This document shows, in pieces, positions 1-64,000 of a stretch of 64,000 nucleotides of DNA (positions within the stretch are counted from its first letter, which is position 1; every line of letters starts with the position of its first letter). This DNA comes from Dryococelus australis. Its lineage: Eukaryota; Arthropoda; Insecta; Phasmatodea; Phasmatidae. The position numbers and the translations under genes were made by a program. The notes beneath the pieces are model-generated. The model saw only the letters and a program-made list of their open reading frames with translations, was not told the origin of the DNA and did no database searches. Location: positions 129,369,338 to 129,433,337 of the forward strand of contig CM057000.1 in NCBI GenBank assembly GCA_029891345.1. Direction: 5' to 3'.

Positions 1-2280
1 TGTCAAAACTAAAACGGCGCTGATTTTGTCATTTTGTATTTTTGTTTTTGCTAACATCCGCTATATACAAGATACGAAATATCAATTTACCAAATACGCC
101 GCAATGTTTGTATAAAATATCGCGGGTCACATGATCATTTTCTCAACACAATCTGCCATTTCGGACACGGCCTACGTTTACAATACGAAAACCAATGCAT
201 TTCGAATTATGCACTAGGCTCTTATCTGTCACACGGAAACACGTCTTCTGTATTTGAAGTTTCCCATTAATGTTTTAATTCTTAATTACAGTGACATGAC
301 AGGCAGCAAGCCTGTCCTGTTTACTTTTGTTCCTAACAACACCTCGTAAGAAACAACTATATTGAAGCAGATCATACTTCAAAGCCGACATTTGCTATTA
401 GAGACGCTTATTATTTGTGAACAAATATAATCGTCGACATGTGCACACACACAACCTTTGTCATATTGTTTTATACTTACATTACTGTGAATAACAGTTT
501 CCCGCCAACAACGCCGACTGCTCTGTACTGATTGGTCGTAGCCTTAAATTGTTTTCTAAAGATGTAAAATACAACTATTTATTTCAATGCTTAAGGAAAT
601 CCCACAAACGCACGTGATCTGATAAGGTGTGTTTATAGCAGTCGAATAAATACATTTATCTGTTCACAGTGTACAGTTGTTACCAAGAATAACAGAAATA
701 TTATTAAATATCTTGACTATGTCAAAAGTTTTTCGTGTATTCTGGAATGTTTGTCGTCTTCTAGCCTACAAATGGATGACAACAATTTACGAACACTATG
801 TACAAATTGGAATGATTTGTGACAGTAAGGTATTCTTGTATGTTAACTTTGTGGCGTATTTACATAATTATAATTTACGTTTCCTAAAGTAGTTATGTTC
901 TGTGCCCCCCATGATTTGTTGAATGAATAAATACTTTTTTCGTTAACGACCACTCATTTTGTTTGCATGATTATACTATACTAACGAAGTAATTTTTATA
1001 ACATGTACGATCATCTTCTTAACGAGGAGTGATAATTCATACAGCAAGTGTAGATTCAATTCGTTTATCGTGGGTATTTTCTCCTTTTTACTAGCATTCC
1101 GCTACCACTTAACAATGTGAATTGTAATATGTTAGTATAATACTAGCAGAATGTGGTGTGTCATATTTTCAAAACAATTTTTCTTCGATATTTAGAAAGG
1201 ATTTAAGAAGTTTCTGGAGCCTAAATTATGCGAGAGGCGTGAGTCGTTTAAGCCGGCCTTACACGATGCCCAATTTCTGCTACTTTCTGTCATACTCATG
1301 GACGCAACAGAAAGCATACAAGTTTCTCTACCATAAGGGAAGAAAGAATGCATCAGTTTATACCCACATGTTGTCTAAAGTGCTAATAGGAACTTGTAAA
1401 TGGCAGGCAAAACAACTCGCCGGGGACAGGGGTACGAATGCAACCTAATTTTATATGCACACTATGTGCTTTGTGGTGCATCCAAAAGGTACGACGCTTA
1501 TTTATTCCTCCCCCCCCCCCTGAAAACTGCATTAGTTAAAGTTTTAACGCACGAGTACTATTAATGTATGGAAAGTGATATCAGTAACGGGCTGCTTATG
1601 CATGGAAAACAATGTACTGTATTCACGTGATGTATGTACGACGGACATTCATGCCACTCATTAAAACATTGACCTATTATTTAAACAAAGGCGTAGATAG
1701 GAATGTACACTTGGCAAGGGTGGGGGGGGGGGGGGGGTAGAAGATTTCATATTTCTATTTTTGAACAAAATAAAAAACCTGTATTATTACAAATTTAAAG
1801 TTACATAATTATTTATAATCAATGGCTTCATGTACCCATATGGGACCACACACTTCTATAAACATTCTTCATGTTCAAGGAAAATCACATATTCCTTGAA
1901 TAGTAAACACAAAATAAAACTTGTTATTTTGTTTTCAAATTTTATTTTCATTTCGATAATTGGGGGGGGGGGGGATATGTACCAATAAAACACCCACCAT
2001 CCCGGCTATGCCTCTACTTTTAAATGTGTATCTTTAATGAGCATAATAATCAATCTTGTGCTCTCCGTAATTAAACACGTTTTTTTAACGGTTATACGGC
2101 CAAAAGAAGACAGAACTGTTACAATATTAAACTTAAGTCTTTCATGTGTACCTGTTAACATTACTCACGCTATAGTAGAACTCAAATGATCTACTTTAGA
2201 AACCAATCGATGTGATTATCAAACAACCACTGCTCGTCGACTGTACTGTGCTGGTACTTGCGTATTATTACTTTTAGACC
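1..2280. other. AT-rich intergenic or intronic DNA, no gene seen
   Basis: No reading frame here looks like a known protein; the longest (96 codons at 1158-1448) has no recognisable domain. Visible features are homopolymer C and G runs near 1510, 1722 and 1963 and generally AT-rich sequence. Confidence 0.6.
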
Positions 2281-2296
2281 ATTACAGCGAGGAAGG

Positions 2297-3040
2297 CGTT
2301 GTAGATAGCCTAACACCAGATCTATCATATGCATCCATGGGATCAGAGGGTTCAGAGTGCGGAGAAGCTAATGACATGGCAGTGGTCAGAGCCACAAAAA
2401 GCCAAGAATCGACCCCGGGCAATAGCAATAGTAGTACTATTAACTTTGATACATTGACACAAACGTTCGCGCAATTGCAAGCTTCATTAACGTCGCAGAC
2501 CACGCAATTAACGTCACAATCCACGCAATTAGCTGCACCAGCCACCCGATTAGATTCGCAAACAATGCAGTTGCGAGGGTTAAAGATTGAATTTGCGCGA
2601 GTCAATTAAAACACAGGATGCCAAGATTGACGAGGTTAATAATAATAATATTTGTAATTTGGTCAATGAAGTGGGAAGCGAATTTAACGTACAAAATTAG
2701 CGAATTAATTCACTTACAAATGCACAGCCCAAATTGAGAAAAGCAAGTGGTGGACCAAAACACAGTCTTTGGAAATAAATTGGCTCAAACCGTTAACGAA
2801 TTTACGACCAAGAACACAGCTGCGTTACTTCGTTTGAGAAACGATGTGAATGAAACTCATGAGAATTTCACACCACAGCTGTCTCAAGTAGAAACAGAAA
2901 TGTTAGAAATCGAAGACAGTTTTTCACAATTGTCAGTAGCAGATGCGAATGATTTATCACCTGCTTTGAAAACACAGCTCAATTCTTTAAATAATCGAAT
3001 GTCTGGATTCTCCAGCTTCGCAAGCAGTAAACGCTGAAAC
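2297..3040 (+). pseudogene. gag-like 5' part of a Ty3/Gypsy-type retroelement
   Basis: Two plus-strand segments (2337-2609 and 2747-3037) encode Gln/Thr/Ser/Asn-rich, heptad-like sequence with repeated short TSQ-TQL units, which looks like the coiled-coil N-terminal part of a retroelement gag protein. A stop and a frame change separate them. The link to a retroelement rests mainly on the integrase C-terminus found 0.6 kb downstream in the same orientation. No protease, reverse transcriptase or RNase H motif lies between, so most of pol has been deleted. The gag assignment by itself is weak; it could be another coiled-coil protein remnant. Confidence 0.45.
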
Positions 3041-3650
3041 GAGTGACATTTCAATACTCGATACATTGCTACTGCAGATCGAAACCAAGGCAGTCACACG
3101 TATGGTTTGGCGGAAACGTGCAAGACGTAGGAGAAAACACGTGCGTAAGTCACACGTGGTGAGAAGCCAGGGTCGTGTGAAACGTAGGAAACCGACTACT
3201 GCCACGCGGAATAAAGGGAAGAGAGCTCGCAGACACAGCGGAACGAACGAACGAACGAAGCAGAACACAAAGCTACCGCACTGGCAGGCAGTTTGTTCAG
3301 TGATTTGTTGTACGATGATTGGTACGGAGGAAGAGAACCCACACGCCGTGCAGAGAAACGCGTCAAGGGACAGCAGTTGGTGCGACAAGTGGACAAGACG
3401 TATCCAAGGAGAAAGCTTGCTAATCGCACGGGAGAGGCTTCAGCTTTGGGGCCAAGAACCACCCAAGTACTCCAGGGAAGTTTCCGTAGAACAAGAAGGT
3501 AGGAATTTTTGATACCACATGGCCACCGCCAATTAGGAAGATCAAGAGAGTAAGGAAAACCACAGCAAGCACGAATACGTGTAGAAATCTTACAAATCAG
3601 CTCGGGGTCAGTAAACCTGAAAGGGGGATGAAAGGAAAATACTTCAAGAA

Positions 3651-3900
3651 GATTAGTTTCAGCCGCTGAACAACGGAAGAGGTACCAGAAAGTGTCGAAA
3701 CTGGATAACTTAGAAATTGGTGCCTTGGTAATTAGGCGCCCTAATCCAGTATTAGAGCACATAACCAAGACTATTTAAAGGACCTTTCAAGGTTAAAGCA
3801 GTTATCAACAATAACTGTTATGCATTAGAAACAATGGATGGGAAAGAAACGTGTTCGTATAGTATCACGCAACTTAGAACTTATAAAGTACCTTGCATAG
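3651..3900 (+). pseudogene. Integrase C-terminal (GPY/F-type) remnant of a Ty3/Gypsy-type element
   Basis: The plus strand encodes AAEQRKRYQ, then LEIGALVIRRPNPV, a stop and a frame change near 3775, then GPFKVKAVINNNCYAL and a tail ending QLRTYKVP. This order (basic QRKRY helix, a G-x-LV-x-RR strand, then GPF-V and a hydrophobic strand) is the layout of the Ty3/Gypsy integrase C-terminal domain, which contacts DNA next to the catalytic core. The catalytic D,D,E core is absent. It lies downstream of the gag-like remnant at 2297-3040. A further downstream frame at about 4097-4165 reads as a strongly hydrophobic stretch that could be an envelope membrane anchor, but this is not supported otherwise. 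Confidence 0.65.
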
Positions 3901-4461
3901 GACCATAATGAACCTTCAAAGAAGAATAAGTAAGCGAAGAAGATGCAAATTATCTTTAGAAAATTATGTTCCATTTTGCAAGGAAAGGCAGTGTGAGGTC
4001 GATTCAGCTTTGCTATTGTCACCTAGACACGTATTGATGCAAGGAGAGGAGCTACTGTATACTACGTGTTTATGATTGGTCGTGTCTTTTCAAGGGCTAT
4101 AGTGTTCATTGTTGTCTTGCTTCTTGTAATATTGTTATTGTGTCTTCTTGCATTGAATTGTGTGTAATTATGTCTATTCAGTTGGGCTCGCGCTGATAAT
4201 GTTCTCCGCATCCTAAGGTTAACGTAATTCCCTCAACTGAGTAAACGAGTACTGTAAATGAAACTTGAAACTTATTTGTAGGTGTGCATCCTTACCTTGA
4301 ACCTTATTGAAGTTGTTGGCTACTCAGTTGTACTGGTATGTGGGGGGAAAAAAAAGTAATCTTACGTCAGAGGTATTATGTATATATGTCTTTACAAGAG
4401 CAAGGCATTTAACCATAACGTTAATAATAGCATTACCTTTATGATTATCTTTTATAAAATA
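3901..4461. other. No gene recognised; possible hydrophobic segment
   Basis: AT-rich sequence following the retroelement remnant. One frame near 4097-4165 encodes about 20 consecutive hydrophobic residues before a stop; its origin is uncertain. Nothing else is recognisable. Confidence 0.4.
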
Positions 4462-4733
4462 TGGATGAATCAAAAACACAGAAAGAATATTTACACATTT
4501 AGTACCCACGGGTACCCCTGGAGTATTAACACATTTTATAGTTTGTATCGAAACAATCAGAATATTATCCGACCAGGAATTTTAGCTGTACGATTAGCTG
4601 CTAATATAATTGCTGGGCACTTCATCATAACATTATTAGGAAATACATCAATAAATGTTTCCATTAGAATACTATCAATTATATTAATTATTCAAATAAT
4701 ATTATTAAGATTAGAAGGATTTGCGATGTTTTC
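4462..4733 (+). pseudogene. atp6: Nuclear mitochondrial insertion (NUMT): atp6 fragment
   Basis: Translation gives THLVPTGTP, then FIVCIETI in one frame and [20 protein letters not shown] plus TLLGN in the next. This is the conserved core of mitochondrial ATP synthase subunit 6 (F0 subunit a), including the Arg of LAVRLAAN that faces the c-ring in proton transfer. A one-base loss at about 4560 breaks the frame, and the C-terminal third degrades after the LLRLE segment. Only about 270 bp survive with no flanking mitochondrial tRNAs or cox genes. A short, frameshifted fragment among nuclear repeats is what a nuclear copy of mitochondrial DNA looks like; a mis-assembled mitochondrial contig is unlikely because of the decay. 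Confidence 0.85.
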
Positions 4734-4819
4734 GTTTTAATTTGACCCTCCATCCAAGCATTCATTATAGTTAAACTGCGAACCTGTAAGTGACGTTCTT
4801 CAAAGCTAATCATGAGGTC

Positions 4820-4997
4820 TTTCCCGGATTCGTGCCGGACGATGCCGCCGGTCGGCGGGTTTCCTCGGGGATCTCCCCTTTACGCCGACCTTGCATTCCG
4901 GCTCTACTCCATACCCACATCGCTTCGCCCTCATCGGCTCTCAAGACCTCGATGTCAAGAGCCGCCCACGTCCACCCCACTGCACGCCGTAAGTCGC
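4820..4997 (+). repeat. SINE-family fragment (tRNA-derived family, body region)
   Basis: Contains the shared body of the main SINE family in this window: CGTGCCGGACGATGCCG, then GCGGGTTTCCTCGGGGATC, then CCCTCATCGGCTCTCAAGAC. The same series occurs at 12066, 17590 (minus), 24840, 25040 and 33593, with variation. The tRNA-like head is missing here. Confidence 0.7.
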
Positions 4998-5194
4998 CGC
5001 TCAACGAGACCCTCCGCGGACAGCGATGTTCGCAAAGACGCGGTGTTTGTACCGGGAACATGGGCCCGCAGCATTAGGCTGTGAATACTAATACCTCGCG
5101 TTTCTGGGTTAAGGTCACAGCTTGTGGGCCAGGTCACGCCTCACATTTCGACAGTAGCTACGAGGTATTCTTAGCCGACACGATCATAGTTATA

Positions 5195-5609
5195 GGCTAT
5201 TCACGGTAAAGTGAGCACTTTTGAAAGCCCTGCTTAAAATATACTTGAATGCACGTTGTGTATTCTTACAATGTATGTAAAATTAACATTGCCGTGGGTC
5301 TCATCACTTTATTCACGCGTCGGTCAAGTGGAATTGTGGAGAAAAGTAAACATGTTATGAATATACAAATTTTTACGCACCGAGGCATCAGAAAAAAAAA
5401 AATAAAGCGTAAGAAATAATTAAAATTACCACAAATGGTTACTTAACACTTTTCATTCGACGTTAACATATGGAACTACTTTCCATCCATCGTTACCAAC
5501 TTCACCGGACGCATGTCACTCAGTGCGCCCGTCGAAATACATGCAGTCAGGGGCAATTACATATTTTCTAAGGTTGATTTCAAAAGTGGTCACTTCGTCG
5601 TGAACAGCT
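5195..5609 (-). mobile_element. MITE family A, copy 1
   Basis: Ends are GGCTATTCACGGTAAAGTGA and its near inverted complement finishing CGTGAACAGCT. The internal sequence is the reverse complement of copies at 5856, 6557, 26711 and 61354, including a shared segment with AACTACTTTCCATCCATCGT. It has no coding capacity. Confidence 0.8.
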
Positions 5610-5855
5610 TTTAAGAACATTCTCCTGACATTGAGCCGTTGGCTTCAGGTGATTACAGGGCACGTAAAGACGATAACAAGTGAATAATCATGAGCCAGGC
5701 AAAGGTGAAGAACCCCGTACACGCTGAACTGCAGGGGATGCGGCCCCGCACTATGGCCGTGTTTTACTTCCACGAAGACACTGGTACTCAACTTCATATT
5801 TCGAAGAGGGCATTGGTCTCCGTTGTCCATAGTGTACAATATACTTTTAAATAAA

Positions 5856-6271
5856 GGCTGTTCACGATAAAGTGAGCACTTTTGAAATCAACATTTAAAA
5901 AATGGTCACTGCCCCTGTCTGCGTATATTTCATCGGGCTCACTGGGTGAAATGCGCCCAGTAAAGTTGGTAACGATGGATGGAAAGTAGTTCCATATTTA
6001 ACGTCGGATAAAAAGTGATAGGTAACCATTCGTGATAACTTAAATTATTTCTTTCGCTTTCTGTTTTTTAATGCATTGGAAGTGTAAAAATAACTAGATT
6101 TGTAAAATATTTACTTTTCTAATAATTTTACAATTTCATTTGACCGACGCATGAATAACGTTATGAGGTCACGGCAATGTTAATTTTACATAAGGCGGAA
6201 GAATACACAATGTACATACAAGCAGATCTCAAGCAGGACTTTCAGAAATGCTAATTTTACCGTGAACAGCG
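5856..6271 (+). mobile_element. MITE family A, copy 2
   Basis: Starts GGCTGTTCACGATAAAGTGA and ends TTTTACCGTGAACAGC. The copy is about 416 bp and collinear with the other family A copies; its orientation is opposite to the neighbouring copy 1. Confidence 0.8.
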
Positions 6272-6556
6272 TTTATGCATGTGCTTCAACCTGGGCTCAA
6301 ACATAAGAACTTGGACTTGGTGCCTGTAGTCTTTACCAAGTGAGCCACCGCAGCCGCCAACTAGCCCCAGAACGTCACGTTTGGAGTCAAGGGCGCACAA
6401 GGAAGGAGGAGGGGGAGGGGGGGCAATAAAAAACTTGAAATTAAATTCAAGAGCATTCGCAGCTATCATGTTGTTACATGCCGCCGCTTCCCCGCGCCTC
6501 TCTCTCGCACTCGAGCTAGCGAAGCGCTGTGCTCCAAGGGCATCGACGCTACTAAT
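6272..6556. other. Spacer between MITE copies
   Basis: Contains a G-rich stretch near 6400-6422. The 91-codon frame over it is a low-complexity by-product. No gene seen. Confidence 0.4.
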
Positions 6557-6965
6557 GCCTGTTCACTTTAAAATGAGCACTTTTGAAATCAACATTACAA
6601 AAAAGTCACTGCCCCTTTCTGTATATATTTTAACGGGAGCAATAAGTGAGCATTAGCCCAGTAAAGTTGGCAGCGGTGGATGGAAAGTAGTTCCATATCT
6701 TAGCGTCGAATAAAATGTGTTAGGTAACCATTTGTGTTAACTTAAATGATTTATTTGGCCCTCTGTATGCATCGAAGTGTAAAACTGAGCAGATTTGTAG
6801 AACATTTACTTTTATAAGTTTCACAGTGTCATTCGACCTACGCGCGAATAAAGCGATGAGGCCCATAGCAATGCTAAATTTACACAAGGATGAAGAATAC
6901 ACAACGTGCACACAAGTAGATATTAAGCAGGGCTTTCAGAAGTGCTCATTTTACCACGAACAGCC
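6557..6965 (+). mobile_element. MITE family A, copy 3
   Basis: Starts GCCTGTTCACTTTAAAATGA and ends TTTTACCACGAACAGCC, collinear with copy 2 only 285 bp away. The TIRs are more diverged than in copy 2. Confidence 0.8.
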
Positions 6966-8250
6966 TATACTGTAGGAGAGAAGGCCGGGTTACAAACGAG
7001 CCGCTGCGGAACACTGACGCATGCCGCGATAAGGCTATCGAAACTGGTGTCGCTCCCGACCTTGGAAGATTGAACGACTTGGGCAGCCGTCGCGCGAATT
7101 TTCTAACCATTGTCCTCTTGCCCCTCAGCGCGACTGGTAGGGCGAAGAACACTCTGGGCCAGGTCGGTTCAGCTATATAAGCTACGCTGTGCCTCTTAGT
7201 CGGGAGTCTGGAGCTTTGTACGGCCTTAAGCGCCAGATATATGGCGCCAAGACCGTGGGACTGTATGCATGATTGGCAGACATTTGTAATTATTGTAATG
7301 TATAGCAGTGGACATTTTGATCGTATATGTGTAACCTATAAGTGAATATTAAGTCACTAGTTTGTATAGACAGTGATAAGAGTTTTAATTAGAATCGAGA
7401 TTGGAGTTAAATATTTAACTCATTGTTGGGATAATAAATGAACTAGTAAAGAGAGTAAGTTAAATGTTGTAACTAGTTGTCCGTTTGTATGTTTATATCA
7501 TTTGAAATAAATTAAAAAATAAAATTTAGTTCTTTAAATTTTATCAATATCTTCACTCCTCAGCTACTCGGATACCACTCTAGCGACTTGTAATAATACT
7601 ATATCGATCCTGTGTCAATATTATTCTAGAGGAGAAGGGAATTTTAAACTATGGTGGACGGGTGTCGCAAGAGTCGAAGTGGTTAAAGCCTCTCAAAAAC
7701 GATGTTTAAAAAAAAATGCAATAGATGTACTGAACTTATGCGAAAAAGACAAATTTTCTAGTATGCGTATATTGGTTAAAATATTTTCACCACTAATTTT
7801 TTCTACAAGTCGTGCTGAACGTTCCTAGTTCATCATTTCGTCACATAAAATCATATAAAAAAATACAATGGAGGGAAACGAATTGAATGGTTTAAATATT
7901 CCACAGATTCTTCGTGAAATTTTTAAATGGCTAAGCGGTAATTTCAGTTTTGAAACAAACCCTAAGAAGACTAGACTTTGTGTTGTAGCGTGTAAATGAG
8001 TTAAAAGTGTAATGCAGAAACATATACGTATTTTAAATTTTTTAATATATCTCCTTGTCCACTATTTTCGACATGAGACAATTGTGTAAATACTTGATCT
8101 CATAAGTTTAACTTGATTATACATAAATCTTAGTTTGAGTTGTAACATATTAACGTGATATAAATTTTTATTGAATCGAATTCCTTCCCAGCTCACTAAT
8201 CCTGGGTGTGTCCATGGTGCGAGTCCAGAAAAAAAAAAACATTATTTTAA
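6966..8250. other. No gene recognised; possible old LTR-like segment
   Basis: At 7174 the plus strand has a TATATAA box followed by GC-rich then AT-rich sequence with an AATAAA-like site near 7500, an arrangement reminiscent of an LTR, but no TG...CA ends or target duplication could be fixed. The rest is AT-rich without coding signal. Confidence 0.3.
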
Positions 8251-9055
8251 CGTTATTACTAGGCTTCAAATCCCCAGTGAAATTGAAGTACTGTTAGTAT
8301 TCAGAACCACACACCACAGAACAACATAAGACAGAACATTCTAAGTAACTCCAGCTCTGTGTTACCGTTATTACTAGGCTTCAAATCCCTAGTGAAATTG
8401 AAGTACTGTTAGTATTCAGAACCACACACCACAGAACAACATAAGACAGAACATTCTAAGTAACTCCAGCTCTGTGTTACCGTTATTACTAGGCTTCAAA
8501 TCCCCAGTGAAATTGAAGTACTATTAGTATTCAGAACCACACACCACAGAACAACATAAGACAGAACATTCTAAGTAACTCCAGCTCTGTGTTACCGTTA
8601 TTACTAGGCTTCAAATCCCTAGTGAAATTGAAGTACTGTTAGTATTCAGAACCACACACCACAGAACAACATAAGACAGAACATTCTAAGTAACTCCAGC
8701 TCTGTGTTACCGTTATTACTAGGCTTCAAATCCCTAGTGAAATTGAAGTACTGTTAGTATTCAGAACCACACACCACAGAACAACATAAGACAGAACATT
8801 CTAAGTAACTCCAGCTCTGTGTTACCTTTATTATTAAGCTTCAAATCCCCAGTGAAATTGAAGTACTGTTAGTATTCAGAACCACACACCACAGAACAAC
8901 ATAAGACAGAACATTCTAAGTAACTCCAGCTCTGTGTTACCTTTATTATTAGGCTTCAAATCCCCAGTGAAATTGAAGTACTGTTAGTATTCAGAACCAC
9001 ACGCCACAGAACAACATAAGACAGAACATTCTAAGTAAATCCAGCTCTGTGTTAC
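8251..9055. repeat. Tandem satellite, 7 copies of a 115-bp unit
   Basis: Units start at 8251, 8366, 8481, 8596, 8711, 8826 and 8941, exactly 115 bp apart, each beginning CGTTATTACTAGGCTTCAAA or the CTTTATTATT variant. Divergence between units is only a few bases. Copies 2, 4 and 5 share one diagnostic base (CCCTAG instead of CCCCAG) and copies 6 and 7 share the CTTTATTATT start, showing unequal duplication in steps. No open reading frame runs across it. Confidence 0.97.
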
Positions 9056-10987
9056 CGTTATTCGAATGTACGACACTTATTAGATGCGTGTTTCTACTAT
9101 ATAATAGTTCTAAAGCATGTGTGTATTGCACAATCGTTCTAACAACAAGTTCTGTTGTATGAGAGTGTTAATTTCGGTTGTACAAGGTTTCTAACACAAA
9201 TAATACCCCAAATTAATGTTTACTCTCTTTGTACGTTAATAACAGAGAACCTATTAAAGACAATTTTACGGGACTGCGTATTTTTGACGCTGCAAGGATA
9301 ACGATGGGTTTGTTCGGGCGCGTGTAGGCATTCTGTTGTTAGTAGTTCCGTCTGAAGCCACGAGCGGCAGCACTACAATTGTGGAGGAAATGGCAGAGGA
9401 GGTGTTTTCTTTCGAGCAATGTAAGTGGATTTTAAAGTGTTACTGGAAATGTAAGAGCATGATTGAGGTGCTGGGACGATGGAGGGCAGAATTCCACGTG
9501 TAAATATTACACGGTACGTCACACGTTTGAGAGGGATGGATCTCTGTGTGTGAAGTGAAGGAAGAGCTGTGTGGTAGGAAGAGAACGACAACAGACAAGG
9601 GAAGTGTGTTTGGGGGCTGTGTCGCACACGTTCCCCTGTTCATTCGAAGTCGGTACAACCAGCTGTGCATGATTCAGGTGTGCGAATCAAGTCTCCACCG
9701 CATTTTCAAGCAAATAAAGTGGAGGTCTCTACATTCCTATGTTACTCCACGCTATGGATGATCACGACCCAGACAGGCGTGTCGAATATTTGTATTGTGA
9801 ACACGTGCAACGGCAAAGAACAAACATTTTACTGGCGCGATCGTTTGATCTGATTGAGGCAACCTTTAAACTGAGGGCAACTCTCAACCGCCGCCGCTGC
9901 TGTTATGTATTGGGTCGATGAAAGTCTCTACACTGTGGTAGAGCAAGCAGTTAAGAGTGGGTTTACAATTATAAACTGAAGAATTAAGACTTGTTAATTA
10001 TTTGGAAAATAAGTTTTGCAGTTTATGATTGATCTATCAACTGTTAAGTCTAGCCAATCAGAATTGTAGGAGACGAAAGCAACCCACATAACCTGGAAAA
10101 ATGGACGAGAGAGAGTATCATATTTAATTATTTGTGATTACTGCTTATGCAATCGTTAAAAAAAATTCACGATATCTTATAGAAGGGGATGCCAACATTG
10201 GGAATTTATGTCAATAAATCTGAAAAGATTAATTAAAGGGAATCTCATAACATCTTTCAAACTTTGCAAACTATTCCACGATACGACATAACCTAAATCC
10301 AATATGTATACACAGTTTTCCGCCAACTGCAACTGTCGCTGTGCTCTGATTGGCTACTTCATCTTGACTTGTACTTAAGACGTACAGGCCTAACGATATC
10401 TTACGCCAAGGCAAAAACGCGCACGACCCGTACACGACCAACACACGGCAGTCATAAACCAATACCCTTGAACTCGTTGATTCATATTCCAAACACACGG
10501 TATACTGATTCTGCTAAGTCAATCGTAAACCCACCCTTAATCTTCCTACGTGGGTTAAGAGGGTGGGGCGGTGTGTCTGCCAGAGGACTTGTGGGGTCAT
10601 TCTTGTCTGAGGGAATGGTGACAGGTGAAATTTATCACACGATGTTGCAGGAAAACATTGTGCTCGTTGTTCACCAACTCTACTCAGATGACGACTGCTT
10701 GTTTCCAGCACATTGCCATTGAGACATGCAGTCGCTCCCGGATAAAAAAAAAAAAAAAATTGTTGAGAGGTAGACAGACGGGCGAGAAAGTTTTGAGTAA
10801 CCAACCCTGATCGCAAGATTTAACGCAGTTAAATTTTCATCTGTGGATAACTCTGAAGAACATTTTGTACGCCACAAAGCCAAGGACACTGTATGTCATG
10901 GGACGCGATTGTGACCGTCTGTGAACTTAGTCCCAGGGGAACCGTACCTACCGTTTGCCGTTTTGTTCTTTTTCTTCCTAACCTATC
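9056..10987. other. No gene recognised
   Basis: Unique-looking sequence. A short frame beginning ATG at 9390 (residues MAEEVFSFEQ) runs into a GTAAGT at 9421 and could be a first coding exon with a donor, but no partner exon was found. A run of A near 10742-10757 and several 60-117-codon frames without recognisable domains are present. Confidence 0.4.
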
Positions 10988-10991
10988 TTAA

Positions 10992-11352
10992 GGCAGGTTC
11001 CCACCCGCCATCTTGGATTAATGGAATTTTGCCATACTCCGGAAATACAGTTTTGTATCATGTTCTTTGGAACACCAGAGCATAGAGCATTGCCTAGTGC
11101 ATTGTCTGAGGTCAATATTTCTTTATTACTGTTGATATCGTCGCATTTGTAATAGTTTGCACGAAATAATCTCGCGTTTCACCTCGACAGTTATCAGTTA
11201 AAATTAAATGAGTGTAGCGAATATGTGGCAGTTCGATAAAGTTTGGGAAGCTGTTATTTAGGATATGTCGTGCGGGAAATTTCAATATACCTTCCAAAAT
11301 TGAAGGTTTACAGAAAAATCGATAAATCAAATATGGCGGGTGGGAATCCGCC
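10992..11352. mobile_element. MITE with TTAA target duplication (piggyBac-type)
   Basis: TTAA at 10988-10991 and 11353-11356 flank inverted ends GGCAGGTTCCCACCCGCCAT and ATGGCGGGTGGGAATCCGCC. A TTAA duplication is the hallmark of piggyBac-superfamily insertion. At 361 bp it is non-coding and must have been moved by a transposase encoded elsewhere. Confidence 0.8.
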
Positions 11353-11356
11353 TTAA

Positions 11357-12065
11357 AACGAAGATGACAGTTGGAGGTCCAGGGTAGATATAGGACATAA
11401 GTGCGTCTCAGGGCAGAGCCCCATATGACTATGCATTCAGGGAAGTTTCTAACTACAAGGGCACATGCTCGCGGCTTTACTGGGATTGGACAAATTCCCA
11501 TGCTAACTTAACCTGAACTACAAGGGAGGGGGGGGGGGGCGACGTAGGCACCGTAAAAACCCCTCGACAGAAAATAGTTGCAAGATTGCAAGCAATTTAT
11601 GAAGTAGAAGATATTTATACTAGAACAGAGGATGGAAAAGGATAATTTTTATTGAAAGGGTTTTTCAAACACTAGAAGAGAAAGAATGGCAAGGCAAGAG
11701 GGGGTTATCTTTCATTTTGATGATCACGGCGGATTTAGTTTTAACCAGGGGGGTGGGAGGTACCTGACTCCCTGGTGGAGGGGAGCATGCGCAATTAGGC
11801 ATTTCCCCTCCCGTTCTGTTCTACACAGTTGCAAACGATGTCTTGCTGCTGGTGGCTGACGTTTTGAACGTCTGTAACTGATTTAAACTGTTTCACACAC
11901 CCAACGTTGTTCCTACAAGGTCTAATACAGCCAGTTCCATCGCATTGTCTTTAATAGTTTCTCTGTGATTCACGTTCAAAGAATGTAAACATTAATTTGA
12001 GACATCCGGTATGTGGTTCAGCAGTACGAGGTAAACAATTGTGTGTTTCGTCCGTAGCCGTAAGG
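11357..12065. other. No gene recognised
   Basis: Includes a G-run at about 11526-11538 and otherwise unremarkable sequence. Confidence 0.4.
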
Positions 12066-12205
12066 GGCCGCGGTGGTATAGTAAGTAGAGTACTCGCCTC
12101 TCTCACCTAGGCGTGCCGTGCGATGCCGCTGGTCAGCGGGTTTTCTCCGTGATCTTCCGCTTCCCCCGCAGCTTCATCCCGGCCCTGCTCCATACTCACC
12201 TATCG
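12066..12205 (+). repeat. tRNA-derived SINE, near-complete 5' part
   Basis: Starts GGCCGCGGTGGTATAGTAAG with a tRNA A-box-like region, then CTCGCCTCTCTCACCTAGGC, then the family body (GCGATGCCGCTGGTCAGCGG). The B-box region (GGTTC-A) seen in the 33593 copy has been lost here. Confidence 0.75.
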
Positions 12206-12766
12206 GTTTCAGTGGCGTTTATTCCATAGACGCAAGGTAAGCAATGCTTGCACTATACATATAGGAAATGTTTGACCCTTTATAGTTTTCGCCGTAACTT
12301 TAAACACATTTATTTCTGAGTTTTCCCGTTTCCGATTCGAGAAACAGAGTTTTCGTAACTCCCGCACCGTACACGCATAGTGCTGCTATAGCGTACTTAA
12401 TTCCACAAACGGGTGTAATTAGCGATGAATCAAACTCGCAAGCAACAACACGCCACATGCTCGACCGCGTTCCTTCGGCAGAGTAAGCAGTCGTTCTGTT
12501 TGCGTCCTCCAGTCCTACATTTTCCCTTGGAAAGTGGGCGAAAGTGTTCGGGAAAACGGGAGTTTTCCTATAATTTGTAATATCCCTCAAAATAATACTC
12601 AGTTTAATTATTACTGTATTCATTTCGTTTCCGTTTTTTATAACTAATGTTAGGTATCATAAAATGGTAAATACATGTGGAGTGTAAGCAAAGTTGGAAG
12701 TTTCTTTAGTTAGTAGAAATTGCTAATTCTGGAAAAAAAAAAAAAATATAAAAAAAAACTCGCTAT
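12206..12766. other. No gene recognised
   Basis: A 107-codon minus-strand frame (12300-12623) has no recognisable domain. An A-rich run near 12733-12758 precedes the next MITE. Confidence 0.4.
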
Positions 12767-13184
12767 AGTTCATTCACGGTTACTTCAGCCTTTTCTGAAG
12801 CCCTGCTAAAGTTCTACTTCCAGGATATTCCTTCGCCTCGGGCAAAATAAGCTTAACTAAGCCTGGAGAATTACATCAGAGGGGCAACGGACCACATTCG
12901 TGCGCACTAAGTGTTACAGTATTTTGTAAAAGGACTATTTCTCACAAGGCGTTACCAACATACCTAGTTTCCCCCCCTGTTTTTTATTCAGATTATTTAT
13001 AAATGAAGCATTATAATTTATAGATAAAAAAATGAATACCAACAAAAAAAAAGTAACTTTTATGAACACAAGTATAAAACGCCAGTGATACAGGGCGCAT
13101 TTAGGAAATAACTGAACACGTCATAAATGGGGGAGATTTTTCAAAGGTTTGATTCAAAAAGGCCGAAGAAACCGTGAATGGACT
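12767..13184 (+). mobile_element. MITE family C, copy 1
   Basis: Begins AGTTCATTCACGGTTACTTC and ends GAAGAAACCGTGAATGGACT. It is collinear over about 420 bp with the copy at 27445-27871, with shared blocks such as TACTTCCAGGATATTC and TTTTTCAAAGGTTTGATTCA. It ends 124 bp from the EGF exon at 13308. Confidence 0.8.
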
Positions 13185-13307
13185 ATACATGCCACTGCTT
13201 CAACCCCATCGTCTCTCGAGACTTCGATGTTATGAACCGCCCTAATCTCTTCAGTGAGACTTCACATCTGTGGTTCGACTCACGGTAGAGGGCGTTGCAG
13301 AACGTAC

Positions 13308-13471
13308 CTGTGTCGCAGTAGCGGCCAGTCTTGCCCAGCGGGCAGTCGCAGTCGTAGCCAGACGCGAGCGGCACGCAGGTGGATCCCTCTTGGCACTTGT
13401 TCCTGTTCGAGTCGCAAGGGTTGAAGCGCTGCGCGCACACCGGGCCGAACCAGCCCTCCGGACACAGGCAC
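13308..13471 (-). CDS. eys: Exon encoding EGF modules of an eyes shut-like protein (most 3' exon seen)
   Basis: The minus-strand exon starts after ...CGTCCTCAG and ends at CACAG before GTACGTT, a strong donor. Translation begins CLCPEGWFGPVC, finishing the EGF module begun in exon 22185-22413, and then encodes a complete second EGF with six cysteines: NPCDSN, KCQEGSTCVPL, YDCDCPLGKTGRYC. The start phase (one base, G) completes the AC of the previous exon to give Thr. EGF modules of this type occur in secreted extracellular matrix proteins. The family is inferred from the LamG-EGF-EGF order and the LamG sequence; the EGFs alone would not tell EYS from agrin or perlecan. The next exon, which would lie below 13300, was not found in this window. 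Confidence 0.82.
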
Positions 13472-13565
13472 CTGAGGACGCCCAACTCACATACTCAAGG
13501 TTACATTTCTACTGCAGGTTGAGGAGATCAATGTTAAAAGTTTGGCGACCAAACCTTGTCGCCAC

Positions 13566-14118
13566 TAGGGCCGTCTTCCGTTAGTGCTGACGAGCACTGA
13601 TGGTTCGTCAGTGTTCGTCAGCAATAAGGGAACAGTCGTCAGTAAGCAGCAAATATTTCTCTTCGTCAGTAAATTGATTGTTTCCGATCGTCTGGCAGTA
13701 GTATTCCCACGTGCAGGAAAACATAAACAAGCATGGCGGACACACTAACCTCACTAATTTTCATGCAGCATTTGGACTGAAACAGTAAAAATGTTACTCA
13801 CCTTCTACTGATTTTCAGGCATCTTCTGACGGTACTACAATATTATAAGTGATTGCCTCAGTACCTGTACCTTCCTTTAGTGTAATTTCCTCGAACATGA
13901 CTTGACCTTCCCGCCAAACATAGGGTTTACCTGACAACACTGACGTTTATAACCGCCAGTAAAATCCGCGATCTCATTAACGGTTGTAGCCTCGCACAGG
14001 GTACCTCTCAGATGCGACAATCAGTGGCCATCAGTGCCTTCGGCTGTATCGGAACAATAGCTGGCGTTACTGAAATTGCTGACCAGTGAAATATCCGTGA
14101 GTAACGGAAGGCGGCCTA
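13566..14118. mobile_element. Non-autonomous element with inverted ends
   Basis: Left end TAGGGCCGTCTTCCGTTAGT and right end ACGGAAGGCGGCCTA are near inverted complements, enclosing 553 bp without coding capacity. The interior has short repeats of CGTCAGT. No convincing target duplication was found, so the superfamily is unknown; a hAT-type end is possible. Confidence 0.5.
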
Positions 14119-14240
14119 GATAAGCGCTAGTGTCGGCAATATACTAGAGTAACTTGTATATAGGTTGCTCTACAATGTACCAGGTTTTCTCTATGTTTTA
14201 CGTTAAAAAACAGGAAAAAATGTAATAATCATAAATCAAA

Positions 14241-15165
14241 TCTATACTAATAAATACAATTGAAGTGTCTGTCTGCTATTTCAAAATTGATACCAACATC
14301 TAAGCTTAATATGCTATTTAAAATATGTTAAAGCATAAATAACAGTTTTTAACATTTTTGTCTGTTTGTCTGTCTGTCTGTCTGTCTGGAAGTTGTCCAG
14401 AATACACTCCGAAATGGTTGAATCGATTTTGACGATACTATCAGAGGTCACAGATTTTATATTTATTTAAAATGTGCTCTTTATTTCATCTCGACATCTC
14501 AAATGGTTATGAAGTAAATTAATTTTTTGATATGATTTTATTTATGTTTCATATCTATTTTTTTTTGCAAAAGAATCATTGTCAAAAACAGTGTTGAACA
14601 ACAATAGATAAAAAAAAATCACTGATATAATACGCATAATAGAAAACGATACATTAGTTGTTGGAAAAACATAGTAAAATAACATACAGTATTATCAAAC
14701 AACCAACACTAAAGCGACGATAAAACTATTTCCGATAATAAATTAACAATTTTTCAAATCAATTACATAAGTATGGTATTTCAATAACTCCATAAAACCT
14801 GAAGGGAGCGATATTTCTATTTTAAACATAAAACTTGAGCGAAGCAATGGTAGGCTGTATTTTAATAACTACATAAAACCTAAGCGAAGCGAAATTTTTA
14901 TTTTAAAAGTATGTAAATAAATCCTAAAGTCCACGCGAACGAAGTCACAGGTACTGCATTAATTTCCATATAAACATAAAAATACATTAAAAAATTCAAC
15001 GTGAGTAATATTTCAAACTTTAAAATGAATTTTTTAATTTTTATTACAGAAATTATGTTTAAATTTCGATTGACACTATTCACGCCATATTTCAATTTTA
15101 TATTTCCATTTTAAAAATATGTAAACAAATCCTAACGGCCACGCGAACGAAGTCGCGGAAACAGT
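14241..15165 (+). mobile_element. Non-autonomous Helitron-like element
   Basis: Starts TCTATACTAATAAATACAA, carries a (GTCT)n tract at about 14363-14388, and has two copies of the CCACGCGAACGAAGTC block near 14932 and 15139. This start, the GTCT tract and the GCGAACGAAGTCGCGG-type 3' end are typical of many insect Helitrons. The expected terminal CTAGT is not seen, so the exact 3' end is uncertain. No Rep/helicase sequence is present. Confidence 0.6.
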
Positions 15166-16009
15166 ATAAAATAACTTCGTAACTAAGTGAAATCTTTTTC
15201 TTTTATTATTCACGTAGCTTAAAATTTTAATTAAAAGTTACCTTTCGCAACATCACGTACCTGAGTGGAATAAACTTTAGCCTCGTCTACAACAGACTTG
15301 GCGCGAAACGTTATCATAAGAAAACTGGCATGCCAACGATTGACGTTATCGGGCATAAAAAAGGATAGTAAAAAAAATGGAGGGTCATCGTAAATTTTTT
15401 TGTAAAAAAAAAAAAAAACTAATTCCGCAGATGTTATAGTTTCGTTAATTTTTTATTATTTGATTTTGTATAAATGAACAGCAAACATACGTACAACAAT
15501 GGCGAGTCTATATACTGGTAAATGTCCATACTGTTAGTCGCATTTTTTGACGTCTTGAATTCTGTTTGCTTGGCGTTAAACGCACATATTTGGAAGCTGG
15601 CCATCTTTTAACGAGATGCGTTTCGCGTCGCCGCCAACATTTTACGTCGGTTTTAGCCCCCCCCCCCCCCCCCCCCCTCATTTCTCAACATTCATCCAAG
15701 ACTTATTGCAATGTGTTACGGCAGCGGAAAACCACACCTCTCCCGAAATGTACAGAGTGAAAACGTTTTTGAGGTTGGCTGAGCACATTCGAAAGCCCTT
15801 ATTGTGAACTACTTTTACTTTCTCTTTCTGTATCCTTCCGCAAATACGTACAATTTAAGACCGGGCTACGGTTAATTTAGGCCAATCGCCGCACACGCAT
15901 GGACACAGCTGCGTCATCCGCCCAAGAAACTATGTTCACCACAAATACCTTGGTCATTCATGTTTTACTTCCAGAGAAATAGTAGACTATTTAGTAACAA
16001 CATTTACCA
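15166..16009. other. No gene recognised; C homopolymer
   Basis: Contains a 21-base C run at about 15657-15677 and an A run near 15405. The proline-rich frames over the C run are artefacts of it. Confidence 0.4.
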
Positions 16010-16365
16010 CCCAGCCAAAATATTTCCCAATGAATGGCTCGCGGTCTTGTGACAGTTTTGATGTAGGTTGGATTGAACATACCAGAAATCCAGTATATTT
16101 TGCGTTTAAAAATGTGGTGGAAAACGGAATTGAACCTTATTGACCATTGGCTAGGTAAGAGACGGCTTTTATGCTGAAATAACCGTAACATAGTGCTAAA
16201 ATGGCACGTAGCCTATATCGATGCTTTACCCGGTAAGTAGACCTTAAACTAGGTTACAAAAGTTAGACCTTAATTAATTAGTCAATTACGAGATAAACTG
16301 ATAAATATTGTGTGTGTGAGAAGAAGACAGAGAGAAAGAAATTGTTCATAAGTTTCCTAACTATA
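16010..16365 (+). repeat. Dispersed repeat D, copy 1
   Basis: About 350 bp that reappear in inverted orientation at 18790-19165; for example GTGGTGGAAAACGGAATTGA here matches GTGGTGGAAATCGGAACTGA there. No coding signal. Confidence 0.65.
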
Positions 16366-17141
16366 GGATGTTCGCAGTAAAGTGAAAACTTGCATGGAAA
16401 AAAGGTTTTCCAATGCTGCCAACACACACAAACAAATTGTATCTACGATCACTTTCTGAGGCTTTCGAGACAAAAAAGTAATAAATTCGATTAGTGTTCG
16501 GAAAAATTTGCGGCACACCTAAGATATATTTTTGATTGAGTATTGTCGGCGATTGTGTCATGGCTAATAAACTTCCGGCGTTTCGTCCATTTTGATACCC
16601 ACGACACGACATGTTGCGAAAACATTAACCCCACCAAAAATATAATGTATCATTTTCCAATGCTGATCATAAAATGTATATACAATGGTGTGTGCTGTGC
16701 TACACTCGTGTAAATATAGACACACACAGCTGCCAACTTTTCAGACAATATCCACTAATGCACATCATTATTGTAAACGTGGATCTTGCACACTGCTGGA
16801 AAAGGACATTAATGATAAATATTTACGGCTCAACTCTAACAGATGTTTGTTTTAAAGCAACAATACAACTGTCGTCCCTATAAGATCGAATTTATTACTT
16901 TTTTAAAACCATTTTCATCTTCATTTGAACTCGGTGGTATCCACGTTCTGATTGCTCACACGCGGAGCCCAGGGCGCACGCACAGGCATCTCAGAGTATT
17001 GTCCAACTTCTGTGTGTGCCACGCATGTGATATTTTCCTGCTTGTGCTCTACGTTAACTGTGGCAAGTATCATGCTAACACGTCTATTCTAATTTCCGTG
17101 TCTATGCTACGTTTCGTTATAAATCAATTGTAGCTCGACCT
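16366..17141. other. No gene recognised
   Basis: Begins with a MITE-like end (GGATGTTCGCAGTAAAGTGA) related to family A ends but without a matching partner nearby. The rest is unique-looking. Confidence 0.4.
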
Positions 17142-17520
17142 TAACAGGAGGATGTACTGAAACATTTCCTGTGAAATAGTTGTTTGCGCGAATACGCGTA
17201 TCTCGGTAAATAAATGTTCTGCAAATACGACCTTTTGTAAGAAAAGATAAAAACAATTATCTATACTGCTATTTTTAATTTTTTTTTAAATACAAGTGTA
17301 TCGTTGGAGAAAAAAAAATCGAGAAAATGGTTAAATATCGCATTTTTTAAGCTTGCGTATGCAGTTTTCTTAAGCGGCAAGAGAAAAGTACAAACATATG
17401 AGTGTAGATCTGCGGTCTTTCATTGCGTGTAATAAAGTCCCACTATTACATATCTCATTTACACGGTACAGCGTCACGACGGAAACACTGCACGCCTTGC
17501 GCGTAGGAGCGATGAGGCGC
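17142..17520 (+). repeat. Dispersed repeat E, copy 1
   Basis: Starts AACAGGAGGATGTACTGAAA and is collinear with 33721-34062 over about 340 bp. Its last 45 bp (GTCACGACGGAAACACTG and on) also occur alone at 35976-36020, so the repeat exists in longer and shorter versions. Confidence 0.7.
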
Positions 17521-17589
17521 TAGAAGTGAGCCATCGTGCCTGATTACCTTAGTCATGTGTCATCCCAATAAGAGGGGAGTGGAGTGGGG

Positions 17590-17798
17590 AGATCTGGGCG
17601 GTTCTTAACATCGAGGTCTTGAGATCCGATGAGGGTGAAGTGAGGCGAGTATGGAGCAGTGCCGGAGTGTAAGGGCGGCGATAACGGGAGACTCCCGAGA
17701 AAAACCGCTGACCAGAGGCATCGTCCGGCACGATTCCCACATACGAAAATCCTGGAGCGACCCCGCCGGGGATCGAACCCGGTTCACCTAGGTGGGAG
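17590..17798 (-). repeat. tRNA-derived SINE, minus strand, with B box
   Basis: The minus strand reads CACCTAGGTGAACC, a pol III B-box GGTTCGATCCC, then the family body (GTGCCGGACGATGCCTCTGG, CCCTCATCGGATCTCAAGAC). The solo LTR at 17828 begins 30 bp beyond it. Confidence 0.8.
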
Positions 17799-17827
17799 CT
17801 TGCACTCCAGTGTGTGATGTATGGTAC

Positions 17828-18711
17828 TGTTACGCGCTGCAGCTCGCGCTGGAAGGCTGTCCGGCGTTGTGGGAGAGGGGCGGTGACCAACCTCGAACCC
17901 CCCCCCCCCCCCCATCTTCTAGAAACTACGCTTTCGCGGCCGGTTGCCCTGCTTCTAGGAAACCCGTGAATACTGACAGCGGCGAGACTTAGTGGCGTCA
18001 CAGACTTCCTCCCGCCTTCTAGAGATTCCGATAAATGTAGCGACGACGCAAGAATATTCTGGTGAGACTGGCTGGCGCCACGGGCCTCCTCGGGGCAGCG
18101 CGCATGTTGGGGAAGATTCTGGGTGACGGCCTACGACGATATATATACCGCCGCGGCCCAGCGGCCGGCAGTCTTTGACGGAGGCCATCTGGCAGTGTGC
18201 GAGCGAAGATAACTGCGAGACGACGGCGGCAGGCGAGTGTTCTTGGTATGAATGGACGAGAGGGAGTGAAACCCGGCGGGTGAAGCGTACTGTGCGTGAG
18301 GGCGTTTGAGAAGTCTACAACACTGTGGACTGACGGGAAATGGACTGAACTGAGGTGGGACAGAATGCACATGCACTATGGGATTTATTGTAAATATTGG
18401 AACTGTCAATTTTGGACGCATAATTTATAAAATAATTGAATAGATTGATACACTGTCTAGAGGGACTATTTTTTTATTATTAAATTTCAGTTATTTCTTT
18501 GTGGTAATTATAAATTGTATTAATTTGAGTTATTAACTTTGAACAGTAGGTGATATCAATTAACCGTGAGATGTTGAGTTGAGAGGATTTTGCTGTAGTT
18601 ATTGTAAATAAAATTATGAGATTATAATTAATTATTTTATTTAAATAAGACGTCCATCCCTTAACGAACTTGGTTTAGCCCACTTAATTTCCAGAGAGAG
18701 AAATTGTAACA
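17828..18711 (+). mobile_element. Solo LTR of a Ty3/Gypsy-type retrotransposon
   Basis: 884 bp bounded by TGTTAC and GTAACA, the short inverted ends of an LTR, and flanked by an exact 4-bp duplication GTAC (17824-17827 and 18712-18715). Inside are a TATATATA box at 18140-18147 and a polyadenylation signal AATAAA at 18607-18612, the order expected of U3-R-U5 on the plus strand. No internal region or second LTR is present, so recombination between LTRs probably removed the rest. The 4-bp duplication fits Gypsy better than Copia or BEL (5 bp). Confidence 0.85.
18140..18147 (+). promoter_or_regulatory. TATA box of the solo LTR
   Basis: TATATATA followed by a GC-rich tract, 312 bp into the LTR; it is positioned to start transcription of the lost element. 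Confidence 0.55.
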
Positions 18712-18789
18712 GTACATATACTGAATATATGCATTAATGGGCAGTGCTTTTTTTTCCCCAAGAGCATTCTCATAAATACTTGCATTACC

Positions 18790-19165
18790 ACGAACAGATT
18801 ATACTTATAAACATTTTTATCTCCTCTCTCATACATATGCACACACAGGCTTTATGAGTCTATCTCGTAATTAATTGATTTAAGTCTAACTTTTGTAACG
18901 CAGTTGAAGGCCTGCTTAGCGGTTAAAGTGTCGATATAGGCAGCGTGTCATTTTAAAAGGATTTTACGGTTATTTCAGCACGAAAGCAATCCCTTAACTC
19001 GGCGGTGGTCAATGGGGTTCAGTTCCGATTTCCACCACGTTTTTAAAAAGGAAAATATGCTGAATTCCTGCTATTTTCAATTCAACCTAAATCAAAACTG
19101 CGATGAGGCCATGCGCCAGCCGCTAGACAGTATTTCAACGCTCCATTTAATTAAATATTTGGCTG
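18790..19165 (-). repeat. Dispersed repeat D, copy 2 (inverted)
   Basis: Reverse-complement counterpart of 16010-16365, at roughly 80 percent identity by eye. The inverted pair encloses repeat E, a SINE and the solo LTR. Confidence 0.65.
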
Positions 19166-19865
19166 GCTGGTGAATTTTGTCATCAACGGTTCCACTATTT
19201 CTCCGGAAGTAAATCTTGAATGGCCAAGTTGTTTGTGATGTACAAAGTTGTGACGGAGTGTCTTTCGTCGCATTTGTTTACGTTTCTTTCTGTTTTCAAC
19301 GCTTCAGTATCCCAGGTGTTGACAGAGCATTGTATTTGTAACACACGAGTATTGTTCTTACTTTCCAGCCTTCGACTGGGAAAGCGAACTCGTTAACTGC
19401 CTTATTCCCGCACTGAAGAGAGAAGTGACACGATGACCTGATATTTCGCATGTTGTTGCTTCCACTTGCCAAATGCGGCCACCTTGCCGGTTGCTTGCTG
19501 ATGAAAGTTAGGCGTTTCGCTTTCGTGGCCAAGAGCCATCCTTGGTTATTTTATTGTGAATGGCTGTTCCTTATGTGATTCGCGCAGAATAATGTAATTT
19601 GATATCATTGTATGTAGAGTGTTCTCGACAGGGTCGCGAAGTGAGAGCTGCCTCATAGAGACTCGTCCTTGGAAATAGCGCTAGCATGCGCCGGAGAGAC
19701 GTCGATGGGAAACTGCGAGAGGAAAGATGCGGTGGTGACCCGGGGAGGTTCCTATGCTTAACTGCAGAGGTGATACTCCTCGTGAGACTACTACACTGGT
19801 GAAAATGGACATCCTGACGCAATGGTCCCACATGAATGGAGGTTTTACTGAATAACTATACAGGA
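19166..19865. other. No gene recognised
   Basis: Minus-strand frames of 78 and 86 codons have no recognisable domain. Confidence 0.4.
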
Positions 19866-20475
19866 AGTCTTGAACAAAAATTTCAATATATTTTGTAGCA
19901 TCCTTTAGCGACGATGCAGTCCTGCAGTAGTGCGTTGAGACGATCATACAGGTGTCGGATGTCATCTTGGGGAATAGTGTTCCACGCTAATTCCACGTGA
20001 TGCTGCGATTGGTGGAGGTTTGTTGCCGGTATTGCAGACCGCACCGAACGCCGCCCCATCATGTCCCACAAATGTTCAATGGGTGGTCATGCTGGCCAGG
20101 GGAGTTGATGGACACCTTCGAGAGAGCGTTGGGTAACACGAGACGTAAGAGCATGGCCATGGGCAGTGTCCTGTTGGAAGTGGGCATCTCCTTGGCGTTG
20201 TAGGAACAGCAACAAAATGGGCTGGACGATGGTATTGATGTAGCGTTCACTGATCAATGTTCCCTCAACAATCACCAGGGGTGCACGGTAATTGTAGGCT
20301 ATTGCCCCCCCCCCCCCAGACCATGATGCCAGGAGTTGGTCCTGTATGTCGCTGCCGTCTGATTATTACCGCTCTCTTGGTCGACGCCGCACTCGTAAAC
20401 GACTGTACTGGCGCCAAGGCAGAATCTGCTCTCATCACTAAACACAACTTCTCGCCATTAATCCCTCCAGTCACT
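19866..20475 (-). pseudogene. Tc1-like transposase pseudogene (C-terminal half)
   Basis: The minus strand encodes in order GIMVWG, VIVEGTLISERYI, HFQQDTAHGHA, then after a frame change PPIEHLWDMMGRR and a tail with IPQDDIRHL and a C-terminal basic end. These are the catalytic-domain landmarks of Tc1/mariner DD34E transposases: the second Asp in QQD and the Glu in PIEHLWD, which cut and join the transposon ends. At least two frameshifts break it, and a C run at about 20305-20317 (G run in the coding sense) interrupts the segment after VWG. The N-terminal DNA-binding half is not recognisable. Confidence 0.85.
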
Positions 20476-21685
20476 CGCTTGTTGGTTCAAAACAATCCTT
20501 GGACTTGCTGGCGCCGCTATCATATAACTTCTGTCCTTCACTTCCACTTGCTCGCGCGGGATGCGAAGCAGCGAGCGCGTAACAATAGGTTTTGTTCAAA
20601 TACGTCATTCTATTTGACCTTTCTTCTCTTTTGCGTTCCATTCAACGGAAGCAGTATGGCGGCGGGCGTTCCTTTCGTAAGGTCAGGACGCTGCCGGTCA
20701 CTTAGGTCACGTCCTCTTTGCTCCTTCTCTCGAACAGGAGTTGTGAGGGCAAATCGTCTGCTGGGTAGTTTTTCGCAAACTTCTTCGGCCGGGAAGATTC
20801 TCCATATAATTTTTGTTACAAAAACGAGAGTACCTTAAACCTTTCAACATATCGTCGAAAACGGATTGTGTACTGAAATAAAGTTACGGATATTTAATAT
20901 ATTTTAAAATTGAATTTTGGTTTGGGTATTAAGGGGGGGGGGGGGTTATTTAATACTTGTTTATTTTGAATAATTTGAATAATTTATTAATTAAGCAAGC
21001 TTATTATTTAAAACGCAGAATAATTCAGTGAGTATATTTTCAATTTAATTTGTAAACCCGATCAGACACAAAAAGATATATGCATCTGCTACAAAGCGTC
21101 TGCTATATTCATCATTTTTATTTTTGTCCACGAGTGCACCCAAAGTTGTTCCATTCGCTTCCAAAGGGGTTAACAACTCTCTTTGACCTCAACTCTCAGA
21201 ACTCCGGAGGGGCAACAAAAAGACTGAATATAATCAACGTTATGTTGAAAAGTGTCGGTTGGAAACGCGCTTTCGCAGTTGAAGGTGGCAGCGATGTTCC
21301 TCAGTCTGTGGTAGGGGCGAAGGGAGAAAGCATATATTACAGATGAGGTAGACCGCTTATTCGTATTCTGCGCATGTGCCCAACATTGACCTACCTCAAA
21401 CGAACACAACTGTAAAAGTCACATGGTCAACAGTGATGAATGTGCTGGTTTAAGCTATATCTTAATTTTCAATTGACAACACAATTATTTTAATAAAATA
21501 CTTTAAGAAATTAGAATTTGACCTAACTGCATTAAAAATTGGTCAGAGGAAGTATGAAAATATCTCAAAGCATTTGTTTACTAAATAGTATTCTAACCTC
21601 AAATCCAATCAATGCCGTTTTTGCGAGTCGTGTTGGCGAAAAAGCAGTACAATGTTGGGACATGGAGATTGGTTGTGCGTAGCCA
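20476..21685. other. Degenerate flank of Tc1-like element, then no gene
   Basis: The plus-strand 193-codon frame over 20257-20838 is antisense to the Tc1-like pseudogene and not a gene. A G run lies at about 20933-20945. The stretch 21340-21400 (ATGAGGTAGACCG... GCGCATGTGCCCAACATTG) reappears inverted at 27341-27412. Confidence 0.45.
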
Positions 21686-22165
21686 GCGAAATCGGTCTAG
21701 TTCATCTTTAGTCTATGGCGAGATCGGTCTAGTTCGTCTTTAGTCTATGGCGAGATCGGTCTAGTTCGTCTTTAGTCTATGGCGAGATCGGTCTAGTTCA
21801 TCTTTAGTCTATGGCGAGATCGTTCTAGTTCATCTTTAGTCTGTGGCGAGATCGGTCTAGTTCATCTTTAGTCTGTGGCGAGATCGGTCTAGTTCATCTT
21901 TAGTCTGTGGCGAGATCGGTCTAGTTCATCTTTAGTCTATGGCGAGATCGGTCTAGTTCATCTTTAGTCTATGGCGAGATCGGTCTAGTTCATCTTTAGT
22001 CTATGGCGAGATCGGTCTAGTTCATCTTTAGTCTATGGCGAGATCGGTCTAGTTCATCTTTAGTCTATGGCGAGATCGGTCTAGTTCATCTTTAGTCTGT
22101 GGCGAGATCGGTCTAGTTCATCTTTAGTCTATGGCGAGATCGGTCTAGTTCATCTTTAGTCTATG
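21686..22165. repeat. Minisatellite, 15 copies of a 32-bp unit
   Basis: Fifteen exact-length units beginning GCGAGATCGGTCTAGTTC and ending CTTTAGTCTATG; the main variants are CTGTG for CTATG and GTTCGTC for GTTCATC. The array stops 19 bp before the splice donor of the exon 22185-22413. The first unit is continuous with upstream sequence (TGGTTGTGCGTAGCCAGCGA) that occurs inverted as a single copy at 26612-26702, which appears to be the source of the unit. Confidence 0.97.
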
Positions 22166-22184
22166 GGAGAAAGAAGCAGCTCAC

Positions 22185-22413
22185 GTGAAGGAGGCGCCGT
22201 GGTGCAGGCAGGCGCCGCCATGCTGGCACGCGTGTTCGTGACACTCGGAGGTGCCGCACTGGCCCACACCGCGGCCTGTTGCCGCGCGCGTCCGCTGCAG
22301 CGCCACCGTCGCGCGGCCCGCCCGCAGTTCCACGTCGAACAGGCAGCCCGCGAAGCCAGAGTGTAGGGGCAGGTCATGCGGCAGCAGCGAGAAGTTGCGC
22401 GACTCGTGCCCGC
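22185..22413 (-). CDS. eys: Exon encoding LamG end and EGF start of an eyes shut-like protein
   Basis: The minus-strand exon has acceptor TTGCTCTTGCAG and donor AC|GTGAGC. It encodes GGHESRNFSLLPHDLPLHSG, then FAGCLFDVELRAG, the last strands of a laminin G domain with its conserved Gly-Cys, and then the first part of an EGF: CHEHACQHGGACLHHGASFT. Length 229 nt equals 2 + 225 + 2, fitting both neighbours. The GGHES...LPHDLPLHSGF-GC segment is the best reason for choosing EYS over agrin or perlecan; this rests on memory of the family and not on an alignment. EYS is a secreted matrix protein of photoreceptors. A 32-bp minisatellite begins 19 bp into the downstream intron. Confidence 0.85.
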
Positions 22414-23815
22414 CTGCAAGAGCAACACACGAGGGATACAGCTGCAACTTAACAGTACATATAACAAGAGATCCTTATCTTAGGTCGTATTCCGTTACCT
22501 CCGCAATGCGCAAACCAGTTGTTCCATTCAGTCACCTATCTAGAGGCGCATCTGTGCACATCATGTCGGGGTCACAACAGACAAAAGCGACGGAATGGGT
22601 GTCAATCAATGTAGGCGTGTGTGTAGAAGTATATCCTTTCGTGTGATAAAACAAACATTAAATTATTTAAGTACACAAAGCAAGGTTAGGGTGTGCGAAG
22701 TTTGTTTATATGATGTATAGTCTCTATTTCATTTCCATCGAATGACGAAATAGGCGCACAGTTGTTCCGTTTCTTTAAGCACTCAACGAAGCAACATCGC
22801 ACGAGTTTTCTAACGGCTGCATTGGTGCAGCTAACGCAACACGACCTTATTAATTTATTTGGCAAAGTTGGTTCTACGGAAATGCCAACGTCATAGCACA
22901 AAATAAAGTACGAATGTTACTTTATGTTGGCAGGCAAAGCTCATAACGTCTCCAGTCGGTATTTTATTTATATTTTATTACTGGCCTACATTTTCTGTTC
23001 TAAATTGTTGACTGCGTCGTTATCCGCAATGATTACATACCACAAATGCGTTCGAGAGAATAACTATAATCATTTAGACTGAGCTACCAGTATAAACTTA
23101 CAAACTACGTGTTTGTTTATTGTATGTTTACATGATGTGAAGGTAGTAGGCTCTACATATTATGTTTAAATATTTTTTAAAAATGTTTAAGTGCCGAAGT
23201 TGTAAGACCATAGAACTCGACTTCGAGTAGGGTGTGTGACTGGCTGAACAGAAGACGAGCATAATAACTACAACATTAATTTTCTTTTGTATACACATTC
23301 TCATGTTTCTTGGCAATATTGGTTCAAATCGGCCAGACAAAAGAAATAAATACGAAAGTTTTGAAACCTAGCACACTTAGATATAGATATATTGTGAATA
23401 TCACATTAAACGCCCTGATGAAACAGAGGCGAGCCTAGCCACCATATTAAAAAATATGTAAGGCGATTTTCTGTAATTTTTGCGAAAATCTAGAAAATTA
23501 TTAGTGGTGGTCTAAAAAAAAAAAAAAAAAAGTATTTTCAAAATTTAAGCTTACAAAAGTTCTTACCAAAACGTCTTATTCATTTGTATATTTCCTTGTT
23601 ACTGTGATAATCGGACATAAATGTTGTACGTTTTCGCTGATTACTACCACATCACTATGTTTTTTTTATTTTCACAATAGTAAAGTTACAACTTTTGAAC
23701 CGTCGGATTTTTCGAGAAAGTATTCATCAGCAAATATTGTAGAGCACCAAATTATCTCCAAAATGTGTACCTTACTTACATTTTTAACTCTGCTCTGAAT
23801 ATTAGAAAAAAGGAT
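22414..23815. other. Intronic DNA, no gene recognised
   Basis: Begins with the polypyrimidine tract and acceptor of the preceding exon on the minus strand. Otherwise AT-rich, with an A run near 23515-23530. Confidence 0.45.
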
Positions 23816-23822
23816 AACTATT

Positions 23823-23893
23823 ATGGGTCCTGGAATCGAACCCGTATCGTCCCGAATTAAGTTCAGTGGTTTACCGCTACGCCAAATCACTGG
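23823..23893 (-). repeat. tRNA-like sequence (head of a second SINE family or tRNA relic)
   Basis: The minus strand reads TCCAGTGATTTGGCGTAGCG with an A-box-like TGGCGTAGCGGTA, and 30 bases on a perfect B-box GGTTCGATTCC. Total length is 71 bp. No clean cloverleaf with a convincing acceptor stem was found, so it is more likely a SINE head or tRNA pseudogene than a working tRNA. Confidence 0.55.
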
Positions 23894-23938
23894 AGGGAAG
23901 GGGTAGCTTGAGCTGCGTTGCAAAGTGTTTGAAATACC

Positions 23939-24213
23939 GTTTATTTTACGAAACTATTTTACGTCTTTCGTGCGTACCTACTGATCTACAAAAAGAAGAT
24001 ACACTTGAACAAATATTTGTATACATTTTTACTAACTAGATGCAACCAGAGTAATTATTAAGGCTTTTTCCGTCAATTTATGAAACTATTTTACGTCCTT
24101 AGTGTGTACTGTCGTACGAAAAGAAAATACACTTGAGACAAAGTACACAAATATTTGTAAACATTTTTACTAACTTTTATTAGATGCAACCAGAGTAATT
24201 ATTAAGTGTTTTT
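23939..24213. repeat. Tandem duplication of about 130 bp
   Basis: The segments 23939-24069 and 24079-24213 match closely: each has GAAACTATTTTACGTC near the start and GATGCAACCAGAGTAATTAT near the end. Non-coding. Confidence 0.75.
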
Positions 24214-24839
24214 TTTTTTTTCTCAAAATGTGTTCTCTAAAGCAACTAGAAATGCAATACGCTTCAAGTTTGATTAAAATCACACTCTTATTAATTCAAA
24301 TTGATTATATCAATTGAGTAGGCTGTAACAAAATATATTACAGTGTTCCAAAATATGCATTCTTCTTTCATATGCAACATAGATCGTCAATCTCGATTTT
24401 CCAAATGTTTTCTTTGTTATTTCATCAGTCATTCTCAAGACAATTCCGTGCACGCGCTTTAATATTAAAAAAATTTAAAATTGCTTTGAAAGCGCAGCCA
24501 ACAGAGAAGGTGAAAATCAGCCAAACGCATCAGTGTCGCCAACAAAACCTTTCGCCGCTGCAAAAAAAAATCCTTTGTTCAAAATATGCAATTTGAAACC
24601 TCACAGACAAATAAGCATTTCTCGCAATCGTGAGCAGTAACTTAGTTTTATTTACACCAAACCTTGAACGGCGGTTCAGGAAACAAGGCCATCGAGCAGT
24701 TGGTTGTGCAGATTACCGTTTTTATTTACACGAAGCCGAGAAAAATGCTTCAAATTCACGAGTTTTTGGGCAGCTGCATACTTTTATTTATGCCACCCAG
24801 TCTCCGTGCAGAACACCAAACCTAAACTGACGGGAGAAG
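24214..24839. other. No gene recognised
   Basis: AT-rich sequence; the 74- and 66-codon frames carry no recognisable domain. Confidence 0.4.
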
Positions 24840-25225
24840 CGGTTTTCAATCCCTGGCCGGGTCCTGCTGGATTTCCGCAAGTAGGAATTGTGCGGAACGA
24901 TGTCGGTGATCAACGGGTTTTCTCGGGGACCTCCCATTGCATTCTGGGGCTGCTCCATTCTTACCTCATTTTACCCTCATCGGCTCTCAAGACCTCGCTG
25001 CTAAGAGCCGCCAAATTCTCTCAACTCAGCTGACCTGATGATGTCTCGTTGACTTTCGCAAGTAGGAATTGTGCCTGATGATGTCTGTGTCAATGGGTTT
25101 TCTCCGGGATCTACCATTGCGTTCTGGGGCTGCTCCATTCTTACCTCATTTCACCCTCATCGGCTCTCAAGACCTCGTTGCTAAGAGCCGCCAAATTCTC
25201 TAAACTCAACTGACTTGATGATGTA
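24840..25225 (+). repeat. Two SINE body copies in tandem
   Basis: Two direct copies about 175-185 bp apart, each with CAAGTAGGAATTGTG, GGGGCTGCTCCATTCTTACC and CCCTCATCGGCTCTCAAGAC. They are nearly identical to each other and related to the SINE at 4820. Their closeness suggests local duplication and not two insertions. Confidence 0.75.
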
Positions 25226-25310
25226 TCCTTGAAAAACACGTGCTGTCCAAGTGGACAGCCTTAATGAGCAACCAAATGACAGGCGGTGCAAAACTTTTAT
25301 TTTGTTCGAG

Positions 25311-25422
25311 ATGAGAGAGTGTGAGAGACAGAGAGTGTAAGAATGAGAGTGTAAGAGTGAGAGTGTGTGTGTGTGAGTGAGTGTGTGTGAGTGTGAGTGT
25401 GTGTGTGTGAGAGAGAACGAGA
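25311..25422. repeat. GA/GT-rich microsatellite
   Basis: Interrupted GAGAGTGTGAGAGA and GTGTGTGAGTGTGAGTG units just inside the intron downstream of the exon 25443-25622. The His/Ser/Leu-rich frames on the minus strand come from this repeat and are not protein. Confidence 0.9.
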
Positions 25423-25442
25423 GACGGCGAGGCGGCAAGTAC

Positions 25443-25622
25443 CCAGGTAGAGCACGGAGCGGGTGTTGAGCTGGGACAGTCGCCCAGGAGAGCGGCCGCT
25501 CACGTTGCCCAGGTTGTCGACCAGCAGCCATGCCGTCTGGCCGCTACGCCCCAGCCGCACCGAGTGTGGCCTGTCGCCCGACCTCCTCGTCACGGGCCGT
25601 GGTGTGAAGATCCTGCGAGGTC
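25443..25622 (-). CDS. eys: Exon encoding central LamG strands of an eyes shut-like protein
   Basis: The minus-strand exon runs from acceptor GTGTGCGGCAG to donor CTGG|GTACTT; 180 nt equals 2 + 177 + 1. It encodes PRRIFTPRPV, RPHSVRLGRSGQTAWLLVDN, then GNVSGRSPGRLSQLN and SVLYLG. This is the middle of a laminin G beta-sandwich: the H-x-V-x-x-x-R strand, the LLVDN strand and the SPG turn leading to the LYLGG edge strand. Phase joins it to the upstream exon through GS|G and downstream through LG|G. The same SPG-x-LYLGG layout occurs in perlecan and agrin. No stops or frameshifts are present. A CA-repeat immediately precedes the acceptor (25628-25660). Confidence 0.85.
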
Positions 25623-25659
25623 CTGCCGCACACACACACATCCACACACAGCCTCGTCA

Positions 25660-25925
25660 GGTACATCTACACAAATAAATATAATAGTAAGTACTGGACA
25701 GTACTATGCCAGTGGTGAACCAGTATTGTGAGGTTAGGTTGTCGTGAATGCCGGCAACATAACGTAAACATTGACCATGCGAGTTTCCTAAACCTACTTT
25801 TATGACAAATGTATTAAAGCGGCACATGCGAGAACTTTGGTAGTAAACACTGGGAAGCCAATATAGAAATCAGTGAAGTGAGATAATAAACTTCAAACGG
25901 GACTATTTATTTTGCCTGTAACCCG
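25660..25925. other. Short intronic stretch, nothing recognised
   Basis: Unique-looking sequence between an exon and the next Helitron-like element. Confidence 0.35.
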
Positions 25926-26619
25926 TCTGTGATTTTTGAATTTTCCACTTTAAATTATTTTTTCATATCGGATAATTAATTACTAAGCCATATATAATGT
26001 TAATTTTTTTCATGTCTGCCTGTCTGTCTGTCCGACTGGATTTAACTCAAAACCCACTGAACGTATTGGTATGAAATTTACAAAATCTATATATAATAAC
26101 CCCAGGACTAACTTAGTCTTTGTTTCATCGAGATATCTCGAGCGGTTCCGAAAATATGATGGTGATGAGGGATGCACATAGGTACTGGATTAAAATTTTA
26201 CTCCATAAAAAAAGCACAGTTAAAAAAAATTCCGTCATTTCTCCTTTCTTTTTGTCCATGGGATGTCCTTTCCTTCCCAAGATCCGTAGTGGCCCAGTGG
26301 CTAGAGCCAAGTGGGGCAGTAGTGGCTTAATGGATAGAATTATATCAAGTGGGGCCGCAGTGGGTCAGTGGCTAGGCATATAGGTACTTCATTAACACCA
26401 TAAAACATGTGAGAAGCGACGGCAGGATGTAATTTAATAACTCCATTAAACCTGAAAGAAACAATATTACTATTTAAAAAATAAACCTTAGTGGAATGAT
26501 GGTGGGCTTTATTTTACTAACTTCATAAAATACAAGCGAAGCAAAATTTCTATTTCAAAAATAAGAAAAAATGTCCTAAATTTGATGCGAACTAAGTTTC
26601 ACGGGCCAGCTAGTATAGA
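25926..26619 (+). mobile_element. Non-autonomous Helitron-like element with 3 tRNA-like heads
   Basis: Begins TCTGTGATTTTTGAATTTTC and ends ...GGGCCAGCTAGT, a Helitron-type CTAGT end with insertion next to AT. It has a CTGTCTGTCTGTC tract at about 26020-26032. The reverse complement of 36561-37674 is collinear with it. Internally, at about 26285-26380, three imperfect units of GGCCCAGTGGCTAGAGCC type resemble the D-arm region of a tRNA; the sister copy has 14. No Rep/helicase frame. Confidence 0.65.
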
Positions 26620-26702
26620 TTAAAGATGAGGTAGACCGATCTCGCTGGCTGCGCACAACCAGTCTCCGTGTCCCGACATTGAAATGCTTCTCTCCGCCAA
26701 CA
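26612..26702 (-). repeat. Single-copy source sequence of the 32-bp minisatellite unit
   Basis: The minus strand reads GTTGGCGGAGAGAAGC, then GGTTGTGCGCAGCCAGCGAG and ATCGGTCTACCTCATC, matching 21625-21715 at the start of the minisatellite. Confidence 0.7.
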
Positions 26703-26710
26703 CGGCTAAA

Positions 26711-27132
26711 GGCTGTTCACGATAAAGTGAGCACTTTATAAACGAACCTTAGAAAAAAGTCACTCCCACTGCATACATATATTTTAACGGGCGCACTGAG
26801 TAACATTCACCCAGTAAAGTTGGTAACGATGGAAGGAAAGTAGTTCCATATCTTAACGTCGAATAAAAAGTGTTAGTTAAACATTTATGATAACTTAAAA
26901 TTATTTCTTTCGCTTTCTGTTTTTTTTTTTATGCAACGAAGTGTAAAAAATGAGCAGATTTGTAAAGTATTTACTTTCTTAATAATTTCACAGTTTCACT
27001 TGACCGACGCACGAATAAAGTGATGAGGCCCATGACGATGTTAATTTTACATAAGATGGAAGAATACACAACGTGTATACAAGTAGATCTTAAGGAGGGT
27101 TTTCAAAAGTGCTCATTTCAACGTGAAGAACC
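26711..27132 (+). mobile_element. MITE family A, copy 4
   Basis: Begins GGCTGTTCACGATAAAGTGA and ends TCATTTCAACGTGAAGAACC. Full length at about 422 bp and the least disrupted copy, so a useful reference for the family. Confidence 0.82.
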
Positions 27133-27444
27133 TATACAAAAAACGGCGTGGATTGGAATTGAGGTTAGAACACTGTTAAGTAAACAAGCGCCTTGAGATG
27201 CTTGTACACTTCTTCTAACCAATTTGGAATGCAGTTAGAGTGAATTCAAATTGGGATAATTTATTCACATAAAAGTGCTTGTCTTTTGAAAATTAAGATA
27301 CGAACAAACACTGTTGACCATGTGACTTTGAACAGTTGTGTTCCTTTGGAGTAGGTCGATGTTAGGTACATGCGCAGAATACAAATAGCGGGTCTACCTC
27401 ATCTGCAGTCTACGGTCAAGAATCCTCCCTCACCGCAACGTATA
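27133..27444. other. No gene; contains a dispersed repeat
   Basis: 27341-27412 is an inverted copy of 21340-21400. Confidence 0.45.
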
Positions 27445-27871
27445 GGCCATTCGTGGTTACTTCACAATTCTCTTAAAGTCCTGCTAAAGTTAATACTTCC
27501 AGGATATTCTTCCGCCTCATGCAGACTAAGCTTAACCGAGTCTATAAAATGACACCAAACGGACAGCGCACCGCATTCGTGCGCACTCAGTGTAATAACA
27601 TTTTGAATCAGAACTATTTCTTACTAGCCATTACCAACACAATTATTTTCTCCCTACTTTTTTTTCACATTAATTAGAAATTAAATAACATAATTTATAG
27701 ATAAAGTAAAAGTGGATGTTAAATTTATCGAAATATAAGGTACTTTTACCTTAACACAACTCTAAAATACTTCTGATAGATGGCACATTTATGAACCAAC
27801 TAAACACGTCGTCCACGGGGAAATTTTTCAAAGGTTTGATTCAAAAAGTGTGAAGAAACCGCAAATAGACT
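27445..27871 (+). mobile_element. MITE family C, copy 2
   Basis: Begins GGCCATTCGTGGTTACTTC and ends GAAGAAACCGCAAATAGACT with TATA on both sides. Collinear with copy 1 at 12767. Confidence 0.8.
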
Positions 27872-29137
27872 ATACAGAGAAGGATAAATCATGTTTTTCT
27901 TTTTGCTTCATGCGAAGGCGTTTTTTTGCGCCGTCACCTCCCAACCACTACTCATTACAAATCGTTATTTTTATAACTCTATCTCTCACTCTTACAATGT
28001 ACATTTATGAAACTTTAGAAGTGCATGCATACAAAGCTGAATTTTTGAAGTAATTCAAAACAACACATAGTTTTTAAATAACTGCATTTTCCCGAACGCA
28101 AGCTGTATAACTTTCTTTGAAGTTAACGTCAATCGAAACTGGTAGTATATTTAAAAGTTATTAGTTATTTTCAAGCGGATATAAACAAATTACCGAGGTG
28201 TTAATGTTAACTATTCTGAAATTTATATTTACTGTTTGCTTTCGTACTCATGCCCACTGTGTTCTTTCTACAAGAGAGTAGTTCGTATTTTGTTTCGCTA
28301 ATTCTGTTGCGCTTATTTATCTATTTATCATAACACCTGAAATAAAATTGAAGTAGCCAAAAGAAATTAACAGAGGGACGACATGCTGCACATCTTTGGG
28401 ATATAACATATGTTTCAATGCGGTAACAACAAAAGTATTAAAGAAATTAAATTCCAGGATAGCCAATGTTACGACCGCGGGCATATCTACAGTAATAAAA
28501 AAAAAATCCGCGAATAAATAAGTTGCATTTGTGCTCCTGCTACAAGATATGGCCACACAAGACGGAAAAGAAATTACTCCTAATTGCGGCGGATGGGACA
28601 TGAGTAATTAAAATACCAGCCGTGCCCTGGATAAACAAAGACGAATAACGATCTGGGCAGAGGAGAGAAATGAAAGGCCTCCCACGAAGGAAAAAATAAG
28701 TAGAACTGCCCGAGAGGAAAGCGAGCGATATTGTTGACGACGGACAGTAAAGATGGAGTCGCAACCTGCAAGTAGCGTACGTACGAACAACAGTTGAACA
28801 CTACATATTTTAATGCACCCGTTCACGTTCACACTTAGCGTGCGTACGTACGTAGAAAAAAAAAGTGCGAGAGTCGCTCAACTTTCAAACGTACGTGCGG
28901 CTGAGCTCTCAACCAATCAGGATGTCCGATTTAAAAATAAATATATCATTCTAACTAAAACTATTAAGATAGCAACACGAATACACAAAATTCGGTATTA
29001 TTACGTTAATAATTGTAAATCGTACAATGTTTTGCAAAAAGCCTACAAAAACCAAGCGCAAAATAATAATCTCGCATCGCAAAGTTCTGTTCTGATTTGA
29101 ATGTCTGCCGACATAAAACGTGAGTACGTACGCTATA
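27872..29137. other. No gene recognised
   Basis: Frames up to 95 codons carry no known domain. GCGTACGTACG occurs near 28777 and, as GCGTGCGTACGTACG, near 28840, with an inverted TACGTACGC near 29125; these may be ends of an unidentified element. Confidence 0.4.
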
Positions 29138-29373
29138 GGCTGTTCACGGTAAAGTGAGCACTTTTGAAGTTCTAGTTACTTTTTCCTTTCAGCCATTTTT
29201 TTAAATTATTTAACCACCTTTTTAAAATGAATATTCCTATATAAGTAATACACGCAGTATGTATACTTCTCCGCACACGGAAGTTAAAATCTAAGGCTAA
29301 AATAAAATCTATTTACTGATTATTATTCCCAACGAGAAGGCTTTCAAAAGTGCTCACTTTACCTTGAATAGCC
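29138..29373 (+). mobile_element. MITE family B, intact copy
   Basis: Starts GGCTGTTCACGGTAAAGTGA and ends TCACTTTACCTTGAATAGCC; 236 bp. It shares the ends of family A but has a different, shorter interior (GTTCTAGTTACTTTTTCCTT). It is the intact reference for the copy split by the Polinton. Confidence 0.85.
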
Positions 29374-29963
29374 TAACGATGAAATCCGAATCCGCCTTAA
29401 CAAGTTTAGATGAAACGTTAACAAATTGCTGTACCCGGCAATGTAAGTTCTTAAGACCCGAAGAGTTTTTAATTTATGGGAGATGCCTGCTAGTTTTAGC
29501 GTAAGTCACGAAGCAGGCCGCCTAGGCGTGGCGTGGAAGGATACTGAAAATAACATAATCAATTTTATTACCGAGGACGTCATTTGTGACCCGCCATTCA
29601 CCGTATCTCAAACAATCTAGCATTTCTATATGCAGAGAGTCGCGCGACCTAAAACTGAATCGACGATTCTAATCGAAACGATGGCTCGTTGCGCCGATTG
29701 AGTTTCCGAGACTATCGCTGGGCGCAATAGTGTTGAGGCGTCCTCTACGAAGTAAGTACTTGCCGCTTTAGTTTATTCTTTGCCACACCAGCGCCGCGAT
29801 GTTTCGTACTTTCGCCACTTCGATTCTTGGCGCTCGTGACGACCCTCCAACTACGCTCTCGATTCCCTCCTTTCCTCCTTGCTTCTCGCTAACCTTCCCC
29901 CCCCCCCCCCCCATCACCCTCTCTAGCTTTCAACAAGGGCTTAGAGCCTTGATTCGGGTATTG
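29374..29963. other. No gene recognised; C homopolymer
   Basis: A C run at about 29898-29913 lies within a proline-rich low-complexity frame. Nothing else. Confidence 0.4.
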
Positions 29964-29971
29964 CGTAGTAC

Positions 29972-30929
29972 TAGGGTTGGGCTGTATCGTTCATTCGTTA
30001 CATTCGAGTACCCGTTACTGCTCGTTACTTCACAACTAAAGACGCGTTACTTTGTACTCGTTACTTAGTTAACTGTAACATTTTACCGAGCGTACGGAAA
30101 AAGTTGCGTGTTCCGAACAGAGGAACAGTTACTCCAGTTCCTTACTCGTTACTAAAAGATTCGTACTCTTAGCGCACACTTTCACAACAATAAAAATACG
30201 TATGCTTAACAAACTCGACTTAGCCCGTGATTTTTGCTTAATATTATAAATCGTAGATGTGTTATTGTAGTATTTTCTTTTATTGCAGCATAAGTTGATC
30301 TCACATAGTAGGGAGGTTAGTTAATTATATAGTGCGTGGATTGATTATGTATCCATTTATTGGTCAAAAAACAACAAAATATAAAATAATATTTATAGGA
30401 TTCTCATAATCTATTCTCTTTATTTGCACATCATTTGTTATTGAAGTACAACTTCATAAACAACTCTATTATAACTTTAATTTTGTGAGAAAGTGAAAAT
30501 TTTACGTTTTTTACCTTCCATCATAACTTGTGTAACACTTTTAAAGTTACTTCTCATCCCAGAGGTTAGGTGCATAACAGGTTCGTACTGATAAATAGAT
30601 ATTCAGAGTACGTATAAATACAAATTAAAATATTTCCCACATCAATACTTTCGTGACGCATGTAACTAGGTATTTGAAAACCCTAGAACAAGACGTAACT
30701 GCTGTTTCCACCATTCATCATCCCTCTCCCGGTCCAACAAGCGAAATTGTATATCTAGCTGGCTGGAGGAGAGTGACTCGTTAACTCGTTACTTTCCTAC
30801 TGAGCCTGCGCAGTAACGACCCGAGACGGCTTCGTGGATAGGTACTAGAGTAACAAGTATTTCCAAGAATCGGTACTCGTTACTTCGAATCTATCACAGT
30901 AACGAATAGTTATTATTAGCCCATCCCTA
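29972..30929. mobile_element. Non-autonomous hAT-type element
   Basis: 958 bp with inverted ends TAGGGTTGGGC and GCCCATCCCTA and further imperfect inverted homology (CGTTCATTCGTTAC against GTAACGAATAG). Flanked by 8 bp CGTAGTAC (29964-29971) and TGTAGTAC (30930-30937), 7 of 8 identical. The 8-bp duplication and the TAGGG ends fit the hAT superfamily. The interior holds many short GTAC/CGTTACT motifs and no coding frame. Confidence 0.82.
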
Positions 30930-30937
30930 TGTAGTAC

Positions 30938-33592
30938 ACAAGTGCTACTGTAGCCGCTGTCGGAGACCGTTCGGGCCTCGGCGTCGGGGATGCGACGTCA
31001 TTTTGCATTTGTGTCGTCTAGAATGTTCGCGAGTTTTCATGGTTTCGTATTTTCTATAACGTGTTTCGATTAACTGATTGCCTGATCGACTGATATGCTG
31101 TTCGTTTCAAATCGTTGATTTTGGCAGTGGGCGTATTTGCTGTTGGCCAGCAAAAAAAAAAAAAAAAAGTAATTATTTTCGGGTGGTCACTTCTTGTCAG
31201 AGCCTCGCCTGTGCGTCTAGCATCCTCCAGATCGTCGTTATGATATTGCGATAGCTGGCCGTCTTGCGGCATTCAACATTAGGATGATACCTCGTTGAGC
31301 CGACTTTGCCGCTGTGAACACGTGTTACTTCGTTGAGCCTACATCAGTTGCTGAGAACGACATAAAAAGTAATATTGTTTGTAATTTTATTTGAATATGG
31401 TAATGTACTTAATGTAATTATGCCGGGTGAGAGACTTGTGTATCCGTAGTGAGTAGGGGCCGTAGCTCGTGTTGGTCCTTAGAGAATTTGTTTCATGGTA
31501 GTTTTGCAGTAGAGAGTTTACTATGGTTAAATATTTTTAGGGTTTGTCAGCAATTGTCAGAGTTTTAGTGATTTTTTTTTAATGAGTGTTTAACCTTTGA
31601 AGTTTTGTAATTGGCTCCTGTAGTTTTTAACCCCATTTGCCATGAGACAAGTAGTTAATGCATCCTGCGACCTCGGCTCACTGCTAGAAAATTAAGAATA
31701 TTTCTAATTTTTCATTTTTGTATATTTACATTTCTGTATAGGGCTTTGTTAGACCTGAACGCGCCTTTTAATATTGTAATTATTTTCAGGCACCCCTAGA
31801 TAACTTGTTGAGCTTCGGCTTTTCAATTTAAGTTTTTATTGTGTTGGGCTGTTAGGGCGGTCTAGTAGGGCTGCACGCCACTGCCTTTCAGTTTTTAAAT
31901 ACTGTTTTTTTCGAAGTTAACTAGTATTTTTATTTGCCATGTATGCATTTTCATGTGAATTTTAATCAATTTTGTAGTTTTGCAGTGTTTAATGCGTAGG
32001 GGCTTTAAGTTTGTAGTGATGTTTTGTCGCGCCCCTAGATATTTAGTATATTGCATTTTGGCTCACTTCTTGAGTTTAGTTTATGTGGTTTCATTGCATT
32101 ATTAGCGTCGTAGCCCACGAGCTGAAAATATAAGTGCCGTTCAGCTGTTTGACGCAGGGCGAGAGCCAGCGGCGTGCTCCGAGAGCGCGCGTCATTCTAT
32201 TGAAAGAGAACTGCCGGGTTCACTCAAAATCTTTGAACCTGTGTAATTTAAAACTGTTTTCAATAGCCTTTTGAAGGTACCTTGTTAAAGCCAGTTTTTT
32301 GTTCACTATTATTGATTATGATCAGTGTTTGCGAACCCTTGCTAAGGCCCGGTGTGGCACTTTTAAACTAGCAATCTGTTCGGACGTGAACGCGCCTTAG
32401 TTCAATTTTGTGGGATTGCGCTCTACTGAAGTTGATTTTTTCCTGTCAAATGGACATTTGTGGTACTAAACAAGTGTATCTAGTCAATATTGTAAGCTTT
32501 ACGATTAATTGTCAGAATCTTTACTTGTACGTGAGAATTCATTTTAATAATTCTATTTAAGTATCCTCCTGTCGAGGTGTCTTTTGAATGTTTTTAATAA
32601 ACTGGTTTTTTTACATGAAAGTTAATTGAGCACCGTTGTTAGTTATTAGTTTTAAGATCCTGTCAACTTGTTAGTTTGTAGTACTTGTTTACCAACGGCA
32701 CCTGCGGTGCAAAATCAATTAGGATTGCCAATTTTTTTTAGATTTTCCGTAAGGGACACTTCCCACAACTCAACATACGTCTGATGCCAATGAGATGGTA
32801 AAAAAAAAAAAAAAAAAATAAAAAATAAAAACTATTTTCAATGTGGAAAAATCAGTACAGTAGCACACATCAATCAAACTTTTTTCTGAAAAAATATATA
32901 GGCCTATAGAAAATTTATGTTTTGCCACTTTTGTGACTTCAAATAATACTTCTTTTTCTCTCCATTTCGTATTATTACAAAACATTCTGCCACTGAGTTG
33001 TAGTAGCAGCGTAAACATAACTGTAATTGCGTAAGTGGTAAACTACTGACAGTGTTTATTAACATTCAGTTTTTTTTTTTTTTTAAGAATTCTGAGATAC
33101 GGGATATATGATGTTCCGTCCTATGTCCGTACGAGATAATCCTTTCAGCCTCAGGATACAAGAAATTCTGTACAAATACGTGAAAGTTGGCAACCCTACA
33201 TTCACGATATCACTTAATAAACTGCTAACTGTAGACTATCGGCTGACTGCACTGAGCACCAGTGGCCAGGCCGTGCAATTCACGCCAAATCGTTTGAATT
33301 ATCGTCAAATCAGTTTAATTAAATCACTGAAATAATAATTTTGATCACGACAGTGAAACAACTATCACTTTTCCAATATTCTGGATCTCCGGCTACGTCG
33401 CATGGATTTTTAGAAGAAAAATACTGACGCTACAAAAACTGAAAGGAATTCCTCATTACATCTTTCAAATTGACACAATAAGAATGCGGCAAATTGCGAC
33501 TTCCGTGAGTGGAAATTCAACACGCAAAACTTCCAAATAATTTTTATAATTTTATTAGACTTCTAAAAATCATTCGACACCACTAATCATTG
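30938..33592. other. Long stretch without a recognised gene
   Basis: Plus strand is T/G-biased between 31400 and 32700 and repeats the motif GCCCCTAGATA (about 31790 and 32031) and AACGCGCCTT (about 31758 and 32389). An AATAAA signal lies at about 32597. It might be a decayed LTR or untranslated transcript, but no ends or frames support this. A and T runs lie near 31150, 32800 and 33071. Confidence 0.35.
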
Positions 33593-33720
33593 GGGCCGCG
33601 GAGGTTTAGTGGACAGACTACTCGCCTCCCACCTAGGCGAAACAGGTTCAATTCCCAGTGGAGTTACTCCTCGATTTTCGCTCGGGGTAATCTTACCGGA
33701 CGATGCCGTTGGTCGGCGGG
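33593..33720 (+). repeat. tRNA-derived SINE head with A and B boxes
   Basis: GGGCCGCGGAGGTTTAGTGG gives an A-box-like start, followed by CTCGCCTCCCACCTAGGCG and the B-box GGTTCAATTCCC, then the family body CCGGACGATGCCGTTGGTCG. It breaks off directly into repeat E. Confidence 0.8.
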
Positions 33721-34062
33721 AGGAGGATGTACTGAAACATTTTCTGTGAAATAGTTGTTTGCGCGAATGCGCATATCTCTGTATGTACGGTAAATGTTCA
33801 GCAAATACGGACTTTTGCCAGAAAAGATAAAAACAATTATCTATGCCCCTATTTTTTTTTTTTACTTTTGTCATATGAAGTGAATTCTTGGAGAAAATAA
33901 ATCGTGAAAATGGCCAATTATCACATTTTTAGTGCTTGCCTATGCAGTTTCCTTAAGCAGCAAGAAAAAAGTATAAACGTACAGCGTAGTTTAATCTGTG
34001 GGCTTTCATGGCTTGTAATAATAAAGTCCCACTGTTACAGATAAAATTTACACAGTACAGCG
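33721..34062 (+). repeat. Dispersed repeat E, copy 2
   Basis: Collinear with 17142-17520. Here its 5' edge joins a SINE body (GGCGGGAGGAGGATGTACTG), suggesting insertion into or fusion with the SINE. Confidence 0.7.
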
Positions 34063-36328
34063 TGAGACGCCTCACACACTTTGGATGCTGTTCTACAATA
34101 TTTACGCCTGCATTAGAAAAATTTACCGTGACCTACATAGAAAAAAATTTATTATCTACCTGCCCGGAAAAGTTGGAAGAGACGTGGCATTGACCACACA
34201 CCTGCAGATTCTTGGTACCTGGTCAATAGCAGCCCTGTTGGACAGCTGCATTCAACACCCTTCACCGCTGGCAGGGGGCCGATCTTGGGACTGACATAGT
34301 GCAGAGGTTCAGCAACATCGACTTACCATGCGCTTGGCTTGACCTTGACTGTGGGGCGGAAACCTGCTGGGAGCCGTACGCCCTCATCGTGTGGCTGCCT
34401 GGTGAACATACTCCAGTGATGTCACCCTCTACCCGGCCAGTAAGCTTGCTACCTGGCTGTCGGCAAGGATGGCGCGCTTCGTGACGACACATCCGGCCCC
34501 ACATCTGAGCAGCGGAAGCTTGATTACATGGAAGCGCATGTGCTACCCATATTTGGACATGTTTTTGATCCCGACTTTTGATTGGGCATTTTCATTGACA
34601 CCCCTCTAGAGGGAAATGAGTGTCCTCTAGAGACACTGTTCACTTGTTGCCATAAATGGCGATCTGTTTTCCTATTGGCCAACTGGATATTAATACCCCT
34701 CCCAGGGGTATTGCTGATTATGTTGTTTAATAGCTGATGCGATCTCTGGATTGGGGTCGATTGCCACCGCCCCAGAGAATGCAAGCAGCAAGTCAAGTAA
34801 TGGTTTCCCAAAATAAAACTTATGGCTGCAAAGCTCTTATGGCGAAAATAAGGCAGGCACACTTGGCGTCCTGATGTAGGAGTTAGGCACTATGTTGGCG
34901 ATCAAAGATTTAAAGTAACTTTTGAGAATGCTTTAATCTTAAAGAAAGTAAAAAACTGGAATATTGTAAAGCAAATTTTAAAATAATTTAAAAGAAATGA
35001 AAAAAATCGTATTTAAACTGTTTTTGATTGAAAACTGTTTTCCCAAAGGTAAATTTTTGAAAATGGTTCACTGTAACCTATTGTCACTTCTGTTGGCCTC
35101 TTGTGGTTCAACTAACCAATATTGTTTGACAGTTTCTCTTGAAAATTAATAATTTTGCCAGATCTTGGAAGTTAAAATCATTTATGTATGATTTGTTGTC
35201 TTTTTCTTTTTTTATTAATCAATATAGCCAGAGGAAATTAAAGCAATTAATTCAGCGAAGTAAGTTTTGCCCTTAATATTAAAATCGGCCTGTAAGTTGT
35301 AAGCATTTTGTAATTTCTGAAAAGGCGGCCTTGAATTTAGTTAAATAGCCAGACAAAACACAACTATTTATATTTGGTATTACAGGAGTGGTATTTTTCT
35401 ACACATATATTTTTGGCCGAACTTAGGTGGTAACCGCTGTATAAATACAGATTATTCACAAAGTAAAAGGGAACATATATAAAATATTGTAAATATTTCA
35501 TGCATTTTAGCACTGTTGTGTACCTGCAGAATTGCCTGGGGTGGGCACCTCTTTACTGTATTCTGCTTCTATAATCATCTCGGTGGCTTATAGGCCTAAA
35601 TTGTGACAAAAGTAAAAATAATGGTAATAGAATTTTGTAATACCTGAAATTTTCCAATTGTACTTTTTTTTGGGAAAATATTTTTATATACCATTTTATT
35701 TAAGTTATACATATTGTGGTGCAAAGATATAAAGATAATCAAAGTAAACAAATATATTTACAATGTGCTGTAAACAAAAATTAAAAAAATAAAATAAAAT
35801 TAATGAACCAATACAATTACTGGTGGTTTTTTCTTTCTGAAATATCTCTCTAATGTCTTGTGTTTTATGAACTCTATTTCTTGTCAAACGAGGGTTTTGA
35901 TATTAATTGGGTTTCTTGCTCTTCGGACATTTTATGTCCATCTTGCCACATCCTTGGGGGCAAGGGCGTAGCAAGCGTCACGACGGAAACACTGTACGCC
36001 TTGAGCGTAGGAGCGATGAGGCACACGACGTACGTGTTAGTGTCGCCCATATCGCTCCCACGCTTCTTGACCTTGGACACTCTTAAGAGCTGCCCAAATC
36101 TCTTCACCCACTCGTCAATCACGGAAGGTAGCTTGAAATCCTGCTGAGCCATTCATTCCCGAAAACGTCCCGGCAAACTTTTCTAAAGATGGTGGCTGTC
36201 GATGTGCATCTGTAAGTTACAATCGTGGGCGTCTGAGTGAGAGCACTCGTAAGCAGTTGCAGTGATCACAAATGCAGTAAACGAAGGACAAGGTAGTTGT
36301 GTAAGCGAACTTGCAGTAGAAGCTAAAG
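34063..36328. other. No gene recognised; partial repeat E at 35976
   Basis: GC-richer sequence at 34190-34870, AT-rich from 34900 to 35960. The 45-bp 3' part of repeat E recurs at 35976-36020. A minus-strand 92-codon frame over it has no recognisable domain. Confidence 0.4.
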
Positions 36329-36560
36329 GTTGTTCACTATAAAGTGAGCAATTTTTGAAACTAAGCAACCTTTGAAAAACGTCGCTGTTCCTGCCTGCGT
36401 GTATTTTAACGAGCATGCCACACCTGCTGGTTTTCACCCTCTAAAGTTGGTAACAACGGAGATACAGTCGTTCCATGTCTTAACGCTGAACTAAAAGTGC
36501 TAGGAAAATATTTGAGAATACTGAAATTATTTGCTTTACTTTCTGTATTTTATTGCATAT

Positions 36561-37674
36561 TAGCTGACTGGTGCGACTTCGTTCGCATGATTTTTTTGAA
36601 AGTTATTAAAGTAAAGCCCACCAAAGTTTCATTAAGGTTTTATGTTTAAAATACTAATATTTCTTCTTTCAGGTTTAATGGAGTTATTAAATTACACCCT
36701 GCCATCGCTTCGCACATGTTTATGTTAGCATGATATTTAGGACTTTGAATTGATCTACCCACTTTTTTTTATTGGGTTCTCTAGCCACTGAGCTACTGCG
36801 GCCCCCTTTGTGGGTGCTCTAGCCACTGAGTTACTGCGGCCCCAATTTTGGGTGCTCTAGCCCCTGACCAGCTGCGGCCCCATTATTGGGTGCTCTAGCC
36901 ACTGAGTTTCTGCGGCCCCACTATTGGGTTCTCTATCCAATGAGCTAATGCGGCCCTACTATTGTATGCTCTAGCCCCTGACCAGCTGTGGCTCCACTAT
37001 TAGGTTCTCTAGCCACTGAGCTACTGCGGCTCCTTTATTGGGTGCTCTAGCCACTGAGCTACTGCGGCCCCACTATTGTATGCTCTAGCCCCTGACCAGC
37101 TGCGGCTCCACTATTAGGTTCTCTAGCCCCCGAGCTTCTGCGCCACCCTTATTGGGTTCTCTAACCACTGAGCTTCTGCGGCCACCTTATTGGGTGCTCT
37201 ATCCACTGAGCTACTGCGGTCCTACTGGATATACATCTATCCACTGAGTCACTGCGGCCCCACTTGGAATAACTGTAGCCACTGGGCCACTACGGCTTTT
37301 TGGAAGGAAAGGTTTACAGCCCATAAGCCCATAGACAAAAAAGAAAGGAGAAATTACGAAACAATTTTTAACAATACTTTTTTTTCATGCAGTAATCCTA
37401 AGAATAGCTTAATCTAGTACCTATTTACACCCCTGGTCATTTTTTCCGGAACCGTTTGAAATATCTCGATGAAACAAAGACTATGTTGGTCCTGGAGTTA
37501 TTATCTATATGCTGTGTAAATTTGATATCCATATGTTGAGTGGTTTTTGAGTTAAATTCGTTCGGACAGACAGACACGAAAAAAATTAACATTAGATATG
37601 GCTTAGTTATCAATTATACTACATACAAAAACTAATTAAAAGTGAAAAATTCAAAAATCACAGACATACACTTC
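36561..37674 (-). mobile_element. Non-autonomous Helitron-like element, sister of 25926-26619
   Basis: Reverse complement starts TCTGTGATTTTTGAATTTTT and ends GCGAACGAAGTCGCACCAGT then CAGCTAAT. It is about 420 bp longer than its sister, mainly because of the 38-bp array at 36771-37296. No Rep/helicase frame. It sits in a family A MITE. Confidence 0.65.
36771..37296 (-). repeat. Tandem array of about 14 tRNA-like 38-bp heads
   Basis: On the minus strand each unit reads GGGGCCGCAGTAGCTCAGTG then GCTAGAGCACCCAATAGT, which resembles the first part of a tRNA including a near-consensus pol III A box (TAGCTCAGTGG). No B box is present. Units differ by 2-8 bases, so the array is not very young; variants with GGTCAGGGGCTAGAGC alternate with the main type. 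Confidence 0.85.
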
Positions 37675-37835
37675 TATTTTATTTAATTGCATAGATAAGT
37701 ATATAGAATAGCAAAATTGTATTTTTTTTTTTAATTTCACATTTTACTTGACCGACGAATGATTAATGTGACCAGACCAACGGCAATGTTAATTTTTCAT
37801 ATGACGTAAGTATATAGAATGTACATACAACTATA

Positions 37836-37927
37836 GGCTGTTCACGATAAAGTGAGCACTTTTGAGCCCCTAGTTACATTGTCCTTTTAGACATTTTTTA
37901 AAACCACCTTATAAAATAATTATTACC
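37836..37927 (+). mobile_element. MITE family B, left half (split by the Polinton)
   Basis: GGCTGTTCACGATAAAGTGA to AAATAATTATTACC, collinear with the first 90 bp of the intact copy at 29138. Its last six bases ATTACC are the left target duplication of the Polinton; the right half resumes at 54575. Confidence 0.9.
37922..37927. repeat. Target-site duplication ATTACC, left
   Basis: Exact 6-bp direct repeat with 54575-54580, at the position expected from the intact family B MITE. Confidence 0.88.
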
Positions 37928-39179
37928 AGTAGAGCAAAAAAATATGTCGGGGCCTCCGGCATCTGGCGTCGGAACCGACCACCGCCACCTTGAGTTTCGC
38001 TTTTTTCTTTTTTCCCCTTCAAAATTTCCCTTTTTTCTCTTTTTCCCCTATAAATTTCCCTTTTCCTTCAAATTGTCACATTTCCCCCCACAAAATTTCC
38101 CGTTTCTCCTTCAAAAAAAGCATCGATACCCCCAGTTACAAAAAAGATCCCCCGAAAGTCACTTTTCGATCAATCGGAAGGAATTGGGGTATCGTTTTCG
38201 AGGGTAGAGCAGTGGCAACCGTATTGGTTTTATAGGCATAGGATATGCCAAATCGATACACAGGGTCCAGGGTCTGGAGTCAGATCTGACAATCAGATAT
38301 CTTGGTTCTGTCGGCCATCTTGTCCGCCATATTGGAACCAGGTGACCTTGGTCCCTTGACCTTGAATAGGCCCGTGAGCTTGATTGACCTTGAAACAGTA
38401 ACATTCTGAAAAATTCCAAAAGATCCCCAAATATTAATTATAAAAAGTTATTTTAAAAGTTATTTAAAATCACTATAAATTCAAGATTTTAAATGTCTGG
38501 GCTTAGAGATGACGAATAAATGGAACAAACTAGATACCATATTATGATGTCACCCAACCATCATGTTAGACCAAGGTTACCTTGACCTTGAACCTATAAC
38601 CGTGGCCTTAGATGACCTTAAAAACAAACACACGAGAAAAAATTTTAAAAATCGAATAAATTCATAAGTCAGCGAGCATTTTACATTACTGATTACTACC
38701 GCTATATTGGATCTAGGTAACCTTGAGCATTGACCACGAACCAGTGGCTTTTGAACTTTAACCCAAAAATCGTCAAAAATCCCAAAAAACTTCCTAAGAA
38801 TTTACAAAAAAATCACATTATATTAACATTCACCTCCCCTTTCCAATGTTTCTCCTTGGTTAATTAGTCGGCAGACCTCCACCCCCATCACTTTTGCATT
38901 CTCTCGAATACGCTCCACCCACCATATTGGTTTTATGGTTTGTCATTTATTTACATTTTCAACACCTAGGTGGCACTGATAACTCCGACCAAAATGTTAA
39001 ATCTGGGTGACCTTGACCTCACATCTAGGACCTTGACCTCATGTCCATAGCCTTGGATAATCTTGAACCCAAAAATAAAACTATTTTTTTTTTATAAAAT
39101 TCCAAAAAAAAAATAAAAAAATAAACTAAAAAATTGTTATTTTAAATCTTTTTTTTAAATCTCGCAATTTTTCCATCAA

Positions 39180-39660
39180 TCAGCACTGCAATCAGCACCA
39201 CACTTAGCACCACATGCACCACAATCAGTATGACACTGCAATCCACACAGCATTCCACAGAGCAATCCACACACCAATCCTCCTCCTCAGAAATCCTCAC
39301 CAATCATCCTATTCAGCAATCCTCATAAATCCTCCTATGCAATCCTCCTCACCAATCCTTCTATGCAATCCTCCTCACCAATCCTCCTATGCAATCCTCA
39401 GCTATCCTTCTTACCAGTACTCAGCAAACCTGCTTACCAAACCTCAGCAATCCTCATCAATCCTCAGCAATCCTCTCCAAACCTCAGCAATCCTCCTCCA
39501 CAACCTACACCAATCCACACGCCAATCCACACATATATCCACACCAATCTGCACCAATCCACACACAAATCCACGCCAATCATTAGCAATCCTCCTCCTC
39601 AATCCACAGCAATCCACCACAATCTTTCGCGATTCTCCTCCATAATTCACAGCAATCTAT
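39180..39660. repeat. CAATCCTC/CAATCCAC-rich low-complexity tract in the TIR
   Basis: Dozens of variants of an 8-15 bp motif. Overlapping frames of 143 and 177 codons (Asn/Gln/Ser/Pro-rich) arise from it and lack any domain. The counterpart in the right TIR is 53560-53850. Confidence 0.85.
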
Positions 39661-40044
39661 GCCAATCTTTAGATCATTCCCAACCCTTCGATCAATCACA
39701 ATATTTCGATCTATTTCAATTCTTCGACCAATCCTTCAGTTTGTCCATCACCCATATGTATAGAAATTACATTCATTCCCCAAATATCTCCAAACTTGTA
39801 GATGTCGACAGAATTAATGTTTTGTCTGCAGTCAACTATCCATACATTTTTATACTAAGTATTTATTATCATTCTATATGCAGATATTTCTGTTAATAGT
39901 TGAGTGCTCATAGCACCATTTTAAAGTTGTAAGGGAAAAAAGGATACTACACACAAAAATAAAGAAAACCAATTATTTATAATAATAATTTATTATTATT
40001 TTGTTATTAGAATTTCAGAATAAAACAGTCCGTGTTTTTGAAAG

Positions 40045-40265
40045 TCAATCAAATATCTGAATCTTATCAACAAGTTCATTTGGGTCTTCGGGAAATAGGT
40101 AGCTAGTATTCTCGGCGTCTTCTGCCTTCTTCATGTCGCTTGTTGCAGCAAAGGTGTTGGAGAGGTGTGTCAGTGCATCGAGAAAATCGCCATCATCGTC
40201 TTCAGCACTAACATTGTCTTCATGTTCATTTTCATTAATACCCTCTTCATGGTCATCTTCAACTC
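40045..40265 (-). CDS. Acidic terminal exon inside the left TIR
   Basis: The minus strand after CTAAACAG encodes VEDDHEEGINENEHEDN, then EDDDGDFLDALTHLSNTFA, then AENTSYLFPEDPNELVDK and a stop at 40045-40047. No domain is recognised; it is strongly acidic with a possible amphipathic LDALTHLSNTFA helix. The same exon, about 80 percent identical and in the mirror position, lies at 52965-53179. The 3' splice site is inferred from conserved CAG|GAGTTGAAG with an upstream CTAAT/ACTAA in both copies. The upstream zinc-finger frame (40281-40736) is in a different phase and lacks an obvious donor, so the connection is unproven. Confidence 0.55.
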
Positions 40266-40280
40266 CTGTTTAGTATTCTA

Positions 40281-40736
40281 TATTAAATTTGTATTCTTTG
40301 TAGCAGTTGTTGTATGCTCATCAGTATTTAGAGCCGACGACCGTTTATTTTGAAGTTCGTCGACTTCATGCGAAAGTCTTGCAAGTGTAGGCCTACATTC
40401 CACACAAACCGACTCTACTGCACTCATTCCATCTTTAGAATTAATTGTCTCATCATAATCATCTGTCGAATCGGTACCCATCGACGCAGCAAGAAGTACT
40501 GCTGGCAACACTTTCTGTATCCCAGTAGACGAATCCTTGCAGATCTCGGTATGTTCTTTCAATGTATCGCCTTGCATAAACTGCATGGGACTAATGTCAT
40601 AATGCTTTGCCACGTGAAATGGACTCTTTGTACAGGCTGCTCTCTCATGCCGAGCATTTCGACCATAGGTGAAAACTCGATCGCAGGAGCAGCATTGGCG
40701 ACAACCAGATAGCGATGATGCAGGTCGCAGCTCCAT
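40281..40736 (-). CDS. C2HC zinc-finger protein gene of the Polinton
   Basis: The open frame from ATG at 40736 (MELRPASSLSGCRQ) gives 152 residues. Near the N-terminus it has CCSCDRVFTYGRNARHERAA followed by Cys, a C-x2-C-x11-H-x4-C finger of C2H2/C2HC type likely to bind nucleic acid or protein. Three further Cys pairs and a Ser/Thr/Asp-rich C-terminal half follow, with no other domain recognised. It is transcribed away from the capsid module, facing the left TIR, so a shared upstream region (40737-41098) may serve both. It is one of the few long intact frames in the element. Function unknown; an early regulatory protein is a guess from position only. Confidence 0.6.
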
Positions 40737-41068
40737 GTTCGTTGAAGTTAAAGACAATTAACAACAAAATTGTCGCTAATCGTTGATATTTCTCTTGTTG
40801 TATTGTTTCAGAAAACACATACATTTTCAAATTTAAGACCATTTGGATGTTCCAACATCGACATAATAACACAAGTTTTACCTCATGAAGAATGACCGCT
40901 TATTATACATAGTATATTTTATGGTAAAAGAATACTATGTTTCTCTTCAATTGTGTTTTCTTTCGTTTTACAATTATCGGCAGTTGTACATTTTGTTTTA
41001 TAACCTTTATTTCTGCACAATTATACAGTATTAAATAATTTACTAACATAAAACTATAAATGTGGGTC
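40737..41068. other. Divergent upstream region between zinc-finger and capsid genes
   Basis: AT-rich, 330 bp, no coding frame. It should hold control elements for both directions; only the plus-strand TATA module at 41069 is recognisable. Confidence 0.45.
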
Positions 41069-41092
41069 TATATATAGTTTCGCATTCAGTTG
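41069..41092 (+). promoter_or_regulatory. Late-type promoter module, copy 1
   Basis: TATATATAG at 41069 and GCATTCAGTTG at 41082, the latter starting 13 bases after the TATA start. The ATG of the PLA2 reading frame follows at 41099. The same two blocks with the same 13-base offset occur at 42749. Recurrence ahead of two genes suggests a shared promoter or initiator signal. Confidence 0.6.
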
Positions 41093-41098
41093 AAAACA

Positions 41099-41467
41099 AT
41101 GGTTCGTACTAAACATATCAAAAAATGACGTGGTGTATTGAATACACTGATTAATAAATTACAATTTGAATTGAATTTACCGAAGTACAATTATTTCGGA
41201 CCAGGTACTAAAATTGCCAAACATTTAGTACGGAACGGTCAAGGAATAAACTCTTTGGATAACGCTTGTAAAGAATACTATATCGTTTATGATCGAACAA
41301 ACTATTTGAAAGAAAGATATATACCAGTTACAATTCTAGCCAATAAAGCTGCAAATATAAGGAAGAACCCATCTGCATCTACAAGTGAAAAGCTTGGAGC
41401 TGGGGTTGTTGTTAAAGTTATGCACACAAAGGTGAAGAGAGAGATGAGTGTAAAACGTAAAACTTAA
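41099..41467 (+). pseudogene. Phospholipase A2 domain protein of the virion module
   Basis: The frame begins at ATG 41099, is stopped at 41126-41128 (TGA), and continues to TAA at 41465-41467. It encodes LPKYNYFGPGTK, the calcium-binding-loop Y-x-GPG of parvovirus/adintovirus PLA2, then NSLDNACKEYYIVYD where active enzymes have H-D before the x-x-Y-D. Here both catalytic positions are Tyr, so lipase activity would be lost. In related viruses this domain helps the incoming particle breach the endosomal membrane. The reading frame continues in the same phase into the pX-like and protease segments, interrupted only by stops. Confidence 0.8.
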
Positions 41468-41746
41468 AGAAGAACAAAGAAAGGAGGAATCATTCAGTTC
41501 CTATTCCCAGCATTAACAGCTCTTGTATCAATCCTCGAAGGGGTTTCGGCAATTAGTAGAGCAGTTAAATCAAAAGGTAAAGGAATGTATCTGAAACCTT
41601 ATAAAGTTGGACAAGGAGGAAAGGGCAAAAAACTTCCAAACATGAAAAAAAAAAAAATGCAGAAAGTCCTAAATAGTCTTCCAAAATGTGCATTTACAAA
41701 CAAAGATATTAATGTATTTGTAAAGAAACTAGATATTCCTTATTTC
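41468..41746 (+). pseudogene. pX-like hydrophobic and basic segment ahead of the protease
   Basis: Same phase as the PLA2 frame. A hydrophobic run (FLFPALTALVSILEGVSAIS) is followed by a Gly/Lys-rich stretch with GMYLKPYKVGQGGKGKKLP and a Lys-rich patch. This matches the hydrophobic-then-GlyLys layout of the adenovirus pX-like proteins of adintoviruses, thought to act on membranes or package DNA. It ends IPYF at the TGA at 41747-41749, directly before the protease. An A run (41645-41657) inside it could also have changed length. Confidence 0.65.
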
Positions 41747-41749
41747 TGA

Positions 41750-42005
41750 GGTGTGTATATGAGAGACAATTTACCAAAGAAACCAAATCTTCGTGAATGT
41801 ATGACAGTTAATTTAGATTCGATAAAAAACGAAGTAACACACTGGGTTGCATTAATTAAGAACATAACTCATGCATTTTATTATGACAATTTCGGCGATT
41901 TACGCCCTCCAATTAAAATACATAATTATTTAAAAACACACAATTAAGGCACAATTACAAAACGGAACAATTACAAAATACAATCAATTGTGGAAATTTT
42001 GTTTA
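41750..42005 (+). pseudogene. Adenain-like cysteine protease (virion maturation), broken
   Basis: After the TGA at 41747-41749 the frame encodes MRDNLPKK, then VTHWVALIKN with the catalytic His and FYYDNFGDLRPP with the Asp-containing Y-Y-D-S/N-F-G motif, the signature of the adenain/ULP1-type proteases of Polintons and adintoviruses that cut capsid precursors. A stop at 41944-41946 truncates it. The expected C-terminal Cys motif is visible as INCGNF around 41986-42003 but in another frame, so a frameshift separates the catalytic Cys from His and Asp. At least two lesions make it inactive. Confidence 0.85.
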
Positions 42006-42072
42006 CGTTTTTTGACTATAAATAGGATATATAAGTAAGTGTAATATTAAGCATATTAGTAATATGTGAATT

Positions 42073-42739
42073 ATGTTGATATTAAGTGCAAATTCATCGC
42101 AATTGCGTGCGGTATATTTCCTTGTGTTGGAGTTAGTTGGAGAATGGCAAATAAGTCTAATCGAATTCGGTACTTACAACATCATACCAAACATTGATAT
42201 GCATAACCAATCATTTATGGCTAATATTGGTGAAAAAAACCTACATGATTATGATACTGGTAGGATCTTATGAGTTGGATGACTTAGTAACATTCATTAA
42301 AGTGGCATTACCTGAAAATGTACATTTCTGATTACGTGGAAATTCAAATATGTTAACTAGTGCGATGTATAGTAATGTCGATATCGATTTCTCGGAAGAC
42401 AATTCAATTGCAAATATGTTAGGTTACGAACGGAGAGTGTATTCCCCTTATCACTTACACGAATCATCAAAACAGGTGAATATATTATCTGTAAATGTAT
42501 GCCATATAAATGTTAATATTATACGCAGTTCATATTTTAATGGAAAACTGACAAATACAATACATGTATTCATGTGTACTGTGGCTCCAGGATATAAAAT
42601 AATTTAAAAACCTAATATATTGACATATCTTCCAGCAATAGTGAATTCTGTTGATGTAATAGTTGTTACAATCGTCGATCAAGATTGTAAACTTATTAAT
42701 TTTAGAAATGAAGAAATTACCATCCGCTTACATTTTTAA
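42073..42739 (+). pseudogene. Penton-like minor capsid protein, broken
   Basis: The frame from ATG 42073 gives GEWQISLIEFGTYNIIPNID, then a frameshift near 42262 leads to SYELDDLVTFIKVALP, a TGA at 42329-42331, YSNVDIDFSEDNSIANMLGY, VNILSVNVCHINVNI, APGYKII, a TAA at 42605-42607 and a tail ending NEEITIRLHF. The order TYN-IPN, SYE-I/LDDL, D-F---NS-A--LGF, a V-C-I-CNI strand, PPGY-I and EEITIRLHL recurs in the second capsid gene of arthropod Polintons, taken as the penton-type single jelly-roll. Assignment to penton is from gene order and memory of the family. One frameshift and two stops. Confidence 0.72.
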
Positions 42740-42748
42740 AAAAAAGGC

Positions 42749-42772
42749 TATATAAACAGTTGCATTCTGTTG
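42749..42772 (+). promoter_or_regulatory. Late-type promoter module, copy 2
   Basis: TATATAAA at 42749 and GCATTCTGTTG at 42762, offset 13 as in copy 1. The ATG of the small basic protein is at 42788. Sixteen of 24 positions match copy 1. Confidence 0.6.
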
Positions 42773-42787
42773 TACATTACAATCATA

Positions 42788-43009
42788 ATGGGTGTTGTGT
42801 ATAATAGTAAATTTGGACGCAAAGTAGGTAGTTGTTTTAATAAGAGGTTCTCTAAGGAACATATTTCGAAGAAAGGAAGTATAAAGAAACGTAAATGCAA
42901 GTATAAGATGCTCACTTCAAATAACTTACCCATGAAGTTAACACAAGGCAATGAATTGTATTTAAAAGAATTAGGATATATGGTTAATAGAAATGGAAGA
43001 CATACTTAA
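42788..43009 (+). CDS. Small basic protein ahead of the major capsid gene
   Basis: Intact 73-codon frame from ATG 42788 (MGVVYNSKFGRK); an in-frame ATG at 42770 lies inside the promoter module and is less likely. It is rich in Lys/Arg (KKGSIKKRKCKYKM) and ends ELYLKELGYMVNRNGRHT. Similar short frames sit just upstream of the major capsid gene in arthropod Polintons; no function is known to me. Its end overlaps the start of the capsid frame by 17 bases, as in compact viral gene blocks. It is one of the few unbroken genes. Confidence 0.6.
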   Translation: MGVVYNSKFGRKVGSCFNKRFSKEHISKKGSIKKRKCKYKMLTSNNLPMKLTQGNELYLKELGYMVNRNGRHT

Positions 43010-44151
43010 TGTTGAGGAACCAATCAGTTATGAAAAGGCAATCACCAATACGGAAATACATGTGTATGAACTATTCAGAGCAGGTCTGTATGTATATATT
43101 TTTCCTTTGGAACAATTAAAAAGACAGCCAATGCATGTAATCCAGTAACTACAAAAATAGTAAGAAATGGAATACTTAATTTAATCGACAGAATTGCATA
43201 TCTGCTCAATGGTGTGGAAATTGATAAAAAATGAGATGTTGGAATTACTTCCACGATAAAGAACTATCTCTCTGGAACTGTAAACGATCTTATACAGGAA
43301 TTATGGCTGAGTGGAGCAAAGCTAATGATTACTCACTACAAATAAACCCAGGTGGAAAATACGAAGTTGTTATACTGTTAAGTATGGTTTTGAGCTTTGC
43401 TGAAGACTGCAAATGCGTTATATTAAATGCTAAACACGAATTACTTACTCTATTTGGCAAAATGCATTTGAATGCCATATATTATACAGCTAATAACGAG
43501 GAAGGTGTAACATTTGAATTAAGCAGTGTGGAATGGTTGATGCTGCATATTGAAATTAAAACTTGTGAACGTGTGAAGTTTTTAAAATTTATCAAAAAAG
43601 GGAAGAATTTAGACACTGCATTGAAGTTGTGGGGTTTAGAGGTTTTTCCAACTCTACCAATAGCTCAAAAAATAGTGTGGAGTGTGAAATCAAGTTTTTC
43701 GTCGGAAAAACCAAGATATGTTGTAATTTGTTTTCAAACAAATCTACAAAACAATTTAAAAGCTGATAGATCAGTATTCATTAATTGTGATATGAAAAAT
43801 ATTAAACTGTATCTAAACAGTCAAGCTTACCCCTATGTGGATTTAAATATGAACTTTGGTAATGGGGAATTCCTTATTACCTACAATATGTATACAAAGT
43901 TTCAGGAAACATATTATAACAAAAACAGTTCACCAATCCTAGAACCCAAAACATTTAAGAGTAGAGGAGCGTTATTTGTGTTTGGTGTAAGCAAACAAGA
44001 CAACACGAATACAAATAGCATGATTGATTCATGAATTGAAATTATCGCAAATACACAAATTCTGGCAAATAACCAAGGTTACACTCAGATAATTCACGAT
44101 AGATTAGTGAGTTACAATGTAAGAGATAAGCTGGTGAAGATAATAAGTTGA
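42993..44151 (+). pseudogene. Major capsid protein (double jelly-roll, hexon-like), broken
   Basis: N-terminus MEDILNVEEPISYEKAITNT from 42993 matches the usual start of arthropod Polinton capsid proteins. The frame is soon lost: an internal deletion plus shift at about 43060-43140, then LLNGVEIDKK and a stop, then the long frame to 44034 with LSFAEDCKCVILNAKHELL, WLMLHIEI, VWSVKSSF---KPRYVVICF, LYLNSQAYPYVDLNMNFGNG and FQETYYNKNSSPILEPKTF. After TGA 44032-44034 the same frame goes on with IIHDRLVSYN to the end at 44151. These strands are the hallmark of the Polinton/adintovirus hexon, which forms the icosahedral shell as trimers. The homologous protein is usually about 500 residues; roughly 100 near the N-terminus are missing. 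Confidence 0.87.
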
Positions 44152-44183
44152 GTCAGTAGGCAAAAAACCACGGCTACAATGAG

Positions 44184-44594
44184 ATGTTTTGCAATGTGCA
44201 AGGATTTCAATCTGCAGAAAAATGTATCATTATAGAATTAGCTACTACTGATATATAAGAACATACAACTGTATTCAGCTTCAAATCACCATTTGTCTGG
44301 AAATATCTAACTCCCAAATACAAGAAAACTAATAGATGGGTTATCAATCATCATCACTGCGGTTTAAAATGGGAGAGTGGGTGTATAGAGTATGAGAATA
44401 TTAAAGATATTTGCAAACATTACCTAAATAATTGTGAAATATGTGTAGGTGGAGTCGAGCAAAAACACATTTCAGAAAGTGTGTATAACAGGACAGTAAT
44501 ATATATTCAAAATGAATACAAGTGCCCATCGTTCAAACAATTACTTAAGACATATGGATCTAATTCAATGTTTTTCTCTGCAGAGGAAAACTAA
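44184..44594 (+). pseudogene. Conserved Polinton-linked protein of unknown function
   Basis: From ATG 44184 the frame reads MFCNVQGFQSAEKCIIIELA, a TAA at 44256-44258, then FSFKSPFVWKYLTPKYKKTN, RWVINHHHCGLKW, GCIEYENI and KCPSFKQLLKTYG to TAA at 44594. The pattern QGF, ELA, F-PPF-W--L-PKYK--NRW, H-G--W--G-I-Y, V-G-EK and CPSL recurs in arthropod Polinton-associated hypothetical proteins. I do not know its function; an RNase H-like or host-interaction role is possible but not shown. One internal stop only. Confidence 0.6.
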
Positions 44595-47002
44595 AAATTA
44601 ATACTAACTTGGGCAATTATGTCTGACTGGGGTGAAACAGACTATGATAATTTTCCTCCTGAATCACCTGTGGATATTATTCGAGTGATATGGCATTAAT
44701 TGGAATGAGAGAACTAATGAGTGAAATTTAGTATGAAAAGTATTTGGTTTTATGTAATCCACTAATTCGTAAAGATGGATCAACAAGACAATGAAATCAC
44801 CTCTTCTTGCATACAGAAATCAAAGTGTAAATTGAATATTTGCATGTTATTAGCACAATTGAGTCAACAATTTAGAGTTTGTCTCAGAAGGAAATAGTTT
44901 TAACAATTTTGAGACATCCTGTAGTTACATGTGTATGTTTTAGAGTAATGTGTACTAACTTGTGTGTGTTTTGGAACACAGTAGTTTAACAGAAAGATTT
45001 GCTAATTTTTGAAGCAGTTTGTGTTTGTATATATTTTGTCAATAAATTGATCTTGTAAAATCAATTTTTACTTTTATTTAATCTATCCTTATTAAAAGTG
45101 AACTGGTTTTCTTAAGAATAATATATTCATAAATAAATGTCTTAAGAGAGGGAAAATTAATTTAAATGTCATAACAGGAAGAGATTATAAATTTTTTAAA
45201 TAAAGTATGTTGCATTATTATGTACATGTGCTGTAATGAAAAAGCCAGAGGAAAAGTTCTGGAGGCAAGCACTCTAACCATTTTTCCATAACTAAGTAAA
45301 TAATATACAATATCAGGTAAAACATGGTTAACATGAGTTATTTTCTGGGTTTGAGTCCAGGGCGAGGTATATTTGATAATACTAAGTTTCCAGATTCAAG
45401 TCCCTGATAGGTCATGTATGATAATAGTTGGTTTATAAACATAAAAGGAATAACAAACGAATCATTGTTAATTAATCAAATATAAATTTGTTCCTGCACA
45501 TAGAAAAGGTAAATATGCTCAATTTTATAGATGTTTAAACTTAAATGAATAGTGTGGAAAATTTCAAATTAAATGTTATTAGCTAATAAATTTATACTCG
45601 CTTCGAAATCTTAGACTTATAGTGTTTGCCAATATCTCCAGATGTGGAAAAACTATTATGTTTAGAGATCTACAACCTTAGCAGTGTGACCGCTCCTTCT
45701 CCAGATTCATAAATCTTCAAGGTTAAATTTCAACCTTTTTTCCAATAGGACCAACTACAAAGACCAAGATCTCAGAGGGTGCCAGTCTGACTCCAACAAA
45801 CCCCTGCAGAATGCATTTTGGTTTTATTATACCCTGGGGAAAGTATCTCTTTTCACAAAGCAAACTGCCATGGTCCTTTGTCCGTCCTGGTGGGGAGAGC
45901 AGTTCAGGTCAACGATTTCACCATCAAGGGTACTAAGGGAAAAATGTTTTCCTAGCAAAATATTGTGTTTTCTACTTGATAAAATTAATATTCACTTTGC
46001 AAGCTCCATTACACATAGAAATATACATCAATTAAAAAAATACACAAGACATATATAAAAAAAATGAACAAATATTTACGAAACAAGTTTTACTTCCCTG
46101 TACACACTAACATTTACCAAAAAATTTTAAAAATATCTTATAAAATAGAATTTTAACCATATTGAAAACATGTTCGGGAACATTAATGGAAAAAAATTTC
46201 CATAAGTGGTTAGCATAAATATGATTAATAATATACAGATTAAGAAAACTGGAACATATTTACTAAAATTAGGTTGTGGAGCATAACATGTTTCTTAACT
46301 AAGATAAGATATATAGTGGAAAAAATTATTTTATGATAATTTAAATTTTGCAGAAATATTAGCTGATGTCATAATATTACAAAATGTAATACATTCTATT
46401 AAACAGTAATTACATTTATGTTTCGAAAAAAAAATTTCCTAGAGAAGTTTAAAGAGGGATAATAGCAAGCGTGAATGGTTTTTATGGATTATAATACTTT
46501 TTTTTCTCTATACATTATATATCGCTTTATTGACTATGTTTATCTCTAGTACGTTGCTAATCCTTTTGATTAATTATTAATTAAACAGATTTAATTTGTT
46601 AAGAAGAAGTTATTCTAGTGATAAATTAAATGTTATTCATTTCTTCAAGGACGAACCTTAGCAGAGAGGTTTGTCTTGCAGGTTTGGGGCGAGGGTTTGA
46701 AGATATTTGAATGTCGGGGGTGAGGGAAGGGAGGGGCCTGGGTGTTTGGACTTCTGACTTCTGGTTGGAGGGGCGAAATCAGCCTTTTCGAATATTTACC
46801 TGGGAATTTGAAAATTTTATACACAGGACTTTAGCCTCTACACCCCCTTTCACTGTTTCCAGTTGTTTGCCAGTTCGGTTTGCTTTAGCATGTAGTGCTC
46901 CTATGAAGATTATTTTCTTGGCTTATCTACCCAAGACTTTAACAGAGAACTTACAGATTTAAACTGGGATAATTTTAATGCTTTACTGATGGACCAGATG
47001 CT
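44595..47002. other. AT-rich Polinton interior, no gene recognised
   Basis: A 27-codon frame at about 44620-44699 starts MSDWGETDYDNFPPESPVDI and may be the start of a decayed gene. No polymerase B, integrase or ATPase motif was found in any frame. Short segments such as GGTTTGAGTCCAGGG (45350) and GATTCAAGTCCCTG (45394) resemble B boxes but lack an A box. Confidence 0.45.
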
Positions 47003-47950
47003 TTGGCAAAAAATTTATTCGATTTTTTGGATGACGACGAAGAAAGTGGATCTACTCTACAGCCGTTGCTCTTGTCAATGCCTTCAACGATAAGAGCAGT
47101 TAAAATAACATCTACGCTGGCGAATTCTACAGTAACACCTTCAACATCGAGAGCAGTTGCAGTAACATCTACGCTGACGAATTCTATAGTAACACCTTCA
47201 ACATCGAGAGCAGTTGCAGTAACATCTACACTGACGAATTCTACAGTAACACCTTCAACATCGAGAGCAGTTGCAGTAACATCTATGCTGACGAATTCTA
47301 CAGTAACACCTTCAACATCGAGAGCAGTTGCAGTAACATCTATGCTGACGAATTCTACAGTAACACCTTCAACATCGAGAGCAGTTGCAGTAACATCTAC
47401 GCTGACGAATTCTACAGTAACACCTTCAACATCGAGAGCAGTTGCAGTAACATCTATGCTGATGTATTCTACAGTAACACCTCCAGTGTTGAGAGCAAGT
47501 ATATTGATGGCTGCACTAATGACACCAACAGCGTTGCCTTCAATGTCGAGGGTGGAATCTCTAGATTTAACATCAGTTATCAAATCAGGTGAGGCATGTA
47601 AACAAAAACCAGCAATGTGTTTGTGTTACACTCCACTAGATTTAACCTGAAATAATGTGCAGGAAGATACGTCAAAAAACTATTTATATCAAAAGGTGGA
47701 CGAGTTTTTAGAGTTAAACTTTGTGTTTTCACCTGAGTCACATCTACCATCTCCTGAATTATTATTATTATTATCACCTCAATCGCCACAGTGTAAATTA
47801 ATTTCACCACCTCCTCCTCCATTCATACCTTCACCACAGGAAATTATTTATACTCCTATAACATTACCAATATCACCACCATCACCTGTTGTCCCTGTAA
47901 AGGAATGCAAATTCAGCTTATCTCTTAACTGTAAATGGAAATTTCAATGA
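47003..47950 (+). pseudogene. Thr/Ser-rich repeat protein of the Polinton, one internal stop
   Basis: The frame encodes an acidic start (AKNLFDFLDDDEESG), six exact 19-residue repeats of VTSTLTNSTVTPSTSRAVA type, a diverged seventh, then TGA at 47648-47650 and in the same phase a Pro/Ser-rich tail (ISPPPPPFIPSPQE) ending at 47950. Translation start is uncertain: no ATG opens the frame near 47003. Thr/Ser repeats followed by a proline-rich stalk recall surface or fibre-like proteins, but this is only a resemblance. The reverse strand is also open across the repeats (202 codons) and is treated as the shadow. Confidence 0.45.
47108..47506. repeat. Tandem 57-bp repeat, 6 copies plus a diverged seventh
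   Basis: Units begin ACATCTACGCTGACGAATTC every 57 bp from 47108 to 47449. A length divisible by three keeps both strands open. The near-identity of units in an otherwise decayed element points to recent expansion or constraint. Confidence 0.95.
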
Positions 47951-50900
47951 AAATTTAAACTTACAGTGATGAATGATTTAAAAACATAATATGAAGTGAT
48001 GCTTTCTGATGCAACATAATTTAATAATTTTTTAAATTTTACAATTGTAAGGATCTTCAGATGTCATATGGTGACAAGATTTTCAGTGTTAATATGATGT
48101 GAAGTTTTATAAATATAACGATTTTCACTTGTAATAGGCTGAGACGTTTTTACAGTTTTAATGATTGAAGGTATAAATTTGGAACAATTTGTAAACAAAG
48201 TTAAATGATTTACTAAAAGGTTTACGAAATATCATTCAAGTTTTAACTATTGATTAAAAAGTTTAATAATTTGTTAAAAATCTTATAAACTTTCATTCAA
48301 ATTCTAAAGACTTGTTTGAAAAGTTCAACGATTTATTTAATAAGTTGACAAAATTTCATTCGAATTCTAAAGACCTGTTTAAAAAGTTTACAAAATTTTA
48401 TTCACGTTGTAACGATTGATTAAAAAGTTTAATGTTTTGTTAAAAAGTTTATAAAATTTCATTCAAATTCTAAAGACTTGTTTAAAAAGTTTTGACAATT
48501 TATTAAGAAAGATAATGATTTCTGACATAAAATGTTGTAAAGTTTAATAAACTTTATGATTTCAATCATAAAAAGTTGGAAAGGTTTTTAGTCGTGACAT
48601 GATTTGTTGTGATTATTTTTTTCAGTTTTATGATGTAAGAATGGAGTTTTTGGTTAAACAGCTTGTATGGCTTTCAAGCTTAAATGGTAAAAATGTTTAA
48701 TTGTTTTCAGTCGTGACATGATTTGTTGTGATTATTTTTGCAGATTTCTGATGTAAGAAGGAGTTTCTAGTTAAAAAGCTTGTATGGCTTACAGTGGTAA
48801 CATGTTGATAAACATTTGTAGTTAATTGTATTATTTGTGATGTATCATGAGGCACAGATTTTTTTTTTAAGCTTGTAAGCTTTTCAGTAGTAACATATTT
48901 AAAGTTTTGTGATACTAACATGTTTGATGTGAATATGTAGAGAATTTGTTATACGAATGTTAACTAAGGTATGTTTTATGAATAAAAATAATAATTTTGA
49001 ATAAAATTTTTATATGTTAAAATTGAATGCTGTGGCTTGTTACTTACTAGTTAGAAGATTCATGTCATTATATCTCTTGTGAATGATTGGAGATGGGTGT
49101 GTTTGAAGACGAAGTACTTGTATATGTCTGGATATTTAATGGAAAAATATATTCTTGAGACGAGTGGGTGTTCATAAGTTGTTTGCTTAATTTTTAAAGC
49201 CAGGTAGGAGGATAGCTGCTTGCTCACTATCAAGGAAAAAATATACGAGTTGTTTACTTTTTTCTTGATGAGGGAGAAAAAATATTACACATTAAAAAAT
49301 ATCATTTACAATTTCTATTAACGAAATGTAATAAAAAACACACTTTGAAGGGGGAATTATAAAAAAAAATGTTGGAGAAAATCGAACACGTCTGAATTAA
49401 TCAATTTAAAAGGAGAGGGAATAGACTAGTATCTCGAGAAAACTTTGCCGGGCAGCTGGTCAACTTGAAGAACCCTGGGGAATTTAATGAAACCGAGCAC
49501 CAAGTCACACAAATACCTTTTCAGGGGAAAGGTAGAAAGACCTCTTGGTGACACACCACCATTTTTCCCGCTGTCTTACAACTCTGCAGCTTGGAGAAGC
49601 CAGCCAACTTTTAAAATTAAGAAAAAAAATTTCTCACAGCAACAAGTTTAATACTACTACTACTGCAGCTGAAGATTCAACACGAAAATGCTTGCTGATA
49701 AAACACAAAGTCAAAAAACATAATTGAAGGGTTTTTAAAAATAAAATTCAACTTATGTAAAAAAAATGACTGCCAATTGTCCTTTAAATTTGCTTAAATT
49801 TGACCTTTTATGAAAGTTAGTTGAAATATCATGAAATTTAACAGATTTCAGCTTCGATAGCAGTCATTTTAAAATGGATACATGCTATTTCAGTAATATC
49901 ACGTCGAAATTTATTTTATAGGGAAAACAATTTCTAAACAAGTTCAAATATATACACATTTTTTATGGCAAATAGTAGACTCGAAATTCTAGGTTAGGAA
50001 AAAACTATACGTAAAATATGCATAAATATATATATAAAAAAAAAAAAACAGATTGAAAGTAAAAAAATTTGGTTTTAACATGAGTTTGTTTCACATAAGA
50101 TTTCAATGTTTGAAAAAAGTTTAACTTCAGTATTGCTTAAATCGAATGAGGTGTGAATGGTGTTCTAAGTTTAACTTGTGCAAGTGGAAAGATGTGTGAT
50201 TTTATTACTTAAAATAAATTAACGAGTCAAAATATGTCTTATAGTTGATCATAGTTTCGTGGAAATATTTTAATAAGTTTGCTGGAAAACATTATAAAGT
50301 TTGCTGGAAAACGGAAATAAACATTTACAGAATTAAAATATAAAGTGTTTTGGTTAGAATGTTAAATCTTTAGGATTATCTTGTGGGGATTGCAATTTGG
50401 GTAACTTTTAACATCTGGGTTATACATTTCATCAGCGGCATTTGTAAAATTTTATTTCAGTGGGAATACACCAGGCCCTTGTGTCTCGAAAAATAGTAGC
50501 AAACTTCAGTGTTCAAGCGAAAGTAGCAGTTTGTAAGGAAGTGGGGAGCTAGCCCAGGTCAGTTCAAAATCCGATGCCCGAGGGATGGATGCTTCACATT
50601 TCGCACAAAAGAAGTGTTTTGGCCTTGAGGCAAGCCTCTGTTCCTGGCCGAGGCAGCTCTCATGTCGGAAAACATGCATTCTGGGGTGTTGAGGCTGCAT
50701 GGGCAGGTTTTCCGAAGTGCAGCGTTGGAAGGGGCGAAGGGGGTGTTTGGCACTAAACAGGTTTCTGCAGTGTTGGATCGATAGCAGGGTGCATTACCTT
50801 GGACAGAGCAGCCCTCCGAAAACGAACTCTGTGGTGGAAGGGGAGGTGGCTGGGTGGCCTTGGATAGAAACTGTCTTTTCTCACAAATTCATCTTCTGGA

Positions 50901-51425
50901 GAAGGGGTGGGGGTGGGCAGCATCGATGTGAACAGCTCTCGCAGGTTGGCGCCATCTTAGTTCATCGCAAACACTTGTCCAGGATACATGTATACACCAG
51001 CTCTCTCGACTTCACCGGGCACAGTGGGTAGCGGGCTTCGTGATGCGACCAAGAGATAGTGAGGTCCCTGATTTGTGGTGTCGGCCAGCAGGCTTCAGAG
51101 AGTGCTAGCCGCGATTCTTGTTAAGCGATTCTCATTTTAATATAAAAAAAATTGTTCTAGTTTTTTTAATTTATCGAGGAACTTAACAATTTATCGGAAA
51201 TAAAATAATTTTCGTGTAAACCCTGCTTCTGAGAGTTCGGTATGATTTTCAACTATCGTTTCGGTAACTAGTATCGTGAATTTCACAGATTTAACAGATG
51301 AAAATTTTGTAGTAGGTCCGTTATTTTAAATAATTTAAGATAAAATATAGTACGTTTCTATAAAGTGTTACGGGATTAAGTCATCCGACTCTCATTACAC
51401 TTCGACGGAAAAAAATTGTGTTAAA
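47951..51425. other. AT-rich Polinton interior with imperfect repeats, no gene recognised
   Basis: At 48200-48520 about five imperfect units of roughly 60 bp contain TAAAAAGTTTA and TTCATTCAAATTCTAAAGAC. At 48585-48670 and 48705-48795 a segment is duplicated (GTCGTGACATGATTTGTTGT in both). A GC-richer island at 50505-51110 has no recognisable protein and could be a nested insertion. Confidence 0.45.
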
Positions 51426-51470
51426 ATGAATGATTCTAACAATAGTGAAACTCGCATTAAAAATATAGGT
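51426..51470 (+). CDS. Candidate first coding exon with strong splice donor (right side of Polinton)
   Basis: ATG at 51426 opens MNDSNNSETRIKNI and the exon ends in G before GTAAGTG at 51471. The one-base phase fits exactly the GA start of the acidic exon at 52965, giving a plausible two-exon gene. This is inference from splice signals; no transcript evidence is available. Confidence 0.4.
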
Positions 51471-51591
51471 AAGTGTTTAAAAAAAAATTATTATTATTTC
51501 GTTGTCTGTTGTAGGACGAATAGTGTAATCAAATCGTTAATAGTAGCTTTGTAGGGAAATAGGTTCTGTCAGTCGTAAATTTCAACTCAGC

Positions 51592-52182
51592 TACGCTCCA
51601 CGTATATAACAGCTTATAAGCCGGCACACATCATACCCTCGACTCATTCATTTACCAGCCTCCAAGGCGGACAGATGTATTTTGGGGGAGTTCCTTGTGC
51701 GATTTCAGTACATTTTTAGTCATTTTCATGAACTTGTGTCCATTAGCTGTTTGATTTATTAGGAGACATTCATTTTGTATTTTCATTAAAATTTTCGAAT
51801 TTTTGACCTCGGTCTATAATTAAACACAGGTTATGATTTTCTCAACACAGCTTATAAATTTACGTAAGTGCTATAGCCAAGTCAGTGCTGCAGCGACCTC
51901 TTGATCGAATGGACACATATTTTAATCACTGACTGTTAACCACAATTCTCAATACGTGTTTTTTTTATTCTACTAGTGTAATTTATATATTAGTATGTAC
52001 GCCGTAAACATAATTTTTATCCATTTGCCACGTAAATCATATTCACATTTATTTCCAAGTAACTATATCCTTAGTCGCATGTCAGACGCACTCCACATAT
52101 CTAACAGCTTATAAGTTGGCGCACATCATACACTGCAGTCATTGCTTCAGCTATCTCTCGACCAAACGGATGTGTTTTGAAA
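51592..52182. repeat. Direct duplication of a promoter-like segment
   Basis: 51592-51690 and 52084-52182 share CTCCACGTATATAACAGCTT (CTCCACATATCTAACAGCTT in copy 2), ATAAG and GCACACATCATAC. The TATATAAC in copy 1 resembles a TATA box. Both copies lie inside the proposed intron 51471-52964. Confidence 0.55.
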
Positions 52183-52949
52183 TCATGTAAGCTGTGTGCG
52201 GGAGGCATCAAGTAGTGTATATTTTTCTTCAAAATACCTTGTTATTGTGATTAGGACGACTGCTGTTTAATTTACAGCGACATTTTTATTCGTTAATTAA
52301 TTTCATACTGGAGACTCATGCAATTGTGATCGTTTAGCACTTGTCGACACCAGGTTATTCATACATAGAAGTCGTTTGAAATATATTTCGTTTAAAGACT
52401 CAGAAATTTTTCTCTTGTGTGTTAACTATATGTAACATTTTCTCTTTCTGTTTAATTGCTATTACCAAAAGTCGCCTATCTCCCACCACTGTCTACAAGC
52501 ATCATCACTATCAACCCGAAAAACTAACACTTAGGCCACTCTTGCACAAAACTCAACAAATATGTATACTGGGTCTGCAACACACCACACCTCATCGAGT
52601 GCCAGAGCTCCAAGAGTGAGGACGTACCACAGTTGCTCCCCAACCCACAAAACGAAAGATAGAAAATAATACATTTGTCAATTAGTACACTCTTGCACCA
52701 AACTCACAAAACATTTGATCAGATAAAATACATTTTAATCGAATTAAAATGGGATTAAAAGTTGTTTGATCGGATTTAATCGGATTAAAAATTAACCATT
52801 TCAATAATTTAAACATTGCAGTACATTGAACCCTTTCAATCAATTTTATTAACCCTTTCGGTAAATTTAATTAACCCTTTCAATTAATGTAACCCTTTGA
52901 TATCAATAAAGGCGTCATCCCTTCGTTTCAGAACCGGCCCGACCCTACT

Positions 52950-54574
52950 ACTAATACAAAACAGGAGTTGAAGATGACCATGAAGAGGGTATTGATTAAA
53001 ATCAACACGAAGGCAGTAATATTGTCGAAGACGATGATGGCGATTTTCTCGATGCACTGACATACCACTCCAACACCTTTGCTGAAACAAGCTTCATGAA
53101 GGCAGAAGATGCCGAGAACACAGGCTACCTATTTCCCGAAGACCGGAATGAATTTGTTGATAAGACTAAGATAGTTTGATTGACCTTCAAAAACGCGGGG
53201 ATCTCTTGCACATTAAAGATATATCTTTACTCGTTTTTAAACTGAATAATCGGGGATATACAGTATGATACTATGAACTGCTTTCGTCTGAAATTTTAAT
53301 TACAAAATAAAAATGTATTATTATAAGATCATTGGTTTTTCTTTATGTTGTGTGTCGTATCATTTTTTCCCTTAAAACTTTAAAATGGTGCTATGAGTAC
53401 TCAACTATTAACATAAATATCTGCATATTGAATAAAATTAAAGACTTTAGTATGAAAATGCATGGATGGTTGAAAGAATACAATACATTAACTCTGTCGA
53501 CATCTACAAATTTGGAGATAGTTGGTGAACGAATGTAATTTCTATACATATGGATTGATTGAAAGATTGGAATTGATCGAAGGATTGGGATTGATCGAAG
53601 AATTTGCATGGGTTGCTGTGGATTATGAAGGAGAATTACGAAGGATTATGGTGGATTACTGTGGATTTCGGAGAAGTATTGGGTAGGATTGGTGTGAAAT
53701 GGTGTATGGATTGGTATGGAATGGTGTCGGGATTGGTGTGTCGATTGGTGTGGATTGCAGAGAAGGATTGGTGAGATATGTTGTCTTTGGTGGGGAGGAC
53801 TGGCGAGGATTTTTGGGGATTGGTGAGGAAGATTGCCGAGGATTGCATAGGATAATATGCTCGATTACTTAACTGAATTTATTAACTTTTTACAATTCTT
53901 TTGTCGAGTTTTTGTTTTCAAGGTCGTCTAAGGTTACGGTTGTAGGGTCAAGGTAATCTGGGCACAACATGATGGTTGGGTGACGTCATAACATGGTGGC
54001 TGGTCGGTTCCTGTTCTTCGTTCCCTCTAAATGCAAACATTTTTAAAATTTTAATTTTATAATTTTTTAAAATACATTTTTAAACAATTTTTTATGAATA
54101 TTTGGGGATTTTTTGGATTTTTTTTTCTTCGAATTTTTGGTATTTTTTCGGAAATTTTTGGTTAAAAGTCACTAAGGTCATGGGGTAAAGATCTCTTAGA
54201 CCTAATATGGCGGACAAGATGGCTGACAGAACAAAGATAGCTGATGTTCAGGTCTGAATCCGGACCCTGGTCCCTGTGTATCGATTTGGCATACCATATG
54301 CCTATAAAACCAACCGCTACTGTTCTACCTTCGAAAACGATTCCCCTAAATCCTTCCGATGCTTCGAAAAGTGCCTTTTGGGGGATCGTTTTTGCAACTG
54401 GGGGTATAGGTTGTTTTTTGAGGGAAAAAAGGGAAATTTAGAGAGAAATTTAATCGATTTTGAAGGGTAAAGGGCAATTTTATGGGGAAAAGGGAAATAA
54501 GGGAAATTCAATATAGCGGCGGTCGGCTCTGACGCCAGACGCCGATGGCCCCGACTCATATTTTCTTTTATACT
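52950..54574 (-). repeat. Polinton right terminal inverted repeat
   Basis: Inverted partner of 37928-40275, shorter through several deletions. Ends GGCCCCGACTCATATTTTC and TTTTATACT. Confidence 0.88.
52965..53179 (+). pseudogene. Acidic terminal exon, right TIR copy
   Basis: After CAAAACAG the plus strand encodes VEDDHEEGID, a TAA, then EDDDGDFLDALTYHSNTFAE, AENTGYLFPEDRNEFVDKTK and a stop at 53177-53179. It mirrors 40045-40265. The in-frame stop (GATTAA where the left has AATGAA) breaks it here, while the left copy is open. Confidence 0.6.
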
Positions 54575-54580
54575 ATTACC
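54575..54580. repeat. Target-site duplication ATTACC, right
   Basis: Exact copy of 37922-37927 immediately after the CT end of the Polinton. Confidence 0.88.
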
Positions 54581-54688
54581 ATGCAATTAATAAATGCAGT
54601 GTGTACATTCCACCGCACAAAATATATTTATTTACTATAATTCCAAATGAGATGGCTTTTAAAAGTGCTCACTTCAACGTGAACAGCC
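54575..54688 (+). mobile_element. MITE family B, right half (split by the Polinton)
   Basis: Continues the family B interior (ATGCAATTAATAAATGCAGT, ACATTCCACCGCACAAA) and ends AAGTGCTCACTTCAACGTGA then ACAGCC, the inverse of the left end at 37836. It ends 53 bp from the LamG exon. Confidence 0.88.
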
Positions 54689-54740
54689 CTTCAGGCGACG
54701 GTAGGAGAGACGAGGAAGGCTGGAATACCTAGTGTGTTAC

Positions 54741-54986
54741 CTGATCCGAGGTTCCAGGTGAGCACGACGTAACCCTTGATGAAGCTGACTGCGAGATGGT
54801 CAGAGCGCGAGTCGTGCGCGCCCTCCTGACCCACGAACACCATGAGCGCGATCTGCTCCATCGTCGTCGGCGTGAAGTGGAAGCGCAGCTCGAGGCTCCT
54901 GTGGATCGCCGCCGGCAGCGGGTACGCCACGTACGACGCCAGCCCGCCCACCGTCGGGAAGAAGGACGGCTGCCCGATCTCCAGGT
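54741..54986 (-). CDS. eys: Exon encoding LamG N-terminal strands of an eyes shut-like protein
   Basis: The minus-strand exon starts after GGCTGTTGACAG and ends CTCGGATCAG before GTAACAC; 246 nt equals 2 + 243 + 1. It encodes LEIGQPSFFPTVGGLASYVA, then LELRFHFTP, LMVFVGQEG, DHLAVSFIKGYVVLTWNLGS. This is the first half of a laminin G domain: the SYVAYP strand, the R-LELRF-F-P strand and the DHLAVS-I-GYVVL-WNLGSG hairpin. It joins exon 25443-25622 at LGSG|PRR. The next exon is 29 kb away, across the Polinton. The upstream exon was not found in this window. The frame is intact and GC-rich compared with the surroundings. Confidence 0.85.
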
Positions 54987-55834
54987 CTGTCAACAGCCAC
55001 TCCACTCTCTCTCATATAATGCGGCGCGAAATGCGCCTGGCCTTCGGGACTATGCCTGCACAGCCAGTGGTACGATGAATCTCCAGAAATAACGAGTCCG
55101 CCGTGAGCCAACTCGCCGGCGAAAACATCAAAACTCGAAAGTCCAGAAAATTCGTCAAACTTGCAAACGGCACACACACACATAATGACGTTGCACCCCC
55201 GAGGCCGAGGCCCAAAAATCCGAACCGTCACCGACGACGGCTACAGAAGAACTTCTCATGAGAGTCATTTGGCCTCCGTGCGCTCCGGGCTCCCTCCTAT
55301 GTAACTCTTTGGGCTGTTAACATTTTCAGTCAAGTAGAGAATTCAAATTTTTGGATAGTTTTCGCAGTATGTTGCTGTCAAATTGGAAAGTAATTTCCGT
55401 GCCTCACTGGCCTTGTACGAGGAAAAGCTTTTAGAATGTGATTTTAATTCTGATAATGTTACGTTTGCAGGAAGTACGTTTAGACCAATTGACACATTTT
55501 GGCTTAAAAAATTACTGTCAGAGGAACATGAATGATTCCGTCGTGAAAGAAGCTCAGTTACTCCAACATTTTTACACTGCAGTTCAAGACTATCCCCCGG
55601 TCTTGGGTTGAGAAATTTTATATGTATAGTGGGCTGCACCCATTATTGTGGTTCCGCGGGCCGCAAACGTAAAACTCACAATAACCTATCATACATAGAT
55701 TTTTAAAAATAATACTTATGATACTGTTTTTATTAATACAACGCAATATTTAATCACATTAACTATATTAATTAAGAAAATGCCATACATATCGAAAGCA
55801 GTTAATCTCTACTTCGATACCTGGGGTGGTATTT
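54987..55834. other. Intronic DNA, no gene recognised
   Basis: 54987-55260 is GC-rich but its overlapping frames have no domain. Near 55640-55670, TGGTTCCGCGGGCCGCAAACG resembles a hAT/Charlie-type terminus and may pair with 59128-59155. Confidence 0.35.
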
Positions 55835-56084
55835 ATACCGAATGTTCCCGAACAAATGGTAATAAACGCCAGAGTGGGGTAGATAAGTATTCATGGAGCA
55901 TTCATCAAGGAATTGATAATCTAACAACCAAAGTTAACCCGCTGATGGCAGTGGCAATGTGCAGGGGCAGGTAGGCAATCACACTAACTAGGCTACAGGA
56001 AGGGCAATGAAATTAACACATTTGGGCTGAAGGCATGGGGACAGTGTGTCTGTTCGATGTATCTGTTCCAAGTGCATGTTCAAA

Positions 56085-56267
56085 CTATCCGCTACCGGCG
56101 GTGCAGCACTGAAGCATGTTGCGACACGCAAGTGCAAAGGTTTCCGGCGTAATGAGCTCATGCCTCGTGTCAATTGGTGTGGCATACACCATAAAATTAA
56201 TGTGGCCCCACAGCCAGAAGTCTGGTGACGTGATGTCAGGTGAGCATGGTGGCCATGCCTCACGAGC
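56085..56267 (-). pseudogene. Mariner-like transposase, C-terminal fragment
   Basis: The minus strand encodes WPPCSPDITSPDFWLWGHIN, then VYATPIDTRHELI. WP-SPD-TP-DFFLWGH holds the last acidic residue of the catalytic triad (Asp) and the conserved LWGH that follows it in this transposase group. It joins the upstream fragment at 58822 once the hAT is removed, though the QHDGAPAHF-type segment normally in between is already missing. Confidence 0.8.
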
Positions 56268-56275
56268 ATCTAAAG

Positions 56276-58813
56276 GAGACATGTCAAACTCAACTTTTGT
56301 ATAGGGCCAATTCGATTAATAAATTTAGGTCCAAGGGCCGGGGAAAAAAAAAAAAGGCAAAGCAAATTAAAAACATAAAATAATGTGTTTCTTTGTTACT
56401 TTTACTGAATTCTAATATGTAATACTTATAGTCTTATAATATTATTTGGAAAGAAATTGAAATTGCACACAAGATGATACAAAAATCATTACAGTTACAT
56501 TATTATCATTGTTTCACTGGCTATGGAATTGTCTGGTGGAGGGCAAAGTAGACACTTATTTTTTACTTGAGATTTGACACCTTTTTTTTAGAAACCAATG
56601 TTTCAATGTCTGCCACCAGATTTTGTGAAGATGCTATTTTCAGGATGGAGGATAAATGTTGTGTTGTCAGTCTTGATCGAAGATCAGTTTTGCTTGCCTT
56701 CACAAGTGAAAATAACTGTTCACAGAGATAAGTAGATCCAAACATTGCTAGTATTCCGGCTGCGAACTGGCGCATTTCAGAGCACTGGCTTGGCAAATAA
56801 GAATAAAACTTAGGGATCCCAACTTCATTAAACTTGTTTAACAGTGTCGCACTGGATGCCAATCAGTGCCATTTGGACATTGCTATCTGCCTTTGAACAT
56901 CAAAGGAAAATGGATCACCAAACAAAGAGAAATCATTTTCAGACGTTTTGAAAGCTTCAAACCTACTTTCGAACTTATTTAATAGTTCATTTACGTTAAA
57001 AGTATACTGACTAAAATCAGAAGCACTGTAGGACTTTCTAAAATCTTGGCAGGTAGGAAAATGAACTGTTTCCACCATTCAGTTGCCCTTCCCAAAGATT
57101 CAGCTTTAATTTAAAAACCTTGATGTGATCATACATTAAAATTACTAGCTGATCTTTTCCTTGCAGCATTAAATTTAAGTCATTTAAATGCCCTGTCATG
57201 TCTACCATAAATGCTAAATCTTGAAGCCAGTTATCGTCACATAGCTGATCAACAGATTCACCTTTCATTTCCAAAAACAGCCTGATCTCCTCACGAAGAA
57301 GCCAAAATCGTTCCAGAACATTAAAACAAGAAAGCCAACGAACTTCTGCATGGTATGGCAAGCCTCGAATTCAATTCTTACGTCCTTAAGACAACTAGAA
57401 AACCGACGTTGATTCAGGCCCCGAGAGTGAATAAAATTTGCCACTTTCTTTACATATTTTAAAACGTGCTCCATCTATACTGTTTTCGAGCAAAGTACTT
57501 CCTGATGAGTAATACAGCGAATGTAATGTAACTTACTTTCAGGAGAGACTTCTTTCTGCTTGGCCAGCAACCTAGCAATGAATCCGTTGCGCTTCTCAAT
57601 CACGGAAGGAGCTCCATCTGTTGCTACACACTCTAGTTTTGATAAAGGAAGATTAAACCTTTCCAAAAGACGATATATTTCTTCACAGATATCCTCACCA
57701 GTTGTGGTATTTTGAAGCGAAACTATTTACAGTAACTCTTCAATAATATTTAAGTCTTTATCTCACGCGCAGATGAAAACAGATAATTGTGCCTTGCCAC
57801 TGACAGCTGTACTTTCATCAACTGCGATAGAAAAAGCTACGAAACTTTCAACTTTGACCAGCAACTGTTCATTCAAATTACGTACGATGTCATCACCTCT
57901 CTCGGCAATTGTATTTCACGACAAGCAAATTTTTCTGAAATTTTGAACTATTTCGGGACACACAATTTCAGCAGTTTTCACGAGAGATACTACTTTACGA
58001 ATTCACTGTCGCTATAACATTTCCAGTTCTTTGATATCAGCTCTGCTATCGCATAGCTCGCTCTAACAGAGGCTTCACCGTCTCCTTTTGAGTTCTAGAA
58101 TACATACTGTTGCTTACCAAGTGCAGTCTTTAAGTCCCGTACTTTATCTTCTCTTGATTTGTCTTGGTACTTATCATATTAGTGGCGGTGTGTTTCATAA
58201 TGGCGTCTTAAATTATACTCCTTCGCGACACTAATACTTTGGCTACAGATCAAACACGTAATTTTACTTCTGCTTTCACAGCAGAAGTAAGCGAGTTCCC
58301 ATATTTCTTGGAATACGCGATGTTCACTTTCAATTGTTCGCTTCTTACAATTCGAGTATTTTGAGTGACATTTTCCTTTTGAAAGCACTCACAAGATAAA
58401 TAAAGACGATTATTCTCACCTAACCGCATGCCTCCAACAGCTGTAACTGCAAATGATAACCTTTACAAATGACTAGCAATAGTGAACGCTTTGTTGATAT
58501 GCTGGTAAGGATTGGGATCGGAAGAGTAAGCAATAAAGACGATTCGATTACTCGCCGCATGTCTCATTCTTTGAATGTGAAAAGAAAGTTAGAAAAAGCT
58601 GCCAAGTAGTAGATAAGGGGAGTTGTTTTCGTACACCAGCATCGCATTACTGTCTCCTTTTTTACCATTAAAAGAAAAACAAAAAAAGTGTTGGTTTAAG
58701 ATTTCACAATTCACTTGAACAAACTGTCCTTGCAACAAAAAAATCTATAAAAGTGGTTCGGGGGCCACATTACACAAGCGTAGGGGCCGCATATGGCCCG
58801 AGGGCCGCGTCTG
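56276..58813 (-). mobile_element. hAT (Charlie-like) transposon nested in the mariner-like relic
   Basis: 2,538 bp flanked by an exact 8-bp duplication ATCTAAAG (56268-56275 and 58814-58821). Ends are GAGACATGTC and, inverted, CAGACGCGGC with GGCCC-rich subterminal sequence typical of Charlie-type hATs. It contains a near-complete but broken transposase gene on the minus strand. Confidence 0.87.
56565..58388 (-). pseudogene. hAT transposase (GTF2IRD2/ZBED-like), broken
   Basis: On the minus strand: a BED-like finger (CLICSQSISVAKEYNLRRHY with ETH) near 58200; ECVATDGAPSVI with the second catalytic Asp and HYIRCITHQEVLCSK at 57475-57666; RFSSCLKDVRIEF and VRWLSCFNVLERFWLLREEI, the W-S-----R------E part; LQDLAFMVDMTGHLNDLNLM; and FGSTYLCEQLFSLVKASKTD with LRSRLTTQHL, the C-terminal hAT dimerisation region. 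The same architecture was domesticated in vertebrate GTF2IRD2 and ZBED proteins. At least four frame breaks (near 58180, 57475, 57265 and 56863) make it non-functional. It cuts and pastes the hAT element when intact. Confidence 0.88.
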
Positions 58814-58821
58814 ATCTAAAG

Positions 58822-58905
58822 GAACTTCCTCCAAGTATTCCGGTAACATGTCCTGCAGGAACTGTAGATACGTAACACCTCCGATACTGCGACCATGTGG
58901 TACTG
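58822..58905 (-). pseudogene. Mariner-like transposase, central fragment
   Basis: The minus strand encodes GGVTYLQFLQDMLPEYLEEV then PLD at the hAT junction. TG-TYL-FLQ--LP--LE-VPL is characteristic of a mariner-like transposase family spread in arthropods, lying between the first and second catalytic residues. Confidence 0.78.
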
Positions 58906-59127
58906 AGCGGTGTTATCAGGCACTCAAACCTGCGCACAGGCTGGTTATAAAGCCAAGTACATAAGGTTGCATATCCACCCCTGCGCATTGCCACTGCCAT
59001 TAGCAGGTTAACTATAGACGTTAGACTATTGGTTCCTTGATTAAATATGCTCCATTTGTACTTATCTACTCCGCTCGGATGTTTGTTATCATTTGCTCGT
59101 GAACATCCGGTATTAAACAAATAAGTC

Positions 59128-59155
59128 CGTGGGCCGCGGGTTGCATACCCCTGAT
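59128..59155 (-). repeat. hAT/Charlie-type terminus, unpaired
   Basis: The minus strand reads CAGGGGTATGCAACCCGCGG then CCCACGG, a typical hAT end. Its partner may be the GC-rich GGCCGC at 55640-55670, which would make the mariner-like relic itself nested in an older hAT; no 8-bp duplication was found to prove it. Confidence 0.5.
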
Positions 59156-61353
59156 GTAGACCATTACAGCAGCATTTTGTGCAGCATCTCATACACAGGA
59201 CACTGTGACTGAAAGGGTTGACTTTGCCAATGAGGGAAGTTTACAGTCGCCATGAAAGGAGACGAGAGTAAACTCCGCTCAGAAAAAAGTTTCTTGTGGA
59301 ACACTTCGCAGTCATTTGTTTTATGTATAAAGAATGTATTCCTCGACTTCTGAGCTCAAGCGTGAAGTGTTCACAGGATCATTTGCAATTGCCAAGTATG
59401 CAGTGTGCCCCGTCAGGAAACCAACAAGCTTTGCCAGAGTTTTCGGGATAGCCACTCTAAGCGAAAATTTTCATACGCACCACTGGTCGATTCGTCATAG
59501 TTGCGAAGGAATTAACACTTTATTGTACAAAGCCCCTTCATGAAAACTCTTCGATTTTCCTGTAATAATCACTATGGATATTAAATTACATTACCATAGC
59601 AGTCACTACATTGAAACTCAGCACACTCCTCCCTTTCACAAATGATTTTCAAACTGTTCAACATGGTGCTAAAAACATGCTGTGATGTATTGTCACAATG
59701 AATTTACCCATTCGACATCAACACAGTCACGTGTAGTTTATGTTATCGCCTATACTGATTTCCTCATGTGTCTGGCTTCCCATGTTACTAAAATCTGAAT
59801 ATCGGACAGACCCACAAGAAGAAATCAGATTGTGGCAGGTTGGGTGACCAAAGATATCACGGTACTTTTCCACCTCATCGGATAAATCAACCAGGAATCA
59901 TCTCATTCAGCAGGACAATCAACTGTATAGTGGTGTGCTGTGGCAACAACGTGCTGCCTACATGCGTGTGTTGCTGCATTGCTAGCACCATGTCCTCTAA
60001 CTAGAGGGGTAGTTAATTTCGCATAAAATCTATGTATGCCAATCCTGTGAAACATTTCTCGAGTAAATGTCAGATGATTGATTACTAATCCACACCGTAT
60101 ATTCATATAAAACCTGTGGTAAGTCACCAGTCCACACGTGGGACTTTATATTGTTATTAATACTGTGTAGGGTGGATGTAGCTTCGTCAGTGGGGATGAT
60201 ATATGGAAACATCCGCGTTGAACACACTCACAAATCACTGCTTGAAATGGACAACCACCAAATAGACATGAAGTTTCTGCAGACAGTGTGAATAAAGATC
60301 ACCAGAATGTAGCATTTTCTACACTTGGGTGCTTACAACACCTGTTGTTCTTAAAAGTGTTCATACACATGAGAACAGGCTTCTTATTACAGAATCAACA
60401 AAAACTTTGTTATGATTCCGCTATGCCACATATTCAGTACTTCTACGTGAACAGGGACTAGTCTCTCTGACACATTGGTACACGTTCCCAAATTTTTAGA
60501 GACAAGGGACTCTAATTGCAAGATGTAGGTATAAAGCCTTTGATACTTCTAAGCAGTACACGCCATTGCAAACTTCGTACGTAAACAGCATCACGTAATT
60601 CTCGTTTGAATACACATCAGGTATCTCACCGTGCAACAATTTCATTCGGGCTGCACTGACACAAAGATCAACGTTACTCACATTTGCCTTGCATCGTGGC
60701 CTATCACGATGATGTTATCATTTCATCCAACTAATGTGCCCTCTATCCATGCGAAGCGAAAGGAGATAAAGAGCTAAGCTCGCCTTCGAGGCTAGAAAGG
60801 GAATAGAGACCTCACATAGTCATCTTTATCCACTTCTCTTGTTTCTTAGTTCGCTTTTCACAAATTATGTTAGTGTTATCGAGTTGCAACAAGCATATAA
60901 CAGAAACAAACAACTGGGAACTGAAGGAACTCGCAGTTGTCAAATTGGGCATCTGGTGTGTTCGTACGAAAACCATGGTGACTGACGTTCCAGTCTCGGG
61001 AACAGAGCTGAATGGATGCATGGTGTATGGTGTATGTGAACATATTGCTTACAATCGCCATCCGTGCTCGCTGGGAAAGCATGTCGGTTTAGTAACCGCA
61101 GCATTGTGCATGCGGATGGTATCCGAAAATATAGATATAATGAGATCTTCATCGTGTCATGATTGTAAATGCAGAACTAAAACTGAAAGCTTTGATTTCC
61201 TCATCAGAAAGAGGCAATACTTACACTGTACATTAGTCGATCGAATATCATTACATTATGCTCGTGTGAACGCAGCTGGCTGACGAGATGTGAGTTTACT
61301 TTTTCAGCAGAAGTGCCTCACGAAACGATGGTAGTGAACTCTCTAACTTTAGA
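59156..61353. other. No intact gene; possible highly decayed transposase on the minus strand
   Basis: Around 60150-60220 the minus strand encodes TDEATSTLHSINNNIKSHVW, which resembles the FSDEA-F---G-VN--N-HYW catalytic segment of mariner-like transposases with many changes. No other motif survives. Frames at 60867-61283 (138 codons) have no recognisable domain. Confidence 0.35.
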
Positions 61354-61768
61354 GGCTGTTCACGGTTGACTGAGCAACCTTTGGAAAATGTCACTTTCCT
61401 TACTTGAGTATATTTTGATGCGCACACTGATTGGCATGTGCCCAGTAAAGTTGGCACTGACGATGGAGGGAAAGTAGTTCCATGTCTTAACATTGAACTA
61501 GAAATGTTAGGTAAATATTTTGTGAATACTGAAATTATATATTTTGCTTTCTCTTTTCCTTTAAACGCATGTACGGCAATAATGATAACATTTATAAAGC
61601 GTTCACTTTTCTAATAATTTCACAGTTTCACTTGACCGACGCGTGAATAAAACGAGCAAGACCATGACATTGCCAATTTTACATATGGTGCAAGACTACA
61701 CAATGTGTGTACAAGTAAGTCTAGACTAAGCAAGGCTTGCAAAAGTGCTCAGTTTACCGTGAACAGCC
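61354..61768 (+). mobile_element. MITE family A, copy 6
   Basis: Starts GGCTGTTCACGGTTGACTGA and ends CTCAGTTTACCGTGAACAGC. Collinear with copy 4 including GGAAAGTAGTTCCAT and TTTCACTTGACCGACGC. Confidence 0.82.
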
Positions 61769-62534
61769 TATATCCATAATATTCTAGCGGTGGCCTTGCA
61801 GAGAATGGTAGATTCGTACAGCTGCAGACCTGTGGGGTTATGGGTACCTTTCCGCACCAGTGTTATGAACACTGGTACTTGCTGTATTATCACAGTGTAG
61901 ATACTGAATACATCAGCGAACATCATAATTAATTATTAATTTGTATTATGCACTGTTTTAGTGGGTACGATTTGTAGAATGCAAACTTTCCTAAATAAAC
62001 AGGCTACAGTCAAAGTATTTTTAACTATATTATTTATAAATAAGAATTAAATATTTAAATAAACTTAATAGTCTTGCAATGTGCGATGTCTCGTACCAGC
62101 CTGTTCTCATGATTGAGAAACTCAGATATTATTATTATAACAGAGCCAAACTTTTCTTGTAGTACGCCGCACATTCTTGTCTGCAATCTCAAAAGGTATT
62201 AGGTATATGAACATAAAATTTCTAGCCTATTGTGTTAAAACATTCGAAAGTTTGGAAGCTTATAATAATGGGTCTTCAGTGGAATGTAATTTGTGAAAAT
62301 TAACCTGAGCTGCGTTTGGAATCATTTAAATATATTATTTCCGTAGTAGCCCCCATATTTCAAAGCAATCTAAAGAAACAACATTTTGCTATGAAATACA
62401 CTCTTTGCCATTAAAATAGCCACACTCAGAACGTATTACCCACGAAGTGTGAAAGTTTGTGTACATCACTATAATAGGTAACATTGAAACTGTTTAATGT
62501 GTGAGCGTAGAATGAAAGTCAGTGAGTAGCAACC
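61769..62534. other. No gene recognised
   Basis: AT-rich sequence ahead of the Tc1-like pseudogene; inverted ends of that element were not identified. Confidence 0.4.
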
Positions 62535-63604
62535 ATGGCTCAGTGATACATCCGACACAGATATGAACAGCTTACAGAGTTTTCGAAATGGCGAATCATT
62601 GAACTACGGGAGATAAGGTGGTCGTTCTTTAAAATTGCCCACCATCTGGACCACTGCGACCAAGCTGCGCGACATTGTTAGGAGCAGTGGGAACACATAC
62701 ACACTGAGGAGGTACTGGACCATCCAGAATGACCACCAAAAGAGAGGAATATTTTGTCTTCCAACAGACAACTAAAGCTGATGTGTCTTTACACCATCCA
62801 GCGATAAGGAACGGCATCACTAGTGACCCCTGTGTCCCCTCGTAATATCGTGTGGTGACTTGCAGAAGAAGAACCGCCGTATTACACTGACATCTCACCA
62901 ATTTGTGACTCCAAAGGTTGTCTTTGCTTTATAGGATGACCCCCGTCGAGTCGGCTCATCCTCGAAAGCCCAGACAACCATTGGGACAATGGCTGCTAAA
63001 GACTGCACTAATCTTTAATCGTGACTTCATTTGCAGTGTAGTCATGATCGGATGAAAGGTGGCAGGGAAGTATTTAGATTTTGGCTGCACACACACTACT
63101 AACGTGCCCGGGTATGAAGGGGCACTGGACAGAGCACAAATATGAACTTAATTGTTGAGCAGCACAGCAATAAGCAATGTAACTGGTGGCGTCATGGTGG
63201 GGGAAGCAATCTCTTGTGATTTCCGGACTTCTCTAGTAATGACCGGGGAACACCGACGGGGCAGCAGTACGTCCACGTGTTTCTGTGGCCATTGGTGCCC
63301 CTCTAAAAAGGTTATTTTTCAACAGAACAATGCCTGCCCACATACACCACGGATTTCTCAAGATTACCATAGTGCTATCGAAACTCTTCTTGTTCCAGCG
63401 CAGTCTCCTTACTTGTCGATTATCGAATATGTATGGATTCAACTAGAATAGCAGCTTCAACTTTCAATTGGTCTGCAGCAGCTGGAGCAGCAGTTACAAC
63501 AACTATGGGGCAATCTTCCGCAGGAGAGCACTAGACATAGCTATGACTCAATGTTGGACCGTATCGCCACATGTATCCATGCTAAGGGCGGTGAAATAAT
63601 GTAA
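62535..63604 (+). pseudogene. Tc1-like transposase pseudogene, near full length
   Basis: ATG at 62535 starts MAQ; early codons give FSKWRIIELREIRWSFFKIA, a degenerate helix-turn-helix. The C-terminal half is clearer: VTGGVMV, then VIFQQNNACPHTPRISQD, PAQSPYLSIIEYVWIQLE and a tail ending MLDRIATCIHAKGGEIM at 63604. QQDNA-PH and SPDL-PIEH-W hold the second Asp and the Glu of the DD34E triad; here the Asp of QQD is Asn, and SPDL is SPYL. Many stops and frameshifts. It is a separate lineage from the minus-strand copy at 19866. Confidence 0.82.
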
Positions 63605-64000
63605 TAAAAGAACTTTTCACCTGTACAATTATTGCTCTAGTAAATTACCTATGTTGATGACGTTGTAAAACATCGTTCCCTCTGCCTATGCCAACGTTTA
63701 TTCCATTTTGGGGTGTTATTATAGGTTCAGTAATTTTATGGCAACAAGTTTATATTTACAGTGTAACTATAACAATTATATTAATGTTAATGGGCATGAG
63801 ATTTATACAAGACAAATTTTTATTACATTGATATTAATCACATGGTTCTTGTTGTCCATATGTTCTTAAGGATATTCTTGTGCTAATAATTTAGGTGTTA
63901 CTTCACAATCAATTATACAAATAGTAGGTACACAGTAAAAAAATTCTGGTAAACTTCTTAAACAGTAATAGACGTTTTTAACCTATTCAGTGTATGGAAA
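63605..64000. other. No gene recognised
   Basis: AT-rich; one short frame (about 63690-63830) starting MPTFIPFWGVIIGSVI is hydrophobic but matches nothing I recognise. Confidence 0.35.

Follow-up and report, generated by a model that had tools for sequence, protein, structure and literature searches.

Two nested, long-dead Polintons most likely underlie an apparently complete element in the stick insect Dryococelus australis

Introduction

Do exact ends, a target-site duplication and the expected length identify a stretch of DNA as one complete mobile element? The question is raised by a locus of Dryococelus australis within the window, the whole 64,000-nucleotide stretch analysed here, in which a sequence-only reading had seen a complete-length Polinton/adintovirus-like element: AG...CT termini, long inverted repeats, and an identical ATTACC on either side of 16,647 bp that includes capsid-type genes. 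Polinton/Maverick elements are given as 15-20 kb long (PMC4028283), and Mavericks are reported as abundant in the stick insects Timema cristinae and Clitarchus hookeri (PMC5691397). The apparent single element is most likely two nested Polintons that died long ago, and stick insects are already known to carry elements of this sort.

Results

Outer ends, inverted arms and insertion target

The outer boundaries are made up of the following features:

37836..37921, no strand: left half of a MITE, the insertion target (MITE arm at 37836-37863)
37922..37927, no strand: target-site duplication ATTACC, left copy
37928..40277, plus strand: outer Polinton, left inverted arm (AGTAGAGC...), with 84.7% identity between the two arms across 1503 paired bases
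52953..54574, minus strand: outer Polinton, right inverted arm (...TATACT), pairing with the left arm
54575..54580, no strand: target-site duplication ATTACC, right copy
54581..54688, no strand: right half of the MITE (MITE arm at 54661-54688)

The two ATTACC copies lie exactly where the sequence-only reading had placed them; the 16,647 bp between them open with AGTA and close with TACT, bearing out the AG...CT termini as well. The long inverted repeats were likewise upheld by alignment of the arms, 2350 bp on the left and 1622 bp on the right, which scored 1026; the highest score among 50 2-mer shuffles was 36, direct orientation gave 35.8 at most and two control flanks 34.4. Sixteen of the 19 inverted repeat pairs within 37500-55000 join the two outer arms, the others being one from the flanking MITE (I14) and two strays (I16, I17). 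Divergence between the arms is 0.172 (K2P).

The immediate target of the outer Polinton is a small transposon, the MITE, whose arm motif occurs 12 times in the window and not once in 100 shuffles. When the flanks of the outer element are joined they align with an uninterrupted MITE copy at 29124-29373, which represents the empty site of the 6-bp ATTACC duplication. As to the putative host-gene intron of the sequence-only reading, the nearest exon-like open reading frame (54694-55011, minus strand) is only weakly Laminin-G-like: its matches to PF02210, short of that family's cut-off, and to laminin alpha-1 in the PDB both have E 0.017, and a further search gave no match at E 0.01. The interior of the element has no blastn match to the window flanks at 1e-3.

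A second Polinton terminus inside the element

A second Polinton has its right end (..CCCTACTACT) at base 52952, immediately inside the right arm:

40755..52952, plus strand: remnant of the inner Polinton, recognised by homology to relatives and lacking both its left end and its left gene block
52938..52952, minus strand: right-hand end of the inner Polinton, which reads AGTAGTAGGGTCGGG from the terminus inward and matches the terminus pattern exactly

This end carries (ACT)2, half of the (AGT)2//(ACT)2 end motif reported for Mavericks (PMC8097293). The motif by itself is weak evidence, since a loose form of the pattern matches 34 places in 18 loci. In four of ten downstream stretches of relatives, however, homology stops at the terminus motif and gives way to unrelated sequence; in the remaining six it either gives out sooner or the site is ambiguous. 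The 120 bp inside the terminus score 51, 47.5, 29.5 and 45.5 in these four relatives (L025, L026, L027 and L030, respectively; shuffle maxima 18-22), and the 120 bp outside it are at shuffle level in all four. The outer repeat behaves in the opposite way: going outward from 52953, its first 120 bp are 88% identical to the left arm, whereas going inward it drops to shuffle level. Two independent boundaries, the end of the inner homology and the break in the outer repeat, thus meet at one base, 52952/52953.

Homology to L025 extends to 52954 and to L021 as far as 52103; on the left it begins at 40755 with L039 and at 40894 with L037, and the inner element's left end is absent from the window. 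Between the left arm and the inner remains lies a stretch which may either extend the outer element inward or be DNA of another origin:

40278..40754, no strand: stretch containing an open frame of 159 aa, rich in cysteine (40281-40757, minus strand)

It has no Pfam match at E up to 1 and only short, chance-level matches in the loci compared.

A degenerate capsid block

The inner remains contain these features:

41078..41446, plus strand: phospholipase A2-like capsid-block gene, degenerate (PF08398, and tblastn with ORFs from other copies)
41660..42012, plus strand: conserved small capsid-block gene (best E 6.6e-29 in tblastn queried with ORFs from other copies), which from its position we take to be a minor virion protein gene
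42040..42736, plus strand: conserved gene preceding the capsid gene, with frame changes (best E 1.2e-42 in the same tblastn search), presumably penton-like, again by position
42890..44148, plus strand: broken gene for the double-jelly-roll major capsid protein (PF21738 and tblastn)
44259..44591, plus strand: open frame without assigned function, shared with relative L025
47081..47532, no strand: 57-bp tandem repeat within the inner element

A profile search bore out the capsid-type genes of the sequence-only reading: PF21738, the double-jelly-roll major capsid protein, matches at E 3.6e-55 over 43228-44031 (profile positions 65-289 of 316), and PF08398 at E 4.5e-8 over 41129-41464. The capsid gene's tblastn pieces fall in more than one frame, and it is shorter than in most relatives at 43091/43109. 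Two outside capsid relatives were found, at 35% and 34% identity; in viral_contigs 6 and 53 pattern matches yielded none that was confirmed, and the capsid piece gave three chance-level rows against the PDB (best E 0.31). There is no Pfam match for 42332-42604, and neither a Pfam match nor a homologue in a large protein set for the frame at 44259-44591. In PHROGs a single weak match turned up, for 41468-41746 (E 0.008, function unknown), and Rfam and tRNA searches found nothing.

Replication and packaging genes

Of the 170 pieces of the window element, 160 were compared with Pfam and none gave an rve integrase match; since an RVE-type integrase was not found, the element is filed as Polinton-derived remains and not as an intact member. 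To the left of where its homology to the window starts, relative L039 has an rve integrase (E 5.1e-12). An A32-like ATPase piece lies there too, at an E of 0.0015 that falls short of the Pfam cut-off. The integrase pieces of L039 find nothing in the window element except one arm-derived stretch. L032/L033 carry a similar ATPase piece; the integrase-to-ATPase block is present in one of the two relatives read on the left side, L039. Neither packaging ATPase nor cysteine protease was detected in the window element, and no protease was found in the relatives scanned. No PolB family was detected in the window pieces, the PolB motif pair was not found, and no PolB appeared in 150 of 243 and 150 of 284 pieces of relatives, a scan that ran without a real PolB as positive control. 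Weak Pfam rows in the window pieces (five families, best E 0.0076) and in the right halves of relatives (eight families, best E 0.0016) were taken as chance.

It is an oddity that no stretch scanned yielded a PolB. It is conceivable, if improbable, that the sampled Polintons, which represent two capsid subfamilies, multiplied with integrase, ATPase and capsid genes while relying on a PolB supplied by the host or by other elements; on that view the window would preserve the remnant of a Polinton lineage that had capsid genes and lacked a polymerase.

Relatives and age

Twelve copies diverge from one another in a star-like manner (mean 0.179), a pattern which, with the arm divergence of 0.172, suggests one old burst. 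Since the two values are alike, no age order of outer and inner element can be read from them. Relatives C11 and C12 each bear separate inverted arms, and the window's outer arms are lacking from the pieces compared. In the C12 copy, the sole relative with both ends read, the six bases outside the ends agree at 4/6; this copy has no left gene block, its left arm adjoining the position that matches window 40894. L023, L026, L027 and L030 have the capsid block in common with the window to about 44.9 kb, followed by about 5 kb unlike it.

Discussion

One element or two

We consider it probable that the outer Polinton went into the MITE, that a second Polinton became nested in its right arm, and that deletion and decay followed. 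Integration into the D. australis MITE, duplicating ATTACC, would account for the exact ends and the uninterrupted MITE copy. A second Polinton of end type (AGT)2..(ACT)2 would then have entered the right arm: its right end and the break in the outer repeat are both seen, and the order of events is our reconstruction. At least one deletion would have removed the remaining outer interior, the inner left end and the integrase-to-ATPase block, to judge from the absence of that block here and its presence in L039; what remained would have decayed under little or no constraint. Counted against nesting are the missing inner left end, and with it the second flank of any inner duplication, the imperfect outside bases of C12, an end motif seen in only four of ten stretches, a left block carried by one of the two relatives read and lacking from the C12 copy, the want of an undisturbed outer element among the loci compared, and the stretch 40278-40754, which is assigned to neither element.

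An alternative is a chimera, in which two Polintons recombined before a single integration into the MITE, so that a relic terminus came to lie between the outer arms. The modular make-up of the relatives that share the capsid block and then diverge, and the similarity of arm and copy divergence, favour such an origin, but it requires an inner terminus abutting the outer-arm boundary exactly, with no insertion to put it there, and no second copy is known among the loci compared, which are a part of the genome; we regard it as unlikely. Less likely still is one ordinary Polinton with long arms of its own and a chance or internal likeness at 52942-52952. The exact outer ends, the duplication, a length inside 15-20 kb and the commonness of the loose pattern would all suit it, yet the homology of four relatives stops at 52952 with unrelated flanks beyond, the outer repeat stops at the same base, and the left block of L039 is missing. 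The buried terminus and the missing block are why a single complete Polinton is not the best reading. That the assembly joined two Polinton pieces by error is very improbable: the genome paper says that reads were error-prone and that repeats have probably collapsed, but its filtered read N50 of 35,056 exceeds the element's length (PMC10268593), and the two halves of a single MITE flank the element, as do the ATTACC copies.

The sequence-only reading was right on the Polinton identity, the exact outer ends and the 6-bp duplication; its claim of a complete-length element is not well supported, given the second terminus, the lost L039-type block, the broken capsid gene and the lack of any detected integrase or PolB. 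Its term 'adintovirus-like' has only the capsid and PLA2-like genes behind it. Adintoviruses are defined by PolB together with a retrovirus-like integrase; the window element resembles them in having capsid and PLA2-like genes of broadly the same kind and differs in that neither of the defining genes was detected, so it is not filed as one.

Ordinary in kind, long dead

Inverted arms, a 6-bp target-site duplication, AGT.. / ..ACT ends, a double-jelly-roll capsid gene, a PLA2-like gene and a length of 15-20 kb are features shared with known Polintons/Mavericks (PMC4028283, PMC8097293); unlike these, the window appears to hold two nested elements with broken genes, and integrase, ATPase, protease and PolB are undetected. 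The likeness to the Mavericks of T. cristinae and C. hookeri is one of abundance in a stick-insect genome, taken from the repeat-masking counts given in PMC5691397 and not from sequence comparison. A search for Polintons in stick insects or phasmids, judged by title and start of abstract, returned no matching paper on stick-insect Polintons; the D. australis genome paper has 1.56 Gb of repeats unclassified, and neither 'Maverick' nor 'Polinton' occurs in its main text (PMC10268593).

The window element is ordinary in kind. What it teaches is that a single complete element is not proved by exact ends, a 6-bp duplication and a length in the expected range, as nested Polintons can mimic one; and with its relatives it points to a Polinton burst in D. 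australis that is old and can be dated.

Ends of the outer element

The sequence-only reading described one complete-length Polinton/adintovirus-like element at 37922-54580 with exact ends and a 6-bp duplication. The ends are as described: ATTACC stands at 37922-37927 and at 54575-54580, enclosing 16,647 bp, and the inverted arms (left, 37928-40277, 2350 bp; right, 52953-54574, 1622 bp) align at 84.7% identity over 1503 paired bases, with a score of 1026, whereas none of 50 shuffles of 2-mers exceeded 36. The 116 transitions and 114 transversions among these pairs give a K2P distance of 0.172, and the largest differences are two gaps in the alignment, of 194 bp at 38665 and 378 bp at 38871. 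In the fetched pieces of relatives, blastn detected these arms only weakly, in L036 on contig C15 (68-75% over 99-277 bp), whose terminus, judged by eye, likewise resembles that of the outer element.

An inverted 28-base arm motif lies on the two flanks (37836-37863 and 54661-54688); with up to 3 mismatches allowed, the window contains 12 occurrences of it and 100 shuffles none. When the flanks are fused around a single ATTACC, positions 1-215 of the resulting 230 match an uninterrupted copy at 29124-29373 (69%, with 37 gap positions; E 2.4e-30). The outer element therefore landed in a MITE, and this fixes both ends without reference to the arms.

MITE copies with 28-base arms, and a copy in a relative
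5195-5609, window, family copy
26711-27132, window, family copy
29138-29373, window, family copy
L039 about 3370-3603, copy within the Polinton relative on contig C11

One MITE arm pair in the window is split by the Polinton. Beside the element lies a 38-bp tandem repeat (GCTCTAGCCACTGAGCTACTGCGGCCCC-like; 36770-37296), with a longer array (L021:7534-9009) beside the C11 relative. The host flanks carry tandem arrays at 8247-9062 (115 bp, 7.1 copies, 98% matches) and 21686-22170 (32 bp, 15.2 copies, 97% matches), a DDE transposase fragment at 63152-63448 (plus; PF13358, E 0.008, below cut-off), and an open frame at 54694-55011 (minus) with weak likeness to Laminin-G (Pfam E 0.017; PDB laminin alpha-1 E 0.017), possibly a host exon.

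A second terminus at the outer right arm

The window was compared with ten stretches (L021-L030), each 10 kb long and lying downstream of a capsid relative. Homology extends in pieces to 52103 in L021 and to 52954 in L025; in L023, L026, L027 and L030 the shared capsid block reaches about 44.9 kb, after which at least about 5 kb differ before partial matches resume in 51.2-52.9 kb, the differing stretch being, to judge from these alignments, a modular exchange between copies. Matches in L022, L024, L028 and L029 are shorter than in the other stretches.

The right end is homologous in L025, L026, L027 and L030, where C(C/T)CCTACTACT gives way to unrelated sequence; its window counterpart, ACCCTACTACT, ends at 52952. 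Because a loose pattern of this terminus had 34 matches across the 18 scanned loci, the argument is made from position and alignment, not from the motif alone. The 120 bp inside the terminus score globally against the window at 51 (L025), 47.5 (L026), 29.5 (L027), 45.5 (L030) and 48.5 (L037, left arm of the C12 copy whose other end is L025), with shuffle maxima of 18-22, and the 120 bp outside at 5-9.5, the shuffle level. Outward of 52953, the adjoining 120 bp of the outer repeat show 88% identity; inward, similarity drops to shuffle level. Two independent boundaries thus meet at one base, as would be expected had another element inserted itself into the right arm of the outer one. The inner right end carries (ACT)2, and (AGT)2//(ACT)2 has been reported as a Maverick end motif (PMC8097293). 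The C12 copy's own arms align over 868 bp (82.5%), those of the C11 copy over at least 836 bp (84.9%; the fetched piece starts inside the arm).

Against the insertion reading, only 4 of the 6 bases flanking one C12 end agree with those flanking the other, and the left end of the inner element is missing in the window. Given the second Polinton terminus at 52952, the description of a single complete-length element is not well supported.

Gene content

A capsid-type gene is present as had been proposed (PF21738, the double jelly roll or DJR family, 43228-44031, E 3.6e-55), and PF08398 (PLA2) matches 41129-41464 (E 4.5e-8; both Pfam). Gene outlines came from tblastn with 477 ORF pieces of at least 60 aa from relatives (L001-L008 and L031-L036).

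Genes outlined by relatives' ORF pieces
41078-41446, plus strand, gene
41660-42012, plus strand, gene
42040-42736, plus strand, gene in more than one frame
42890-44148, plus strand, gene in more than one frame

Among the 170 stop-to-stop pieces of at least 33 aa in 40100-53000, 160 (10 + 150) were scanned with Pfam, which recognised no family of polymerase, integrase, ATPase or protease; the other 10 come from the arm, from the tandem repeat or from overlapping short frames.

On the minus strand left of its capsid block, the C11 copy, L039, has an rve integrase core (E 5.1e-12) together with a piece resembling the A32 ATPase (E 0.0015, below the Pfam cut-off) and three others, one integrase-like (probably C-terminal), one PX-like and one coiled. 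Window homology to L039 starts at 40755, some 40 bp into the ATPase ORF from its 5' end. The C12 copy likewise lacks this left block, its left arm abutting window position 40894; the block is thus present in one of the two relatives read there. The five L039 pieces used as tblastn queries have homologues in L032 and L033 (E 1.5e-4 to 3.9e-32), and in the window outside the element only a chance-level match (6575-6637, E 0.068). An L039 piece also matches 50741-50898 (E 1.8e-10), at the point where the frame in L039 crosses the arm of L039 itself. Between 40278 and 40754, short chance-level matches at most were found to the fetched loci.

Pfam scans detected no polymerase B (PolB) in seven right-half stretches (150 of their 243 pieces) or in the roughly 20 kb surrounding three other capsid copies, on C7, C14 and C15 (the longest 150 of 284 pieces). 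The latter scan returned 4 members with DJR, 2 with PLA2 and 1 with rve; it also failed to pick up the ATPase at E 0.01, so genes with weak signals slip past it. A search for PolB motifs allowing up to 1 substitution, run with no true PolB as positive control, gave neither an exact motif nor a pair of motifs in 40 stretches, which comprised 38 loci, the window's 44.2-52.9 kb and the host flanks. The lack of matches may reflect loss, distance or decay. No PolB was detected beside any scanned capsid copy (L021-L036, window 44.2-52.9 kb), though rve integrase, DJR and PLA2 were found. Other Polinton copies hold open frames that resemble zinc fingers and have tails rich in proline or glutamine: L032:2786-3175 (plus; zf-C2H2, E 0.027), L036:5121-5609 (plus) and L023:7474-8067 (minus).

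Copies in the genome and age

The genome searched comprised 3,415,067,245 bases in 646 contigs. It holds at least 126 PF21738 matches, all above cut-off, a lower bound with 126 of 18,148 first-look candidates scored, and at least 143 matches to the window capsid piece (143 of 15,443 candidates scored); among the matches listed, identity to the best other copy is 76%, and 8 of the 143, the window's own included, have no stop codon.

The eleven closest capsid relatives (L010-L020) are 78.5-86.5% identical to the window across blocks longer than 1 kb that lie within 41.7-45.4 kb. Ten of them break alignment at about 43091/43109, where relatives have some 60-90 bases versus about 25 or fewer in the window; L012 alone aligns unbroken. 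Across the 66 pairs of these copies and the window, K2P over the capsid segment is 0.131-0.257 (mean 0.179), and the tree is star-like, its terminal branches measuring 0.080-0.207 and its internal branches no more than 0.020. Pairwise differences by codon position (0.149, 0.146, 0.178) are close to neutral decay, and the divergence is close to that of the outer arms. At an insect rate of about 3e-9 per site per generation, the age of the outer arms would come to some 30 million generations, as an order of magnitude only.

The D. australis genome paper (PMC10268593) gives 3,421,391,311 bp in 1,879 scaffolds, and the words 'Maverick' and 'Polinton' are absent from its main text.

Polintons are an element kind already known; the composite structure is a correction to the single-element reading.
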